Assembly: GCA_017545185.1 (NCBI GenBank)
Contig: JAFWQJ010000012.1
Coordinates: 1-45,424, forward strand
Origin: Oscillospiraceae bacterium
GTDB taxonomy: Bacteria > Bacillota > Clostridia > Oscillospirales > Ruminococcaceae
Direction: 5' to 3'
Length of the DNA stretch: 45,424 nucleotides
Shown: in pieces, positions 1-45,424 of the stretch
Position numbering within the stretch: the first letter of the stretch is position 1
Layout of the letters: each line of letters opens with the position of its first letter
Notes under the pieces: model-generated
Database searches by the model: none
Seen by the model: the letters and a program-made list of their open reading frames with translations, nothing else
What the model was told of the DNA's origin: nothing
Translations under genes and position numbers: made by a program

Positions 1-1456
<1,456 letters not shown>

Positions 1457-1491
1457 ATCCGTTACCTCCGTTTTTGATTCCTGCGGAACGC

Positions 1492-2580
1492 TTAGAGCAG
1501 CTCGCCGCGTCCCTGTTCCCTGAGCATTTCAGTGATTTTCCTGACGTTCTGTGCGGCCTCCATATCGCAGACAAGCAGCGCATCGTCCGTATCGACGACG
1601 ATGATCTCATGCAGCCCGACTGCCGCGATCAGCTTTTTGCCGCCGGAGAACACACAGTTCGTGGTGCCGACCGTGAGGACATCGCCGTCACGGTAATTGC
1701 CGTTGGTATCGGTTCTTGCGACGCGCAGCAGCGCAGGCCAGCTTCCGACGTCGTCCCAGCCGAAGGTGCCGGGGATCGTATAGATCCGCTTCGCCTTTTC
1801 GAGAATGCCGAAATCGACCGAGATCGACGGCATCAGCGGGAACTGCTCTGTCAGCACATTGGAAAACTCCGGCGTATCACAGGCCGCGCCGAGCTTTTCC
1901 GTGATCTCTCCGACTGCCGGAAGATACTTCCGGACTGCATTCAGATAGGTGCTCGTTTTCCATGCGAACATGCCGCTGTTCCAGAGATAGCTGCCGGATG
2001 CGACATACTGCCTTGCGGTTTCGAGGTCAGGCTTTTCCCGGAACGAATCGACCTGATAAACGCCTGCGGGCGCATCCTGCGTCCGGGAGAAGGCGATATA
2101 GCCGTAGCCGGTCTCCGGATAGGTCGGCGTAATGCCGATCGTGAGGAGCGCATCGGTCTCCTCCGCAGCGGCGGCGGCTCTGCAGAGCACATCCGCGCAG
2201 AGCGATTCGTGCCGGACGAGATGATCCGCCGGCAGAACCAGCATGACGGATTCGCCGAGCCGCTTTTCAATGACGGTGGCTGCCAGTGCGATACACGGTG
2301 CGGTATTGCGGGCGGCGGGCTCTCTGAGCAGATTCTGCTCCGGGATCTCCGGGAGCTGCTCCTGCACCAGCGTCATGTATTCGCCGTTCGTGACGATATA
2401 AATGCGCTCCGGCGGTACAATGCCGCGGATCCTGCGAAATGTTTTCTGCAGCATCGTTTCACCGTCTCCGGTGAGGGAAAGAAACTGCTTCGGACATTGC
2501 ACGCGGCTTTTCGGCCAGAAGCGTTCGCCCTTTCCGCCTGCCATGATAACGGCCGTCATCGGCCTTTGGGTTGTCTGCAT
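1492..2580 (-). CDS. manC: Mannose-1-phosphate guanylyltransferase
   Basis: A 362-residue nucleotidyltransferase. The N-terminus carries the sugar-nucleotide pyrophosphorylase signature MAGGKGERFWPKSR followed by PKQFL (residues about 14-33), and later motifs REPAARNTAPCIALAA and VLPADHLV are characteristic of GDP-mannose pyrophosphorylases; FREKPD and LWNSGMFAW also fit. It makes GDP-mannose from mannose-1-phosphate and GTP. The protein ends at the guanylyltransferase region and lacks the C-terminal cupin phosphomannose isomerase domain found in bifunctional forms of about 470 residues, so it should be monofunctional. Start ATG at 2580 is preceded by AAGGAG. It follows the sugar transferase by 8 bases and feeds the downstream gmd, so this is an operon making an activated 6-deoxyhexose precursor. 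Confidence 0.93.
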   Translation of the reverse strand: MQTTQRPMTAVIMAGGKGERFWPKSRVQCPKQFLSLTGDGETMLQKTFRRIRGIVPPERIYIVTNGEYMTLVQEQLPEIPEQNLLREPAARNTAPCIALAATVIEKRLGESVMLVLPADHLVRHESLCADVLCRAAAAAEETDALLTIGITPTYPETGYGYIAFSRTQDAPAGVYQVDSFREKPDLETARQYVASGSYLWNSGMFAWKTSTYLNAVRKYLPAVGEITEKLGAACDTPEFSNVLTEQFPLMPSISVDFGILEKAKRIYTIPGTFGWDDVGSWPALLRVARTDTNGNYRDGDVLTVGTTNCVFSGGKKLIAAVGLHEIIVVDTDDALLVCDMEAAQNVRKITEMLREQGRGELL

Positions 2581-2588
2581 GTTGAATA

Positions 2589-3977
2589 TTACTCCTTACG
2601 GTGATGGAATTTGCGGGTGTTCCCCTCCGGCTTTTTCAGCGAGGCAAGCTCCTCCGCATTCGTTTCCGGCGGGAACAGCGCGGTTTTCAGTGTCATCAGC
2701 AGAATCTGGATATCCATGAGCAGCGAATACTGCTCAATATAGATCAGATCCATTTTCAGCTTGTCGATCGGTTCCGTATCGTATGTGCCGTTGACCTGCG
2801 CATAGCCGGTCAGGCCGGCCTTGACCTGCAGGCGGTACGGGAACTCGGGGTATTTTTCGGTATACTCCGCGGTCAGCTCCGGACGCTCCGGTCTGGGGCC
2901 GACGAGCGACATCTCGCCGCGGATGATATTGAGCAGCTGCGGCAGCTCGTCCAGACGGAAATGCCGCAGGACTTTGCCGACCTTCGTGATGCGGCTGTCG
3001 TGGTCGGCGGCGAGCACCGCCTTGCCGTCCGCCTCCGCATCGGGGATCATGCTCCGGAATTTCAGGACGTCAAATTCGCGGCCGTCACGGGTCAGTCTGC
3101 GCTGCCGGTAAAGAACCGGGCCGTGATCCTCCAGCCGGATCGCAGCGGCGCAGATCAGCATGACCGGTGAGAGCAGCAGCAGTGCGACGACCGAGATCAC
3201 GATATCGAATGTGCGCTTGATAAAGCGCTGCTCCGGCGTCAGACCCTCATTGCGGCAGAGGATCAGCGGCGTATCGAACAGCCGGATCTCATCGCCGCCG
3301 CGCATCAGGATATCCGAGATCTTCGGCACGGTGTAGGTGCGGATGCGGTGCCCGCAGCAGTATTTGAGCAGGTCGTTCCGCAGCTCCGCCGGAAGATCGC
3401 AGAGGATCGCGCCGTCAAAGCCGCCGAGCTGCTCCGTGATCTTCTGCAGACCCTCCTCACAGCTGATGCTTTCGCAGATCATATATTTATCCACGCGGGT
3501 GCTCATTTTCATCACGAGCTCCGCCGCCGTCGGGGAGCCGTACACAACGACGAGCCTGCGCGGGGGGTAGAGCCGGAAATACAGTGCGCTGACCAGAAAC
3601 GCCGCGCAGATGATCGTGAAGTAGTCGAGCACGGTCAGCCGGATCATCGGCGCAAGTGCCATGAAGCGGCGGCCGATGACGCTGATCTGGAAATAGGTGA
3701 TAAAATTGACGATGGTGATGCCGATGAGCTGGTAATATATGAGGTCGCTGCGCTTGAGATACCCGAAGCGCATACAGTGATAGGCCTTGTAGACGATCGC
3801 CGTCAGAAACGTGTAGATCGAGACAACGACCCAGTTGCCGCGCCGGAAGAACGGCTCAATAATGACATCCGCATAATGCTGATCCCATGTCAGCGCGAAC
3901 CAGAGCGTCAGGATGCCCAGCAGCAGGAGCCCGAAGCTGGTCGAGAACAGATGCCGGTATTTTCTGCGTTCCAACAT
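2589..3977 (-). CDS. Polyprenyl glycosylphosphotransferase (initiating sugar transferase)
   Basis: A 462-residue membrane protein of the exopolysaccharide polyprenyl-phosphate sugar-1-phosphate transferase type (WbaP/CpsE class). The N-terminal part has about four hydrophobic helices (within residues 12-145), a central cytoplasmic Rossmann-like region follows, and a further helix at about residues 263-284 leads into the bacterial sugar transferase domain. Family hallmarks visible there are KRTFDIV, RLTRDGREFDVLKFRSM, RLDELPQLLNII and GEMSLVGPRPERPE. These enzymes load the first sugar phosphate onto undecaprenyl phosphate at the membrane and so start capsule or exopolysaccharide repeat units. 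It is the first visible gene of the minus-strand run to manC and gmd, with ATG at 3977 behind a GAAAGGA ribosome site. Which sugar it transfers cannot be read from the sequence. Confidence 0.92.
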   Translation of the reverse strand: MLERRKYRHLFSTSFGLLLLGILTLWFALTWDQHYADVIIEPFFRRGNWVVVSIYTFLTAIVYKAYHCMRFGYLKRSDLIYYQLIGITIVNFITYFQISVIGRRFMALAPMIRLTVLDYFTIICAAFLVSALYFRLYPPRRLVVVYGSPTAAELVMKMSTRVDKYMICESISCEEGLQKITEQLGGFDGAILCDLPAELRNDLLKYCCGHRIRTYTVPKISDILMRGGDEIRLFDTPLILCRNEGLTPEQRFIKRTFDIVISVVALLLLSPVMLICAAAIRLEDHGPVLYRQRRLTRDGREFDVLKFRSMIPDAEADGKAVLAADHDSRITKVGKVLRHFRLDELPQLLNIIRGEMSLVGPRPERPELTAEYTEKYPEFPYRLQVKAGLTGYAQVNGTYDTEPIDKLKMDLIYIEQYSLLMDIQILLMTLKTALFPPETNAEELASLKKPEGNTRKFHHRKE

Positions 3978-4113
3978 AATGCTTCCTTTCAGGCGAACCC
4001 GCCTGCTTTGTTTGATAGATCCGCGGACATTGTTTCCGCAGATGTGCGTTCCATACAGCGGAACGGCCTGTATCCGGCAAAAACGCCCCGCAGGGCTGCC
4101 GGAACGGCACGGA

Positions 4114-4947
4114 TCATGTCGGTTTTCCGGTGATGAGGCAGACTTCCGGCGGATTGAACAGCCGCGGCTTGCCGAGCCCCGCGCTGACGATCATCTGCGC
4201 ATCGCCGGAGCGGTAGCAGCCCTTGTCATAGCGCGGCATGAATCTGCGTGCAGGAGAGAGCAGTCCGCCGATGCCGGGCAGACGCACCACGCCGCCGTGG
4301 ATATGCCCAGAAAGCGTCAGCTCCGCGCCCCATTCCGCATAAGCGGAAAAGAACAGCGGGTTATGCGCCAGCAGCACGGTATGCTCTTTGCATTCGCCGA
4401 GCAGATCGTGCATCGTTTCACAGGTGCAGTCCGCCGCGCCGGAAAAGCCGAGCAGTCCGCCGCCGCGGAAGAATACCGACGGCAGGGAAAGTCCTGCAAA
4501 GCGGACACCCTTGACGGTAACGGTCTGATTCTCAAGCAGGATCGCGCCGTTTTTGCGGACAGCCTGCCGGAACCGCTCATAGATCGCGGGCGGCAGATCG
4601 GCCTCGTGGTTGCCGGGGACGGCGATCACCGGCGCGAGCGCGGTCAGCCTGTGCAGTAGCCGCTGCGTCTCCGTGAAATCCGTGACATCGCGGGAGACAA
4701 GGTCTCCGGTGATGACGATGATCTCCGGCTTCAGTGCGGCGACCTTGCGGATCAGCCGCTTCTGTCCTTTGCCGAACTTCCGCTTATGCAGATCGGAGAT
4801 CTGGACAAGCCGCGGCAGATTCGGAATATCGGCTGTATACTGACTGACGTTCAGCAGCGCGGTATTTTCGACCGCAGCCTCGCAGAGCAGCAGACCGCCT
4901 GCGGCTGCCGCAGCAGTCAGAAGATATTTTTTTGCGTTTCGGATCAT
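4114..4947 (-). CDS. Membrane-anchored metallophosphoesterase
   Basis: A 277-residue calcineurin-like phosphoesterase. An N-terminal hydrophobic anchor (about residues 9-25) is followed by the full metal-binding motif series: ISDLH, VITGDLVSRD, PGNHEAD, LAHNP and LSGHIHGG. This arrangement, with a membrane anchor and no extra domain, resembles YkuE-type phosphoesterases that act at the cell envelope on lipid or phosphodiester substrates; the substrate cannot be assigned here. Start ATG at 4947 has GGAG five bases upstream. It begins 12 bases after the stop of the large activase gene, so the two are probably transcribed together even though no functional link is evident. All predicted metal ligands appear intact. 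Confidence 0.88.
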   Translation of the reverse strand: MIRNAKKYLLTAAAAAGGLLLCEAAVENTALLNVSQYTADIPNLPRLVQISDLHKRKFGKGQKRLIRKVAALKPEIIVITGDLVSRDVTDFTETQRLLHRLTALAPVIAVPGNHEADLPPAIYERFRQAVRKNGAILLENQTVTVKGVRFAGLSLPSVFFRGGGLLGFSGAADCTCETMHDLLGECKEHTVLLAHNPLFFSAYAEWGAELTLSGHIHGGVVRLPGIGGLLSPARRFMPRYDKGCYRSGDAQMIVSAGLGKPRLFNPPEVCLITGKPT

Positions 4948-4959
4948 AGCTTCTCCATG

Positions 4960-7929
4960 TTAGACGGTGACGGGTTCCGGTGCGGGGACGGCCGCAGAGC
5001 TTTCCTCCATGGCCGCGACCAGCGAGCGCAGGCGGATCTTTGCGGCGCCGAGATTGTTGATCTCGTCGATCTTGAGCTGCGTATACAGCTTGCCGCCGCG
5101 TTCGAGGATCGCGCGCACCTCGTCGGTCGTGACCGCGTCAATGCCGCAGCCGAACGACACCAGCTGTACCAGCTGCATATCCGGCTGGCCGATGACGTAG
5201 TTCGCTGCACGGTAGAGCCGCGAGTGGTATGTCCACTGGTTCAGGACGCCGAGCTTGCCGGAATCCGCAAGTGCAGCAACGGAATCCTCCGAGATGACCG
5301 CCATGCCGAGGCTTGCGATCAGCTTGTGAACACCGTGGTTGATCTCCTTATCAATGTGGTACGGTCTGCCGGCGAGGACGATGATCTTTCTGCCCTCGGC
5401 GCGCGCCGTCTCAATGATGCGCTGCGCTTCCGCCGCGACACTGCTGCGGTAGCTGTCCTGCGCGGCAAAGCCCGCTTCGATCGCGGCCTTCAGCTTTGCA
5501 GCCGGGATGCGGTATTTTGCAAGCGCGTGCTTCAGCGCGAGATACACGCCCTTTTTGCGGTTCAGGTCCATATAAGGCGTGATGAAATTGTCCTCCGTCA
5601 GCTTGCTGTTGTTTGCGCGCAGCAGCTCCGGATAATACGCGACGACCGGGCAGTTGTAATGATTGTCGCTGCTGCCCTCGTCAAAGTTATAGCTCATGCA
5701 CGGCCAGAAGATGAAGTCAACGCCCTGACTGAGCAGATCCTCGATATGCCCGTGCGCAAGCTTTGCCGGATAGCAGACCGTATCCGAGGGGATCGTGTGC
5801 TGCCCCTTATAATACATCTCGCGGTCGCTCTCATGCGAAAGCTTCACCGCAAAGCCGAGCTGCGTAAACAGCTCCGCCCAGAGCGGCATCTGCTCGTAAT
5901 ACGAAAGTGCCAGCGGCAGGCCGACCGTGCCGACCGGTTCGCCCGCGGGCTTTTTCTCTGCCTGCTGCAGGATCAGGTTGTATTTGAAGTCGTAAAGCGA
6001 CGGGATCTCATCGGTTTTGGTCTTGCCCGCGCCCTTTTCGCAGCGGTTACCGGAGATATAGCGGCTGCCGTCCGGGAAAATGACGACGTTCAGCGCACAG
6101 TGCGCGGTACAGCCGCCGCATTTTGCGCTGCGGGTCTGATAGCTGAAATCGGCAAGTGCTTCCGCGGTGATCGTTTTCGTCTCCGCGGGGGTGTGCTCCT
6201 TTGCATAGAGCGCCGCGCCGAATGCACCCATGAGACCGGAGATTGCGGGACGGATGACGTCTCTGCCGAGCTCCATTTCAAACGACCGCAGCACGGCGTC
6301 ATTCAGAAAGGTACCGCCCTGCACGACGATGTTCTCGCCGAGCTCCTCAACGGATTTTGCGCGGATGACCTTATAGACCGCATTCTTGATAATCGAGGAC
6401 GACAGGCCGGCGGAGATATCCTCGACCGTTGCGCCGTCCTTCTGCGCCTGCTTGACCGAGCTGTTCATGAACACGGTGCAGCGGGAGCCGAGATCGACCG
6501 GGTGCTCCGCGAACAGGCCGAGCTCGGAGAAATCCGCGATCTCGTAGCCGAGTGCCTGCGCAAAGCTCTGGATAAACGAACCGCAGCCCGAGGAACATGC
6601 CTCGTTCAGCATGATGCTGTCGATGCTGTGATTGCGTATTTTGAAGCATTTGATATCCTGACCGCCGATATCCATGATGAAATCGACGTCCGGGCAGAAA
6701 TACGATGCAGCCTTGAAATGCGCGACGGTCTCCACGATACCGAAGTCAATGCCGAGACCCGCACGGATAAAGTCCTCGCCGTAGCCGGTGACTGCCGATG
6801 CACGGATATGCAGATCGGGGTTCTTGTCCGCGTAGATCTTTTTCAGCTGCTTGACGATGCGGTCGAGCGGCTGGCCGCGGTTCGCCGCGTAATACTGATA
6901 CAGCAGGTCGCCGTTTTCGGTAATGAGCACGAGCTTTGTCGTGGTCGAGCCCGCGTCGATGCCGAGATAGGCATTGCCGGTCGTCGTGCGCAGATCGGCA
7001 AAGGGCAGGTCATGCGCCTTGTGCCGTTCGATAAACTGCTCGTACTCCTTGCGGGAGCGGAACAACGGCTCTCCGGTGACGGTATTGCCGCCGGTCTCTG
7101 CATTCGCGATCTGCTCCGCAGCTTCCGCGAGCGTCACGGGCGTGCAGGACTGTGCCGCGTACATCGCGCAGCCGTAGGCGACGAAAACCGGCGCATTCTC
7201 CGGGAAGATCGCGTGTGCGTCATCGAGCTTCAGCGTCCGGACGAACGCCTCCCGCAGTCCCTTCAGGAAGGAGAGCGGCCCGCCGAGAAACAGCACGGTG
7301 CCTTCGATCGTTCTGCCCTGTGCAAGACCCGAAACGGTCTGATCGACAACAGCCTGAAATATACTTGCCGCGATATCCTCTCGCCGCGCACCCTGATTGA
7401 GCAGCGGCTGGATATCGGATTTCGCGAACACGCCGCAGCGCGACGCGATCGGATAACGCTTTTCTGCCTGCAGGGAGATCCTGTCCAGCTCGTCGGCGGT
7501 GATGCCGAGCAGCGTCGCCATCTGGTCGATGAACGCGCCGGTGCCGCCTGCGCAGGAGCCGTTCATGCGCTGCTCCACGCCGCCGGTCAGGAAGATCATC
7601 TTGGCATCCTCACCGCCCAGCTCAATGACGACATCTGCCTCCGGATAATCCGACTTCACCGCGAGAAACGCGGCGTGCACCTCCTGCACAAAGGAGATGC
7701 CGGCGCTCTGCGCAAGACCGAGTCCCGCAGAACCGGTGATGCAGATGCGGAACAGTGCATCCGGAAATTTCTGCTGCAGCGCTTCGATCTGCTCCGCGAC
7801 GGTCTCACGGACACGGGACAGATGCCGCTGATAGCAGCTTGACAGGATCTGCTTGTTATCGTCGATCACAACGGTCTTGACGGTCGTGGATCCGACGTCA
7901 ATGCCGAGTGCATAAACAGGCTGACTCAA
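4960..7929 (-). CDS. Acyl-CoA dehydratase activase (tandem BadF/BcrA-type ATPase domains plus DUF2229), short form
   Basis: A 989-residue protein of the 2-hydroxyacyl-CoA dehydratase activator family. Two tandem ASKHA ATPase domains are visible, each with an ALGIDVGSTTVK or YLGIDAGSTTTK phosphate motif (near residues 7 and 318). Each keeps its iron-sulfur cysteine motifs: NGSCAGGTGAF and RCGVFAKS in the first, NEACSSGCGSF and SRCTVFMNSS in the second. A cysteine cluster CGGCTAHC and a DUF2229-type domain follow (PSDTVCYPAKLAHGH, AGRPYH). Such proteins couple ATP hydrolysis to low-potential electron transfer. Many homologues are about 1400 residues with an additional HgdB-like C-terminal part; this one stops just after the LKIDEINNLGAAKIRLRSL stretch. 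The start is TTG at 7929 with GGAGGT seven bases upstream, which is well placed. It precedes the metallophosphoesterase by 12 bases. Confidence 0.88.
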   Translation of the reverse strand: MSQPVYALGIDVGSTTVKTVVIDDNKQILSSCYQRHLSRVRETVAEQIEALQQKFPDALFRICITGSAGLGLAQSAGISFVQEVHAAFLAVKSDYPEADVVIELGGEDAKMIFLTGGVEQRMNGSCAGGTGAFIDQMATLLGITADELDRISLQAEKRYPIASRCGVFAKSDIQPLLNQGARREDIAASIFQAVVDQTVSGLAQGRTIEGTVLFLGGPLSFLKGLREAFVRTLKLDDAHAIFPENAPVFVAYGCAMYAAQSCTPVTLAEAAEQIANAETGGNTVTGEPLFRSRKEYEQFIERHKAHDLPFADLRTTTGNAYLGIDAGSTTTKLVLITENGDLLYQYYAANRGQPLDRIVKQLKKIYADKNPDLHIRASAVTGYGEDFIRAGLGIDFGIVETVAHFKAASYFCPDVDFIMDIGGQDIKCFKIRNHSIDSIMLNEACSSGCGSFIQSFAQALGYEIADFSELGLFAEHPVDLGSRCTVFMNSSVKQAQKDGATVEDISAGLSSSIIKNAVYKVIRAKSVEELGENIVVQGGTFLNDAVLRSFEMELGRDVIRPAISGLMGAFGAALYAKEHTPAETKTITAEALADFSYQTRSAKCGGCTAHCALNVVIFPDGSRYISGNRCEKGAGKTKTDEIPSLYDFKYNLILQQAEKKPAGEPVGTVGLPLALSYYEQMPLWAELFTQLGFAVKLSHESDREMYYKGQHTIPSDTVCYPAKLAHGHIEDLLSQGVDFIFWPCMSYNFDEGSSDNHYNCPVVAYYPELLRANNSKLTEDNFITPYMDLNRKKGVYLALKHALAKYRIPAAKLKAAIEAGFAAQDSYRSSVAAEAQRIIETARAEGRKIIVLAGRPYHIDKEINHGVHKLIASLGMAVISEDSVAALADSGKLGVLNQWTYHSRLYRAANYVIGQPDMQLVQLVSFGCGIDAVTTDEVRAILERGGKLYTQLKIDEINNLGAAKIRLRSLVAAMEESSAAVPAPEPVTV

Positions 7930-7973
7930 CTCTTTGACCTCCTTTGCCGCATACTACGGCATGATACTTTACT

Positions 7974-8002
7974 ATTATAGCACAAATCAGGAAAAAAAGA
8001 AA
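7974..8002 (-). promoter_or_regulatory. Putative sigma-A promoter for the activase gene
   Basis: On the minus strand a perfect TATAAT (7979-7974) is preceded by TGC, an extended -10 element. The -35 region at a 17-nt spacing reads TTTCTT, only a weak match. The -10 lies about 45 bases upstream of the TTG start at 7929. The same TGC-TATAAT arrangement recurs at several promoters in this window. Confidence 0.55.
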
Positions 8003-8035
8003 GCCCTGCGGCTCCGATTTCACGAAATGTTCATA

Positions 8036-8225
8036 CCTTGGCGGGGAGCCCCCGCCGGCGATTCCCTCCGGAGGCGGTAAGCGGAGAACGCCCAACAGTC
8101 TTTTCTGCACGCCGCTGAACGCGGCTTCTGCGGGGAGCCCCCGCTGGCGATTCCCTCCGGAGGCGGTTAGCGAAGCTCTCCCAACAGTCTGAACTGCACG
8201 CCGCTGAACGCGGCTTCTTTGGCTT
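8036..8225 (-). repeat. Two reverse-oriented copies of the approximately 106-bp hairpin-rich intergenic repeat
   Basis: Two adjacent degenerate copies (about 8036-8128 and 8129-8225) share GGGGAGCCCCCGC, the GATTCCCTCCGGAGGCGG core, CCCAACAGTCT and CGCCGCTGAACGCGGCTTCT. They are the reverse complement of the tandem units at 20272-20575. They fill the gap between the divergent activase and CobW-type genes. No coding capacity is apparent. Confidence 0.75.
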
Positions 8226-8244
8226 TACTGCTCCCGGCTTTTTC

Positions 8245-8366
8245 GTGAATGGTGAATAACGAATAATGAAGAGTGAATAATCGCGGTATCGCCGTCGGCG
8301 ATCGTTTTTTGAAATATGTCCGAAGGGTACACCGCCGTTATTCACTCTTCGTTCTTCACCATTCAC
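8245..8366. repeat. Imperfect inverted repeat, MITE-like hairpin element
   Basis: The left arm at 8245-8280 begins GTGAATGGTGAA and ends GAGTGAATAA; the right arm at 8338-8366 is its reverse complement over 29 bases except for a 7-base insertion in the left arm and one or two mismatches. The inner part contains a small perfect hairpin ATCGCC-GTC-GGCGAT at 8288-8302 and GCGGT/ACCGC pairing next to the arms. The element is about 120 bases and non-coding. It could be a miniature mobile element or a long transcript hairpin; no transposase is nearby. Confidence 0.7.
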
Positions 8367-8453
8367 TTTTTCCTCTCTCCCATTGATAGCGGGTAGAACC
8401 CGCTGCCGTTTTTGCTCCCATGCAGCACGCAGGAAATTTTCACCGTTCTCCCA

Positions 8454-8482
8454 TTGAAATTTTCCAGACAATATGCTATAAT
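8454..8482 (+). promoter_or_regulatory. Sigma-A promoter for the CobW-type GTPase operon
   Basis: TTGAAA (8454-8459) and TATAAT (8477-8482) are separated by exactly 17 bases, with TGC immediately before the -10 (extended -10). The start codon at 8543 lies about 60 bases downstream. A short CCGA-AAAA-TCGG hairpin sits in the leader. I looked for a Zur-type operator (dyad around ATAATNATTAT) in the leader and did not see one. Confidence 0.8.
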
Positions 8483-8542
8483 ATATTCGTATGCCGAAAA
8501 ATCGGCGGCGTTTTACAGTTTCATAGAAAGAAGTGCGATATC

Positions 8543-9715
8543 ATGACCAAAATCACCATTTTTTCGGGCTTTCTCGGTGCCGGCAAGACCACGCTCATCA
8601 AGAAGCTCATCAAGGACGGCTATCAGGGCGAAAAGCTCGTGCTGATCGAAAACGAATTCGGACAGATCGGCATTGACGGCGGGTTCCTCAAGGAAGCAGG
8701 CATCCAGATCAACGAGATGAACTCCGGCTGTATCTGCTGCAGCCTCGTCGGAGACTTCGGCAAGGCGCTTCAGCAGGTGCTCGAGGAATATCACCCCGAC
8801 CGCATCCTCATTGAGCCGTCGGGCGTCGGCAAACTGAGCGACGTCATCAGCGCCGTGCAGAATCTGCACATGCAGGACGTTGAGTTGGACGGCTTCACCA
8901 CGGTCGTCGATGCGAAAAAATGCAAGATGTATCAAAAGAACTTCGGCGAGTTCTTCAACAACCAGATCACCTACGCAAGCTGCCTGATCCTGAGCCACAC
9001 CGCCGGTCAGACCGAATCGCAGCTGCATGATACCGTACAGCGTCTGCGGGAGCTGAACCCCGCCGCGCCGATCGTCACGACCGAATGGGACGAGCTGACC
9101 GGCGCACAGCTGATCGCCTCCATGACCCAGAAAAACACCCTCGACGACGAGCTGAAGGCGCTGCTGGAGGAGGAGACGCATCATCATCACCACCACCATG
9201 ATCATGATGATGACGAGCATGAGCATCATCACCATGACCACGACGAGCATGAGCATCACCATGACCACGATGAGCATGAACATCATCACCATGGCCACGA
9301 CGAGCATGAGCATCACCATGACCATGATGAGCATGAGCATCATCATGACCATGACGAGCATGAGCATCATCACGACCACGGCCCGGACTGCACCTGCGGC
9401 TGCCACGATCACGACCATGAGCATCATCATCACGCAGACGAGGTGTTCACGAGCTGGGGCATCGAAACGCCGAACACCTACACCGCAGAGGCGATCACCG
9501 CGGCACTGGAAGCGCTCTCCGACGCGGAGACCTTCGGCATGGTGCTGCGTGCAAAGGGCATCGTCAAGGGCGAAAACGGTCAGTGGATCCACTTTGACTA
9601 CGTGCCCGGTACGCCGGATGTCCGCACCGGCACCGCTGAGCCGACCGGCAGACTGTGCGTGATTGGATCCAAGCTGAACGAAGCTGCGATCGCAAAGCTG
9701 TTCTGTGCAGAATAA
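8543..9715 (+). CDS. CobW/G3E-family metallochaperone GTPase with long His-rich region
   Basis: A 390-residue P-loop GTPase of the CobW/YjiA/YciC group. Visible are the Walker A FLGAGKTTLIKKL (residues 10-22), the ENEFGQIGIDGG switch region, and the CXCC metal site SGCICCSL. A histidine/aspartate/glutamate-rich insert of about 85 residues (9175-9440) consists of near-repeats of DHDEHEHHH and also includes a DCTCGCHD cluster, followed by a CobW C-terminal domain. Such proteins insert or allocate Zn, Co or Ni using GTP. The His tract implies high-capacity metal binding. The start at 8543 (MTKITIFSGFLG) is preferred over an upstream in-frame ATG at 8420, because the P-loop should be near the N-terminus and the promoter lies at 8454-8482. 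It is followed 10 bases later by a second GTPase-like gene. Confidence 0.92.
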   Translation: MTKITIFSGFLGAGKTTLIKKLIKDGYQGEKLVLIENEFGQIGIDGGFLKEAGIQINEMNSGCICCSLVGDFGKALQQVLEEYHPDRILIEPSGVGKLSDVISAVQNLHMQDVELDGFTTVVDAKKCKMYQKNFGEFFNNQITYASCLILSHTAGQTESQLHDTVQRLRELNPAAPIVTTEWDELTGAQLIASMTQKNTLDDELKALLEEETHHHHHHHDHDDDEHEHHHHDHDEHEHHHDHDEHEHHHHGHDEHEHHHDHDEHEHHHDHDEHEHHHDHGPDCTCGCHDHDHEHHHHADEVFTSWGIETPNTYTAEAITAALEALSDAETFGMVLRAKGIVKGENGQWIHFDYVPGTPDVRTGTAEPTGRLCVIGSKLNEAAIAKLFCAE

Positions 9716-9725
9716 GGAGGAAGCC

Positions 9726-10685
9726 ATGCCGAACAATCAGCAGGAATTTATCCCGGTTTACCTGTTCCTCGGCTTTCTCGAAGCGGGCAAGACCAAGTTC
9801 ATGCAGGATGCGCTTGAGGACGCACAGTTCACGAACAGCGAACGCACGCTGCTGCTGGTCTGCGAGGAGGGCATGGAGGAATACGATACCTCCCGCTTTG
9901 ACGAGCTCGATATCCATATGCGCGTCATCGAGGACATCAGCGACCTGAACGAGCGCAACCTCGAAAAGCTTGCGAAGGAATGCGGCGCACAGCGCGTCAT
10001 GATCGAATATAACGGCATGTGGCAGATCCAGTCTCTGTTTGAGGCGCTGCCCGATGACTGGGCGGTCTATCAGGCCGTGCTGATCGTGGATGCGACCACG
10101 TTCATGAACTACAATCAGAACATGCGCAGCCTTGTCGTGGATAAGCTCAACATGGCAGAGCTCGTCTATTTCAACCGCATCAAAGACGGCGAGGACACCA
10201 TGCCGTATCACCAGATCGTCCGCGGCGTCACCCGCAGAGCCGATATCTACTACGAAATGCCGAACGGCGATGCCGTCTTTGACGATATCGAGGATCCGCT
10301 GCCGTTTGACGTCAATGCGAAAAATATCGTGATCGAGGACAGAGACTTTGCGCTCTTTTACCGCGATCTCATGGAGGACGCGAAGAAATACGAGAACAAG
10401 ACGGTCACATTCCGCGCGCTGGCCGTCAAGAACCCGACCTTCCCGCCGAATATCTTTGCAGTCGGCAGACATATCATGACCTGCTGCGTCGAGGATATTC
10501 AGTACAGCTGGATCGCCGCGCAGTACGGCAGACCGTTCAAGCCGCGCAAGAATCACTGGATCATGGTCTCCGGCGCGATCGAGGTGCGGTTCAATCAGAT
10601 GCAGGGCGTGTTCGTCCCGATGCTGCATGTCACCAAGCTCGCCGACGCCGACCCGCCCGAGCAGGAGGTTGCGACATTCTATTGA
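9726..10685 (+). CDS. G3E-type GTPase-like protein fused to a YcgQ (DUF1980)-like C-terminal domain
   Basis: A 319-residue protein. The N-terminus has a divergent P-loop, LFLGFLEAGKTKFMQDAL (about residues 12-29), like CobW but with Glu replacing Gly and Lys replacing the second Thr; the CXCC metal site of the upstream gene is absent. The C-terminal part, with FAVGRHIMTCCVEDIQYSW and the following beta-rich stretch, resembles the C-terminal domain of YcgQ/TIGR03943 proteins. In Bacillus, YcgQ and the CobW-like YciC are both in the zinc-starvation regulon, so a role in metal homeostasis beside the His-rich GTPase is a reasonable inference. The ATG at 9726 has AGGAGG five bases upstream; a GTG at 9705 is in frame but less well placed. 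The gene starts 10 bases after the upstream stop, so the two form an operon. Confidence 0.8.
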   Translation: MPNNQQEFIPVYLFLGFLEAGKTKFMQDALEDAQFTNSERTLLLVCEEGMEEYDTSRFDELDIHMRVIEDISDLNERNLEKLAKECGAQRVMIEYNGMWQIQSLFEALPDDWAVYQAVLIVDATTFMNYNQNMRSLVVDKLNMAELVYFNRIKDGEDTMPYHQIVRGVTRRADIYYEMPNGDAVFDDIEDPLPFDVNAKNIVIEDRDFALFYRDLMEDAKKYENKTVTFRALAVKNPTFPPNIFAVGRHIMTCCVEDIQYSWIAAQYGRPFKPRKNHWIMVSGAIEVRFNQMQGVFVPMLHVTKLADADPPEQEVATFY

Positions 10686-10768
10686 GGTATCGCTTCGCGA
10701 TGTATCCGAAATGGGGCTCCGCCCCAAACCCCGCTGGGGACCAGTCCCCAGACCCCGTTATGTATAAC

Positions 10769-10807
10769 AAAAGGGACGCTGATACTGCAATCGGCGTCCT
10801 TTGTTTA
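10769..10807 (+). terminator. Rho-independent terminator after the GTPase pair
   Basis: AAAGGGACGC pairs with GCGTCCTTT with one bulged base, followed by TTTGTTTATTG. It lies about 85 bases after the stop of the second GTPase gene. The intervening bases 10686-10766 hold small palindromes (GGGGCTCCGCCCC and CTGGGGACCAGTCCCCAG). Confidence 0.6.
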
Positions 10808-10840
10808 TTGACAGATTCGTTTTCGGCAAGCTTCAGCATT

Positions 10841-10945
10841 GGGAGAAGTGACCTTTCAGAAGCCACCCCGCGGCGTGTGCTCCGAATGCTGGGAGAGGTT
10901 CGCTCCCCGCCCCCGGAGGGAAATGCCAGCGGGGGCTCCCCGCAA
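10841..10945 (+). repeat. Forward copy of the approximately 106-bp intergenic repeat
   Basis: A diverged copy in the same orientation as the 20272-20575 array: GGGAGAAGTGACCTTTCAGA, then GCGGCGTGTGCT, GCTGGGAGAGGTTCG, and CGGAGGGAAATGCCAGCGGG, ending GGCTCCCCGC. It sits between the convergent GTPase pair and the sugar ABC permease genes. Confidence 0.75.
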
Positions 10946-10949
10946 CAAT

Positions 10950-10985
10950 GTACCCCTGACCGGCGCAGCTTCCGGTCAGGGGTAC
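10950..10985. terminator. Perfect 14-bp hairpin downstream of the ABC permease gene
   Basis: GTACCCCTGACCGG (10950-10963) and CCGGTCAGGGGTAC (10972-10985) are exact reverse complements around an 8-base loop. It lies about 50 bases beyond the stop of the last gene of the minus-strand sugar operon. No T-run follows on either strand, so it may stabilise a 3' end rather than act as a classical terminator. Confidence 0.5.
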
Positions 10986-11036
10986 TTCGGATTGAACCGA
11001 AATTGCTCCGATTGCCAAAAAAGGAGTGAAGGAGGA

Positions 11037-11909
11037 TTACTCCTTAACACCGCCAAGTGCAACACCGGCGATGATATATTTTGACAACAGGAAATAGATA
11101 ACAAACAGCGGGAGAACGGTCAGCGTCAATCCGAGATAGACCGCGCCGTACTCCGTCTTGTAGATGTCGCCGTTCAGCTGGCTGACCATGATCGGCATTG
11201 TAAACTTCTTCTTGTCGGTCAGAAGGATCAGCGGGAGGAACAGGTTGTTCCAGCTGGAAACGAAAGCGAAGATCGCCTGCGTCGCCATAGCCGGCTTCAT
11301 CATCGGAAGTGCTATCTGATTGAAAATGCGGAACTCGCCCGCGCCGTCGATTCGTGCAGACTGCAGGATCTCCATCGGCAGTGCACCGGACATATATTGT
11401 CGCATGAAGAACACTGTTGACGGAGCAGCAACCGCGGGGACGATCAGCGCAAAGAGCTTGTTCGTCATGCCGATGCTGTACATAAACTGATACATACCGA
11501 TCGACGTGACCTGAGGCGGAATCATCAGAACCGCCATGATAAACGCGAAAAATGCCTTTTTGAATTTCCAGTCATACGCAACAATGGCGAATGCTGTCAT
11601 CGTCGAGAAGTAAACGGAGCAGATCGTTGCACCCGTCGAAACGATGAACGAGTTGATAAAACCGGTCGTAACATTGAAGGATTTACCTGTAAAAACCTTC
11701 CAGTTCGTTGCGAGGTTTGTACCCGGGATCAGCGAGATCGCATGGGATTCGATCTGGCTTCTGCTTCTCGTCGCATTGATGATCATGATCACAAACGGAA
11801 GTAAGCTCATGACCGCAAGGAAAATCAGAAATACATACTGAAAAACCTTGTACCCGTAGAACAGGGGTCCTTTTGCCGACTTCGGCTCATCGTAATTCGT
11901 TTTTGCCAT
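11037..11909 (-). CDS. Carbohydrate ABC transporter permease (MalG/AraQ type)
   Basis: About 290 residues with six predicted membrane segments and the permease EAA-loop signature ILQSARIDGAGEFRIFNQIA followed by LPMMKPA, which contacts the ATPase subunit. It is the second inner-membrane channel subunit of a CUT1-type oligosaccharide importer. I chose ATG at 11909, because the GGGGGG ribosome site is six bases upstream of it; the overlapping GTG at 11912 would be too close. It starts 12 bases after the partner permease stops, and is the last gene of the xylo-oligosaccharide operon. No ATP-binding subunit is encoded nearby, as is common in Firmicutes that share one MsmX-like ATPase between importers. 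Confidence 0.9.
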   Translation of the reverse strand: MAKTNYDEPKSAKGPLFYGYKVFQYVFLIFLAVMSLLPFVIMIINATRSRSQIESHAISLIPGTNLATNWKVFTGKSFNVTTGFINSFIVSTGATICSVYFSTMTAFAIVAYDWKFKKAFFAFIMAVLMIPPQVTSIGMYQFMYSIGMTNKLFALIVPAVAAPSTVFFMRQYMSGALPMEILQSARIDGAGEFRIFNQIALPMMKPAMATQAIFAFVSSWNNLFLPLILLTDKKKFTMPIMVSQLNGDIYKTEYGAVYLGLTLTVLPLFVIYFLLSKYIIAGVALGGVKE

Positions 11910-11921
11910 CACAATCCCCCC

Positions 11922-12917
11922 TTATCTCCAGCTCTGCGATTTCGCACGCTGTGCAGCGGCCTTACGTTCCTGCTTCTTGAGCTTCGCAAGCGCTGCCGCG
12001 TCCTTATCACGCATGAGATAGAACAGGATTGCAGAGCAAATCGCGATCACTATGAACATCAGCATACTTGCTGCCGATGCGCGGTTGTAAAGATACTTTC
12101 CGGAGAAAGCCTGTTCATAAATGAACACAGATGCCGTTTTCGTTGAGTTATCCGGACCGCCGTTCAGATACAGTTTCGGGATATCGAACATGTTCAGACC
12201 GCCGATCAAGGAGGTGACGAGCGTGAACAGCAGAACGGTCTTCAGGTTCGGGATCGTGATCCGGAAGAAGATCTGCACACCGTTTGCGCCGTCGATATCA
12301 GCTGCCTCGTAGATATCCGGGTTAATGCCCAACACGCCCGAAATCAGAATGATCATCGTATAGCCGTACCAAGTCCAGAACTGGATGAACGCAACAATGA
12401 TCTTTGAGGCTGTTTTGCTGATAAAGAAGTTATAGGAGCCTTCCAGAATACCGAGTCTCTTGGTCAGAAGGTCATTGACCGGACCGGTCGGATAGCTGAA
12501 AAGTGCGTGGAACAGAATTGCAATCGTTGCCGCCGTAATGATATTCGGCATGTAAAAGATCACCTTGAAAATACCCTGACCCTTTACAGTGATGCGTCTT
12601 GCAGTGAACCAAGCAGTCAGAAGCATCGCAAGTGTGATCTGCGGGATAAAGTTCATGATCCAAATGACGATCGTATTCTTCACCGCCGTCTGGAAGGACT
12701 TGTTCTGAAGGATCGACTGATAGTTCGCGAAGATATTGCCCTTCAGAAGATTCCATTCCGTATTATTCAGACCCTTACAATCCGTGAAACCGAGAACAGT
12801 CGTATAGATCGTCGGGTAGAAATGGAAGATGAGATATACAAGCACGAACGGAATGATGAACAAATAGCCGTATTTCGCATTCGAGATGCTTTTAATCCGA
12901 CTTTGTGCCGACTTCAA
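11922..12917 (-). CDS. Carbohydrate ABC transporter permease (MalF/UgpA type)
   Basis: A 331-residue permease with about six membrane segments, starting after a short basic N-terminus (KSISNAKYGYLFIIPFVLVY). The EAA-loop DIYEAADIDGANGVQIFFRI is intact. It forms the channel of the sugar importer together with the next gene. A Lys/Arg/Ala-rich C-terminal tail of about 25 residues (LKKQERKAAAQRAKS) follows the last helix. The start is TTG at 12917: GGAGG lies eight bases upstream and no better start is present. The substrate-binding lipoprotein gene precedes it by about 93 bases. Confidence 0.9.
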   Translation of the reverse strand: MKSAQSRIKSISNAKYGYLFIIPFVLVYLIFHFYPTIYTTVLGFTDCKGLNNTEWNLLKGNIFANYQSILQNKSFQTAVKNTIVIWIMNFIPQITLAMLLTAWFTARRITVKGQGIFKVIFYMPNIITAATIAILFHALFSYPTGPVNDLLTKRLGILEGSYNFFISKTASKIIVAFIQFWTWYGYTMIILISGVLGINPDIYEAADIDGANGVQIFFRITIPNLKTVLLFTLVTSLIGGLNMFDIPKLYLNGGPDNSTKTASVFIYEQAFSGKYLYNRASAASMLMFIVIAICSAILFYLMRDKDAAALAKLKKQERKAAAQRAKSQSWR

Positions 12918-13010
12918 AGAAAACGCCTCCTCTCATTTGCTGTCAGGGAGCAGACAGCTTGGATCCTGCCTGCTCCCTTCGCAGCAGATTTCTCTTGGGA
13001 TTACAGAGTA

Positions 13011-14450
13011 TTACTCTGCGTCAATTGCGAGCTTGTCGGAGACAGCCTGCTTGAAGTCAGCGATCGCAGCATCTCTGGTCTTCTGGCCGGAGGTGTACTG
13101 ACGGACCTGATCACGCCATGCGGTGTTGATGTCCTCATCGTACGGAGTGAGGTTCTTACCGTTTGCGAACTGGTTTGCCGGAACGAAAACGTCGAACATG
13201 TTCTGGCCGCCGAGGAAGTCAACCTTACCGTCGGACTTAGCCATGACGACGCCGGAAGCAACGGTGTCCTTCGTGCCAGGAGTACCATCCTCGTTCGGTG
13301 CGAAGGTGCCGTTTGCCCACATGTACTGGAGGCCGGTCTCAGAGGTATCGAGGGTGATCCACTCGATGATGTCGCCGACAGCTTCCTTGTTCTGGGAAGA
13401 AGCAGCGCCGAGAACCCATGTGCCGCCCCAGAAGAAGCCGACCGGAGGCTCGCAGACTGCCCAGTCGCCCCATGTACCTTCAGCCTTCACCTCGCCGGTC
13501 TCCTCATCGACCTCGCGGCCGCAGTTGCCGGACATCGTGTAGTTGATCAGCCATGCCGGGCCGAAGAAGCCGAAGATCTGCTTCTTGCCGGTGCCAGCCA
13601 TATCAGCGAACCAGCCTTCCTGCCAGTCCTGGGTATCATTGTGATAATCGTTGTCCATCAGCTTCTTGGAGAGATCAAGGAACTCCTCGCGCTTCGGATC
13701 AATGTGCAGCTTGTCATCGACGACCCAGCCCTTATCGGAGATGTTCTCGATTGCGTGCCAAATGTCGCCGTCGCCGGAGACGATGCCGTAGCCTTTTTCC
13801 TTCAGCTTTGCAGCTGCCTCAAAGAACTTATCCCAGCCCGGACCGATCTCAGCCTTCACCTTTGCCGGATCATCGGTGCCGAAGACGTCCTTTGCGATGG
13901 AACGACGGTAGATGTAAGCACCGCCGGTTGCCTGGTAGCCCAGACCGACCAGCTTGCCGTCAGGGTTGGTACCGATATCGACAGTGTACTGTGCGATCTC
14001 AGCTTCCTTGACCTTGCCGATGTCGATGCCCAGATCCTCGTACGGAGCAGCATACTTTGCAGCTTCGCCCTGAGAATACTTCAGAATGAAGGCAGCCTCA
14101 GCAGCATACATATCGACTTCGTCGCCTGCCAGAGCAGCGTCCAGAGCCGGCTGATATGCGCCGTCAGTGGTAGCGATAACGCTTTCCTTCATGTCGTACT
14201 GTGCTGCGAAATCCGGATTCAGATCCATGAACTTGGTGACCATGCCCGGGACCTCAGTGGTGAATGCCCAGACCTTGAGCTCACGCTTGTCACCGGACGG
14301 CTCAACCGGGGGCTCCGTGCTGCTCGGATCTGCCTCGGACTGAGAATCCGGGGTGGAATCCGGAGTGCTTGCCGGGGTCGTGTCAGTACCGCAGGCGGTA
14401 AACGACGCCATCAAGCTGAGTGCTGCCAGCAATGAAAGTGCCTTTTTCAT
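13011..14450 (-). CDS. Sugar-binding lipoprotein of the ABC importer
   Basis: A 479-residue extracellular solute-binding protein. The N-terminus MKKALSLLAALSLMASFTAC is a lipoprotein signal peptide with the lipid-attached cysteine at about residue 20. A Thr/Ser/Pro/Asp/Glu-rich linker of about 35 residues follows, then the binding domain beginning KRELKVWAFTTEVPGM, typical of family 1 solute-binding proteins. It should capture oligosaccharides outside the cell and deliver them to the two permeases encoded next. Its location after xylose isomerase and GH3 suggests xylo-oligosaccharides, which is inference. The start at 14450 has AGGAGG eight bases upstream. Confidence 0.92.
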   Translation of the reverse strand: MKKALSLLAALSLMASFTACGTDTTPASTPDSTPDSQSEADPSSTEPPVEPSGDKRELKVWAFTTEVPGMVTKFMDLNPDFAAQYDMKESVIATTDGAYQPALDAALAGDEVDMYAAEAAFILKYSQGEAAKYAAPYEDLGIDIGKVKEAEIAQYTVDIGTNPDGKLVGLGYQATGGAYIYRRSIAKDVFGTDDPAKVKAEIGPGWDKFFEAAAKLKEKGYGIVSGDGDIWHAIENISDKGWVVDDKLHIDPKREEFLDLSKKLMDNDYHNDTQDWQEGWFADMAGTGKKQIFGFFGPAWLINYTMSGNCGREVDEETGEVKAEGTWGDWAVCEPPVGFFWGGTWVLGAASSQNKEAVGDIIEWITLDTSETGLQYMWANGTFAPNEDGTPGTKDTVASGVVMAKSDGKVDFLGGQNMFDVFVPANQFANGKNLTPYDEDINTAWRDQVRQYTSGQKTRDAAIADFKQAVSDKLAIDAE

Positions 14451-14538
14451 AACAAAATCCTCCTACTAAAAAACAGTTTGATTTTTATTCCACTCGCTGT
14501 GTCAGGTCAGCGAACGAAACCAGAGTAATGCGTTCTGA

Positions 14539-15861
14539 TTACAGGGTAAACAGAACATTGTTGACGATGGATTCCAGCAGTTCCTGTCTGCCGCTGGTGA
14601 TGGAATCCACAACTTCGCCCTTCTCAAGAGCATACTTTTCGAGGCTGCGGAAGTCTGCCTTGCCGGCAATGATATCTGCGCCGATGCCGGTCTTCCAGGA
14701 TGCATATCTTTCCTCGATGAACTTTTCGATTCTGCCGTCCGCGAGCAGCTTGCGTGCTGCCAGGAAGCCGAGTGCGAATGCGTCCATACCTGCGATATAG
14801 GAATAGAAGATATCCTCCGCGGTGAAGGAGCCTCTGCGTGCCTTTGCATCGAAGTTCAGACCGCCGTTCGTGAAGCCGCCTGCCTTCAGGACCTCATACA
14901 TGCACATGGTGGTGTCATAGACATTGGTCGGGAACTGGTCGGTATCCCAGCCGAGGAGCGTATCGCCCTGGTTCGCGTCGATGGAACCGAACACGCCGTT
15001 GACGCGTGCAACATTCAGCTCATGCTGGAAGGTATGCTGTGCAAGCGTTGCGTGGTTTGCCTCGATGTTCATCTTGAAATCCTTTTCAAGACCGTACTTT
15101 CTGAGGAAACCGAGCACGGTTGCGGTATCGAAATCATACTGATGCTTGGTCGGCTCCTTCGGCTTCGGCTCGATGTAGAAATCGCCGTCGTAGCCGATGC
15201 TTCTTGCATACTCGACAGCCATTCTCATCAGCGTTGCCATGTTGTCGAGCTCACGGCCCATATCGGTATTCAGCAGGGTCTCATAGCCTTCACGGCCGCC
15301 CCAGAACACATAGCCCTTGCCGCCAAGCTGGACAGTCGCATCAATCGCGGACTTGATCTGTGCTGCTGCATAAGCGAACACATCAGCGGACGGAGAAGTG
15401 CCGGCACCGTGCATGAAGCGCGGATGATCGAACAGCTTTGCAGTGCCCCACAGAAGCTTCTTGCCGGTTTCCTTCTGCTTCTTCTCGAGGTAGTCAACGA
15501 CGACCTTCAGCTTTGCATTGGACTCGCCGAGGTTTGCGTACTCCGGCGACAGATCGCGGTCATGGAAGCAGTAGTAGTCGATCGAAAGCTTATCCATGAT
15601 CTCAAAAGCAGCATCGACCTTCGCGATCGCGCGTGCCTCGGGATCGGTCTCGCCCCATGTCTTGTCAGCAGTGCCGCAGCCGAACATATCGGTGCCGTCG
15701 CCGCCCATGGTGTGCCACCAGGACAGTGCAAACTTCAGATGCTCGCGCATCGGCTTGCCGTCAATGATACGATCCGGATCATAGTACTTGAACGCCAGCG
15801 GATTGGTGCTGTCCTTGCCCTCGTACTTGATCTTTCCGATGTTGCTGAAATATTCCTTCAT
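14539..15861 (-). CDS. xylA: Xylose isomerase
   Basis: A 440-residue class II xylose isomerase converting D-xylose to D-xylulose. Family residues are easy to see: [17 protein letters not shown], the catalytic histidine/aspartate in [12 protein letters not shown], the WGGREGYE motif, metal ligands in [16 protein letters not shown] and [14 protein letters not shown], and [17 protein letters not shown]. Length is normal for the class. Start ATG at 15861 has CGGAGG eight bases upstream. It lies 22 bases after the GH3 gene and about 90 bases before the binding-protein gene in the same minus-strand operon, which fits hydrolysis of xylo-oligosaccharides followed by isomerisation of xylose. No xylulokinase gene is visible in the window. 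Confidence 0.97.
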
Positions 15862-15883
15862 AGATAAAACCTCCGTGAAATAA

Positions 15884-17958
15884 TTACAGATGGATTTCTG
15901 TACTGAGTGTTTTGGTTCCTGTCAGGGATTCGCTCTGCGCATCCGGCTGGCAGGTGCCCGCATAGAGCCGGAACACCGTGCTGCGGACGGCTCTGACGCC
16001 GGCCTCATCGACGGTCTCGAACGCGCTCTGCGGGATCGGGATCGGGACAGTTTTGCTCTCCCCTGCCTTCAGCGAAACTCTTGCAAAGCCGCAGAGCTTC
16101 GGGTTCGGGGTATCAGCTGCGCTGTCGCCCTTGATATAAAGCTGCACGACGTCGTCGGTATCGACGCTGCCGATGTTTTTGATCGTAACAGATGCAGACT
16201 TGCTGTCCGCTTTCAGATCGCTGCATTCGGTCTTTGAATAGGTCAGGCCGTAGCCGAACGGATAGAGCACATTGCCCTGCACGTAGCGGTAGGTCCTGCC
16301 TGCCATGCTGTAATCCTCGAACGGCGGGAGCTTGTCAGCACTCTCATAGAATGTGACAGGCAGCTTGCCGGACGGCGACACCTTGCCGAACAGGATATTC
16401 GCAAGTGCCAGACCGCCGAACTGTCCGGGATACCATGCATGAATGATCGCGTCGCAGTCGGCTTCCATATTCATGGCGGAGCCTGCCGCGGTCACGATGA
16501 TGACCGGCTTGCCCTTCTCCATGACCTTTGCGACCAGCTTGCGCTGGGGCTCCGGCAGGCGGAGGTCGATCTTGTCGCCGGATGCGAACTCATTGCCCGC
16601 ATCGCCCTCCTCGCCCTCGATGAACGCGTCCAGTCCGACGCAGAGGATCACGAGATCGGAGTTTTCCGCAACGACCTCTGCTTCCGCGAGACGGTCATCG
16701 GCTCTTGCAAGACCGGAGGTGCGGTCCTTATAAAGGTGGCAGCCCTCAGAGGTGAGGACTCTGCCGGGGAATGCATCCTGAATACCCTCTAAGAAGGTGA
16801 TGTAGCGGTCAGCCGTGCCGCAGTAGTTGCCTTCCAGTGCCACGCGGCTGTTCGCATTCGGGCCGATCACGCCGATCGTCTGATACTTCGACGCATCCAG
16901 CGGAAGAATGCCGTTGTTTTTCAGCAGCACCATGCATTTTTCAGAACAGGCAAGCGAATGCGCTTTATGCTCCTCACATGCCAGCACCGAATACGGGATG
17001 TCATCCAGCTCCGTATGGTCATCGAACATACCGAGACGGATCCTTGTGCGCATCACATGCACACATGCTCTGCGGATGTCTCCTTGCGGACCTTGCCCGC
17101 CTTGTAGGCATCTATGAGCTTTTCATACACAAAGCCGGCATTGAGGTCGCAGCCCTTTGCGATCGCAAGTGCCGCGGTCTCCTCCTCCGAGGATGTCAGC
17201 TTGTGGTTGGTATCAAAATCCTCAAGCGCACGGAAATCCGAAACGAAGTGGCCGTTAAAGCCCCACTCCTTCAGCTTTCCCTGCAGAAAATCGCTCGCGC
17301 AGCAGCCCTCGGTGTTCAGACGGTTATACGCGCCCATGACAGACTCGACGCCTGCCTGCACAAGCTCCTTGAATGCCGGAAGATAGGTCTCCTCCATATC
17401 CTTCGCCGATGCCTTCGCATCAAACGCATGGCGAAGCGCCTCCGGACCGCTGTGCACCGCGAAATGCTTTGCACATGCAGCTGTTTTCATGACCTTGCCG
17501 TCACCCTGCAGCCCCTTGACAAGTGCCTTGCCGAGCTCGCCGGTCAGGAACGGATCTTCGCCGTAGGTCTCCTGGCCTCTGCCCCAGCGCGGGTCACGGA
17601 AGATGTTGATGTTCGGTGTCCAGTGGGTCAGTCCCTTGTAGATATCACGGTCACCGTGCTTGCTGATCTGGTTGTACTTCGCACGTGTCTCCGCCGCGAT
17701 GATCTCGCCCGTTTTCTGCTGTGCATCCGTATCAAACATGGCTGCAAGCGCGATCGCCTGCGGGAACATCGTTGCGATGCCCGATCTTGCCAGACCGTGC
17801 AGGCACTCGTTCCACCAGTTGTAAGCAGGGATCCCAAGACGCGGGATCGCAGGTGCATCATACAGCAGCTGCGAAGCCTGCTCCTCGATCGTCATGATGT
17901 CGGCCAGTGCCTCCGCACGCTCCTGTGCAGAAAGAGACTGATCTCTGAACTTCTCCAC
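15884..17958 (-). pseudogene. GH3 glycosidase (beta-xylosidase/beta-glucosidase type), interrupted by an 8-bp tandem duplication frameshift
   Basis: Two overlapping reading frames together encode one GH3 enzyme of about 690 residues. The first (17958-17053, GTG start, GAGGAGGAG upstream) carries the TIM-barrel domain: WWNECLHGLAR, DPRWGRGQETYGEDP, KHFAVHSGPE and FVSDFRALEDF with the nucleophile aspartate. It ends prematurely after KETSAEHVCM. The second (17062-15884) resumes at VMRTRIRLGMFDD and has the alpha/beta sandwich domain (KCMVLLKNNGILPL, HAWYPGQFGG, PFGYGLTY) and a C-terminal fibronectin-like domain. Bases 17054-17068 read CACATGC-A-CACATGC. Removing one 8-base unit restores AEHVMRTR exactly, so a recent duplication broke the gene. 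An assembly or sequencing error, or reinitiation at overlapping GTG/ATG codons, remains possible. Substrate preference (xyloside) is inferred from xylA next door. Confidence 0.88.
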
Positions 17959-17970
17959 GCAAACTCCTCC

Positions 17971-18867
17971 TCAGGCATCACATGCCGCTATGCAGGATGC
18001 GATCTCCTGCTCCGGAGTCTGTGATGTTTCAGTAATTTCCCATGTTTCGTTGATCTCGGCTTTTTCCCCGGGCTGATAGACCCGTTCTTCTCCGAGCAGC
18101 TCGCACTCTAAAAAGTGCTTATTTGTATATGTTTCAAAATTGCAGCAGAAATCAGGATATTTCTGATCCTCATACGCCGAAAACGTCTTTTTGAACCGCT
18201 GATTGCCCGCCGCATAGACCACATATCCCTCCGTCACGTTGAAGCCTGCCTTGAACGGCTTGCCGGCGCTTTCGTCATGCGTCAGCGTTGCGTAGGCATC
18301 CGTCAGGCGGAACCGTTCGTCCCGCACATCGGAATAGCTCCAGAGTGCCATCGTCCGGTTCGGAAGGAAGCCTGTCTCCGCTCTGTTCAGCGGGATGAAC
18401 TCCGTTCCGCCCGAGGCGAAACCGGTCACCGACCACGGCGCGAACCGCTGCGGTGTTTCGGATACATTGACAATGGTATTCTTCACGCGGACTGCGTGAT
18501 CGGACACAAACTCGACCGTCAGCCGGAACTGCTTGCCGGAGATCGTCTCCCGCGGCTCCAGCGTCAGGACGCCGTCCTCATACTTATAACTGACACGGTG
18601 GTTATCGGGATAATACGTTTCGGGCATTTTCTCCGGTGCAGACCAGAGCCGATGCCCGCCGTAGGCATACCAGATGCCGTAACCTTTATTCATTTCATAA
18701 AAATCCCGGTTGATGTCCTCAAACAGGATATTGCGGTTGCCCCGCGTACTGAAATAGATAATCCGCGGTCCGACATCGACCGTTGCCATGAGCTTGATAA
18801 AGCCGTTCTCGAGACACACGCATCTGCCGAAATTCTGGTATTCGGTCTCATAGCATTGGATTGTCAT
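17971..18867 (-). CDS. Galactose-mutarotase-like superfamily protein (DUF4380-like)
   Basis: A 298-residue soluble beta-rich protein. The N-terminus (NGFIKLMATVDVGPRIIYFS) and the GGHRLWSAPEKMP stretch resemble the DUF4380/aldose-1-epimerase-like supersandwich proteins that occur beside glycoside hydrolase genes. The exact activity is not known; a role in sugar anomer handling or carbohydrate binding is an inference from fold and context. It is the first gene of the minus-strand xylan operon, 12 bases ahead of the GH3 gene, with ATG at 18867 behind a GGGGGAGAG ribosome site. It is divergently arranged from the AraC regulator at 19107. Confidence 0.7.
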   Translation of the reverse strand: MTIQCYETEYQNFGRCVCLENGFIKLMATVDVGPRIIYFSTRGNRNILFEDINRDFYEMNKGYGIWYAYGGHRLWSAPEKMPETYYPDNHRVSYKYEDGVLTLEPRETISGKQFRLTVEFVSDHAVRVKNTIVNVSETPQRFAPWSVTGFASGGTEFIPLNRAETGFLPNRTMALWSYSDVRDERFRLTDAYATLTHDESAGKPFKAGFNVTEGYVVYAAGNQRFKKTFSAYEDQKYPDFCCNFETYTNKHFLECELLGEERVYQPGEKAEINETWEITETSQTPEQEIASCIAACDA

Positions 18868-18896
18868 AAATTGCTCTCCCCCTCCGTTCTATGTGT

Positions 18897-18902
18897 ATTA
18901 TA
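18897..18902 (-). promoter_or_regulatory. -10 element of the xylo-oligosaccharide operon promoter
   Basis: A perfect TATAAT on the minus strand, 30 bases upstream of the first operon gene. At 17-18 nt further upstream there is no recognisable -35 (TAGCTG or GTAGCT). A strong -10 with a poor -35 is what an activator-dependent promoter would look like, consistent with the divergent AraC regulator. Confidence 0.55.
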
Positions 18903-18987
18903 TCGTAAAAATATACAAACAGCTACTCAAAAATTGCGGGCTTCTCATTGATTTTTGCGCAAGAATCACAGATTTTCGGAAAAGTTC

Positions 18988-19016
18988 TTTACAAATCAGT
19001 GAATTTGCATTATAAT
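18988..19016 (+). promoter_or_regulatory. Sigma-A promoter of the AraC regulator at 19107
   Basis: TTTACA (18988-18993) and TATAAT (19011-19016) are separated by 17 bases. The start codon lies about 90 bases downstream of the -10, leaving a leader of roughly 80 nt. Confidence 0.75.
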
Positions 19017-19106
19017 AAAGCAGGTAGGATCTCTGCCGCGCGCAAAAGCACGGAGCAACTTTTGAGAATCGCGCAATATTTGAAGGAAGTTACAGGAGGA
19101 GAAAAC

Positions 19107-19991
19107 ATGATCAAGAATATCTCTGGTGAGTTTGAAACCATTGAATATGAGGATAAGCGTTTTGTCATGCTCTATGACAACAACGAGATCGAATTATATC
19201 CGACGCACTGGCACAATGCCGTAGAGATCATCATGCCGATCGAGAACAGCTTTCGCGTCAACTCCGGCGGCAAGGATTATATTCTGCAGGAACGTGAGAT
19301 CATCATCATCCCGCCCGGCGAGCTGCATACGCTGCCGCCGCAGGAGGGACGCCGCATCATCTTCCAGTGCGACAATTCCGTGCTGAACGATGTTCCGGCG
19401 CTGAATGCGATCATGCCGGTGTTCCACAACCCGACCGTCATCACGCCCGAGACCGACCGTGATCTGTATCTGCGCGCAAAGAAGAATATCCTGGACATCT
19501 ATTCCGAATACTATATCAATTCGGAGATCTCAGACATCCGGATCTATCTGAATCTCATCAGCCTGCTGGTCTCGATCCGTGAGTTCCAGCTTGAGCAGAC
19601 CCGGCAGAACCTCGCGCTCGCGAAGGACAAAATGTTCCAGTACAACGAGAAATTCAAGCTGGTGCTGAAGTATATCGACCAGAATTACATGTACGACATT
19701 TCGCTCGATACCTTAGCAGAAATTGCGGGCTACAGCAAATTCCATTTCTCCCGCATTTTCAAGCAGTATAACTCCATGTCGTATCTGCAGTACATCAATA
19801 TCCGCCGGACGCGTGCCGCGGAAATGCTCCTGCTCGACCCGTCGATCCCGATCACCGAGGTCGCGATGCGTGCGGGCTTCTCGAGCCTTTCGACCTTCAA
19901 CCGCATTTTCAAGGAGATCAAGCACTGTACGCCGTCCAGCTTCCAGCGCTTCTACTGCTCGACCGGCGAGGAACCGCTCGGCGAGAAGTGA
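19107..19991 (+). CDS. AraC-family transcriptional regulator, probable regulator of the xylo-oligosaccharide operon
   Basis: A 294-residue regulator. The N-terminal cupin sensor has THWHNAVEII and IIPPGELHTLPP (about residues 30-78). The C-terminal third has the two AraC helix-turn-helix units, with YDISLDTLAEIAGYSKFHFS and a second recognition region ending AMRAGFSSLSTFNRIFKEIK. A helical linker connects them. Start ATG at 19107 has AGGAGG six bases upstream; in-frame codons further upstream have no comparable site. It faces away from the mutarotase/GH3/xylA/ABC operon and is separated from it by about 240 bases containing both promoters, so it most likely controls that operon in response to a pentose or xylo-oligosaccharide. 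The ligand is not readable from the sequence. Confidence 0.9.
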   Translation: MIKNISGEFETIEYEDKRFVMLYDNNEIELYPTHWHNAVEIIMPIENSFRVNSGGKDYILQEREIIIIPPGELHTLPPQEGRRIIFQCDNSVLNDVPALNAIMPVFHNPTVITPETDRDLYLRAKKNILDIYSEYYINSEISDIRIYLNLISLLVSIREFQLEQTRQNLALAKDKMFQYNEKFKLVLKYIDQNYMYDISLDTLAEIAGYSKFHFSRIFKQYNSMSYLQYINIRRTRAAEMLLLDPSIPITEVAMRAGFSSLSTFNRIFKEIKHCTPSSFQRFYCSTGEEPLGEK

Positions 19992-20100
19992 GCGGGGAGC
20001 CCCCGCGGGCGATTCCCTCCGGACACATGAAGCGAAGCGCTCCCCGGCAGCTTCATACACGGTGCTGACGCACCTTCTGTAAGGCACCTTCTCCCCGGAT
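19992..20100 (-). repeat. Reverse, degenerate copy of the intergenic repeat
   Basis: GGGGAGCCCCCGC, GATTCCCTCCGGA, GAAGCGCTCCCCGGCAGC, CTGACGCACCTTCTGTAAGG and CACCTTCTCCCC follow the order of the reverse complement of the 20272-20575 unit, with substitutions. It begins immediately after the AraC stop codon. Confidence 0.65.
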
Positions 20101-20131
20101 TTTGCGAATTGCCCCCGATACTCCATGAAAA

Positions 20132-20178
20132 AAACAGGTGCTTTCTGTCAGCCGGACAGTCATCACCTGTTTGTTTTT
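20132..20178 (+). terminator. Terminator downstream of the AraC gene
   Basis: AAACAGGTG (20132-20140) pairs with CACCTGTTT (20164-20172), with an inner CTGTC/GACAG stem, followed by GTTTTTCT. Confidence 0.75.
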
Positions 20179-20230
20179 CTCCTGATCCATACTGTGCAGA
20201 AATTGCGGTGTACCAGATCACCGCATAACG

Positions 20231-20268
20231 AAAGAGCACCGGCTTGATATCAGCCGGTGCTCTTTTTA
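20231..20268. terminator. Bidirectional terminator between AraC and the GH9 gene
   Basis: AAAGAGCACCGGCT (20231-20244) and AGCCGGTGCTCTTT (20252-20265) form a perfect 14-bp stem with a 7-base loop. T-rich sequence follows on the plus strand. It lies about 305 bases past the GH9 stop on the minus strand, beyond the repeat array. Confidence 0.8.
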
Positions 20269-20271
20269 TAA

Positions 20272-20575
20272 CTAGGAGAAGTAACCTTTCAGAAGCCGCG
20301 TTCAGCGGCGTGTGCTTTGCTGCCGGGGAGCGGTTCGTGAAATGTCCCCGGAGGGAAATGCCGGCGCGGGCTCCGCGCTAGGAGAAGTAACCTTTCGGAA
20401 GCCGCGTTCAGCGGCGTGCGCTTTGCTGCCGGGGAGCGGTTCGTGCAATGTCCCCGGAGGGAAATGCCGGCGCGGGCTCCGCGCTAGGAGAAGTAACCTT
20501 TCAGAAGCCGCGTTCAGCGGCGTGTGCTTTGCTGCCGGGGAGCGGTTCGTGAAATGTCCCCGGGGGCTCCCGCTC
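20272..20575 (+). repeat. Three tandem copies of a 106-bp hairpin-rich repeat
   Basis: Units start at 20272, 20378 and 20484, each opening CTAGGAGAAGTAACCTTTC; the first two are 106 bases and differ at only a few positions, the third lacks about 15 bases near its end. Each full unit holds three small stems: GCCGCG/CGGC around TTCAG, CCGGGGA/TCCCCGG, and GCGCGG/CCGCGC. The third unit runs into the stop codon of the GH9 gene (20574-20576). No open frame is conserved across units. Related single copies lie at 8036-8225, 10841-10945, 19992-20100 and 23977-24090. Confidence 0.9.
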
Positions 20576-22958
20576 AGAGGACGATCTGCTTTGCGATCGC
20601 CTTCAGCATCATGGTGAGGTCTTCCTCATCTGCCTTGCCGTCTGCGTTGCAGTCCGCATTTGCACGGCCCTGCGCCGTCACGACTGCTTCCTTATCTGCA
20701 ACAAGGAATCTTGCGAGCAGAACAGCATCCGAAACATCCAGCTTGCCGCTCTCGTCCATGTCGCCCTTGACCGTGACCTGCGGCGGATCGACCGGTGCGG
20801 AATCCTGCTTCTCGGTCAGAGCCAGCAGATAGATCAGCGGGGAGTTCCAGTAGATCGTGATCTCGTTGGTGGAGTAGCTCTCGCTGTTATCGACCCAGCA
20901 CTTTGCAGGCGGGTTGGTCTTGCAGTATGCCTTTGCCGCGCTGTCCTCCAGATTTGAGTTGACGCCGCCGACCAGCATACCCGGCTGTGCCGCGTTCTTT
21001 GCCATGGACGGACGGTGATGCGGTGCCTCCGGAGAGACCGTGCCGAAGCCGGTCACGAAGCATGCACCCAGCGGGTTCTTGCCGAGCAGGTAGTTCAGGA
21101 CTTCGTTTGCGGCATCCTTCTTGCCCTCAAGTCCGAGCACGATGCCGGCGTTCGCGATTGTCATGTTGGAGCCCCAGTTGTACTCGGTGACCGGGGAGCC
21201 GTACGGACTTGCATTCACGATGCTCTCTGCGGAGCCGGCGGTCTTTGTCAGGCTTGCCAAAGCAGTCTGACCCAGTGCGAGGGCAGCCTCAGCCTTGCCC
21301 TCATCTTTCTTCATGGTCGTCAGCGCGATGTTGCCGTAATCACCGACCGTGGACCAGTCCAGACCGGTCTTTGCTTCGGTAATGCCGGAAATGTAATCGC
21401 CCTTGCCGGTCGCGCGGTACATCTGGCATGCTGCCCAGTAACGCTCGTCCTTGTCGGTCTTGTCGCCGTATTCGCCGGTGACAACATCTCTCGGGTTGGT
21501 GTAGCCCTTGTAGGACGGATTTGCTTCGAGATAAGCCCACGATTTTTCAGCAGCAGCAAGGCACTTCTGTGCGAACGCCTCGTCAACGCCCTTGTAGAAC
21601 TCGTAAGCCATTGCCATGGATGCAACAAAGTCAGCCGTTGCAGTCGAGGAGACCGGCATCACGATCAGCTCGGCAACTTCCTTTTCCGGCATGACATAAG
21701 CCGGGAAGTTTGCGCAGGAGACCTTGTGATAGACGCCGCCGTCAGCAGCCTGTATCTTCAGCATCCACTCGAGCTCGTATCTGACCTCGTCGAGGATATC
21801 CGGGATGCCGTTGCCGCTCTCCGGAATGCCGATGTCATCGGTAAAGAGAGACGGATTTGCATCGTATGCATAGAGCAGATCGGCAACAGCCTTTGCCGCT
21901 GCAACGGTGTATCTGCCGTAGTCGCCTGCATCGTGCCAGCCGCCGGTGACGTCGATCTTATCGGATGTGCCGTAGATCGTCGCCTCGTCGGTGTGGCATG
22001 CCTTGTGCCCGAAGGTCTCATCCTCGATCTCACAGCCGCAGCGCTGGAGATAGAACATTCTGACGGTTTCCTTCATCAGCTCCTTATAAGGATCGTCTGC
22101 GATCACGAATGTATAGGACTTATCCAGATCGCCGCAGGTGATGTAATACTTGCCCGGGGTCTTGACCTCGGAGAAGTCTGCGATGCGGTCATTTTCCTTT
22201 GCGCTCTTGTTCTCAGCCGCTTCGCCCAGCGTGCCGGTATAAACGACCTCGTCGTTTTCCGCGTTCACGACCTTGAACTCATTGCCGCCGTCCTCACGGA
22301 CGACCGCAGTCTTTTTGTCGTTGGTGCGGTAGCCGATCTGGTTTGCAAGGATCGGTGCCTGATACGGACCGACGGTGCTGTAATCGACTTCATCATCATT
22401 CACAAGCTCCAGAACGACATTATCCAGATAAACGGTGTGTTCACCCAGATCGCGGTCTGCATCGCGCTCCTCAACACCGCAGTTGATGCACAGCTTTGCC
22501 ATGATATCGGTATCCTTGGTCATGGTGAACTGATAGTCAACCTTGACCGGCTCCGGTCCGATTTCAATGCCCTTCCATGTGTAGGACTGATAGGTACCGC
22601 CGTTCTGCTGGATCATCGCTTCCACATAACGCTCCTTGTCACAGGAGATCTCATAAGAGAATTTGTAGGTTGCGTTCTGATACAGCGGGATGATGTCATA
22701 GAAAAGCTGTACAGCATAGTTCTTTGTGCCGCGGTCCGTGATCTTCATCGCCAGCTTGCCGTCCTCTGTGGACAGCTTTGCAGCACCGCCGCTCTCCTTG
22801 TAGATACCCCAGTCCGTTGTTCCCGTATCAAACGTGGAATTGCTGATGAGGTTCTCCGCTGCGAAGCCGGCAGCCGGTACAACTGCCTGCGCAGCGCCTG
22901 CCAGCATCGCACATGCTGCCAGCATGGACAGCATTCTGCTTCTGATACTTTTCTTCAT
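20574..22958 (-). CDS. Secreted GH9 cellulase (endoglucanase) with N-terminal CBM and C-terminal dockerin
   Basis: A 794-residue cellulosomal-type enzyme. Domains in order: signal peptide (1-34), a CBM4-like carbohydrate-binding module (about 36-187, NLISNSTFDTGTTDW), a short Ig-like CelD-N domain (about 202-287), the GH9 catalytic domain (about 290-715), and a type I dockerin (about 735-794). GH9 hallmarks are GGWHDAGDYGRY (339-350, catalytic aspartates 343/346), the APHHRPS motif, and DNSESYSTNEITIYWNSP with the acid glutamate. The dockerin has two calcium loops, GDMDESGKLDVSDAV and ADCNADGKADEEDL, so the enzyme should attach to a scaffoldin outside the cell. The start at 22958 (GGGAGGGC upstream) is preferred over longer frames, because it begins the signal peptide. 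It is divergent from an AraC regulator at 23193. Confidence 0.95.
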   Translation of the reverse strand: MKKSIRSRMLSMLAACAMLAGAAQAVVPAAGFAAENLISNSTFDTGTTDWGIYKESGGAAKLSTEDGKLAMKITDRGTKNYAVQLFYDIIPLYQNATYKFSYEISCDKERYVEAMIQQNGGTYQSYTWKGIEIGPEPVKVDYQFTMTKDTDIMAKLCINCGVEERDADRDLGEHTVYLDNVVLELVNDDEVDYSTVGPYQAPILANQIGYRTNDKKTAVVREDGGNEFKVVNAENDEVVYTGTLGEAAENKSAKENDRIADFSEVKTPGKYYITCGDLDKSYTFVIADDPYKELMKETVRMFYLQRCGCEIEDETFGHKACHTDEATIYGTSDKIDVTGGWHDAGDYGRYTVAAAKAVADLLYAYDANPSLFTDDIGIPESGNGIPDILDEVRYELEWMLKIQAADGGVYHKVSCANFPAYVMPEKEVAELIVMPVSSTATADFVASMAMAYEFYKGVDEAFAQKCLAAAEKSWAYLEANPSYKGYTNPRDVVTGEYGDKTDKDERYWAACQMYRATGKGDYISGITEAKTGLDWSTVGDYGNIALTTMKKDEGKAEAALALGQTALASLTKTAGSAESIVNASPYGSPVTEYNWGSNMTIANAGIVLGLEGKKDAANEVLNYLLGKNPLGACFVTGFGTVSPEAPHHRPSMAKNAAQPGMLVGGVNSNLEDSAAKAYCKTNPPAKCWVDNSESYSTNEITIYWNSPLIYLLALTEKQDSAPVDPPQVTVKGDMDESGKLDVSDAVLLARFLVADKEAVVTAQGRANADCNADGKADEEDLTMMLKAIAKQIVL

Positions 22959-23103
22959 GTAATCGCCCTCCCGATTTACCCGTAAAGGTATTTTCCGTAT
23001 GCGCCGCCGGTCCCCTCTCGACCGTGATCCGGGACCCTCTCCGGAACCCGGAATCGCGCAGTGCATACAACGTACAGCGCAGACTTTTTCAGCCTGCTTT
23101 TCT

Positions 23104-23109
23104 ATTATA
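23104..23109 (-). promoter_or_regulatory. -10 element of the GH9 gene promoter
   Basis: A minus-strand TATAAT about 146 bases upstream of the GH9 start. The -35 position (TTCCAA) is weak, as at the other sugar operon, and the site is back-to-back with the strong promoter of the divergent AraC gene. The leader of about 140 nt has no recognised fold. Confidence 0.45.
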
Positions 23110-23114
23110 AGGTA

Positions 23115-23143
23115 TTGACAAACAAATTGGAATAGGATATAAT
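23115..23143 (+). promoter_or_regulatory. Consensus sigma-A promoter of the AraC regulator at 23193
   Basis: TTGACA (23115-23120) and TATAAT (23138-23143) are both perfect, with a 17-base spacer. The start codon follows 50 bases later. Confidence 0.88.
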
Positions 23144-23192
23144 ACAAGTTATATGACATTTTGTGCAATTTATGATTGAAAGGAGTAAAGAA

Positions 23193-23975
23193 ATGATCCT
23201 TCATAACGTCGGGTATAATCATCAGCATGATGCGGACTTTTTTGTGGACCGGCCGCAGGGCAGCGGCGACAATCTGCTGCTGATCCTCCGGACGGACGCG
23301 ATCTTCACGCTCGGCGGAGAAGATATTACAGTTCCGGAAAGCAGCTTCTTTTTATACCCGAAGGATATGCCGCAGCAGTACCGCGCCGTTCCCAAAAAGA
23401 CCTTCGCGAACGACTGGATCCATTTTCTGTTTGAGAACGACGAGCAGGAATGGTTCCGCTGCAAGGATATCCCGTGGGCAACGCCGATCCCGCTCAGGCA
23501 CATTGAGTTTTTCAGCTTCTGCATCAAATCCATTGCCGACGAAAACGGCACGGATCATCTGCACAAGTCCGATTCGATCGGGCACTATTTCTGGCTGATG
23601 TGCAACAAGGTCAGCGAGCAGCTCCATGAGGACGCGCAGCTCGCAAAAAGCACGCATTACGAGCAGCTTCTGGTCGTCCGCAACAAAATTTACAGTATGC
23701 CGTATCTGAACTGGTCGGTGGACGGCGCCTCCCATGAGATGAATATGAGCCGCTCGGCCTTCCAGCACCATTACAGAGAACAGTTCGGCGTCACGTTCAT
23801 TCAGGATCTCATCGCGAGCCGCATCGCGCGCGCAAAAATGCTGCTGACCACGACGAATATGACGATCCAGGATATCGCGGAGCAGTGCGGCTACCGCAAT
23901 TACGAGCACTTCGCCAGACAGTTCCGGAGCTGCTGCGGAATGCCGCCCGGCGAATACCGGAAGATCGGGGGATAA
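23193..23975 (+). CDS. AraC-family transcriptional regulator beside the GH9 cellulase
   Basis: A 260-residue regulator. The N-terminal region is a cupin-like sensor (LLLILRTDAIFTLGG, SSFFLYPKDMPQQYR), and the C-terminus has two helix-turn-helix units: MNMSRSAFQHHYREQFGVTF and MTIQDIAEQCGYRNYEHFAR, ending in the PPGEYRK motif typical of AraC proteins. The start ATG at 23193 has AGGAG seven bases upstream; an in-frame GTG at 23163 lies too close to the promoter to be likely. It is transcribed away from the GH9 gene, and probably regulates it in response to a cello-oligosaccharide or related signal, which is inference from the divergent arrangement. Confidence 0.9.
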   Translation: MILHNVGYNHQHDADFFVDRPQGSGDNLLLILRTDAIFTLGGEDITVPESSFFLYPKDMPQQYRAVPKKTFANDWIHFLFENDEQEWFRCKDIPWATPIPLRHIEFFSFCIKSIADENGTDHLHKSDSIGHYFWLMCNKVSEQLHEDAQLAKSTHYEQLLVVRNKIYSMPYLNWSVDGASHEMNMSRSAFQHHYREQFGVTFIQDLIASRIARAKMLLTTTNMTIQDIAEQCGYRNYEHFARQFRSCCGMPPGEYRKIGG

Positions 23976-23976
23976 C

Positions 23977-24090
23977 AGCGGGCAGTGCCCGCTGCCGATT
24001 CCCTCCGGGGACATTGAGCGAAGCTCTCCCCGGCAGCAAAACGCACGCCGCTAAAGCGGCTTCTGAAAGGCAGCTTCTCCCAATGCTGAA
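23977..24090 (-). repeat. Reverse copy of the intergenic repeat after the AraC gene
   Basis: GCGGGCAGTGCCCGCTGCCG, GATTCCCTCCGGGGACATT, GAGCGAAGCTCTCCCCGGCA, GCACGCCGCTAAAGCGGCTT and GCAGCTTCTCCCA follow the order of the reverse-oriented family. It starts at the stop codon of the AraC gene. Confidence 0.75.
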
Positions 24091-24109
24091 GCACGCCGCA
24101 AGCCGCCGG

Positions 24110-24425
24110 TCGGGCGGTAGGCTGACGGTTTGCAGCCACACAAAAGTTTTGATCAAACTTTTTCAAAAGTTTGCGAGAGTCCAGAGGCGAGCAGCCTCTG
24201 GTCGCCGTACGCAGACGGCGAAACGCCCCTATCGTCAGGCGCACCGCAAGGGTGAATTTCAAAAACGCTCCGGGGGAGCGTTTTTGGAAGAGGGACGCCC
24301 TGTAAGAGAGGGCGTCCCTAGGCGGATTGCAGAGCAATCCGCAGCGCGCAAAAGCGTCAGGCTGACGGAAGTCAGCCGTCAGCTTTCTGCGCGTTCAGGT
24401 TTCCAAAGGGCGGAGCCTTTTGGAA
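24110..24425. repeat. Array of consecutive hairpins upstream of the rplJ promoter
   Basis: Within about 250 bases I find successive perfect or nearly perfect stems: 24181-24201 (8 bp, CCAGAGGC), 24203-24220 (CGCCGT), 24260-24286 (12 bp, CAAAAACGCTCC, 3-base loop, usable as a bidirectional terminator), 24291-24319 (11 bp, AGGGACGCCCT), 24322-24342 (9 bp, GCGGATTGC), 24345-24393 (an outer CGCGCA/TGCGCG stem enclosing CTGACGG/CCGTCAG) and 24402-24422. A segment at 24142-24172 reads AAAAGTTTTGATCAAACTTT, a short A/T palindrome. No coding sequence is evident. Confidence 0.75.
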
Positions 24426-24465
24426 AGGCTCTGCCCGCCCGCCGCAGATTTTTTTGAAAAAATGC

Positions 24466-24494
24466 TTGACAAGCATGGAAAAGTATGCTATAAT
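24466..24494 (+). promoter_or_regulatory. Strong sigma-A promoter of rplJ-rplL
   Basis: TTGACA (24466-24471), a 17-base spacer ending in TGC, and TATAAT (24489-24494) match the consensus fully. Transcription should start near 24502, giving a leader of about 235 nt before rplJ. Confidence 0.9.
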
Positions 24495-24504
24495 AGAAAA
24501 GCTT

Positions 24505-24656
24505 GAATGAAACAGACGAATCCCGTATTCCACAGACAGCAGGCAGCGGCGTATCCGATACACCGCAGAAGTCCAGCCGAGGAGTGCCGGTCGTTCCGCT
24601 TCGTATCACCTGATACTGGAACTCCGCCTCTCCGCTTTTTCGGGAGAGGCTTTTTT
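24505..24656 (+). promoter_or_regulatory. Ribosomal protein L10 leader with attenuator-like terminator
   Basis: Between the promoter and rplJ is a structured leader with CCGCAGAAGTCCAGCCGAGG and GAGTGCCGG-type segments, ending in a GC stem GCCTCTCCG/CGGGAGAGGC followed by TTTTTT (24626-24656). In Firmicutes the L10 (or L10-L12 complex) binds such a leader and limits expression of rplJ-rplL. Assignment rests on position, the CCGCAGAAG segment and the terminator, not on a covariance search. Confidence 0.75.
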
Positions 24657-24735
24657 ATCGGCAGTCACATCTGCCGGAATGCCTCCGGTCGCTGCGTTTG
24701 TTTGAGCGATCAATCTATACGGAGGTGAATACAAC

Positions 24736-25245
24736 ATGCCAAGTGAAAAGGTTTTGCAGGCGAAACAGGCTAAGGTCGCTGCTCTGACCGAACAGCTCAA
24801 GAACGCTTCCGCTTGCGTGCTCGTGGACTACAAGGGTATCACCGTCGCGGACGATACCAAGCTGCGCCGTGAGCTACGTGAGGCAGGCGTTTCCTACTCT
24901 GTTCAGAAGAACACGCTCATCCGTCTCGCGATGAATGCAGTCGGCTACGATCAGTTCGACAGCATCCTCGAGGGCACCACTGCGATCGCTACCTGCGAAA
25001 ACGACCAGACCGCTGCCGCAAGAATCCTCGGTGAGTTTGCGGAGAAGTCCAACGGTCAGTTCAGCCTGAAGGCAGGCTTCGTCGAGGGTACCTTCTACGA
25101 TGAGGCAGGCGTCAAGGCACTTTCCAAGATCCCGTCCAAGGATGTGCTGCTTGCACAGCTCGTCGGCTCCCTGCAGGGTCCGATGCAGAAGCTCGCTGCA
25201 ACGCTCCAGGCACTCGTGGACAAGAAGAACGAAGAGGCTGCTTAA
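24736..25245 (+). CDS. rplJ: 50S ribosomal protein L10
   Basis: A 169-residue protein starting MPSEKVLQAKQAKVAALTEQ, with the L10 signature ACVLVDYKGITVADDTKLRR and SVQKNTLIRLA. L10 anchors the L7/L12 stalk to 23S rRNA. Start ATG at 24736 has GGAGGTGA upstream. The C-terminal segment LVGSLQGPMQKLAATLQAL is the helix that binds L12 dimers. rplL follows 52 bases later, the standard pairing. rplK and rplA, which often precede this pair, are not present upstream, so this is a separate transcription unit with its own leader. Confidence 0.98.
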   Translation: MPSEKVLQAKQAKVAALTEQLKNASACVLVDYKGITVADDTKLRRELREAGVSYSVQKNTLIRLAMNAVGYDQFDSILEGTTAIATCENDQTAAARILGEFAEKSNGQFSLKAGFVEGTFYDEAGVKALSKIPSKDVLLAQLVGSLQGPMQKLAATLQALVDKKNEEAA

Positions 25246-25297
25246 TCAGGCCGCCTGAAATCCGAATCTATTTTATTTTTGAAAAGGAGATATTATC

Positions 25298-25669
25298 ATG
25301 GCTTCCGAAAAGACACTGAAGTTTATCGAAGATATCAAGGCTCTGTCCGTCCTCGAGCTCGCTGAGCTGGTCGAGGCGATCCAGGAAGAGTTCGGCGTTA
25401 CCGCTGTTGTTGCAGCAGCAGGTCCGGCAGCAGGCGCAGGCGCAGCTGCTGAGGCAGAGAAGACCGAGTTTGACGTTGTTCTGAAGTCCTTCGGCGATGC
25501 AAAGATGAACGTCATCAAGGCTGCTAAGGACATCCTCGGCCTGGGCCTCAAGGAGGCAAAGGCTGCTGTTGAGGGTCTGGGCACTCTGAAAGAGGCTGTG
25601 CCGAAGGCTGAGGCAGAGGAGATCAAGAAGAAGTTTGAAGAGGCCGGCGCTACCATCGAGCTGAAGTAA
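25298..25669 (+). CDS. rplL: 50S ribosomal protein L7/L12
   Basis: A 123-residue stalk protein. The N-terminal dimerisation part ([19 protein letters not shown]), an Ala/Gly-rich hinge ([17 protein letters not shown]) and the C-terminal factor-binding domain ([20 protein letters not shown]) are all present, at normal length. L12 recruits and stimulates the translation GTPases. ATG at 25298 follows AAAAGGAGAT. The gene is co-transcribed with rplJ and followed by a terminator. Confidence 0.98.
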
Positions 25670-25696
25670 TCAACTTCTCCTGCATAAGCAGAATCA

Positions 25697-25732
25697 GGGC
25701 TGTTTCCGCACGGAAGCAGCCCTTGCTTTTTT
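25697..25732 (+). terminator. Terminator of rplJ-rplL
   Basis: GGGCTGTTTCCG pairs with CGGAAGCAGCCC (one G-T pair), followed by TTGCTTTTTT, about 28 bases after the rplL stop. Confidence 0.85.
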
Positions 25733-25813
25733 CTGATGCGGATGCAACCTGAACACCCGTTTCGGGTAGTAGTATAACAGAAGCTTCTGAATCCGAATGA
25801 AAGGAGGGACAGC

Positions 25814-26371
25814 ATGGAGGACGCACAGATCATCGAACGGTTTTTCCGGCGGGACGAAGCCGCTTTGCACGAAACAGACCGGAAATATCACGGCTACTGC
25901 AGAAAAATTGCGATGCAGATTTTGCAAAGTCCGGAGGATGCCGACGAAGCCGTCAACGATACATGGCTGGCTGCGTGGAACAGCATCCCGCCGCACAGAC
26001 CCGAACGGCTGCAGACCTTTCTCGGCAGACTGACGCGCAATATCTCGCTGAAAAAGCTGCGGAGCAGTCAGGCGGTCAAGCGCGGCGCCGGAAATGCAGA
26101 GGCGGTTCTCGACGAAGTCGCGGACTGGCTGCGCGCAGAGCATGACACGGAATCCGAAGCGGATGCGCGGATGCTCGCCGATGCGATCAACCGGTTCCTT
26201 GATAAGCTGCCGGAGACCGACCGTCAGGTTTTCGTCCGGCGTTACTGGTATTTTCAGTCCGTCGCAGAGATCGCTGAAGCCCTGAGCTGCTCGGAAAGCA
26301 AGGTCAAGTCTATGCTGTACCGCACACGCAATAAGCTGCATACAGCTTTGGAAAAGGAGGCACTGTTATGA
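25814..26371 (+). CDS. ECF-type RNA polymerase sigma factor
   Basis: A 185-residue sigma-70 family protein. Region 2 is visible at about residues 10-75 (MQILQSPEDADEAVNDTWLA, TFLGRLTRNISLKKLR), and region 4 at about 130-182 (LPETDRQVFVRRYWYFQSVA, SCSESKVKSMLYRTRNKL), separated by a longer acidic linker than in most ECF factors. It should direct RNA polymerase to a small regulon. Start ATG at 25814 has AAGGAGG upstream. The stop overlaps the next gene's start by four bases (ATGA), tightly coupling the two. Upstream, 25744-25770 contains GCAACC and a small ACCCG-TTT-CGGGT palindrome that could be part of an autoregulated promoter, but I cannot confirm that. Confidence 0.9.
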   Translation: MEDAQIIERFFRRDEAALHETDRKYHGYCRKIAMQILQSPEDADEAVNDTWLAAWNSIPPHRPERLQTFLGRLTRNISLKKLRSSQAVKRGAGNAEAVLDEVADWLRAEHDTESEADARMLADAINRFLDKLPETDRQVFVRRYWYFQSVAEIAEALSCSESKVKSMLYRTRNKLHTALEKEALL

Positions 26372-27387
26372 AGCCCGATACTTTTATAGATGCCGTCGGC
26401 ATGATCGACGACCGTTTTCTGGAACTGAAACAGCCGCAGCATGTTATCCGGCAGCGCAGAAGAAGGCGCGCATTGCTCGGATTCGCTGCCGCTGCCGCCG
26501 TGATCGTCCTGCCGCTGCCGGTCATGACCGCGTTCGGCGCGGATACCGCTTATGATATCCTGAACCATATTGCGCCGCCGGTCGCACAAAGCTTCACGCC
26601 GGTGCGGATGTCCTGCACGGATCAGGGCATTCAGATGACCGTCATCTCCGCGGAATGCAGCGGCAATTCCGCCGACTGCTATATCGCGATGTGCGACCTC
26701 GAACATCAGTATCCCGACGGAAACTGGGATCTGTTTGACAGCTACGATATCCGCACCGGAAAGGATATGGCCGGTACCTGTTATTTTTCGGAATACGACA
26801 GCGAAACGGATACCGCCTATTTTGTCACGCATCTGGAGACAATGGACGGCAGTCCGATGCCGAAGCGCAAGATCACATTTTCCGTCAGTGCGCTGCTGAC
26901 GGGCAAAACCAAGACAGAACGTGTGCTCGATGAGATCGACCTGAGCGCTGTGCCATACGAGCCGGAAACAATGCAGCGCACGGATTCACGCGGCGGCGGC
27001 GCAAGCGGGTATTTCCCTGACGGTGATTTCCCGGAGCCGGAGCAGTTCCGGTTCCTGATCCCTTCGGAGGAGCCGCTTTGTACGCCCGTGCCGGGAATCA
27101 ATATCCGCGGCATCGGTTATATCGACGGCGCACTGCATATCCTGACGGAATATGATAATATCCGTGAAACAGATAATCACGGCTGGATCACGCTGCAGGG
27201 CGATGATCCCGCTGACCGCTCCGTGATCAGTTTTTCGTTCTGGGACGACACACATCCGAACAGCTTTGACGAGACGATCATTCCGATCGCATACGATGCG
27301 CTCGCCGGGCGCAGTCTGTACGGCGAATTTGTCACCGCGGAGCCCTGCACGAGAGGCAACTGGCGGGTGACGTTTCCGCTGCAATAA
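26368..27387 (+). CDS. Membrane protein, probable anti-sigma or sensor partner of the ECF factor
   Basis: A 339-residue protein with a short cytoplasmic N-terminus (about 35 residues, ending in a RQRRRRR basic patch), one transmembrane helix (about 36-57), and a large extracytoplasmic domain. The genetic coupling (4-base overlap) and topology match Firmicutes anti-sigma/DUF4179-type proteins encoded after ECF sigma factors. I see no canonical zinc-binding anti-sigma HXXXCXXC motif in the short N-terminus, so the mode of sigma control is not evident. The extracytoplasmic part has no recognised motif; a ligand or envelope-stress sensing role is inferred. Confidence 0.7.
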   Translation: MKPDTFIDAVGMIDDRFLELKQPQHVIRQRRRRRALLGFAAAAAVIVLPLPVMTAFGADTAYDILNHIAPPVAQSFTPVRMSCTDQGIQMTVISAECSGNSADCYIAMCDLEHQYPDGNWDLFDSYDIRTGKDMAGTCYFSEYDSETDTAYFVTHLETMDGSPMPKRKITFSVSALLTGKTKTERVLDEIDLSAVPYEPETMQRTDSRGGGASGYFPDGDFPEPEQFRFLIPSEEPLCTPVPGINIRGIGYIDGALHILTEYDNIRETDNHGWITLQGDDPADRSVISFSFWDDTHPNSFDETIIPIAYDALAGRSLYGEFVTAEPCTRGNWRVTFPLQ

Positions 27388-27419
27388 TTGCGCGGCATCT
27401 TTCTATGATAAAAATAAGT

Positions 27420-27455
27420 ACGGGCACCGGCCGATCGGTCAGTGCCCGTTTTGTT
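27420..27455. terminator. Bidirectional terminator between convergent genes
   Basis: ACGGGCAC (27420-27427) pairs with GTGCCCGT (27442-27449), with an inner CCGATCGG palindrome, followed by TTTTGTT. It lies between the ECF partner (plus) and the small membrane protein (minus). Confidence 0.8.
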
Positions 27456-27475
27456 ATCTGCGGAAATATCCGTTT

Positions 27476-27877
27476 TCAAGCCTCCGGCGGAATCGCTTCC
27501 TCTTTCCAGTACGACACAAGCGCAAGGATCAGCAGCACGCCGCCGAGTACCGCGAACACCGGGAGCAGCGCATGGGTCCTGCCGCTGACGCGGACAATGC
27601 CCGTCACAAGGCAGCCTGCCGTACATGCCGCCGATGCACAGTGCAGCAGAAACAGCGTCCGCTCCTGCGGCGGCTTTCCGCAGAGCAGCGCGAGCAGCAG
27701 CAGCATTCCTGCGATCAGCGGCGGGGTGAATGCGTAGATCATGAAATTGCTGTAAACGCCGTAGCTGAAATGCTCGTAGACCGCGCCGAACAGCGCAAGG
27801 AACAGCGCACATCCGATGCAGACCGCGATATGCTTCAGGCTTTTTTTGTCCGCCGCGTTAATATCCGATGTAAACAA
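27476..27877 (-). CDS. Small four-TM membrane protein, function unknown
   Basis: A 133-residue hydrophobic protein with about four membrane helices (roughly residues 16-35, 45-64, 76-95 and 104-122) and a charged C-terminus (WKEEAIPPEA). I do not recognise a family. The apparent start is TTG at 27877, which overlaps the end of the upstream phosphodiester glycosidase-family gene by 20 bases; AAAGGAG lies about 11 bases upstream. The overlap implies translational coupling and perhaps a shared envelope function. A terminator follows its stop. Confidence 0.65.
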   Translation of the reverse strand: MFTSDINAADKKSLKHIAVCIGCALFLALFGAVYEHFSYGVYSNFMIYAFTPPLIAGMLLLLALLCGKPPQERTLFLLHCASAACTAGCLVTGIVRVSGRTHALLPVFAVLGGVLLILALVSYWKEEAIPPEA

Positions 27878-29120
27878 TGTCGCTCACGCTCCTTTCGCGG
27901 ATCGTTCTGCCGCTGGTCGTCGGGTTGTTGATGACCTCTCCGTTGAAATACATGGTCGAGGAGCCGCCGCCGTCAAGATTGTATGCGGTGTATGCGCCGA
28001 CGCCCTGCATGAACTCCGCAAGCTGCGCCAAAGAAAGACCGTCGCTTTCCGAGGTTCTGCCGTCCGAGACCACAAACACATAATGCTGGCTGTCAATAAT
28101 GCCGATCGCGGTGCGCGGATTGCTCGCCATGGAACGCGAGACCTCGGAGTTTTCGTCAACCATGACCGTTCCGTTTTCAATCAGGCGCGGACCGAACATG
28201 AAGCACTGCCATGTGCCCATATCAAGGAGCTCCTGTGCGGAATGCTCGGCGCTGGTGGTGATGAAGAAGCTGCCGTCCGCCATGATGCAGAGAAAATCGG
28301 TATTGTCCCGCGGCACATCGCGGTAAAGCACGCCGTTCCGGATCACATAGCCGTGCGTATGCGTGCCGTAGAAGTCGCCGTTGATCGCAAGGATCGCGCC
28401 GTTGTTTGCAGCGATTTTCGAGGTCGATTCCGTAATGTTCCTGCCGTAGGTATCCTTTGCAAAGGCCGTTTTCAGATACTGCACCGAGCTGACCTGAATG
28501 TCCGCGACATAGACCGAGGTATCATAAAAGCTGTATTCGGACAGCTCGATGCTGATGTTCTCGTCCTGATAATGGTTTGCATCATTGAGGTACGGGGATT
28601 CCGGTGCGGGCGGTTCCGTTTCCGGCTCCGGCTCCGTCGCTGCAGGCGGCTGCGTTACGGTTGTCGTCGGTTTTACGGTTGTTGTCGGTTTTGCGGCTGT
28701 GGTTTCTTTTGCGGATGCCGGCTGCTCGGTGTTCGCAGCGGTATTGCTGCTTTTGCTGTTCCCGGCTGCCGACGGCGCCAGCGTTCTGACTGTCCGCCCG
28801 GCAGACTGCGCAGGCTCGGTGCCGGCTTCTGCCTCATCCGCGGACCCGGTTCCGATAATGTCTGTTCCGGCTGCTGCTGTTTCCGTCTGCGTGCCGTGCT
28901 GCTGCGGAACTGCGGTTTCCGCAGGTGTATCCCAGGCGCTTTCTGCGGGCAAAGCCGTGCCGCTGACCGCTTCCTTCTCCGGCTCCGCAAACAGGGAGAG
29001 ATTCATCTCCTTCGCGCCGGTCTGCACGCTGCTGGCCAGCACAAAGGTATCCAGCAGGACATAAGCAGAAAAGCCTGCAAGCAATGCGCCGTATACGATC
29101 GCGATTTTTTTGTAATTCAA
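27858..29120 (-). CDS. Exported phosphodiester glycosidase (NAGPA)-domain protein
   Basis: About 420 residues. A membrane anchor or signal (about residues 5-27, AIVYGALLAGFSAYVLL) is followed by a long Thr/Ala/Pro/Glu-rich linker (about 40-175, with repeated TTTVKPTTTV-like segments) and a C-terminal NAGPA/DUF2233 domain (about 180-420). Domain hallmarks are AINGDFYGTHTHGYVIRNG, MFGPRLIENG, SNPRTAIGI and YNLDGGGSSTMYFNG. The family includes N-acetylglucosamine-1-phosphodiester alpha-N-acetylglucosaminidase; bacterial members probably act on cell-wall glycans, but the substrate here is unknown. I chose TTG at 29120, with GGGAGG eight bases upstream; longer upstream frames lack such a site and run through a terminator. 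A small membrane-protein gene overlaps its 3' end. Confidence 0.85.
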   Translation of the reverse strand: MNYKKIAIVYGALLAGFSAYVLLDTFVLASSVQTGAKEMNLSLFAEPEKEAVSGTALPAESAWDTPAETAVPQQHGTQTETAAAGTDIIGTGSADEAEAGTEPAQSAGRTVRTLAPSAAGNSKSSNTAANTEQPASAKETTAAKPTTTVKPTTTVTQPPAATEPEPETEPPAPESPYLNDANHYQDENISIELSEYSFYDTSVYVADIQVSSVQYLKTAFAKDTYGRNITESTSKIAANNGAILAINGDFYGTHTHGYVIRNGVLYRDVPRDNTDFLCIMADGSFFITTSAEHSAQELLDMGTWQCFMFGPRLIENGTVMVDENSEVSRSMASNPRTAIGIIDSQHYVFVVSDGRTSESDGLSLAQLAEFMQGVGAYTAYNLDGGGSSTMYFNGEVINNPTTSGRTIRERSVSDIVYIGY

Positions 29121-29145
29121 ACTGACCGCCTCCCTTTCATGCTGC

Positions 29146-29154
29146 ATCATAGCA
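29146..29154 (-). promoter_or_regulatory. Extended -10 promoter of the phosphodiester glycosidase-domain gene
   Basis: Minus-strand TGC-TATGAT (29154-29146) lies just downstream of a terminator and about 26 bases before the TTG start. No good -35 is present (AGATTA at 17 nt), which extended -10 promoters tolerate. Confidence 0.5.
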
Positions 29155-29175
29155 CAAACATCCCAAAATAATCTG

Positions 29176-29212
29176 AAAAAAGCGGCCTGTCCTGCAAAAC
29201 AGAACAGACCGC
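29176..29212 (-). terminator. Terminator of the giant S8 protease gene
   Basis: On the minus strand GCGGTCTGTTCTG pairs with CAGGACAGGCCGC along 13 positions (two G-T pairs), with loop TTTTG, followed by TTTTTT. It lies 110 bases after the protease stop. Confidence 0.85.
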
Positions 29213-29237
29213 ATTCATTTGTCTGACAGCCCGCTGC

Positions 29238-29259
29238 TTCTGTTATATTATAAACAGAA
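29238..29259. promoter_or_regulatory. Palindrome overlapping a TATAAT, possible operator
   Basis: TTCTGTT (29238-29244) and AACAGAA (29253-29259) form a perfect dyad with an 8-base centre containing a minus-strand TATAAT (29252-29247). Any transcript starting here would meet the terminator at 29212-29176 before reaching the next gene, so the site could drive an attenuated leader, or be fortuitous. Confidence 0.35.
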
Positions 29260-29321
29260 ACTGTGGGCATCCGGTGAAAACTGCCGGAAAATCCGGCGTC
29301 AGCCTGCTGTCCGGCAGGTCA

Positions 29322-32300
29322 TCATTCCCGGTAAATCACCCCGGGTTGATCTTCGTAGATACGATCCCACCACGGCAGGATCGGCACAGCCTTCGTCGGC
29401 CATTCCACCTGCCTGAGGATCAGCATCAGATCACGGGTGTCCAGCACGCCGTTCAGATCCAGATCCGCATCGAACCGGATCCAGTCCGGGTCGATCGCCG
29501 GATGCTCCGCGAGCAGCGCCGACAACAGCACGGCATCTGCCTCCGTTGTTTCGCCGTCTCCGTTCAGGTCACCGCTCGTGTTCTCCGTATGCCACGATGA
29601 CATGGAATATTCCAGCGGCAGGAACAGGAAATGGTAATAGTCTGAATACCGTGTAAGAGCGATCCCCGGTCTTCCGAACACCACTGCCGATTTCGGAATC
29701 TCCGCGAAAAGTCCCGGCTGATAGTGCTCCACATACAACGAATCATACTCCGCAGCATAAACAGAAGTCGTGAACGTATAGGTCGATCTGCCCGGAATGA
29801 TCCCGTAAGCCTCCGCATAGCGTGTTTCGGTATCCACACGGTACAGAACGCCGTTTTCGGTATCCTCCACGATCTGCATGTTCTCATGCGTCAGATCCGT
29901 CATCTGCATCTTCCACTGCTGGTTCGAGCTTGAAATGTCTGTTGCAGAAAACAGGAACAGCACAAACTCACCCTTCCAGACATCCGCGATCAGCTCACCC
30001 TTTCTTGAGAAGAACGCATCGCCGAGATAGCTTCCGGAACTGTCATACATCTGCACGGAGAGCTTGCAGCGCGCATCGTAGACAGAAAGCTGAACGTCAG
30101 CCTCCAGTTCGGAATAATAGGAATAGATCAGATAGCGGTTTTCCTCGCTGTTCTTCACCTCATATTCATAATCGAGCATCAGCGGTTTGATCGGGATATC
30201 AAGCACCTTCTCATAGCAGAGATCCGCAAGCTCCTCCTTCGGCATGATGATCGGGAAATCCACATCCAGCATACCGACATATCTGCCACAGCCGATGTAA
30301 TTGACGGACGCCGTTCCGATATCTGTATCGTTTATAATGTAACGCTGGACATAGTCCGTTCCTTCCGTCAGCGTATAATCGCCGTCCCGGATCACAATCT
30401 CCGGCGTGACCTGCTCGCCTGTCCAGACCACAGGCTCAGCAATGACCTCGCAGTCGGCCAGTGCCTTCTGCTCCGTTTCCAGCCGGAAATGCAGCGTACC
30501 CTCACGCCGCAGGCCGTTGTACTTCACCATGATATAGCGGGTATCGCCCTTCGGCACGAAGAAGGTCAGCGCCTTGATGCCGGTGCCGGCACACTGCTCC
30601 GTCATGTCCGCCTCCGGTGTGAACACGCGCAGCACGATATCCGGGATGTCCTCGGAAACCAGAAGATAATCGGCAGCTTCCTCCGACGTCATCCGGAACC
30701 ACGCGAGCCGGTTGTCAAGCGTCAGCGGAACGGCATGTTCTCCCGGCGTCAGCTCGGGCGGCTCCTCATCCGGCAGCTTCACTTTGATCCGATAGGTGCC
30801 GGAGCCGGAACCGTAGGAATACTTTGTGGAGCGGAGCGTAAACGGCACCTCTCCGAACATGACATTGGCGTCATCCTCCGCATAGGCAACGATAAAATCG
30901 CGACCCTGCTGCAGGACCGTGCCGTCCTTCATCGTCAGCGTGACCGGTGCCTCCACCTTTCCGCCGGTATATACCGCATCGGTGACAGTCATTTCCGCAT
31001 CGGCCAGCGAATACGGTGCCACCACAGTGATATTCGTCGCACCGCCCCGCTCCGCATACCTGCGGGATACGGAAACGCAGTACAGGCCGTTTTTCAGCAG
31101 ATAGTCATTCTTGTCGTCCTGCATCGGCTGCATCAGCGAGAGCGACTGCAGCTTTTCATCCAGCCGGTAGACCTGATACTGCAGCGCACCGCCGGAGGTC
31201 TGCTCGTTCAGCACGCGGTAGCGCGCACTGGTATAATTGTTCTCCGCGCGGTCCGCACGGAACCAGACCGTCTGAAATTTCTGCTGCTCACAGCTGACCG
31301 CCGCGGTCTCGCCGAGCGGAACGGTCTCCTCCGGCACATTCTGCATCGGATAAATGATCTCGTAGCTGCGCTCGACCCGGCCGATGAACAGTCCCGTACC
31401 GACCAGAAGAATCTTCGCGGAGCCGGGCACCTCATTGCCGGAATGGATGACCAGATAGTCCTCGCCCTCCGTCAGGCGCTCATCCCCGTAGGTCAGCCGG
31501 ATCTTCGGCTGAAAGACCATGTCATCCTCATAGACCGCATAGAGATTGCCGCTCAGATCCGCCTCGCGGATATCGCGCAGACGGTCGGAGATCACCAGCG
31601 TAAATTCGGCATTCCGCTCCTCGCGGATCGCACAGGTCAGATAGTACATCTGACCGGCGTTCATTTTCAGCGAGCCGCAGAACTGCCCGTCATTCTGACT
31701 GGAATACGCGCTCGTCGCATAGACCGTACCGGCGGCATCCGGCTTGCTGGACACGACGCAGAGCGCCGAGATATTCGTATATTGCTGTCCGCCGCGCATC
31801 GTGCCGCTGCGGAGGTAATCCGCCCATTCCTGCCGGAAGCGCGGATCCGTGCCGCCGTAGAAGTAATAGGTACCGGTCTTTTCCGGGATAAACAGCACCG
31901 TTGCGCGGTCCGCCTTGCCGGAGAGCGAGACCGGGATCGGCGTATCTGCCGGAACGCGGTCGATCACATCCGTCCGGACCGTCACGCTGCCCTGATATGC
32001 CCCGAGGCCGAACAGATCCAGCTGATAATGCATATTCCGCTGCGTGATCATCACGGTATAATCCGTGCCCTCCGTGAGCTCCGTACCCGCCGGGGAAACG
32101 ACCTTCAGCGGCGGATGCCAGTCCGCATCAAAGCTGCCGAATGCAGTCGGGATCAGCGAGACCGTGCAGTCTGCAAGCAGCGTTTTTTCGGTATTCGCCT
32201 TCGTCAGAAGCAGCGAACACCGCCGCTGCCAGCGCGGTGCAGCAGTCAGATAATAGGTCTGCCCTGCCGTCAGGTCTGCGGTCATCCGCGCACTGTGATC

Positions 32301-35300
32301 CGGCTGCAGGACAAATCTGCCGCAGAGCCGGCCGTTCTCATCGGTCAGCAGACCGTTCATCGGCGCCTCGCCTGCCGTTTCCAGATACCATTCGCCCGAT
32401 TCCGGCACCGTCAGCTGATAGAAGCCTGTTTCGGTTCCGTCGGCGAACAGCGGCGTCTCCGGCAGCAGCTCCGTACTGGAATGCGCACCGGATACAACGG
32501 CCTTCACATCAAACTGCTCCGTCTTTCCGGCAGTATCGGTCAGAACACAGCGGTAATCGTATTCCCCGATCCGGCCGCTGTCCGGCGAGAACACAAAGCC
32601 GTTCTCACCCGCGAGCGGCTCGGCAGCTTCCCCGTTCAGGCGATACCACTGACAGGTCAGGCCGTCGCCCATTGCCGTCACAAGGAATGCGCCGTATTCA
32701 TGCAGGGAAATCTGCAGCGTTTTTGTATTGACCCGCATGACAAGCGGCTCCTGACAGCGGTGTACCGTTTCACAGGCATCCAGCGCGGAGAGCGTCTCCG
32801 GTGCGTGGATATAGGTCTCCGCATCAAAGGCATCCGCCGCGATCTCCTTTGCGGCATCTGTCAGCTTGACCGCCTTGACGCTGAACATGCTTTCCGTTTC
32901 AAGCGTCTCCGCGTTTTCCAGCACCGCGCCGTAAAGGATCGCGGATGCAAATGCATAGCGCGGAACATGCTTCACGATCGGCAGTTCGATGACGCCCGCG
33001 ATCACGCCGCCGAAGGAACGGAATTCCAGTGTTTCCAGCTGCGGGAATGTGACCGTATCAAAGCCGGTTCCGAGCCTTGTTCCGAAGAACGCATTGGTGC
33101 CCGCGGACTTGATCTTTCCGTAGTCCATGACCAGCGTGAATGCCTCACTGCAGGTCCCGAGCGCGAGTGCATTTTCACGGAGCTCCGTGATACCGGGCAG
33201 TTCCAGCAGCCGCAGCCCGGAGCAGTCCGAGAAGCTGCCCTTTGGGAGCACGGTCACGGTCTCCGGCAGAGACACGCGCAGCAATGCCTTGTCTCCCGCA
33301 AAGACGCCGTCGCCGAGCGTTTCCAGCGAATCCAGCGTCAGACTGCCCTGCCACGCCTTGCAGCCCGCCAAGCAGCTGCTGCCGAGCGCCTTCACCTGCC
33401 GCCAGTCCGGAGCCAGCTCCGTCAGCGCAATGCAATTCAGGCAGGCTTCGCTGCCGAATTCCGTGACAGCCGGGACCGTCAGCTTTTTCAGGCCGGTGCA
33501 GTCCGCAAAGCAGCGGTCAGGCAGCACGGCGAGCGCATTGAGCGCCATTTCCTCCAGGCTGCTGCATCCCTCAAAGACCGATGCGCCGAGCGAATCCGCC
33601 TCCGCATGGAGCGTGACCGCTTCCAGCGCGGCATCACCGAAAAACGCCTCCCTGCCGGCGGTTTTCACGCCGGGTGCCGTGACCGTATCCAGATTGACGC
33701 AGTCTTTGAATGCGCCGTCACCGATCTCCGTGACGGATTCCGGCAGCTTGACCGTCTCAACGGCATGATTGCCTGCAAATGCCTCTGCCGCGACCGCCGT
33801 CACCGGAATGCCGTCCGCGGTCTCCGGGATCGTGACCGATTTGCGGATGCCGGTATAGGACTTCACGGTGCCGTCCTCAATGACCAGCGCACCGGCGATA
33901 TCCTTGCCGCCGATCGTATAGACCGCCTCGGCGGGCACACTGTCGATGTACTTATCCTTCACGGCGATCGCCGTGACTCTTGTCGATTCCGAGATCACGA
34001 GCGGCTCTGTATAGAGCGTGCCGTTCTCCCTGTCTGGGACCGTGCCGTCCGTGGTGTAATAGATCTGCATATCCGGGCTTTCCGCCGTGATGCTGACGGT
34101 CTGCTCCGTGCCGTAATTGCCCGCCTTGCGGGAAAAGACCGGTGCCTTGCAGATGCCTTCATCCCAGTGAAAATTCTTCATGCAGACCAGTCCCCAGCCG
34201 GTATCCGAATCAAATCCGGCCTTGCCGAGGTCGGTCGCATTCAGACAGAGCAGGTTCTCCGCCCGCGCCGCCGTGATCTCCGGATCGTAGCTGCAGAGCA
34301 GCGCACAGCAGGCCGTCACATGCGGCGTCGCCATGCTCGTGCCGTTTTTGGATTCCAGCGTGTCAGCGCCGTCCTTGCCGTAGCTGCGGATGCCGACGCC
34401 CGGCGCGGATACGTCGATCATGTCGCCGTAATTTGAAAACTCCGCACGCTTCATTTCCTCTCCGACCGCCGCGACGGTGATGCAGCTTTCGATGCTGCTC
34501 GGATAGAAATACCGTGCATCGTCCGCGTTATTGCCCGCGGCCGCACAGCAGATGATACCCTTTTTCTCGGCGATCATCATGGCCTCGACCTCAAGCGGAT
34601 TGACGCCCAGACCGCCGAAGCTCATGTTCAGGACATCCGCATCGTTTTCGAGCGCGTACATGATGCCCGCATAGATCTGCTCGTCGCTGGCGGTGCCGTT
34701 GCTGTCGAACGATTTGATCGGCAGGATCTTGACATTGTCCGGCGTCAGCTCGCAGATCGTGCCGGAGACATGCGTGCCGTGGCTGATGTCATCCGCAAAG
34801 CCGTCCGTACCGGAGCTTGAGAAGTTGACGCCGCCTTCCAGCACTCTGCCGTCAAACAGCGCCGGCGCGGTGTTCAGGCCGGTGTCAATGACCGCGACCT
34901 TGACCTCCGGCAGTTCTTTGCCCTTCAAATAAGTGTCGTAAAACTGCTCCGTCCCAATCAGTCCGGCACCCCATGTCATATAGCTGCCGGTATCCAGCGC
35001 GCTGACCGTGCTTTCTTCCGCGGATTCCAGCTCGATCGGGTCGATCTGCACGATATGCGACGGCTGCACATACTGCACCGCCGGATCCTGCTGATAAAGC
35101 TGATATGCCGCATAGGCCGCGGCCGTATCCGCATACTGGAAAATGTGAAGATCGTTGTAGCCGTCCGCTGTTTTCTGTGCACCGTGCGGGTCGATCTGCC
35201 CCTTCGCCTTGACGATCAGACGGGCGGTCTGAAATTCGTTCGTGACCGTCAGCAGACTGCCGTCGGATTCCGTTTCATAGCCGTATTCCGCGGCGGCATC

Positions 35301-35642
35301 CGCAAAGCGCCGGATCGTGCCGGCCGTCTGCAGCCTGCTGTCCGGTGCGGCGGAGACGATCATCAGCTCGCCGTTCCGTATTTTCAGATCGCCGCAGGAA
35401 TCCGTCGGGATGCCGTCCGCAGAGAGCAGCCCCGTTTCGCTGTCATAGCAGACCGTCTCATAGAACGATCTGTTCTCATCCTGCTGCGTCACCGCGGTGA
35501 TCTGCTCCGCAAATGCCGTCAGTGCCGTTCCGTCCGTATCTGCCGCACCCGGAACGGTCACCGCCGTGACCGGCAGTGCCGCGACCAGCTGCATCCCCGT
35601 AACAGCCGCCGTCACGACACATCCGATTCGTTTCTGTTTCAT
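29322..35642 (-). CDS. Giant secreted subtilisin-like (S8) protease with chitobiase-like, LRR and dockerin modules
   Basis: A 2106-residue extracellular protein. In order: signal peptide (about 1-30); propeptide-like region (to about 215); S8 protease domain (about 225-490) with the full triad, aspartate in KVAVIDTGLN (253), histidine in SHGTHVSGT (288) and serine in NGTSMATPH (436); a chitobiase C-terminal-like module (about 500-577, YYTTDGTVPD); BspA-type leucine-rich repeats (about 585-950, e.g. LPESVTEIGDGAFKDC); a long region of beta-sandwich-like repeats, several with an LTEGTDYTV or LTEGEDYLV motif; and a dockerin (about 2023-2082) with calcium loops DLNGDGETTEAD and DADLDLNGVLDTRD, plus a 25-residue tail. 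It should be displayed on or near a cellulosome. Start ATG at 35642 (GGGG eight bases upstream) is chosen over TTG two codons earlier. The helicase stop is 24 bases upstream, so they could share a transcript. Confidence 0.92.
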   Translation of the reverse strand: MKQKRIGCVVTAAVTGMQLVAALPVTAVTVPGAADTDGTALTAFAEQITAVTQQDENRSFYETVCYDSETGLLSADGIPTDSCGDLKIRNGELMIVSAAPDSRLQTAGTIRRFADAAAEYGYETESDGSLLTVTNEFQTARLIVKAKGQIDPHGAQKTADGYNDLHIFQYADTAAAYAAYQLYQQDPAVQYVQPSHIVQIDPIELESAEESTVSALDTGSYMTWGAGLIGTEQFYDTYLKGKELPEVKVAVIDTGLNTAPALFDGRVLEGGVNFSSSGTDGFADDISHGTHVSGTICELTPDNVKILPIKSFDSNGTASDEQIYAGIMYALENDADVLNMSFGGLGVNPLEVEAMMIAEKKGIICCAAAGNNADDARYFYPSSIESCITVAAVGEEMKRAEFSNYGDMIDVSAPGVGIRSYGKDGADTLESKNGTSMATPHVTACCALLCSYDPEITAARAENLLCLNATDLGKAGFDSDTGWGLVCMKNFHWDEGICKAPVFSRKAGNYGTEQTVSITAESPDMQIYYTTDGTVPDRENGTLYTEPLVISESTRVTAIAVKDKYIDSVPAEAVYTIGGKDIAGALVIEDGTVKSYTGIRKSVTIPETADGIPVTAVAAEAFAGNHAVETVKLPESVTEIGDGAFKDCVNLDTVTAPGVKTAGREAFFGDAALEAVTLHAEADSLGASVFEGCSSLEEMALNALAVLPDRCFADCTGLKKLTVPAVTEFGSEACLNCIALTELAPDWRQVKALGSSCLAGCKAWQGSLTLDSLETLGDGVFAGDKALLRVSLPETVTVLPKGSFSDCSGLRLLELPGITELRENALALGTCSEAFTLVMDYGKIKSAGTNAFFGTRLGTGFDTVTFPQLETLEFRSFGGVIAGVIELPIVKHVPRYAFASAILYGAVLENAETLETESMFSVKAVKLTDAAKEIAADAFDAETYIHAPETLSALDACETVHRCQEPLVMRVNTKTLQISLHEYGAFLVTAMGDGLTCQWYRLNGEAAEPLAGENGFVFSPDSGRIGEYDYRCVLTDTAGKTEQFDVKAVVSGAHSSTELLPETPLFADGTETGFYQLTVPESGEWYLETAGEAPMNGLLTDENGRLCGRFVLQPDHSARMTADLTAGQTYYLTAAPRWQRRCSLLLTKANTEKTLLADCTVSLIPTAFGSFDADWHPPLKVVSPAGTELTEGTDYTVMITQRNMHYQLDLFGLGAYQGSVTVRTDVIDRVPADTPIPVSLSGKADRATVLFIPEKTGTYYFYGGTDPRFRQEWADYLRSGTMRGGQQYTNISALCVVSSKPDAAGTVYATSAYSSQNDGQFCGSLKMNAGQMYYLTCAIREERNAEFTLVISDRLRDIREADLSGNLYAVYEDDMVFQPKIRLTYGDERLTEGEDYLVIHSGNEVPGSAKILLVGTGLFIGRVERSYEIIYPMQNVPEETVPLGETAAVSCEQQKFQTVWFRADRAENNYTSARYRVLNEQTSGGALQYQVYRLDEKLQSLSLMQPMQDDKNDYLLKNGLYCVSVSRRYAERGGATNITVVAPYSLADAEMTVTDAVYTGGKVEAPVTLTMKDGTVLQQGRDFIVAYAEDDANVMFGEVPFTLRSTKYSYGSGSGTYRIKVKLPDEEPPELTPGEHAVPLTLDNRLAWFRMTSEEAADYLLVSEDIPDIVLRVFTPEADMTEQCAGTGIKALTFFVPKGDTRYIMVKYNGLRREGTLHFRLETEQKALADCEVIAEPVVWTGEQVTPEIVIRDGDYTLTEGTDYVQRYIINDTDIGTASVNYIGCGRYVGMLDVDFPIIMPKEELADLCYEKVLDIPIKPLMLDYEYEVKNSEENRYLIYSYYSELEADVQLSVYDARCKLSVQMYDSSGSYLGDAFFSRKGELIADVWKGEFVLFLFSATDISSSNQQWKMQMTDLTHENMQIVEDTENGVLYRVDTETRYAEAYGIIPGRSTYTFTTSVYAAEYDSLYVEHYQPGLFAEIPKSAVVFGRPGIALTRYSDYYHFLFLPLEYSMSSWHTENTSGDLNGDGETTEADAVLLSALLAEHPAIDPDWIRFDADLDLNGVLDTRDLMLILRQVEWPTKAVPILPWWDRIYEDQPGVIYRE

Positions 35643-35666
35643 GTTCAATGCCCCTTTTTTATGAAT

Positions 35667-37946
35667 TTACCCGTACATCGGCAGCCCGCCGCTGCCATCC
35701 CCGCAAATTGTATCTTCAATGCTCCCTGTCCAGTTCCGCACCCGCGCGCGCATCTCATCGACCGCAAGAATGCCGTAGGCAAAGCCCTTCCGTACCAGCT
35801 CTGCCGGAACATACTCGTCATATTTTTCAAACAGCGGGATCTCGTCCGGATAGACGAGCTCCAGCGGATCAAATTCCGCCTCCGCCTGCTCCCGCACAAC
35901 GCGGAAAAATGTCTCCTTATCTGCCTTCATCCTGAACGTCATGAAATACGGCCTTGACGGTGCAAGACCCGATAAATGCAGCTCCTGCGCGCATTTTATC
36001 TTCAGCAGGCGCTCCAGTGCCAGAAAGCCGTAGCTGCCGAGCCACGGGAACAGCGCCCACATGTCGCCGCCCATGCAGATCAGCGGCTCGGTCAGAAGTC
36101 CCGAATGCGCCGCGGTATTTCTCGCCTGTGCCAGTCTGGCGACCGCGTTCTTCATGACATAGGGATACTGCTTATCCTCCTGCAGAACGCCGCGCATCCG
36201 TTCGAGGATCTTCGTCTGCATATCGCCGGGGCAGTCTCCGAAATACGCCGGGACCTTGCCCTTGACCTGCGTGCAGTAGACCAGATGCCGGTCAAAATCG
36301 ACCTCGTCCACGACCCACACATGTCCTGCGATCGCGATTTTTTCCCCCGCGGGCGGCGGCTGTACGATCGTGCCGATCTCCTGTGATTCCGAGCGCACGG
36401 TGAACTCCTCGCTGTCCTGAAAAACCGCGTAGAACTTGTAATTATTGATGACGCGCTCCCCCGCGATGCCGGCGATCAGGCCGCCGCGTTCAGTGCGCTG
36501 AATATGATCCTTTTCGATCAGGTGCCGCAGCAGAATGCGGTAGTCATCCTGCGTGATGCGGCCGAAGGGCTGCAGCTTCAGGACGCGCCCCGCAAGCTGT
36601 GCGGGGGTCATCTCGCCGTTGGCCGCCAGTGTGCTCATGGTCTGGTGATACAGCAGACTGAACGGCAGACGATCCAGCTTCGGCGGCTCGACCCAGTGCT
36701 CCTCTGCATAAAGCTGTACCAGCGCGATGCCCTGCAGCAGCTTCCACGGAACCGTGGAAGGCAGCATCGCGCGCGCCTCGGGCTCCTCCTCCCGCATGAC
36801 GAACCACATCTCGGGCGGGAGTCCCCTGCGCCCGGTGCGTCCCATGCGCTGCAGGAATGAGGATACCGTGAACGGCGCATCGAGCTGAAACGCGCGTTCC
36901 AGCTTGCCGATGTCGATGCCGAGCTCCAGCGTCGCGGTCGTGACCGTCGTCATGATCTGCTCCTCGTCCTTCATGACCGCCTCTGCCGTTTCTCTGTAAG
37001 CCGCGGAAAGATTGCCGTGGTGAATCAGGAATCTGTCCGGCTCGTTCTTGCTTTCGCAGTATTGCCGCAGCGAAGTCGTCACGGCCTCGCATTCCTCACG
37101 GGAATTGACGAACACCAGACATTTCTTCCCCTGCGTATGCGAAAAGATGTAGCCGTAAGCGGGGTCAGCCGCAGGCGGTGCCGGATCGGTCTCCCGTTCC
37201 AGCGGCTCCGGCGCATCGACCTCCTTACCATCCGCGGCCTGTGAATCCAGCGCATAAAAATGCTCCATGGAAAGCCGCCATGTGCTTTTCTGCGGCGCGA
37301 TCTGCGGGATGACGGTGTTCCGTCCCGAACCTGTGCCGAGATAAACAGCCGTCTGCTCGATATCGCCGATCGTCGCGGAAAGCCCGATCCTGCGCGGTTT
37401 TGCGCCGGAAAGATCGGAGAGCCGCTCGATCAGACAGAGCGTCTGGCCGCCGCGGTCGCCGCGCAGCAGCGAGTGCACCTCGTCGATGATGACAAAGCGC
37501 AGATCGCGGAACAGCGCGGGGATCATGGCGTGCTTATGCAGCATCAGGGCTTCCAGCGATTCCGGCGTGATCTGCAGGATGCCGGACGGATGCTTCAGAA
37601 GCTTCGCCTTCTGCGACTGCCCGACATCGCCGTGCCAGCGCCAGACTTTGATCCCGGCCGGCTCGCAGAGATCGGTCATGCGCGTGAACTGGTCATTGAT
37701 CAGCGCTTTCAGCGGTGCAATGTAGACCGCGCCGACCGATGCAGGCGGATCCTCCTCCAGCAGCGTCAGCACCGGAAAGAACGCCGCTTCGGTCTTGCCG
37801 GACGCCGTGGACGCGGAGATCAGCACATTGTCCTCCGAGTTGAAGATCGCGTCCGCGGCTGCGACCTGCACCGCACGGAGCTTCTCCCAGCCCGCGCGGA
37901 AAATGTATTCCTGTATAAAGGGCGCATAGCGTGAAAATGCATCCAT
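35667..37946 (-). CDS. Lhr-like DEAD/DEAH-box superfamily 2 helicase (BrxHI-like)
   Basis: A 759-residue helicase. Motif I is ISASTASGKTEAAF (about 43-56), motif Ia YIAPLKALINDQF, motif II VIIDEVHSLLRGDRGGQ (about 152-168), motif III GLSATIGD, and motif VI SFLQRMGRTGRRG (about 370). The KLERAFQLDAPFTVSSFLQR segment and the GRTGRRG form are typical of Lhr-type helicases, and the C-terminal half is Lhr-like without further domains. Such helicases accompany DUF2791 ATPases in BREX type 2 (BrxHI with BrxD) and in TerB-domain operons. ATG at 37946 is preferred; GGAGG lies 11 bases upstream, and an in-frame TTG nine bases earlier is too near to it. The ATPase and TerB genes are on the same strand but about 4.3 kb upstream. 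Confidence 0.9.
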   Translation of the reverse strand: MDAFSRYAPFIQEYIFRAGWEKLRAVQVAAADAIFNSEDNVLISASTASGKTEAAFFPVLTLLEEDPPASVGAVYIAPLKALINDQFTRMTDLCEPAGIKVWRWHGDVGQSQKAKLLKHPSGILQITPESLEALMLHKHAMIPALFRDLRFVIIDEVHSLLRGDRGGQTLCLIERLSDLSGAKPRRIGLSATIGDIEQTAVYLGTGSGRNTVIPQIAPQKSTWRLSMEHFYALDSQAADGKEVDAPEPLERETDPAPPAADPAYGYIFSHTQGKKCLVFVNSREECEAVTTSLRQYCESKNEPDRFLIHHGNLSAAYRETAEAVMKDEEQIMTTVTTATLELGIDIGKLERAFQLDAPFTVSSFLQRMGRTGRRGLPPEMWFVMREEEPEARAMLPSTVPWKLLQGIALVQLYAEEHWVEPPKLDRLPFSLLYHQTMSTLAANGEMTPAQLAGRVLKLQPFGRITQDDYRILLRHLIEKDHIQRTERGGLIAGIAGERVINNYKFYAVFQDSEEFTVRSESQEIGTIVQPPPAGEKIAIAGHVWVVDEVDFDRHLVYCTQVKGKVPAYFGDCPGDMQTKILERMRGVLQEDKQYPYVMKNAVARLAQARNTAAHSGLLTEPLICMGGDMWALFPWLGSYGFLALERLLKIKCAQELHLSGLAPSRPYFMTFRMKADKETFFRVVREQAEAEFDPLELVYPDEIPLFEKYDEYVPAELVRKGFAYGILAVDEMRARVRNWTGSIEDTICGDGSGGLPMYG

Positions 37947-38013
37947 GCTGTACAACGCCTCCGTTCTTTTTATGATACGATCATTTAAGAAAAGTGCTCC
38001 TGCTGTAAATCAT

Positions 38014-38973
38014 TCAGCGATCCGGCTTTTCAATAAACGCCTTCATATCCTGACTGATTCTTTCATACGCATAGTAATGCACATAATGCCCGCAGTCAAG
38101 CTGGATCAGCGTTCCGTCTGATGAAGCATCCGCCATCGCCTGCATCCCGCCTACCCAGAACGCATCATTCGAGGGTTCATTGGAAACGTACAGCAGCACG
38201 GGAACTGTCGGCAGAGGTGCGGAATTGCGTTCATCATTCAGAGCGATGATATTTTCAACATCACCCTCATTCTGCATCGTGTCATTCACGTTTTTGTGAC
38301 AGGCAATTTCTTTGTAAATTGCGCATTCTTCCTCTGAGAGCACGCCTGATTCGTTGTAGTCAAACAGGCGGACAATTCCGACGGCTTTCATAAACCTTGC
38401 AAGCCCGTACACGAATGCATAGTCAGAATGATTTTCTTTCAGTTTATTGACGTCCATACAGTGCGGCGTACACATATCCAAACCAACGATCGCTTCAACC
38501 TCATCGGGGTACTCCTGCGCCCAGCGGGTCGCCTCATAGCCTGAAAACGAGTGCGGGCACAGCACATACGGTGCTTCGATTCCGCACTTTTCGAGCGCCT
38601 CCCTGTCCTGACGGAGGATCGTGTCAAGATCCCGTTCGCCGTCAACCAGATCGCTGAAGCCGTAGCCGAACTTTTCCACAACGACAATTTTATAATCATC
38701 GGAAAGCCTGCTGTAAAGCGGTTTGAAATCCAGGATCGGAGAGGCTGTTCCGTGACCCGACAGGAACACGATCGTGTGTTCTCCCTCACCTTCCGTGTAG
38801 ATGCTCATATTGTGACCGTCTACCTCGACAAGCTGTCCAAGCGGCGTTTCGCAGAGGGCTTTATTCTTTTTGAGCATGATCTGATTGTATACCGCCATAA
38901 TTGCAAGGAATAACACAATCAGGATCAGCAGTCCGAGGAAAAATTTTCCGATTATTCTGAATGCTTTTTTCAT
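38014..38973 (-). CDS. Membrane-anchored alpha/beta hydrolase
   Basis: A 319-residue alpha/beta-hydrolase. An N-terminal membrane helix (about 8-29) is followed by IVFLSGHGTASPI (oxyanion region), VVEKFGYGFSD, the nucleophile elbow CPHSFSGYEA (serine about 142), and a C-terminal DCGHYVHYY histidine. The substrate is unknown; homologues of this type often sit beside DUF2975/YozG genes. A truncated relative lies at 40320-41005, inside that cassette on the opposite strand, showing that this hydrolase belongs to the same gene neighbourhood. It starts at ATG 38973 and shares the control region at 39038-39141 with the divergent DUF2975 genes. The helicase start lies 67 bases past its stop. Confidence 0.85.
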   Translation of the reverse strand: MKKAFRIIGKFFLGLLILIVLFLAIMAVYNQIMLKKNKALCETPLGQLVEVDGHNMSIYTEGEGEHTIVFLSGHGTASPILDFKPLYSRLSDDYKIVVVEKFGYGFSDLVDGERDLDTILRQDREALEKCGIEAPYVLCPHSFSGYEATRWAQEYPDEVEAIVGLDMCTPHCMDVNKLKENHSDYAFVYGLARFMKAVGIVRLFDYNESGVLSEEECAIYKEIACHKNVNDTMQNEGDVENIIALNDERNSAPLPTVPVLLYVSNEPSNDAFWVGGMQAMADASSDGTLIQLDCGHYVHYYAYERISQDMKAFIEKPDR

Positions 38974-39037
38974 ACGGCTCTGCGCCTTTCGCTTAACAAA
39001 TTCCGATCGGTCTCAGCGACACATTTTCAAAAAGAGA

Positions 39038-39141
39038 TTTATGATAAACGATAAATTTTTATCGTGAAAATGCATAACGGGGCTTGCGTATCCGTCATGC
39101 CGGATTGTGCAAGCATCTAATTTTTATCGTTTATCGTTAAA
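39038..39141. promoter_or_regulatory. Inverted operator-like boxes in the divergent hydrolase/DUF2975 control region
   Basis: TTTATCGTTTATC occurs on the minus strand at about 39043-39055 and on the plus strand at 39123-39135, flanking about 65 bases. The left box also contains a perfect dyad ACGATAAA-TT-TTTATCGT (39048-39065). The right box ends seven bases before the TTGACA at 39148. Between the boxes is a GCTTGC/GCAAGC hairpin (39082-39114) with an inner TCCG/CGGA stem. The paired boxes next to both divergent promoters suggest binding of the YozG-type HTH protein encoded at 41014. Confidence 0.6.
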
Positions 39142-39147
39142 AAGTAG

Positions 39148-39176
39148 TTGACAAACATAAAACTTTGTGCTATGAT
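39148..39176 (+). promoter_or_regulatory. Sigma-A promoter of the DUF2975 operon
   Basis: TTGACA (39148-39153), 17-base spacer ending in TGC, and TATGAT (39171-39176). The first gene starts at 39238. Confidence 0.85.
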
Positions 39177-39237
39177 ACAGCCAACGGAGCAACAGGGCTC
39201 CGGACATCATGTTTCAGAAACAGCAAGGAGGTTCAAT

Positions 39238-39783
39238 ATGGAACAAAATCATGATACCGTCAAACAGCAGGCTTCGGAACGCATCCGCAAGTCGGGCAGA
39301 ATCGCGCTGGTCATCACAGTCCTCATTCTGATCGGACAGATCTTCAGCTACGCCGCAAAAATCATATACACCGCAAAACAGCCGGATACATTACAGGATA
39401 TGACGATGATCGGATACCTCACCTTCCGTCCCTACGGCACGATCCCGGATCTGATCGTCAGATGCATCCTGACATTCGGTACAATGGCGCTGCTGCTTCT
39501 GCTGTTCGGCAGTCTGCGCAAAACCGGGCTGCCCTTTACCGAACGGAACGTCAGACTGATGAAAGCAGCAGGGGTCCTGCAGGGGCTCCAGGCTGTTCTG
39601 CCGGCCGTTTTCCATGTCGTGCAGATTATTTTCTACGACGGCATTTCCGTTGTCAGTCACTTCCGGGATTTTTTCCGTTCAATCAATCATGTCACGTTCG
39701 GTGTCTGCGCGGTGCTGTTCTTCCTCGCATGGACATTCCGCTACGGCATCGTGCTTCAGACGGAATCCGACGAAACGCTCTGA
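39238..39783 (+). CDS. DUF2975-family membrane protein, copy 1
   Basis: A 181-residue membrane protein with four predicted helices (about 18-40, 62-85, 112-132 and 143-165). The segment KTGLPFTERNVRLMKAAGVL between helices two and three is the DUF2975 hallmark. DUF2975 proteins are of unknown function and are commonly paired with a YozG-type HTH regulator, as here (41014). Start ATG at 39238 has AAGGAGG seven bases upstream. The next gene, 21 bases on, encodes a second, shorter family member; both end in LQxESDETL, so they are a tandem duplication. Confidence 0.85.
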   Translation: MEQNHDTVKQQASERIRKSGRIALVITVLILIGQIFSYAAKIIYTAKQPDTLQDMTMIGYLTFRPYGTIPDLIVRCILTFGTMALLLLLFGSLRKTGLPFTERNVRLMKAAGVLQGLQAVLPAVFHVVQIIFYDGISVVSHFRDFFRSINHVTFGVCAVLFFLAWTFRYGIVLQTESDETL

Positions 39784-39804
39784 CTGTATAAGGAGGAATC
39801 AACA

Positions 39805-40299
39805 ATGACAAAATCCGCAAAAAGCAAAACAGCGATCATCGCATGGCTGAAAAAGTGCAGCATCGCAGTCTGTGTGCTCTGTGCGATCTCCGCATTCTTC
39901 AATCTGAAAGGCGGATTACAGATGCTGTTCATGACCGGGAATGCAGAGCCGGGGGCTTACATCTTTGAAATGTTCCGGAAAGGCATCACCAGCCTGCTCC
40001 TGACCGTGATCATGGGAATGGGCGCTGTCATGTTCTTCCGCATCTCTAAGGAGGACAGTCCGTTCCGGGACAGAAATGTCCGCACCGTTCACATCATCGG
40101 CGTGCTGTTTCTCGTGACTGCATTTGTTCCGGCACCGGCCGCTTTCGTCATCAGCACGCTGACCGGCGCAGGTCCCTCTGCGATCGAGGCGCTGCTGATC
40201 AATCTTCCGACAGCCGCCATCGGTCTGCTGATGCTGTTCATCGGGCAGATCCTGCATTACGGCACGATGCTGCAGCTGGAATCCGACGAAACGCTCTGA
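39805..40299 (+). CDS. DUF2975-family membrane protein, copy 2
   Basis: A 164-residue membrane protein with four predicted helices, and SKEDSPFRDRNVRTVHIIGV in place of the PFTERNVR motif of copy 1. The C-terminus LHYGTMLQLESDETL closely matches copy 1 (FRYGIVLQTESDETL), indicating duplication within the operon. AAGGAGG precedes ATG 39805. The two proteins might form a hetero-oligomer; function is unknown. It is followed 20 bases later by the decayed hydrolase and then the HTH regulator. Confidence 0.82.
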   Translation: MTKSAKSKTAIIAWLKKCSIAVCVLCAISAFFNLKGGLQMLFMTGNAEPGAYIFEMFRKGITSLLLTVIMGMGAVMFFRISKEDSPFRDRNVRTVHIIGVLFLVTAFVPAPAAFVISTLTGAGPSAIEALLINLPTAAIGLLMLFIGQILHYGTMLQLESDETL

Positions 40300-40319
40300 C
40301 AGCTCCGAAAGGCATACCG

Positions 40320-41005
40320 ATGACAAAACGCAAACACCGTCCGCTGAACATCCTTGCAGCGATCCTGCTGATCCCGCTGCTGCTCTGCGCCGCATTCGCT
40401 GCGGGGCTGTACGGCTATAACCGGCATCACTGAAAAAAGAATCCGCACTGATCCGGCATCAGGGGCAGTATATTGAGATCGGCGGCAGGAACATGAACCT
40501 TTATACCGCGGGCAGCGGAGACAAAACGCTCGTGTTCATGGCCGGTACAAATACGCCCGCCGTGATCTTCGATTTCAAGCCGCTGTGCGGTTACCGGCTT
40601 TACAATATCAACAAGGTGTTCCCGGCTGCGGCAAGCCCCGATCTGACGGAAGCCGAGCGCGCGGAATACAGGGCGATCACCTATCTCTGGTACAGCCGGT
40701 TTTATCAGACCGCGATGTTCCGGGAAGGCATCCTGACCGAAGCACAGCGCAGTGATTTTCAGGCCGTCCGCGGCAGTCCCGTGCCGGATGTGCCGACCCT
40801 GCAGCTGCTTTCCTCTGATGAAGCGACCTTTTCGGTGATGCTCGGGGAAAACGGCCTGCAGAAATGGCGGCAGCTCCATGAAAACTATAACGCAGCACTG
40901 ACAACCGGCAGACTGGTTCAGCTTAACTGCGGGCATTATATCCATGTGGAAGCCCCTGATGCAGTCAGCGCGGAGATCTGCAAATTTCTCGATGAGATAC
41001 AGTGA
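40320..41005 (+). pseudogene. Decayed alpha/beta hydrolase: frameshift and internal deletion
   Basis: The remnant begins with a ribosome site (AAAGG) and ATG at 40320 encoding a membrane anchor (MTKRKHRPLNILAAILLIPL), but that frame stops at 40433. One base out of frame, the sequence continues with LKKESALIRHQGQYIEIGG, NMNLYTAG and TLVFMAGTNTPAVIFDFKPL, aligning with residues about 45-86 of the intact hydrolase at 38014-38973. It then jumps to YRLYN and a region matching residues about 200-315, including LVQLNCGHYIHVEA. Roughly 115 residues with the catalytic serine elbow are missing. A lost base near 40428-40432 and an in-frame deletion explain it. A 170-residue frame from 40493 could still be translated, but not as an active hydrolase. 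It lies between DUF2975 copy 2 and the HTH gene. Confidence 0.82.
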
Positions 41006-41013
41006 GGTGCGAT

Positions 41014-41226
41014 ATGGCAATTATTTTACGGCTCGACCGCGTCATGGCAGACCGGAAAATGAGCCTCAACGAATTAAGCGAAAAGGTCGGCGTCAGCAAT
41101 GTCAATCTCTCCAAGCTGAAAACCGGAAAGGTCAGTGCGATCCGCTTTTCCACGCTGAACGCGATCTGCACGGCACTGCACTGTCAGCCGGGAGATATCC
41201 TCGAATTTACCGAGGACGATGCGTAA
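41014..41226 (+). CDS. YozG-type Cro/C1 HTH regulator
   Basis: A 70-residue DNA-binding protein, MAIILRLDRVMADRKMSLNE followed by LSEKVGVSNVNLSKLKTGK and IRFSTLNAICTALHCQPGD, ending EFTEDDA. This is the compact HTH family typically encoded with DUF2975 proteins. It probably autoregulates its operon and the divergent hydrolase through the boxes at 39038-39141. ATG at 41014 with GAGGTG just upstream; a GTG four codons earlier overlaps the remnant hydrolase stop. A terminator hairpin follows 24 bases after the stop. Confidence 0.92.
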   Translation: MAIILRLDRVMADRKMSLNELSEKVGVSNVNLSKLKTGKVSAIRFSTLNAICTALHCQPGDILEFTEDDA

Positions 41227-41249
41227 CTGCCCGCCCCCGGAAATACAGC

Positions 41250-41293
41250 AAACACGCGGCAAGAATCTGCTACCGGATTCCTGCCGCGTGTTT
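41250..41293. terminator. Bidirectional terminator between HTH and cyclophilin genes
   Basis: AAACACGCGGCAAGAATC and GATTCCTGCCGCGTGTTT pair over 18 positions with one mismatch, giving A-tract and T-tract ends for both convergent genes. Confidence 0.75.
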
Positions 41294-41335
41294 CGTCTTG
41301 TACTGTATCTGCGCAGGATGTCCCTTTGCGTCGGC

Positions 41336-42184
41336 TTACTCCGCCGCTTCCTCCGTCATTGTCGTTTCTTCCGGTGCATCGGTCTCCTCCGGCGCATCGG
41401 TCACTTCTGCTTCCTCCGGCTCGGTATCGGTCTCGTCCTCTGCTTCGGGTTCCTCCTCGGCTGCGGGTTCTGTCTCAGCAACGGGCTCCTCCTCAGCGAC
41501 GGGTTCTTCCTCGACAGGCGGTTCTTCTTCCTCCTCAGCGACCGGGATCGGCATCATCTTGACCTCGATGCGCGGATGACCCTCGGCATCGTCCTCGATC
41601 TGCCAGACGATCTCCATGACGATCGGCTCCGTCGGCGAGGAAGCCTCACCGCCCATGCTCATCGTGACAGGGACCTTCAGGAAGCTGTCAACGACCTCCA
41701 TGCCCTCCGTGACTTCGCCGAATGCGGCATAATTGCCGTCCAAGAAGGATTCGTCACCGTAGCAGATGAAGAACTGGCTCGATGCGCTGTTCGGATCGGC
41801 GCTGCGTGCCATGGAGACGACGCCGCGCTGATGCGACAGATTATTCTGGACACCGTTGCTGCTGAACTCGCCCTTGATCGTTTCCTCGCTGCCGCCCATG
41901 CCGGTGCCCTGCGGGTCGCCGCCCTGTGCCATAAAGTCGATCATGACGCGGTGGAAGGTCAGCCCGTTGTAAAATCCCTCATTCACGAGCTTCTCAAAGT
42001 TCTTGCAGGTGATCGGTGCGACATCCGGATACAGCGTGATGATAAACGAATCCTCGCCGACCTTTGCCTCGCTGATCGCCTGCAGCTGTGCATCTGTAAA
42101 AGCGGGACGCGTATCGCCGCAGCCGCACAGTCCCGTCAGCAGCACCATGGCCGCCGTACAGATCGCAGTCTTCTTCAGTTTCAT
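41336..42184 (-). CDS. Cyclophilin-type peptidyl-prolyl isomerase lipoprotein with acidic tail
   Basis: A 282-residue lipoprotein. The signal peptide MKLKKTAICTAAMVLLTGLC ends in the lipobox CGCGD. The cyclophilin domain (about 45-195) has FHRVMIDFMAQGGDPQGTG, FSSNGVQNNLSHQRGVVSMA, SASSQFFICYGD and LDGNYAAFGEVTEGMEVVD, with the catalytic arginine in FHRV. It should aid folding of exported proteins at the outer face of the membrane. After the domain come about 70 residues made almost wholly of Glu, Pro, Ala, Val, Thr and Asp (repeats of EEEPVAE type), a low-complexity acidic tail. Start ATG at 42184 has GGAGAGG upstream. It lies 61 bases after the DUF2791 ATPase stop on the same strand, with no obvious functional connection to it. 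Confidence 0.93.
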   Translation of the reverse strand: MKLKKTAICTAAMVLLTGLCGCGDTRPAFTDAQLQAISEAKVGEDSFIITLYPDVAPITCKNFEKLVNEGFYNGLTFHRVMIDFMAQGGDPQGTGMGGSEETIKGEFSSNGVQNNLSHQRGVVSMARSADPNSASSQFFICYGDESFLDGNYAAFGEVTEGMEVVDSFLKVPVTMSMGGEASSPTEPIVMEIVWQIEDDAEGHPRIEVKMMPIPVAEEEEEPPVEEEPVAEEEPVAETEPAAEEEPEAEDETDTEPEEAEVTDAPEETDAPEETTMTEEAAE

Positions 42185-42245
42185 CTAAAAACCTCTCCTT
42201 TTGGAATACTGTATAGAAACGCGGTTGCCCGCGGTTTCTGCTGTA

Positions 42246-43565
42246 TTACACGGTAAACTCCGCGTATTCGTCCTCGACCGGCTCCTGTTCCTCCAGTGCC
42301 GTCGGGGTATAGGTAAAGCCGGCTTCTCCGCCGAGCAGTCCGGCGACCGTGCTGCCGGGATGCTGCTGCAGGATATCGAGCACCTCGATAAAGTCGCGGA
42401 TGACCTCGCGCGGCGTCAGATTGCTGTCCGCGCCGATGCGGCCGTATTCGATCTTGATGAAGGCGTCCATATCCGCCGCCGTGACGATCTGCTGATAGTC
42501 ATAGAGCACCGCATGGATCTCCGCCAGCTTCTCGACGAGGATGCGCATTTCCGCATAACTGAGCGGTTCCAGACGGATGATCGGCGCATGGAGATTGTTC
42601 TGCCCGTCGCAGTATTTTCCGTCCACAAGCCGCGATTTCAGCGCCTCGTAGCTGTAAATGCCGCGCCGCGAATCCTCCATGCACTGGGGCGTGCCGCACA
42701 TCACAATGCCGAGATACTGCGCCTTGCCCTGCATCGTGTCATTGTACATCGTCAGGATCTTCTCGTAATTCTTCTCGCGGGAAATGCTCTGCGGGATCTT
42801 GTACAGGTTGACGAGCTCGTCCACGAGCACGATCAGACCCTGATAGCCCGCCTGCTTCAGAAACATCGCGAACAGCTTGATGTATTCGTACCAGTCGTCA
42901 TCGCGGATGCAGATACTCACGCCGAGATCGTTTTTCGCCTCGGTCTTGGTCTGGTACTCACCGCGGAACCATTTGACGACCTTCGCCTTGGTCTCCGCGT
43001 CGTCATTGACAAAGGACTGATAATAAATGCGAAGCAGCGTCGCGAAGTCAAAGCCGTGCACCAGTGCGCTCAGCGAATCGACGACCGTATAGATCTGCTG
43101 CTCGACCAGCTTGTGGAACTGCGGGTCGGTCAGCTCCAGACCGCTCTTTGCCGCGACATCCATGCGGATGCCGTTGATCCAGCGGTCGAGGATCAGCGAA
43201 AGTGCGCCGCCGTCCGGCTTTGATTTGGTCGAGAGATTCTGCATCAGCTCCTTGTAGGTGCCGAGTCCCTGCCCGTTCGCGCCCTGTAATCTGCGCTCCG
43301 GCGAAAGGTCTGCGTCACAGACCGCAAAGCCTCTGTCCATTGCGTAGTTGCGCACGGTCTGCAGCAGAAAGCTCTTGCCGCTGCCGTATTTGCCGCTGAT
43401 GAACCGGAACGACGCGCCGCCGTCCGCCATGACTTCAATATCGTGCAGCAGTGCTTCGATCTCACGCTCTCTGCCGACTGCAATATACTGCAGACCGATG
43501 CGCGGCACGACGCCGCCCTGCAGCGCGTGGATCACCGCGCCCGCCATTCGTTTCGGGATATTCAT
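42246..43565 (-). CDS. DUF2791 (BrxD-like) P-loop ATPase
   Basis: A 439-residue ATP-binding protein. Near the N-terminus are the conserved IPKRMAGAVIHALQGGVVPR start, IAVGREREIEALL, and Walker A FISGKYGSGKSFLLQTV (about 55-71). Walker B and arginine-finger regions follow: GLIVLVDELVNLYKI (about 250), LGIVMCGTPQCMEDSRRGIYS, and a C-terminal winged-helix-like segment LTPREVIRDFIEVLDIL. This is the DUF2791 family that includes BrxD of BREX type 2, and that also occurs with TerB-domain proteins and Lhr-type helicases. Its start overlaps the stop of the TerB gene by four bases (ATGA), so the two are translationally coupled and presumably form one complex. The C-terminal 15 residues are acidic (EEQEPVEDEYAEF). 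The helicase partner is about 4.3 kb downstream. Confidence 0.9.
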   Translation of the reverse strand: MNIPKRMAGAVIHALQGGVVPRIGLQYIAVGREREIEALLHDIEVMADGGASFRFISGKYGSGKSFLLQTVRNYAMDRGFAVCDADLSPERRLQGANGQGLGTYKELMQNLSTKSKPDGGALSLILDRWINGIRMDVAAKSGLELTDPQFHKLVEQQIYTVVDSLSALVHGFDFATLLRIYYQSFVNDDAETKAKVVKWFRGEYQTKTEAKNDLGVSICIRDDDWYEYIKLFAMFLKQAGYQGLIVLVDELVNLYKIPQSISREKNYEKILTMYNDTMQGKAQYLGIVMCGTPQCMEDSRRGIYSYEALKSRLVDGKYCDGQNNLHAPIIRLEPLSYAEMRILVEKLAEIHAVLYDYQQIVTAADMDAFIKIEYGRIGADSNLTPREVIRDFIEVLDILQQHPGSTVAGLLGGEAGFTYTPTALEEQEPVEDEYAEFTV

Positions 43566-45217
43566 GTTTCCAGCATTCCTTTCAGGTCTTCCGCATAGTC
43601 TTCGATCAGCACCGGTGTATCGTCATCCTCCATTTCGATGACCGTATCACCGAAGGTATCATACAGGTTTTCGTTGATCTCATCCGCCAGCACCGAGAGC
43701 ATCTGTCCCGCATCCACGAGCGGCTGATAGGATTCGCCCGTCACCAGACAGATCAGCAGTGCCATCGCCGGTGCGCTCAGCGGCAGATCGGGCAGCTCGC
43801 CGTCATCGTCGTCGTCCTCTGCCGGCTCCTCCGGTTCGGGTGCTGCGGCTTCGGGCTGCTCGTCCTCCGGCAGCGTCAGCATATCGGTCGTATGCTCCGC
43901 CGCCTGCCGGATCTTTTCCAGTTCTTCCTCGTTCAGCGTGATGACCGGCGCATTCTTGCGCTTCTGCTCCTCGAAATAATCCGCGATCGCTTTCCGGATC
44001 ACTTCGGCATCGCCCTCCGGCAGCTCGCCTGCCTTCAGCTTGCCCTTGAACCCGAGCTGCTCCCGCAGCATGGAGTCGATCGTCCGCAGCAGTTCCCCGA
44101 TGCGCGCGGCATTCGGACTGCCCGCGAAGGTCTCCTTCGCCCAGCGTCCCTGATAACAGTGATACACGCAGAGCGGGGACAGCCGGTAATCGCCGTTCGG
44201 CACAAGCGTCCGCTGATAAAAGACCGCGCCCTCGAACATCAGATGCTCGCTGCGTTGCTGCTCACCGAGCAGATACGCAGAAAAGGACTTCTCCTTTTTC
44301 TCCGCGTAATAGGTCAGCAGCGCCTTGTAGACCGCCTTGACGATCTCGGCGACCTGCTCCGGCTCTGCAAGATAGAGCTTGGAATTTTTGATGTGATATT
44401 TGGAGAGCGTGTCCAGCGCGAGCAGCAGATCCTTCGCTGTCTGCGCACTGTGACGCAGCACCGTGATCGCTGCCGCCTCCTTTTCGTCCTCCAGACGGTA
44501 CGGCTGCTGATAATACGCCGCAAAATCCGGGATCCAGCGCAGCAGCGACTTCTTCACGGACGGGAACTGCTCCCCGTAATCCCGCAGCAGCTGACTGAGC
44601 GCATCGTATGCAAGCTCCGCGCTCTGGAACCCGATCAGATTCAGAATCTCATAGGCATACAGCAGCAGAAATGCATTCTGTGCAGGCGGCAGCGCACCCA
44701 TGCGGTAGCGCGTGCGCCATGTGAAGTATGCGCGCAGCTCATTGTCCTTGAGGTTATAGTACATCGGCACGGAGCGTCCGCACTGTACCGTATCCGGGAA
44801 ATCGTCAGTGAAATTCTCCATGTATTTGCCCTGCTGATAAAAGAGGCTTTCCATGGAACGCTTGCCGTCGAGATTGTTGTAGCCGGAGAGCGTCCGCATC
44901 TGGCGGATCTGCTGCGGCACCGGATAGAACATCGCCGACGGATTCGCAAAGATCGACTGCTCGCCGTAGATCTGCGCGGAATGGGATGCCGTGCCGGGCT
45001 TTCTTCTCGCGGATGACGGCTTTTTCGCTGCCGATGCCGGTTTCTTCGCTGCCGGCTTTTTTGCAGCGGATGCCGGTTTTTTGGCAGCAGGCTTTTTCGC
45101 GGCGGGCTTTTTCGCAGCCGGCTTTTTCGGCTTCGGCAGCTGCTCGTCCTGATAAGCCTCCTCCGCGGCGCGGAACAGCCGCTTCAGCATACTGAGCATA
45201 CTCATTTCGCAGAACAT
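43562..45217 (-). CDS. TerB-N/TerB-C domain protein with lysine-rich, histone H1-like N-terminal tail
   Basis: A 551-residue protein. Residues about 28-74 are tandem AKKPA-type repeats (Lys/Pro/Ala/Ser only), a highly basic disordered tail like histone H1 C-termini, likely to bind nucleic acid. Next comes a TerB-N domain (about 100-290: NELRAYFTWRTRYRMG, FLLLYAYEILNLIGFQS), a helical middle part, and a TerB-C domain (about 420-551: ITLNEEELEKIRQAAEHT). A run of acidic residues with a DDDDD core lies near 470, and IEMEDDDTPVLIEDYAEDL near the end. TerB-N/TerB-C proteins are known to accompany DUF2791 ATPases and Lhr helicases in predicted DNA-processing systems. The start is uncertain: ATG 45217 is longest, ATG 45205 is 12 bases from a GAGGGGAG site. 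It heads the operon, with its own promoter. Confidence 0.85.
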   Translation of the reverse strand: MFCEMSMLSMLKRLFRAAEEAYQDEQLPKPKKPAAKKPAAKKPAAKKPASAAKKPAAKKPASAAKKPSSARRKPGTASHSAQIYGEQSIFANPSAMFYPVPQQIRQMRTLSGYNNLDGKRSMESLFYQQGKYMENFTDDFPDTVQCGRSVPMYYNLKDNELRAYFTWRTRYRMGALPPAQNAFLLLYAYEILNLIGFQSAELAYDALSQLLRDYGEQFPSVKKSLLRWIPDFAAYYQQPYRLEDEKEAAAITVLRHSAQTAKDLLLALDTLSKYHIKNSKLYLAEPEQVAEIVKAVYKALLTYYAEKKEKSFSAYLLGEQQRSEHLMFEGAVFYQRTLVPNGDYRLSPLCVYHCYQGRWAKETFAGSPNAARIGELLRTIDSMLREQLGFKGKLKAGELPEGDAEVIRKAIADYFEEQKRKNAPVITLNEEELEKIRQAAEHTTDMLTLPEDEQPEAAAPEPEEPAEDDDDDGELPDLPLSAPAMALLICLVTGESYQPLVDAGQMLSVLADEINENLYDTFGDTVIEMEDDDTPVLIEDYAEDLKGMLET

Positions 45218-45243
45218 CTCCCCTCGGCATGATATACATATTC

Positions 45244-45272
45244 ATTATACCACAAAAGCAGCCGCTTTGCAA
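45244..45272 (-). promoter_or_regulatory. Sigma-A promoter of the TerB-ATPase operon
   Basis: On the minus strand TTGCAA (45272-45267) and TATAAT (45249-45244) are separated by 17 bases. The -10 is about 27 bases before the first possible ATG. Confidence 0.8.
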
Positions 45273-45361
45273 GGAGTTTCACGCGTTTTCATAAACCGAA
45301 CTGTAGGAATGTCAATGATAGGTGACAGATTCCTTCCAAAAAAATACGAAGCACCAGAATT

Positions 45362-45416
45362 GGAAAGCCCAGCCTATGGAGGGAGCCACAGGCGACCGGA
45401 ACAGGCTGGGCTTTCC
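45362..45416. repeat. Long perfect hairpin at the window end
   Basis: GGAAAGCCCAGCCT (45362-45375) and AGGCTGGGCTTTCC (45403-45416) form a 14-bp perfect stem with a 27-base loop. On the minus strand a T7 tract follows about 20 bases later. It could be a terminator for a gene beyond the window, or the end of a mobile element; the sequence stops too soon to decide. Confidence 0.55.
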
Positions 45417-45424
45417 GGCACTCA

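Follow-up and report, generated by a model that had tools for sequence, protein, structure and literature searches.

A lineage-specific split Shango locus in a gut genus of the Ruminococcaceae, with a possible helicase loader acting in trans

Three genes on the minus strand of contig JAFWQJ010000012.1, from an Oscillospiraceae bacterium, raise the question of whether a TerB-domain protein, an ATPase and a helicase encoded some kilobases away make up one system, and which system that would be. The original prediction, made from the 45,424 nucleotides of this stretch (hereafter the window), saw in them a minimal module for DNA processing or phage defence, built on the BrxD/BrxHI pair of BREX type 2 with a TerB protein as a known companion. 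The three open reading frames were all recovered on the minus strand in a check of the window, and the locus is laid out as follows.

45244..45272, minus: sigma-70-like site ahead of sngA (pattern match only)
43562..45217, minus: sngA, TerB_N/TerB_C protein (PADLOC SngA, Pfam, structure model)
42246..43565, minus: sngB, BrxC/BrxD-type AAA+ ATPase (PADLOC SngB, Pfam BrxC_BrxD, motifs, structure model)
41336..42184, minus: cyclophilin, gap resident, taken as a passenger (Pfam Pro_isomerase)
41250..41293, no strand: 18-bp inverted repeat, terminator-like, 3′ of the cyclophilin gene (pattern match only)
39148..41226, plus: DUF2975/hydrolase-fragment/HTH cassette, on the opposite strand and facing the sngAB unit (open reading frames)
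39148..39176: promoter-like site of this cassette (pattern match)
39148..39783, plus: DUF2975-like frame, slightly below the Pfam cut-off
39805..40299, plus: DUF2975-like frame, above the Pfam cut-off
40493..41005, plus: hydrolase-like fragment in the cassette
41014..41226, plus: HTH-like frame of 70 residues (by eye)
38014..38973, minus: alpha/beta hydrolase immediately before sngC (weak family matches only)
35667..37946, minus: sngC, Lhr/BrxHI-like SF2 helicase (PADLOC SngC, motifs)
29322..35648, minus: subtilase carrying LRR_5 repeats, follows sngC and probably begins at ATG 35642 (Pfam)

Identity of the three genes

The domain assignments of the original prediction were borne out: the first protein matches Pfam TerB_N (58.2 bits, cut-off 25) and TerB_C (68 bits, cut-off 26.3), the second matches BrxC_BrxD, which we take to be the former DUF2791, at 546.5 bits (cut-off 22.2), and the third carries Pfam DEAD and Helicase_C domains, with Lhr helicases among its best solved relatives. 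The described arrangement is also the one found, with a four-base overlap of the TerB and ATPase genes (43562-43565), the helicase gene on the same strand about 4.3 kb from the ATPase gene, and a cyclophilin, a DUF2975 cassette and a hydrolase in between. What had been missed is that the module already has a name. The PADLOC models of Shango match SngA at 201.8 bits (PDLC03958, E 8.9e-60, residues 82-549), SngB at 601.1 bits (PDLC03959, E 3.5e-181) and SngC at 900.6 bits (PDLC03960, E 2.4e-271). Judged by these matches, the three genes are Shango, a known bacterial anti-phage system, and not a new one. The reading of the three genes as a unit therefore stands, and the TerB protein is no loose companion of the pair but SngA, whose gene is coupled to sngB. 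The anti-phage activity of Shango from Pseudomonas aeruginosa PA14 has been demonstrated experimentally (PMC10250203).

The homology to BREX type 2 is real, and a remnant or subtype of that system had to be weighed. SngB and SngC are homologous to BrxD (182.6 bits) and BrxHI (412.3 bits), respectively, and the structure model of SngB also finds BrxC of a BREX complex (9zll, E 3.3e-3). The Shango models, however, are ahead by 400-500 bits, SngB stays under the curated NCBIfam cut-off for BrxD (NF033438, 183.5 bits against 350), a TerB partner is present, and a search of the 95% complete genome gave no match at E 0.001 to PglZ, a defining feature of BREX whose absence from the window had already been noted. 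On model scores and the absence of PglZ, membership in BREX was rejected and seems to us scarcely credible. According to a paper on Hachiman (PMC12278908), SngC, BrxHI, DruE and DpdJ may together form one clade of SF2 helicases.

Both enzymes keep their catalytic signatures. SngB has a Walker A motif (GKYGSGKS) and a VDELVN motif, and its structure model points tentatively to the fold of Orc1/Cdc6 initiators and TnsC, AAA+ DNA loaders, at about 12% identity. SngC, whose open frame extends upstream to a TTG at 37955, shows the motifs TASGKTE, DEVH, SAT and QRMGRTGR. Neither SngA nor SngB matched a solved structure by sequence at E 0.001.

The sngA gene probably starts at ATG 45205 rather than at 45217, because of the spacing of Shine-Dalgarno-like bases, judged by eye. 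Besides its TerB_N and TerB_C domains, the protein has in the structure model an N-terminal helix, a basic disordered insert, an acidic linker and a C-terminal domain whose weak fold match is winged-helix-like. The insert spans about residues 25-86 in the 551-residue reading, with pLDDT below 50 at 25-53 and 58-86, and the net charge ahead of the core is +16. Among clade members it is rich in K/A/P or in R/S/T, its composition being conserved and its letters not. Of the 71 database homologues that are at least 47% identical, 65 have a net charge of at least +5; it is their identity, rather than their gene order, that places these homologues in the split clade. Three of the remaining six (P0037, P0066, P0068) begin at or inside the core. 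Going by these sequences, SngA of the split clade has gained a histone-like basic stretch. Bacterial proteins with H1-like basic tails include those of the AlgP and HupS type, which share such disordered K/A/P- or R/S/T-rich stretches, whereas that of SngA is an insert between the N-terminal helix and the TerB_N core. Neither this stretch nor a split Shango appears in the open-access PMC literature among the matches listed.

Distribution, split and conservation in the genus

The three families, their strand and order, and the coupling of sngA to sngB are common to this locus and to Shango of P. aeruginosa PA14 and Escherichia coli. It differs from these in the basic insert of SngA, in the position of sngC behind other genes, and in its held chromosomal place: most species of this gut genus carry Shango at a long-held site. 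The positional anchor of the locus is the subtilase gene: of the 23 genus genomes in which that side is visible, 22 have it no more than about 1.3 kb past sngC. The split clade comprises 23 genomes, with sngB and sngC on one stretch in 17; in G002, G007, G012, G017, G024 and G026 contig ends intervene and the split was deduced from the neighbours of sngB or sngC (in G007 the cyclophilin gene sits on the sngC contig, not beside sngB). The co-occurrence of the three families in relatives, which the original prediction had proposed to check, was found. The three genes are not adjacent here, but contiguous Shango relatives exist inside the same genus (L043, L044) and SngC distances co-vary with those of SngB, in pairs that are not independent, so we take adjacency to be a usual and not a defining feature of the system. 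Ruminococcus albus 8, a relative, has a Shango system in which 648 bp separate sngB from sngC. Outside the split clade, sngA and sngB lie at most 100 bp apart, mostly with a four-base overlap, in 70 of 73 measurable loci. Beyond chromosomes, 690 plasmid records hold a SngB-like match, each below 60% identity and possibly including BrxD; in the two plasmid loci inspected, the TerB, ATPase and helicase genes are consecutive.

It could be argued that the split broke the system and that the locus is decaying: sngC stands apart and is probably driven by a different promoter, the SngB frame of G017 contains a single in-frame TAG, and SngC was not found in G012, where contig ends intervene. Against this, the helicase motifs are intact in 19 of 19 SngC rows, the ATPase motifs are present in the full-length SngB rows (two with LMDELVN instead of LVDELVN), and dN/dS is well under 1 in the pairs tested. 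Decay is therefore very improbable, and sngC, probably transcribed together with its new neighbours, presumably still serves SngAB despite the separation.

A more serious rival is that the genus has co-opted Shango for housekeeping, such as genome or plasmid maintenance or DNA repair, which would explain why it is core, under strong constraint and no longer arranged compactly. All 13 near-complete genus genomes have SngC, whereas 8 of the 13 have Cas1; SngB and SngC have lower dN/dS than a pseudouridine synthase, with RluA as the sole housekeeping gene against which selection was gauged and from which the species tree was built; the downstream subtilase gene is nearly constant; and no other known defence family was found among the window frames scanned with Pfam, eight of them also with PADLOC. 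On the other side, G006 lacks Shango at the exact site filled in its sister G013, and its genome has neither SngB nor SngC, so the system is dispensable; moreover, SngA is about 2.5 times as divergent as SngB, as a sensor of changing targets might be. We regard housekeeping as possible but rather unlikely. The genomes are metagenome bins, and in G005, G011, G014 and G018, which are 75-83% complete, the absence of Shango may be due to gaps. G014, which has no Shango within 14 kb before its subtilase gene, falls beside G013 and G006 in the RluA tree (97/99), built from sequences collected by tblastn, and with G011, away from those two, in the subtilase tree (100/100).

Genes in the gap and around the locus

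The neighbours could in principle be working parts of an extended system. Of the 23 split-clade genomes, 22 have the cyclophilin gene at the locus, 15 have DUF2975b and 7 have relatives of the hydrolase on either strand (on the same strand and in the same position only here and in G021), and the domain of the subtilase, nearly constant after sngC, matches the PADLOC 'subtilase' model PDLC03014 at 72.4 bits. Yet cyclophilin distances track neither SngB (rho 0.025) nor RluA (0.057), and subtilase distances track SngB weakly (0.278), the pairs not being independent. By eye, both proteins have export-type starts, that of the cyclophilin lipoprotein-like and followed by an acidic C-tail. The contiguous Shango of G013 and G015 lacks both cyclophilin and cassette, and quite different genes occupy the sngB-sngC gap in other Shango loci. 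An extended system is accordingly unlikely, and we treat the cyclophilin as a passenger of a split Shango. A mobile island at the locus was rejected as well: to the lack of other defence families in the scanned frames can be added that nothing in the window matched Rfam and that SngB had no match in a phage collection at E 1e-20.

A possible mechanism and its meaning

In a table of a 2026 review (PMC12926258), Shango stands among the systems of unknown mechanism. For this locus we infer that SngA and SngB, co-produced from overlapping genes, would form a DNA-bound complex in which SngB would be the Orc1/Cdc6-like AAA+ ATPase and SngA the regulatory partner contacting DNA through its winged-helix-like end, with the histone-H1-like basic linker of the split clade adding to that contact. 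On meeting invading DNA, SngAB would load or activate the SF2 helicase SngC on DNA in trans, its gene having been parted from sngAB in the clade by the cyclophilin gene and often the DUF2975 cassette, and translocation or unwinding by SngC would halt phage replication. Since no nuclease domain was found in SngA, SngB or SngC, the attack would be the helicase work itself, or a host nuclease would complete it. The sequences show what the genes are, how they are conserved and ordered, how they co-vary and that SngA has the basic insert; the complex, the loading step, the effect on phages and the transcription units are inferred from them.

On the proposal that this is a lineage-specific split Shango whose SngAB complex loads SngC in trans and blocks phage replication, our judgement is evenly poised. 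More tentative, and well short of that, is the broader view of Shango as a helicase loader, similar to Orc1/Cdc6, that has been redirected against invading DNA, here core and vertically inherited, with SngAB patrolling the nucleoid by its H1-like stretch and recruiting a separately expressed SngC in trans, and with sngC uncoupled independently in several lineages.

The natural splits indicate that A and B seem to need joint production and that C can lie apart, which leads to a testable hypothesis with AB as loader and C as motor. They also suggest that defence predictors demanding tight clustering may miss split Shango loci. The lineage offers a natural experiment on the fate of a defence system once it has become core.

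Identity of the three genes

The three open reading frames that the original prediction had read as a minimal ATPase-helicase-TerB module are all present, and Pfam and PADLOC identify their products as listed here together with the neighbouring genes; the window spans an entire contig of 45,424 bases, in a bin of 3.6 Mb and 94 contigs.

43562..45217 (-), sngA, TerB_N/TerB_C protein
42246..43565 (-), sngB, BrxC_BrxD ATPase
41336..42184 (-), cyclophilin
39148..41226 (+), DUF2975 cassette
38014..38973 (-), hydrolase
35667..37946 (-), sngC, Lhr/BrxHI-like helicase
29322-35648, subtilase with LRR_5 repeats, roughly 2100 residues, beginning about 25 bp past the sngC stop
20574-23228, GH9 cellulase with CBM_4_9 and dockerin, a cellulosome-type enzyme

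In line with the original prediction, the ATPase and helicase hit their expected profiles and relatives carry the three genes in clusters, but the module already had a name, Shango. SngB reached 601.1 bits with the Shango model versus 182.6 with BrxD, whose curated cut-off it missed, and SngC 900.6 versus 412.3 with BrxHI, margins of 400 to 500 bits. Moreover, a search of the window's genome did not find PglZ, and BREX was consequently rejected; judged on these profile scores and gene content, the module is almost certainly Shango. Genome-wide, the ATPase and helicase models gave one strong match each. Shango has been reported as an anti-phage system active in P. aeruginosa (PMC10250203), and a 2026 review counts its mechanism as unknown (PMC12926258). 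Anti-phage activity of the window's locus is quite probable.

A held place in the host genus

Among the nearest named records are that of 'Ruminococcus sp. Phil11' (98% identical in SngC) and further Oscillospiraceae bins from rumen and gut. Elsewhere in the window, a GH3 glycosidase is spread over two overlapping ORFs (15884-17062 and 17053-17958), with its N-terminal domain in one and its C-terminal domain in the other, which is either a genuine division of the gene or an error in the reading frame.

In our sample of 30 genus genomes, SngB occurs in 25 (fragments counted) and SngC, at E 1e-100, in 24, including all 13 with completeness of at least 90% and contamination of at most 5%; Cas1, taken as a control defence gene, was found in 13 of the 30 and in 8 of those 13. 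Within the order, two further genera also carry SngB (3/3 and 5/10 genomes), and at E 0.001 it occurs in 54 of 199 genomes overall, partly as fragments or weak matches. The place is held as well: a subtilase gene follows sngC within about 1.3 kb in 22 of the 23 genus genomes with that side visible (the exception is G029), and subtilase relatives at E 1e-60 occur in 29 of 30, often in more than one copy. On the opposite flank, where genes were named by eye, G007, G010 and G013 have an EF-G-like gene, and G003, G004, G021 and G025 have lysA-rluA. In the window's genome rluA lies close to the end of another contig, C5, and a 25-bp stretch upstream of sngA (45277-45301) recurs there beside rluA (L168). 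Since this stretch, shared by both contig ends, occurs once in G021, between rluA and sngA (L049), the two genes are probably separated in the window's genome by an insertion that has a long direct repeat and that broke the assembly.

The system is dispensable in the genus, judging from G006 and G014. SngB and SngC were not found in a search of the G006 genome, where 193 bp without any gene separate the EF-G-like and subtilase ORFs. Its nearest relative in the subtilase (100/100) and RluA (100/98) trees, G013, has the order EF-G, sngA, sngB, sngC, subtilase. Loss is a simpler reading than gain, because G015 and the split clade described below also carry Shango before the subtilase. In G014 Shango was not found either, with none within 14 kb ahead of its subtilase; the subtilase and RluA trees disagree on the position of this genome.

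The separation of sngC from sngAB

Two genus genomes, G013 and G015, keep sngABC consecutive, with 14 and 2 bp between sngB and sngC. The remaining 23 with parts of Shango make up the split clade; 20 of these are included in the SngB tree, and together they constitute one side of a single branch (100/100). The sngB-sngC distance there is 837 to 4830 bp in 17 of the 23, contig ends intervening in the other six. Contig ends also make the following counts of split-clade genomes lower bounds: at the locus we found the cyclophilin in 22/23, DUF2975b in 15/23, DUF2975a in 12/23, a hydrolase relative on either strand in 7/23, SngC in 22/23 and SngA in 18/23. A strong hairpin past the cyclophilin, the cassette on the opposite strand and an apparent new unit starting ahead of the hydrolase suggest that sngC of the window is probably transcribed separately from sngAB.

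Outside the clade (85 loci, its 13 named loci excluded), sngB and sngC lie within 100 bp in 59 of 74 measurable loci, at 100-1000 bp in 13 and further apart in 2, whereas sngA and sngB lie within 100 bp in 70 of 73 (median minus 4). Nine sngB-sngC gaps of 450-670 bp hold varied small genes (by eye, acetyltransferase-like, kinase-like or oxidase-like, for example). In G124, G148, G166, G173 and G188 the two genes are on different contigs, sngC being absent from the stretches examined around sngAB in the first four, and L113 shows the order A-C-B. Intervals above 100 bp between sngA and sngB occur in G007, L066, L068 and L113. Judging by these gap counts, separate contigs and altered order, sngC appears to have become detached from sngAB on several occasions, whereas sngA and sngB seldom part.

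Some loci deserve separate mention. L066 and L068, from one genus of another family, have extra genes between sngA and sngB, among them in both a protein of 268 or 273 residues, alike by eye, and sngC on a different contig. A lone sngC has the same neighbours in two species (L157 and L158, in G173 and G188), a 237-residue protein before and one of 363-381 residues after; this is a second held place, for lone sngC. In G017 (L046), a single in-frame TAG breaks SngB into 305 and 108 residues, either a pseudogene or an assembly error.

Joint constraint and the basic insert of SngA

Evolutionary distances in the split clade correlate at 0.961 for SngB-SngC (105 pairs) and 0.904 for SngA-SngB (136), compared with 0.677 for RluA, a housekeeping gene, and SngB (136; 0.805 over 105 pairs when restricted to genomes with the cyclophilin), 0.278 for subtilase-SngB (91) and 0.025 for cyclophilin-SngB (153). 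The dN/dS values are 0.017-0.051 for SngB (eight pairs), 0.037-0.048 for SngC (six), 0.071-0.169 for SngA (eight) and 0.097-0.192 for RluA (seven); SngA divergence is about 2.5 times that of SngB. By these sequence comparisons, the Shango genes remain jointly constrained after the split, and the cyclophilin has a history other than Shango's. The cyclophilin keeps its place at the locus in 22/23 genomes, yet its distances track neither SngB nor RluA, a pattern that gene conversion, exchange between paralogues or rapid star-like change could explain.

Ordinary SngA has a short N-terminal helix followed directly by the core (V-Y-x-D-E-P-I), whereas split-clade proteins carry between the two an insert of about 30-60 residues with abundant K, R, A, P, S and T, conserved in composition and variable in letters. 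Net charge ahead of the core is +5 to +16 in eight split-clade loci and +5 to +21 in 65 of 71 database homologues of at least 47% identity, compared with -7 to +4 in 9 remoter homologues and -3 to +1 in five contiguous or outgroup loci (L043, L044, L058, L061, L072). The window's stretch, net +18 over 45 residues, ranks top of 21 window proteins examined, and AlphaFold2 predicts disorder (pLDDT <50) at residues 25-53 and 58-86, with a helix (7-23) on one side and a confidently modelled core on the other. Such an insert likely binds DNA loosely.

The coupling of sngA and sngB, together with fold and family, points tentatively to a mechanism in which SngA and SngB, made together, would form a DNA-bound AAA+ loader that places SngC, the motor, on invading DNA. 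In the split clade the basic insert would keep this loader bound to DNA and might thereby allow the helicase to be produced elsewhere, the latter a suggestion prompted by the co-occurrence of insert and split in the same clade. The window's locus is thus a known system in a new variant: a core system of its genus, split, and with a new part in SngA.
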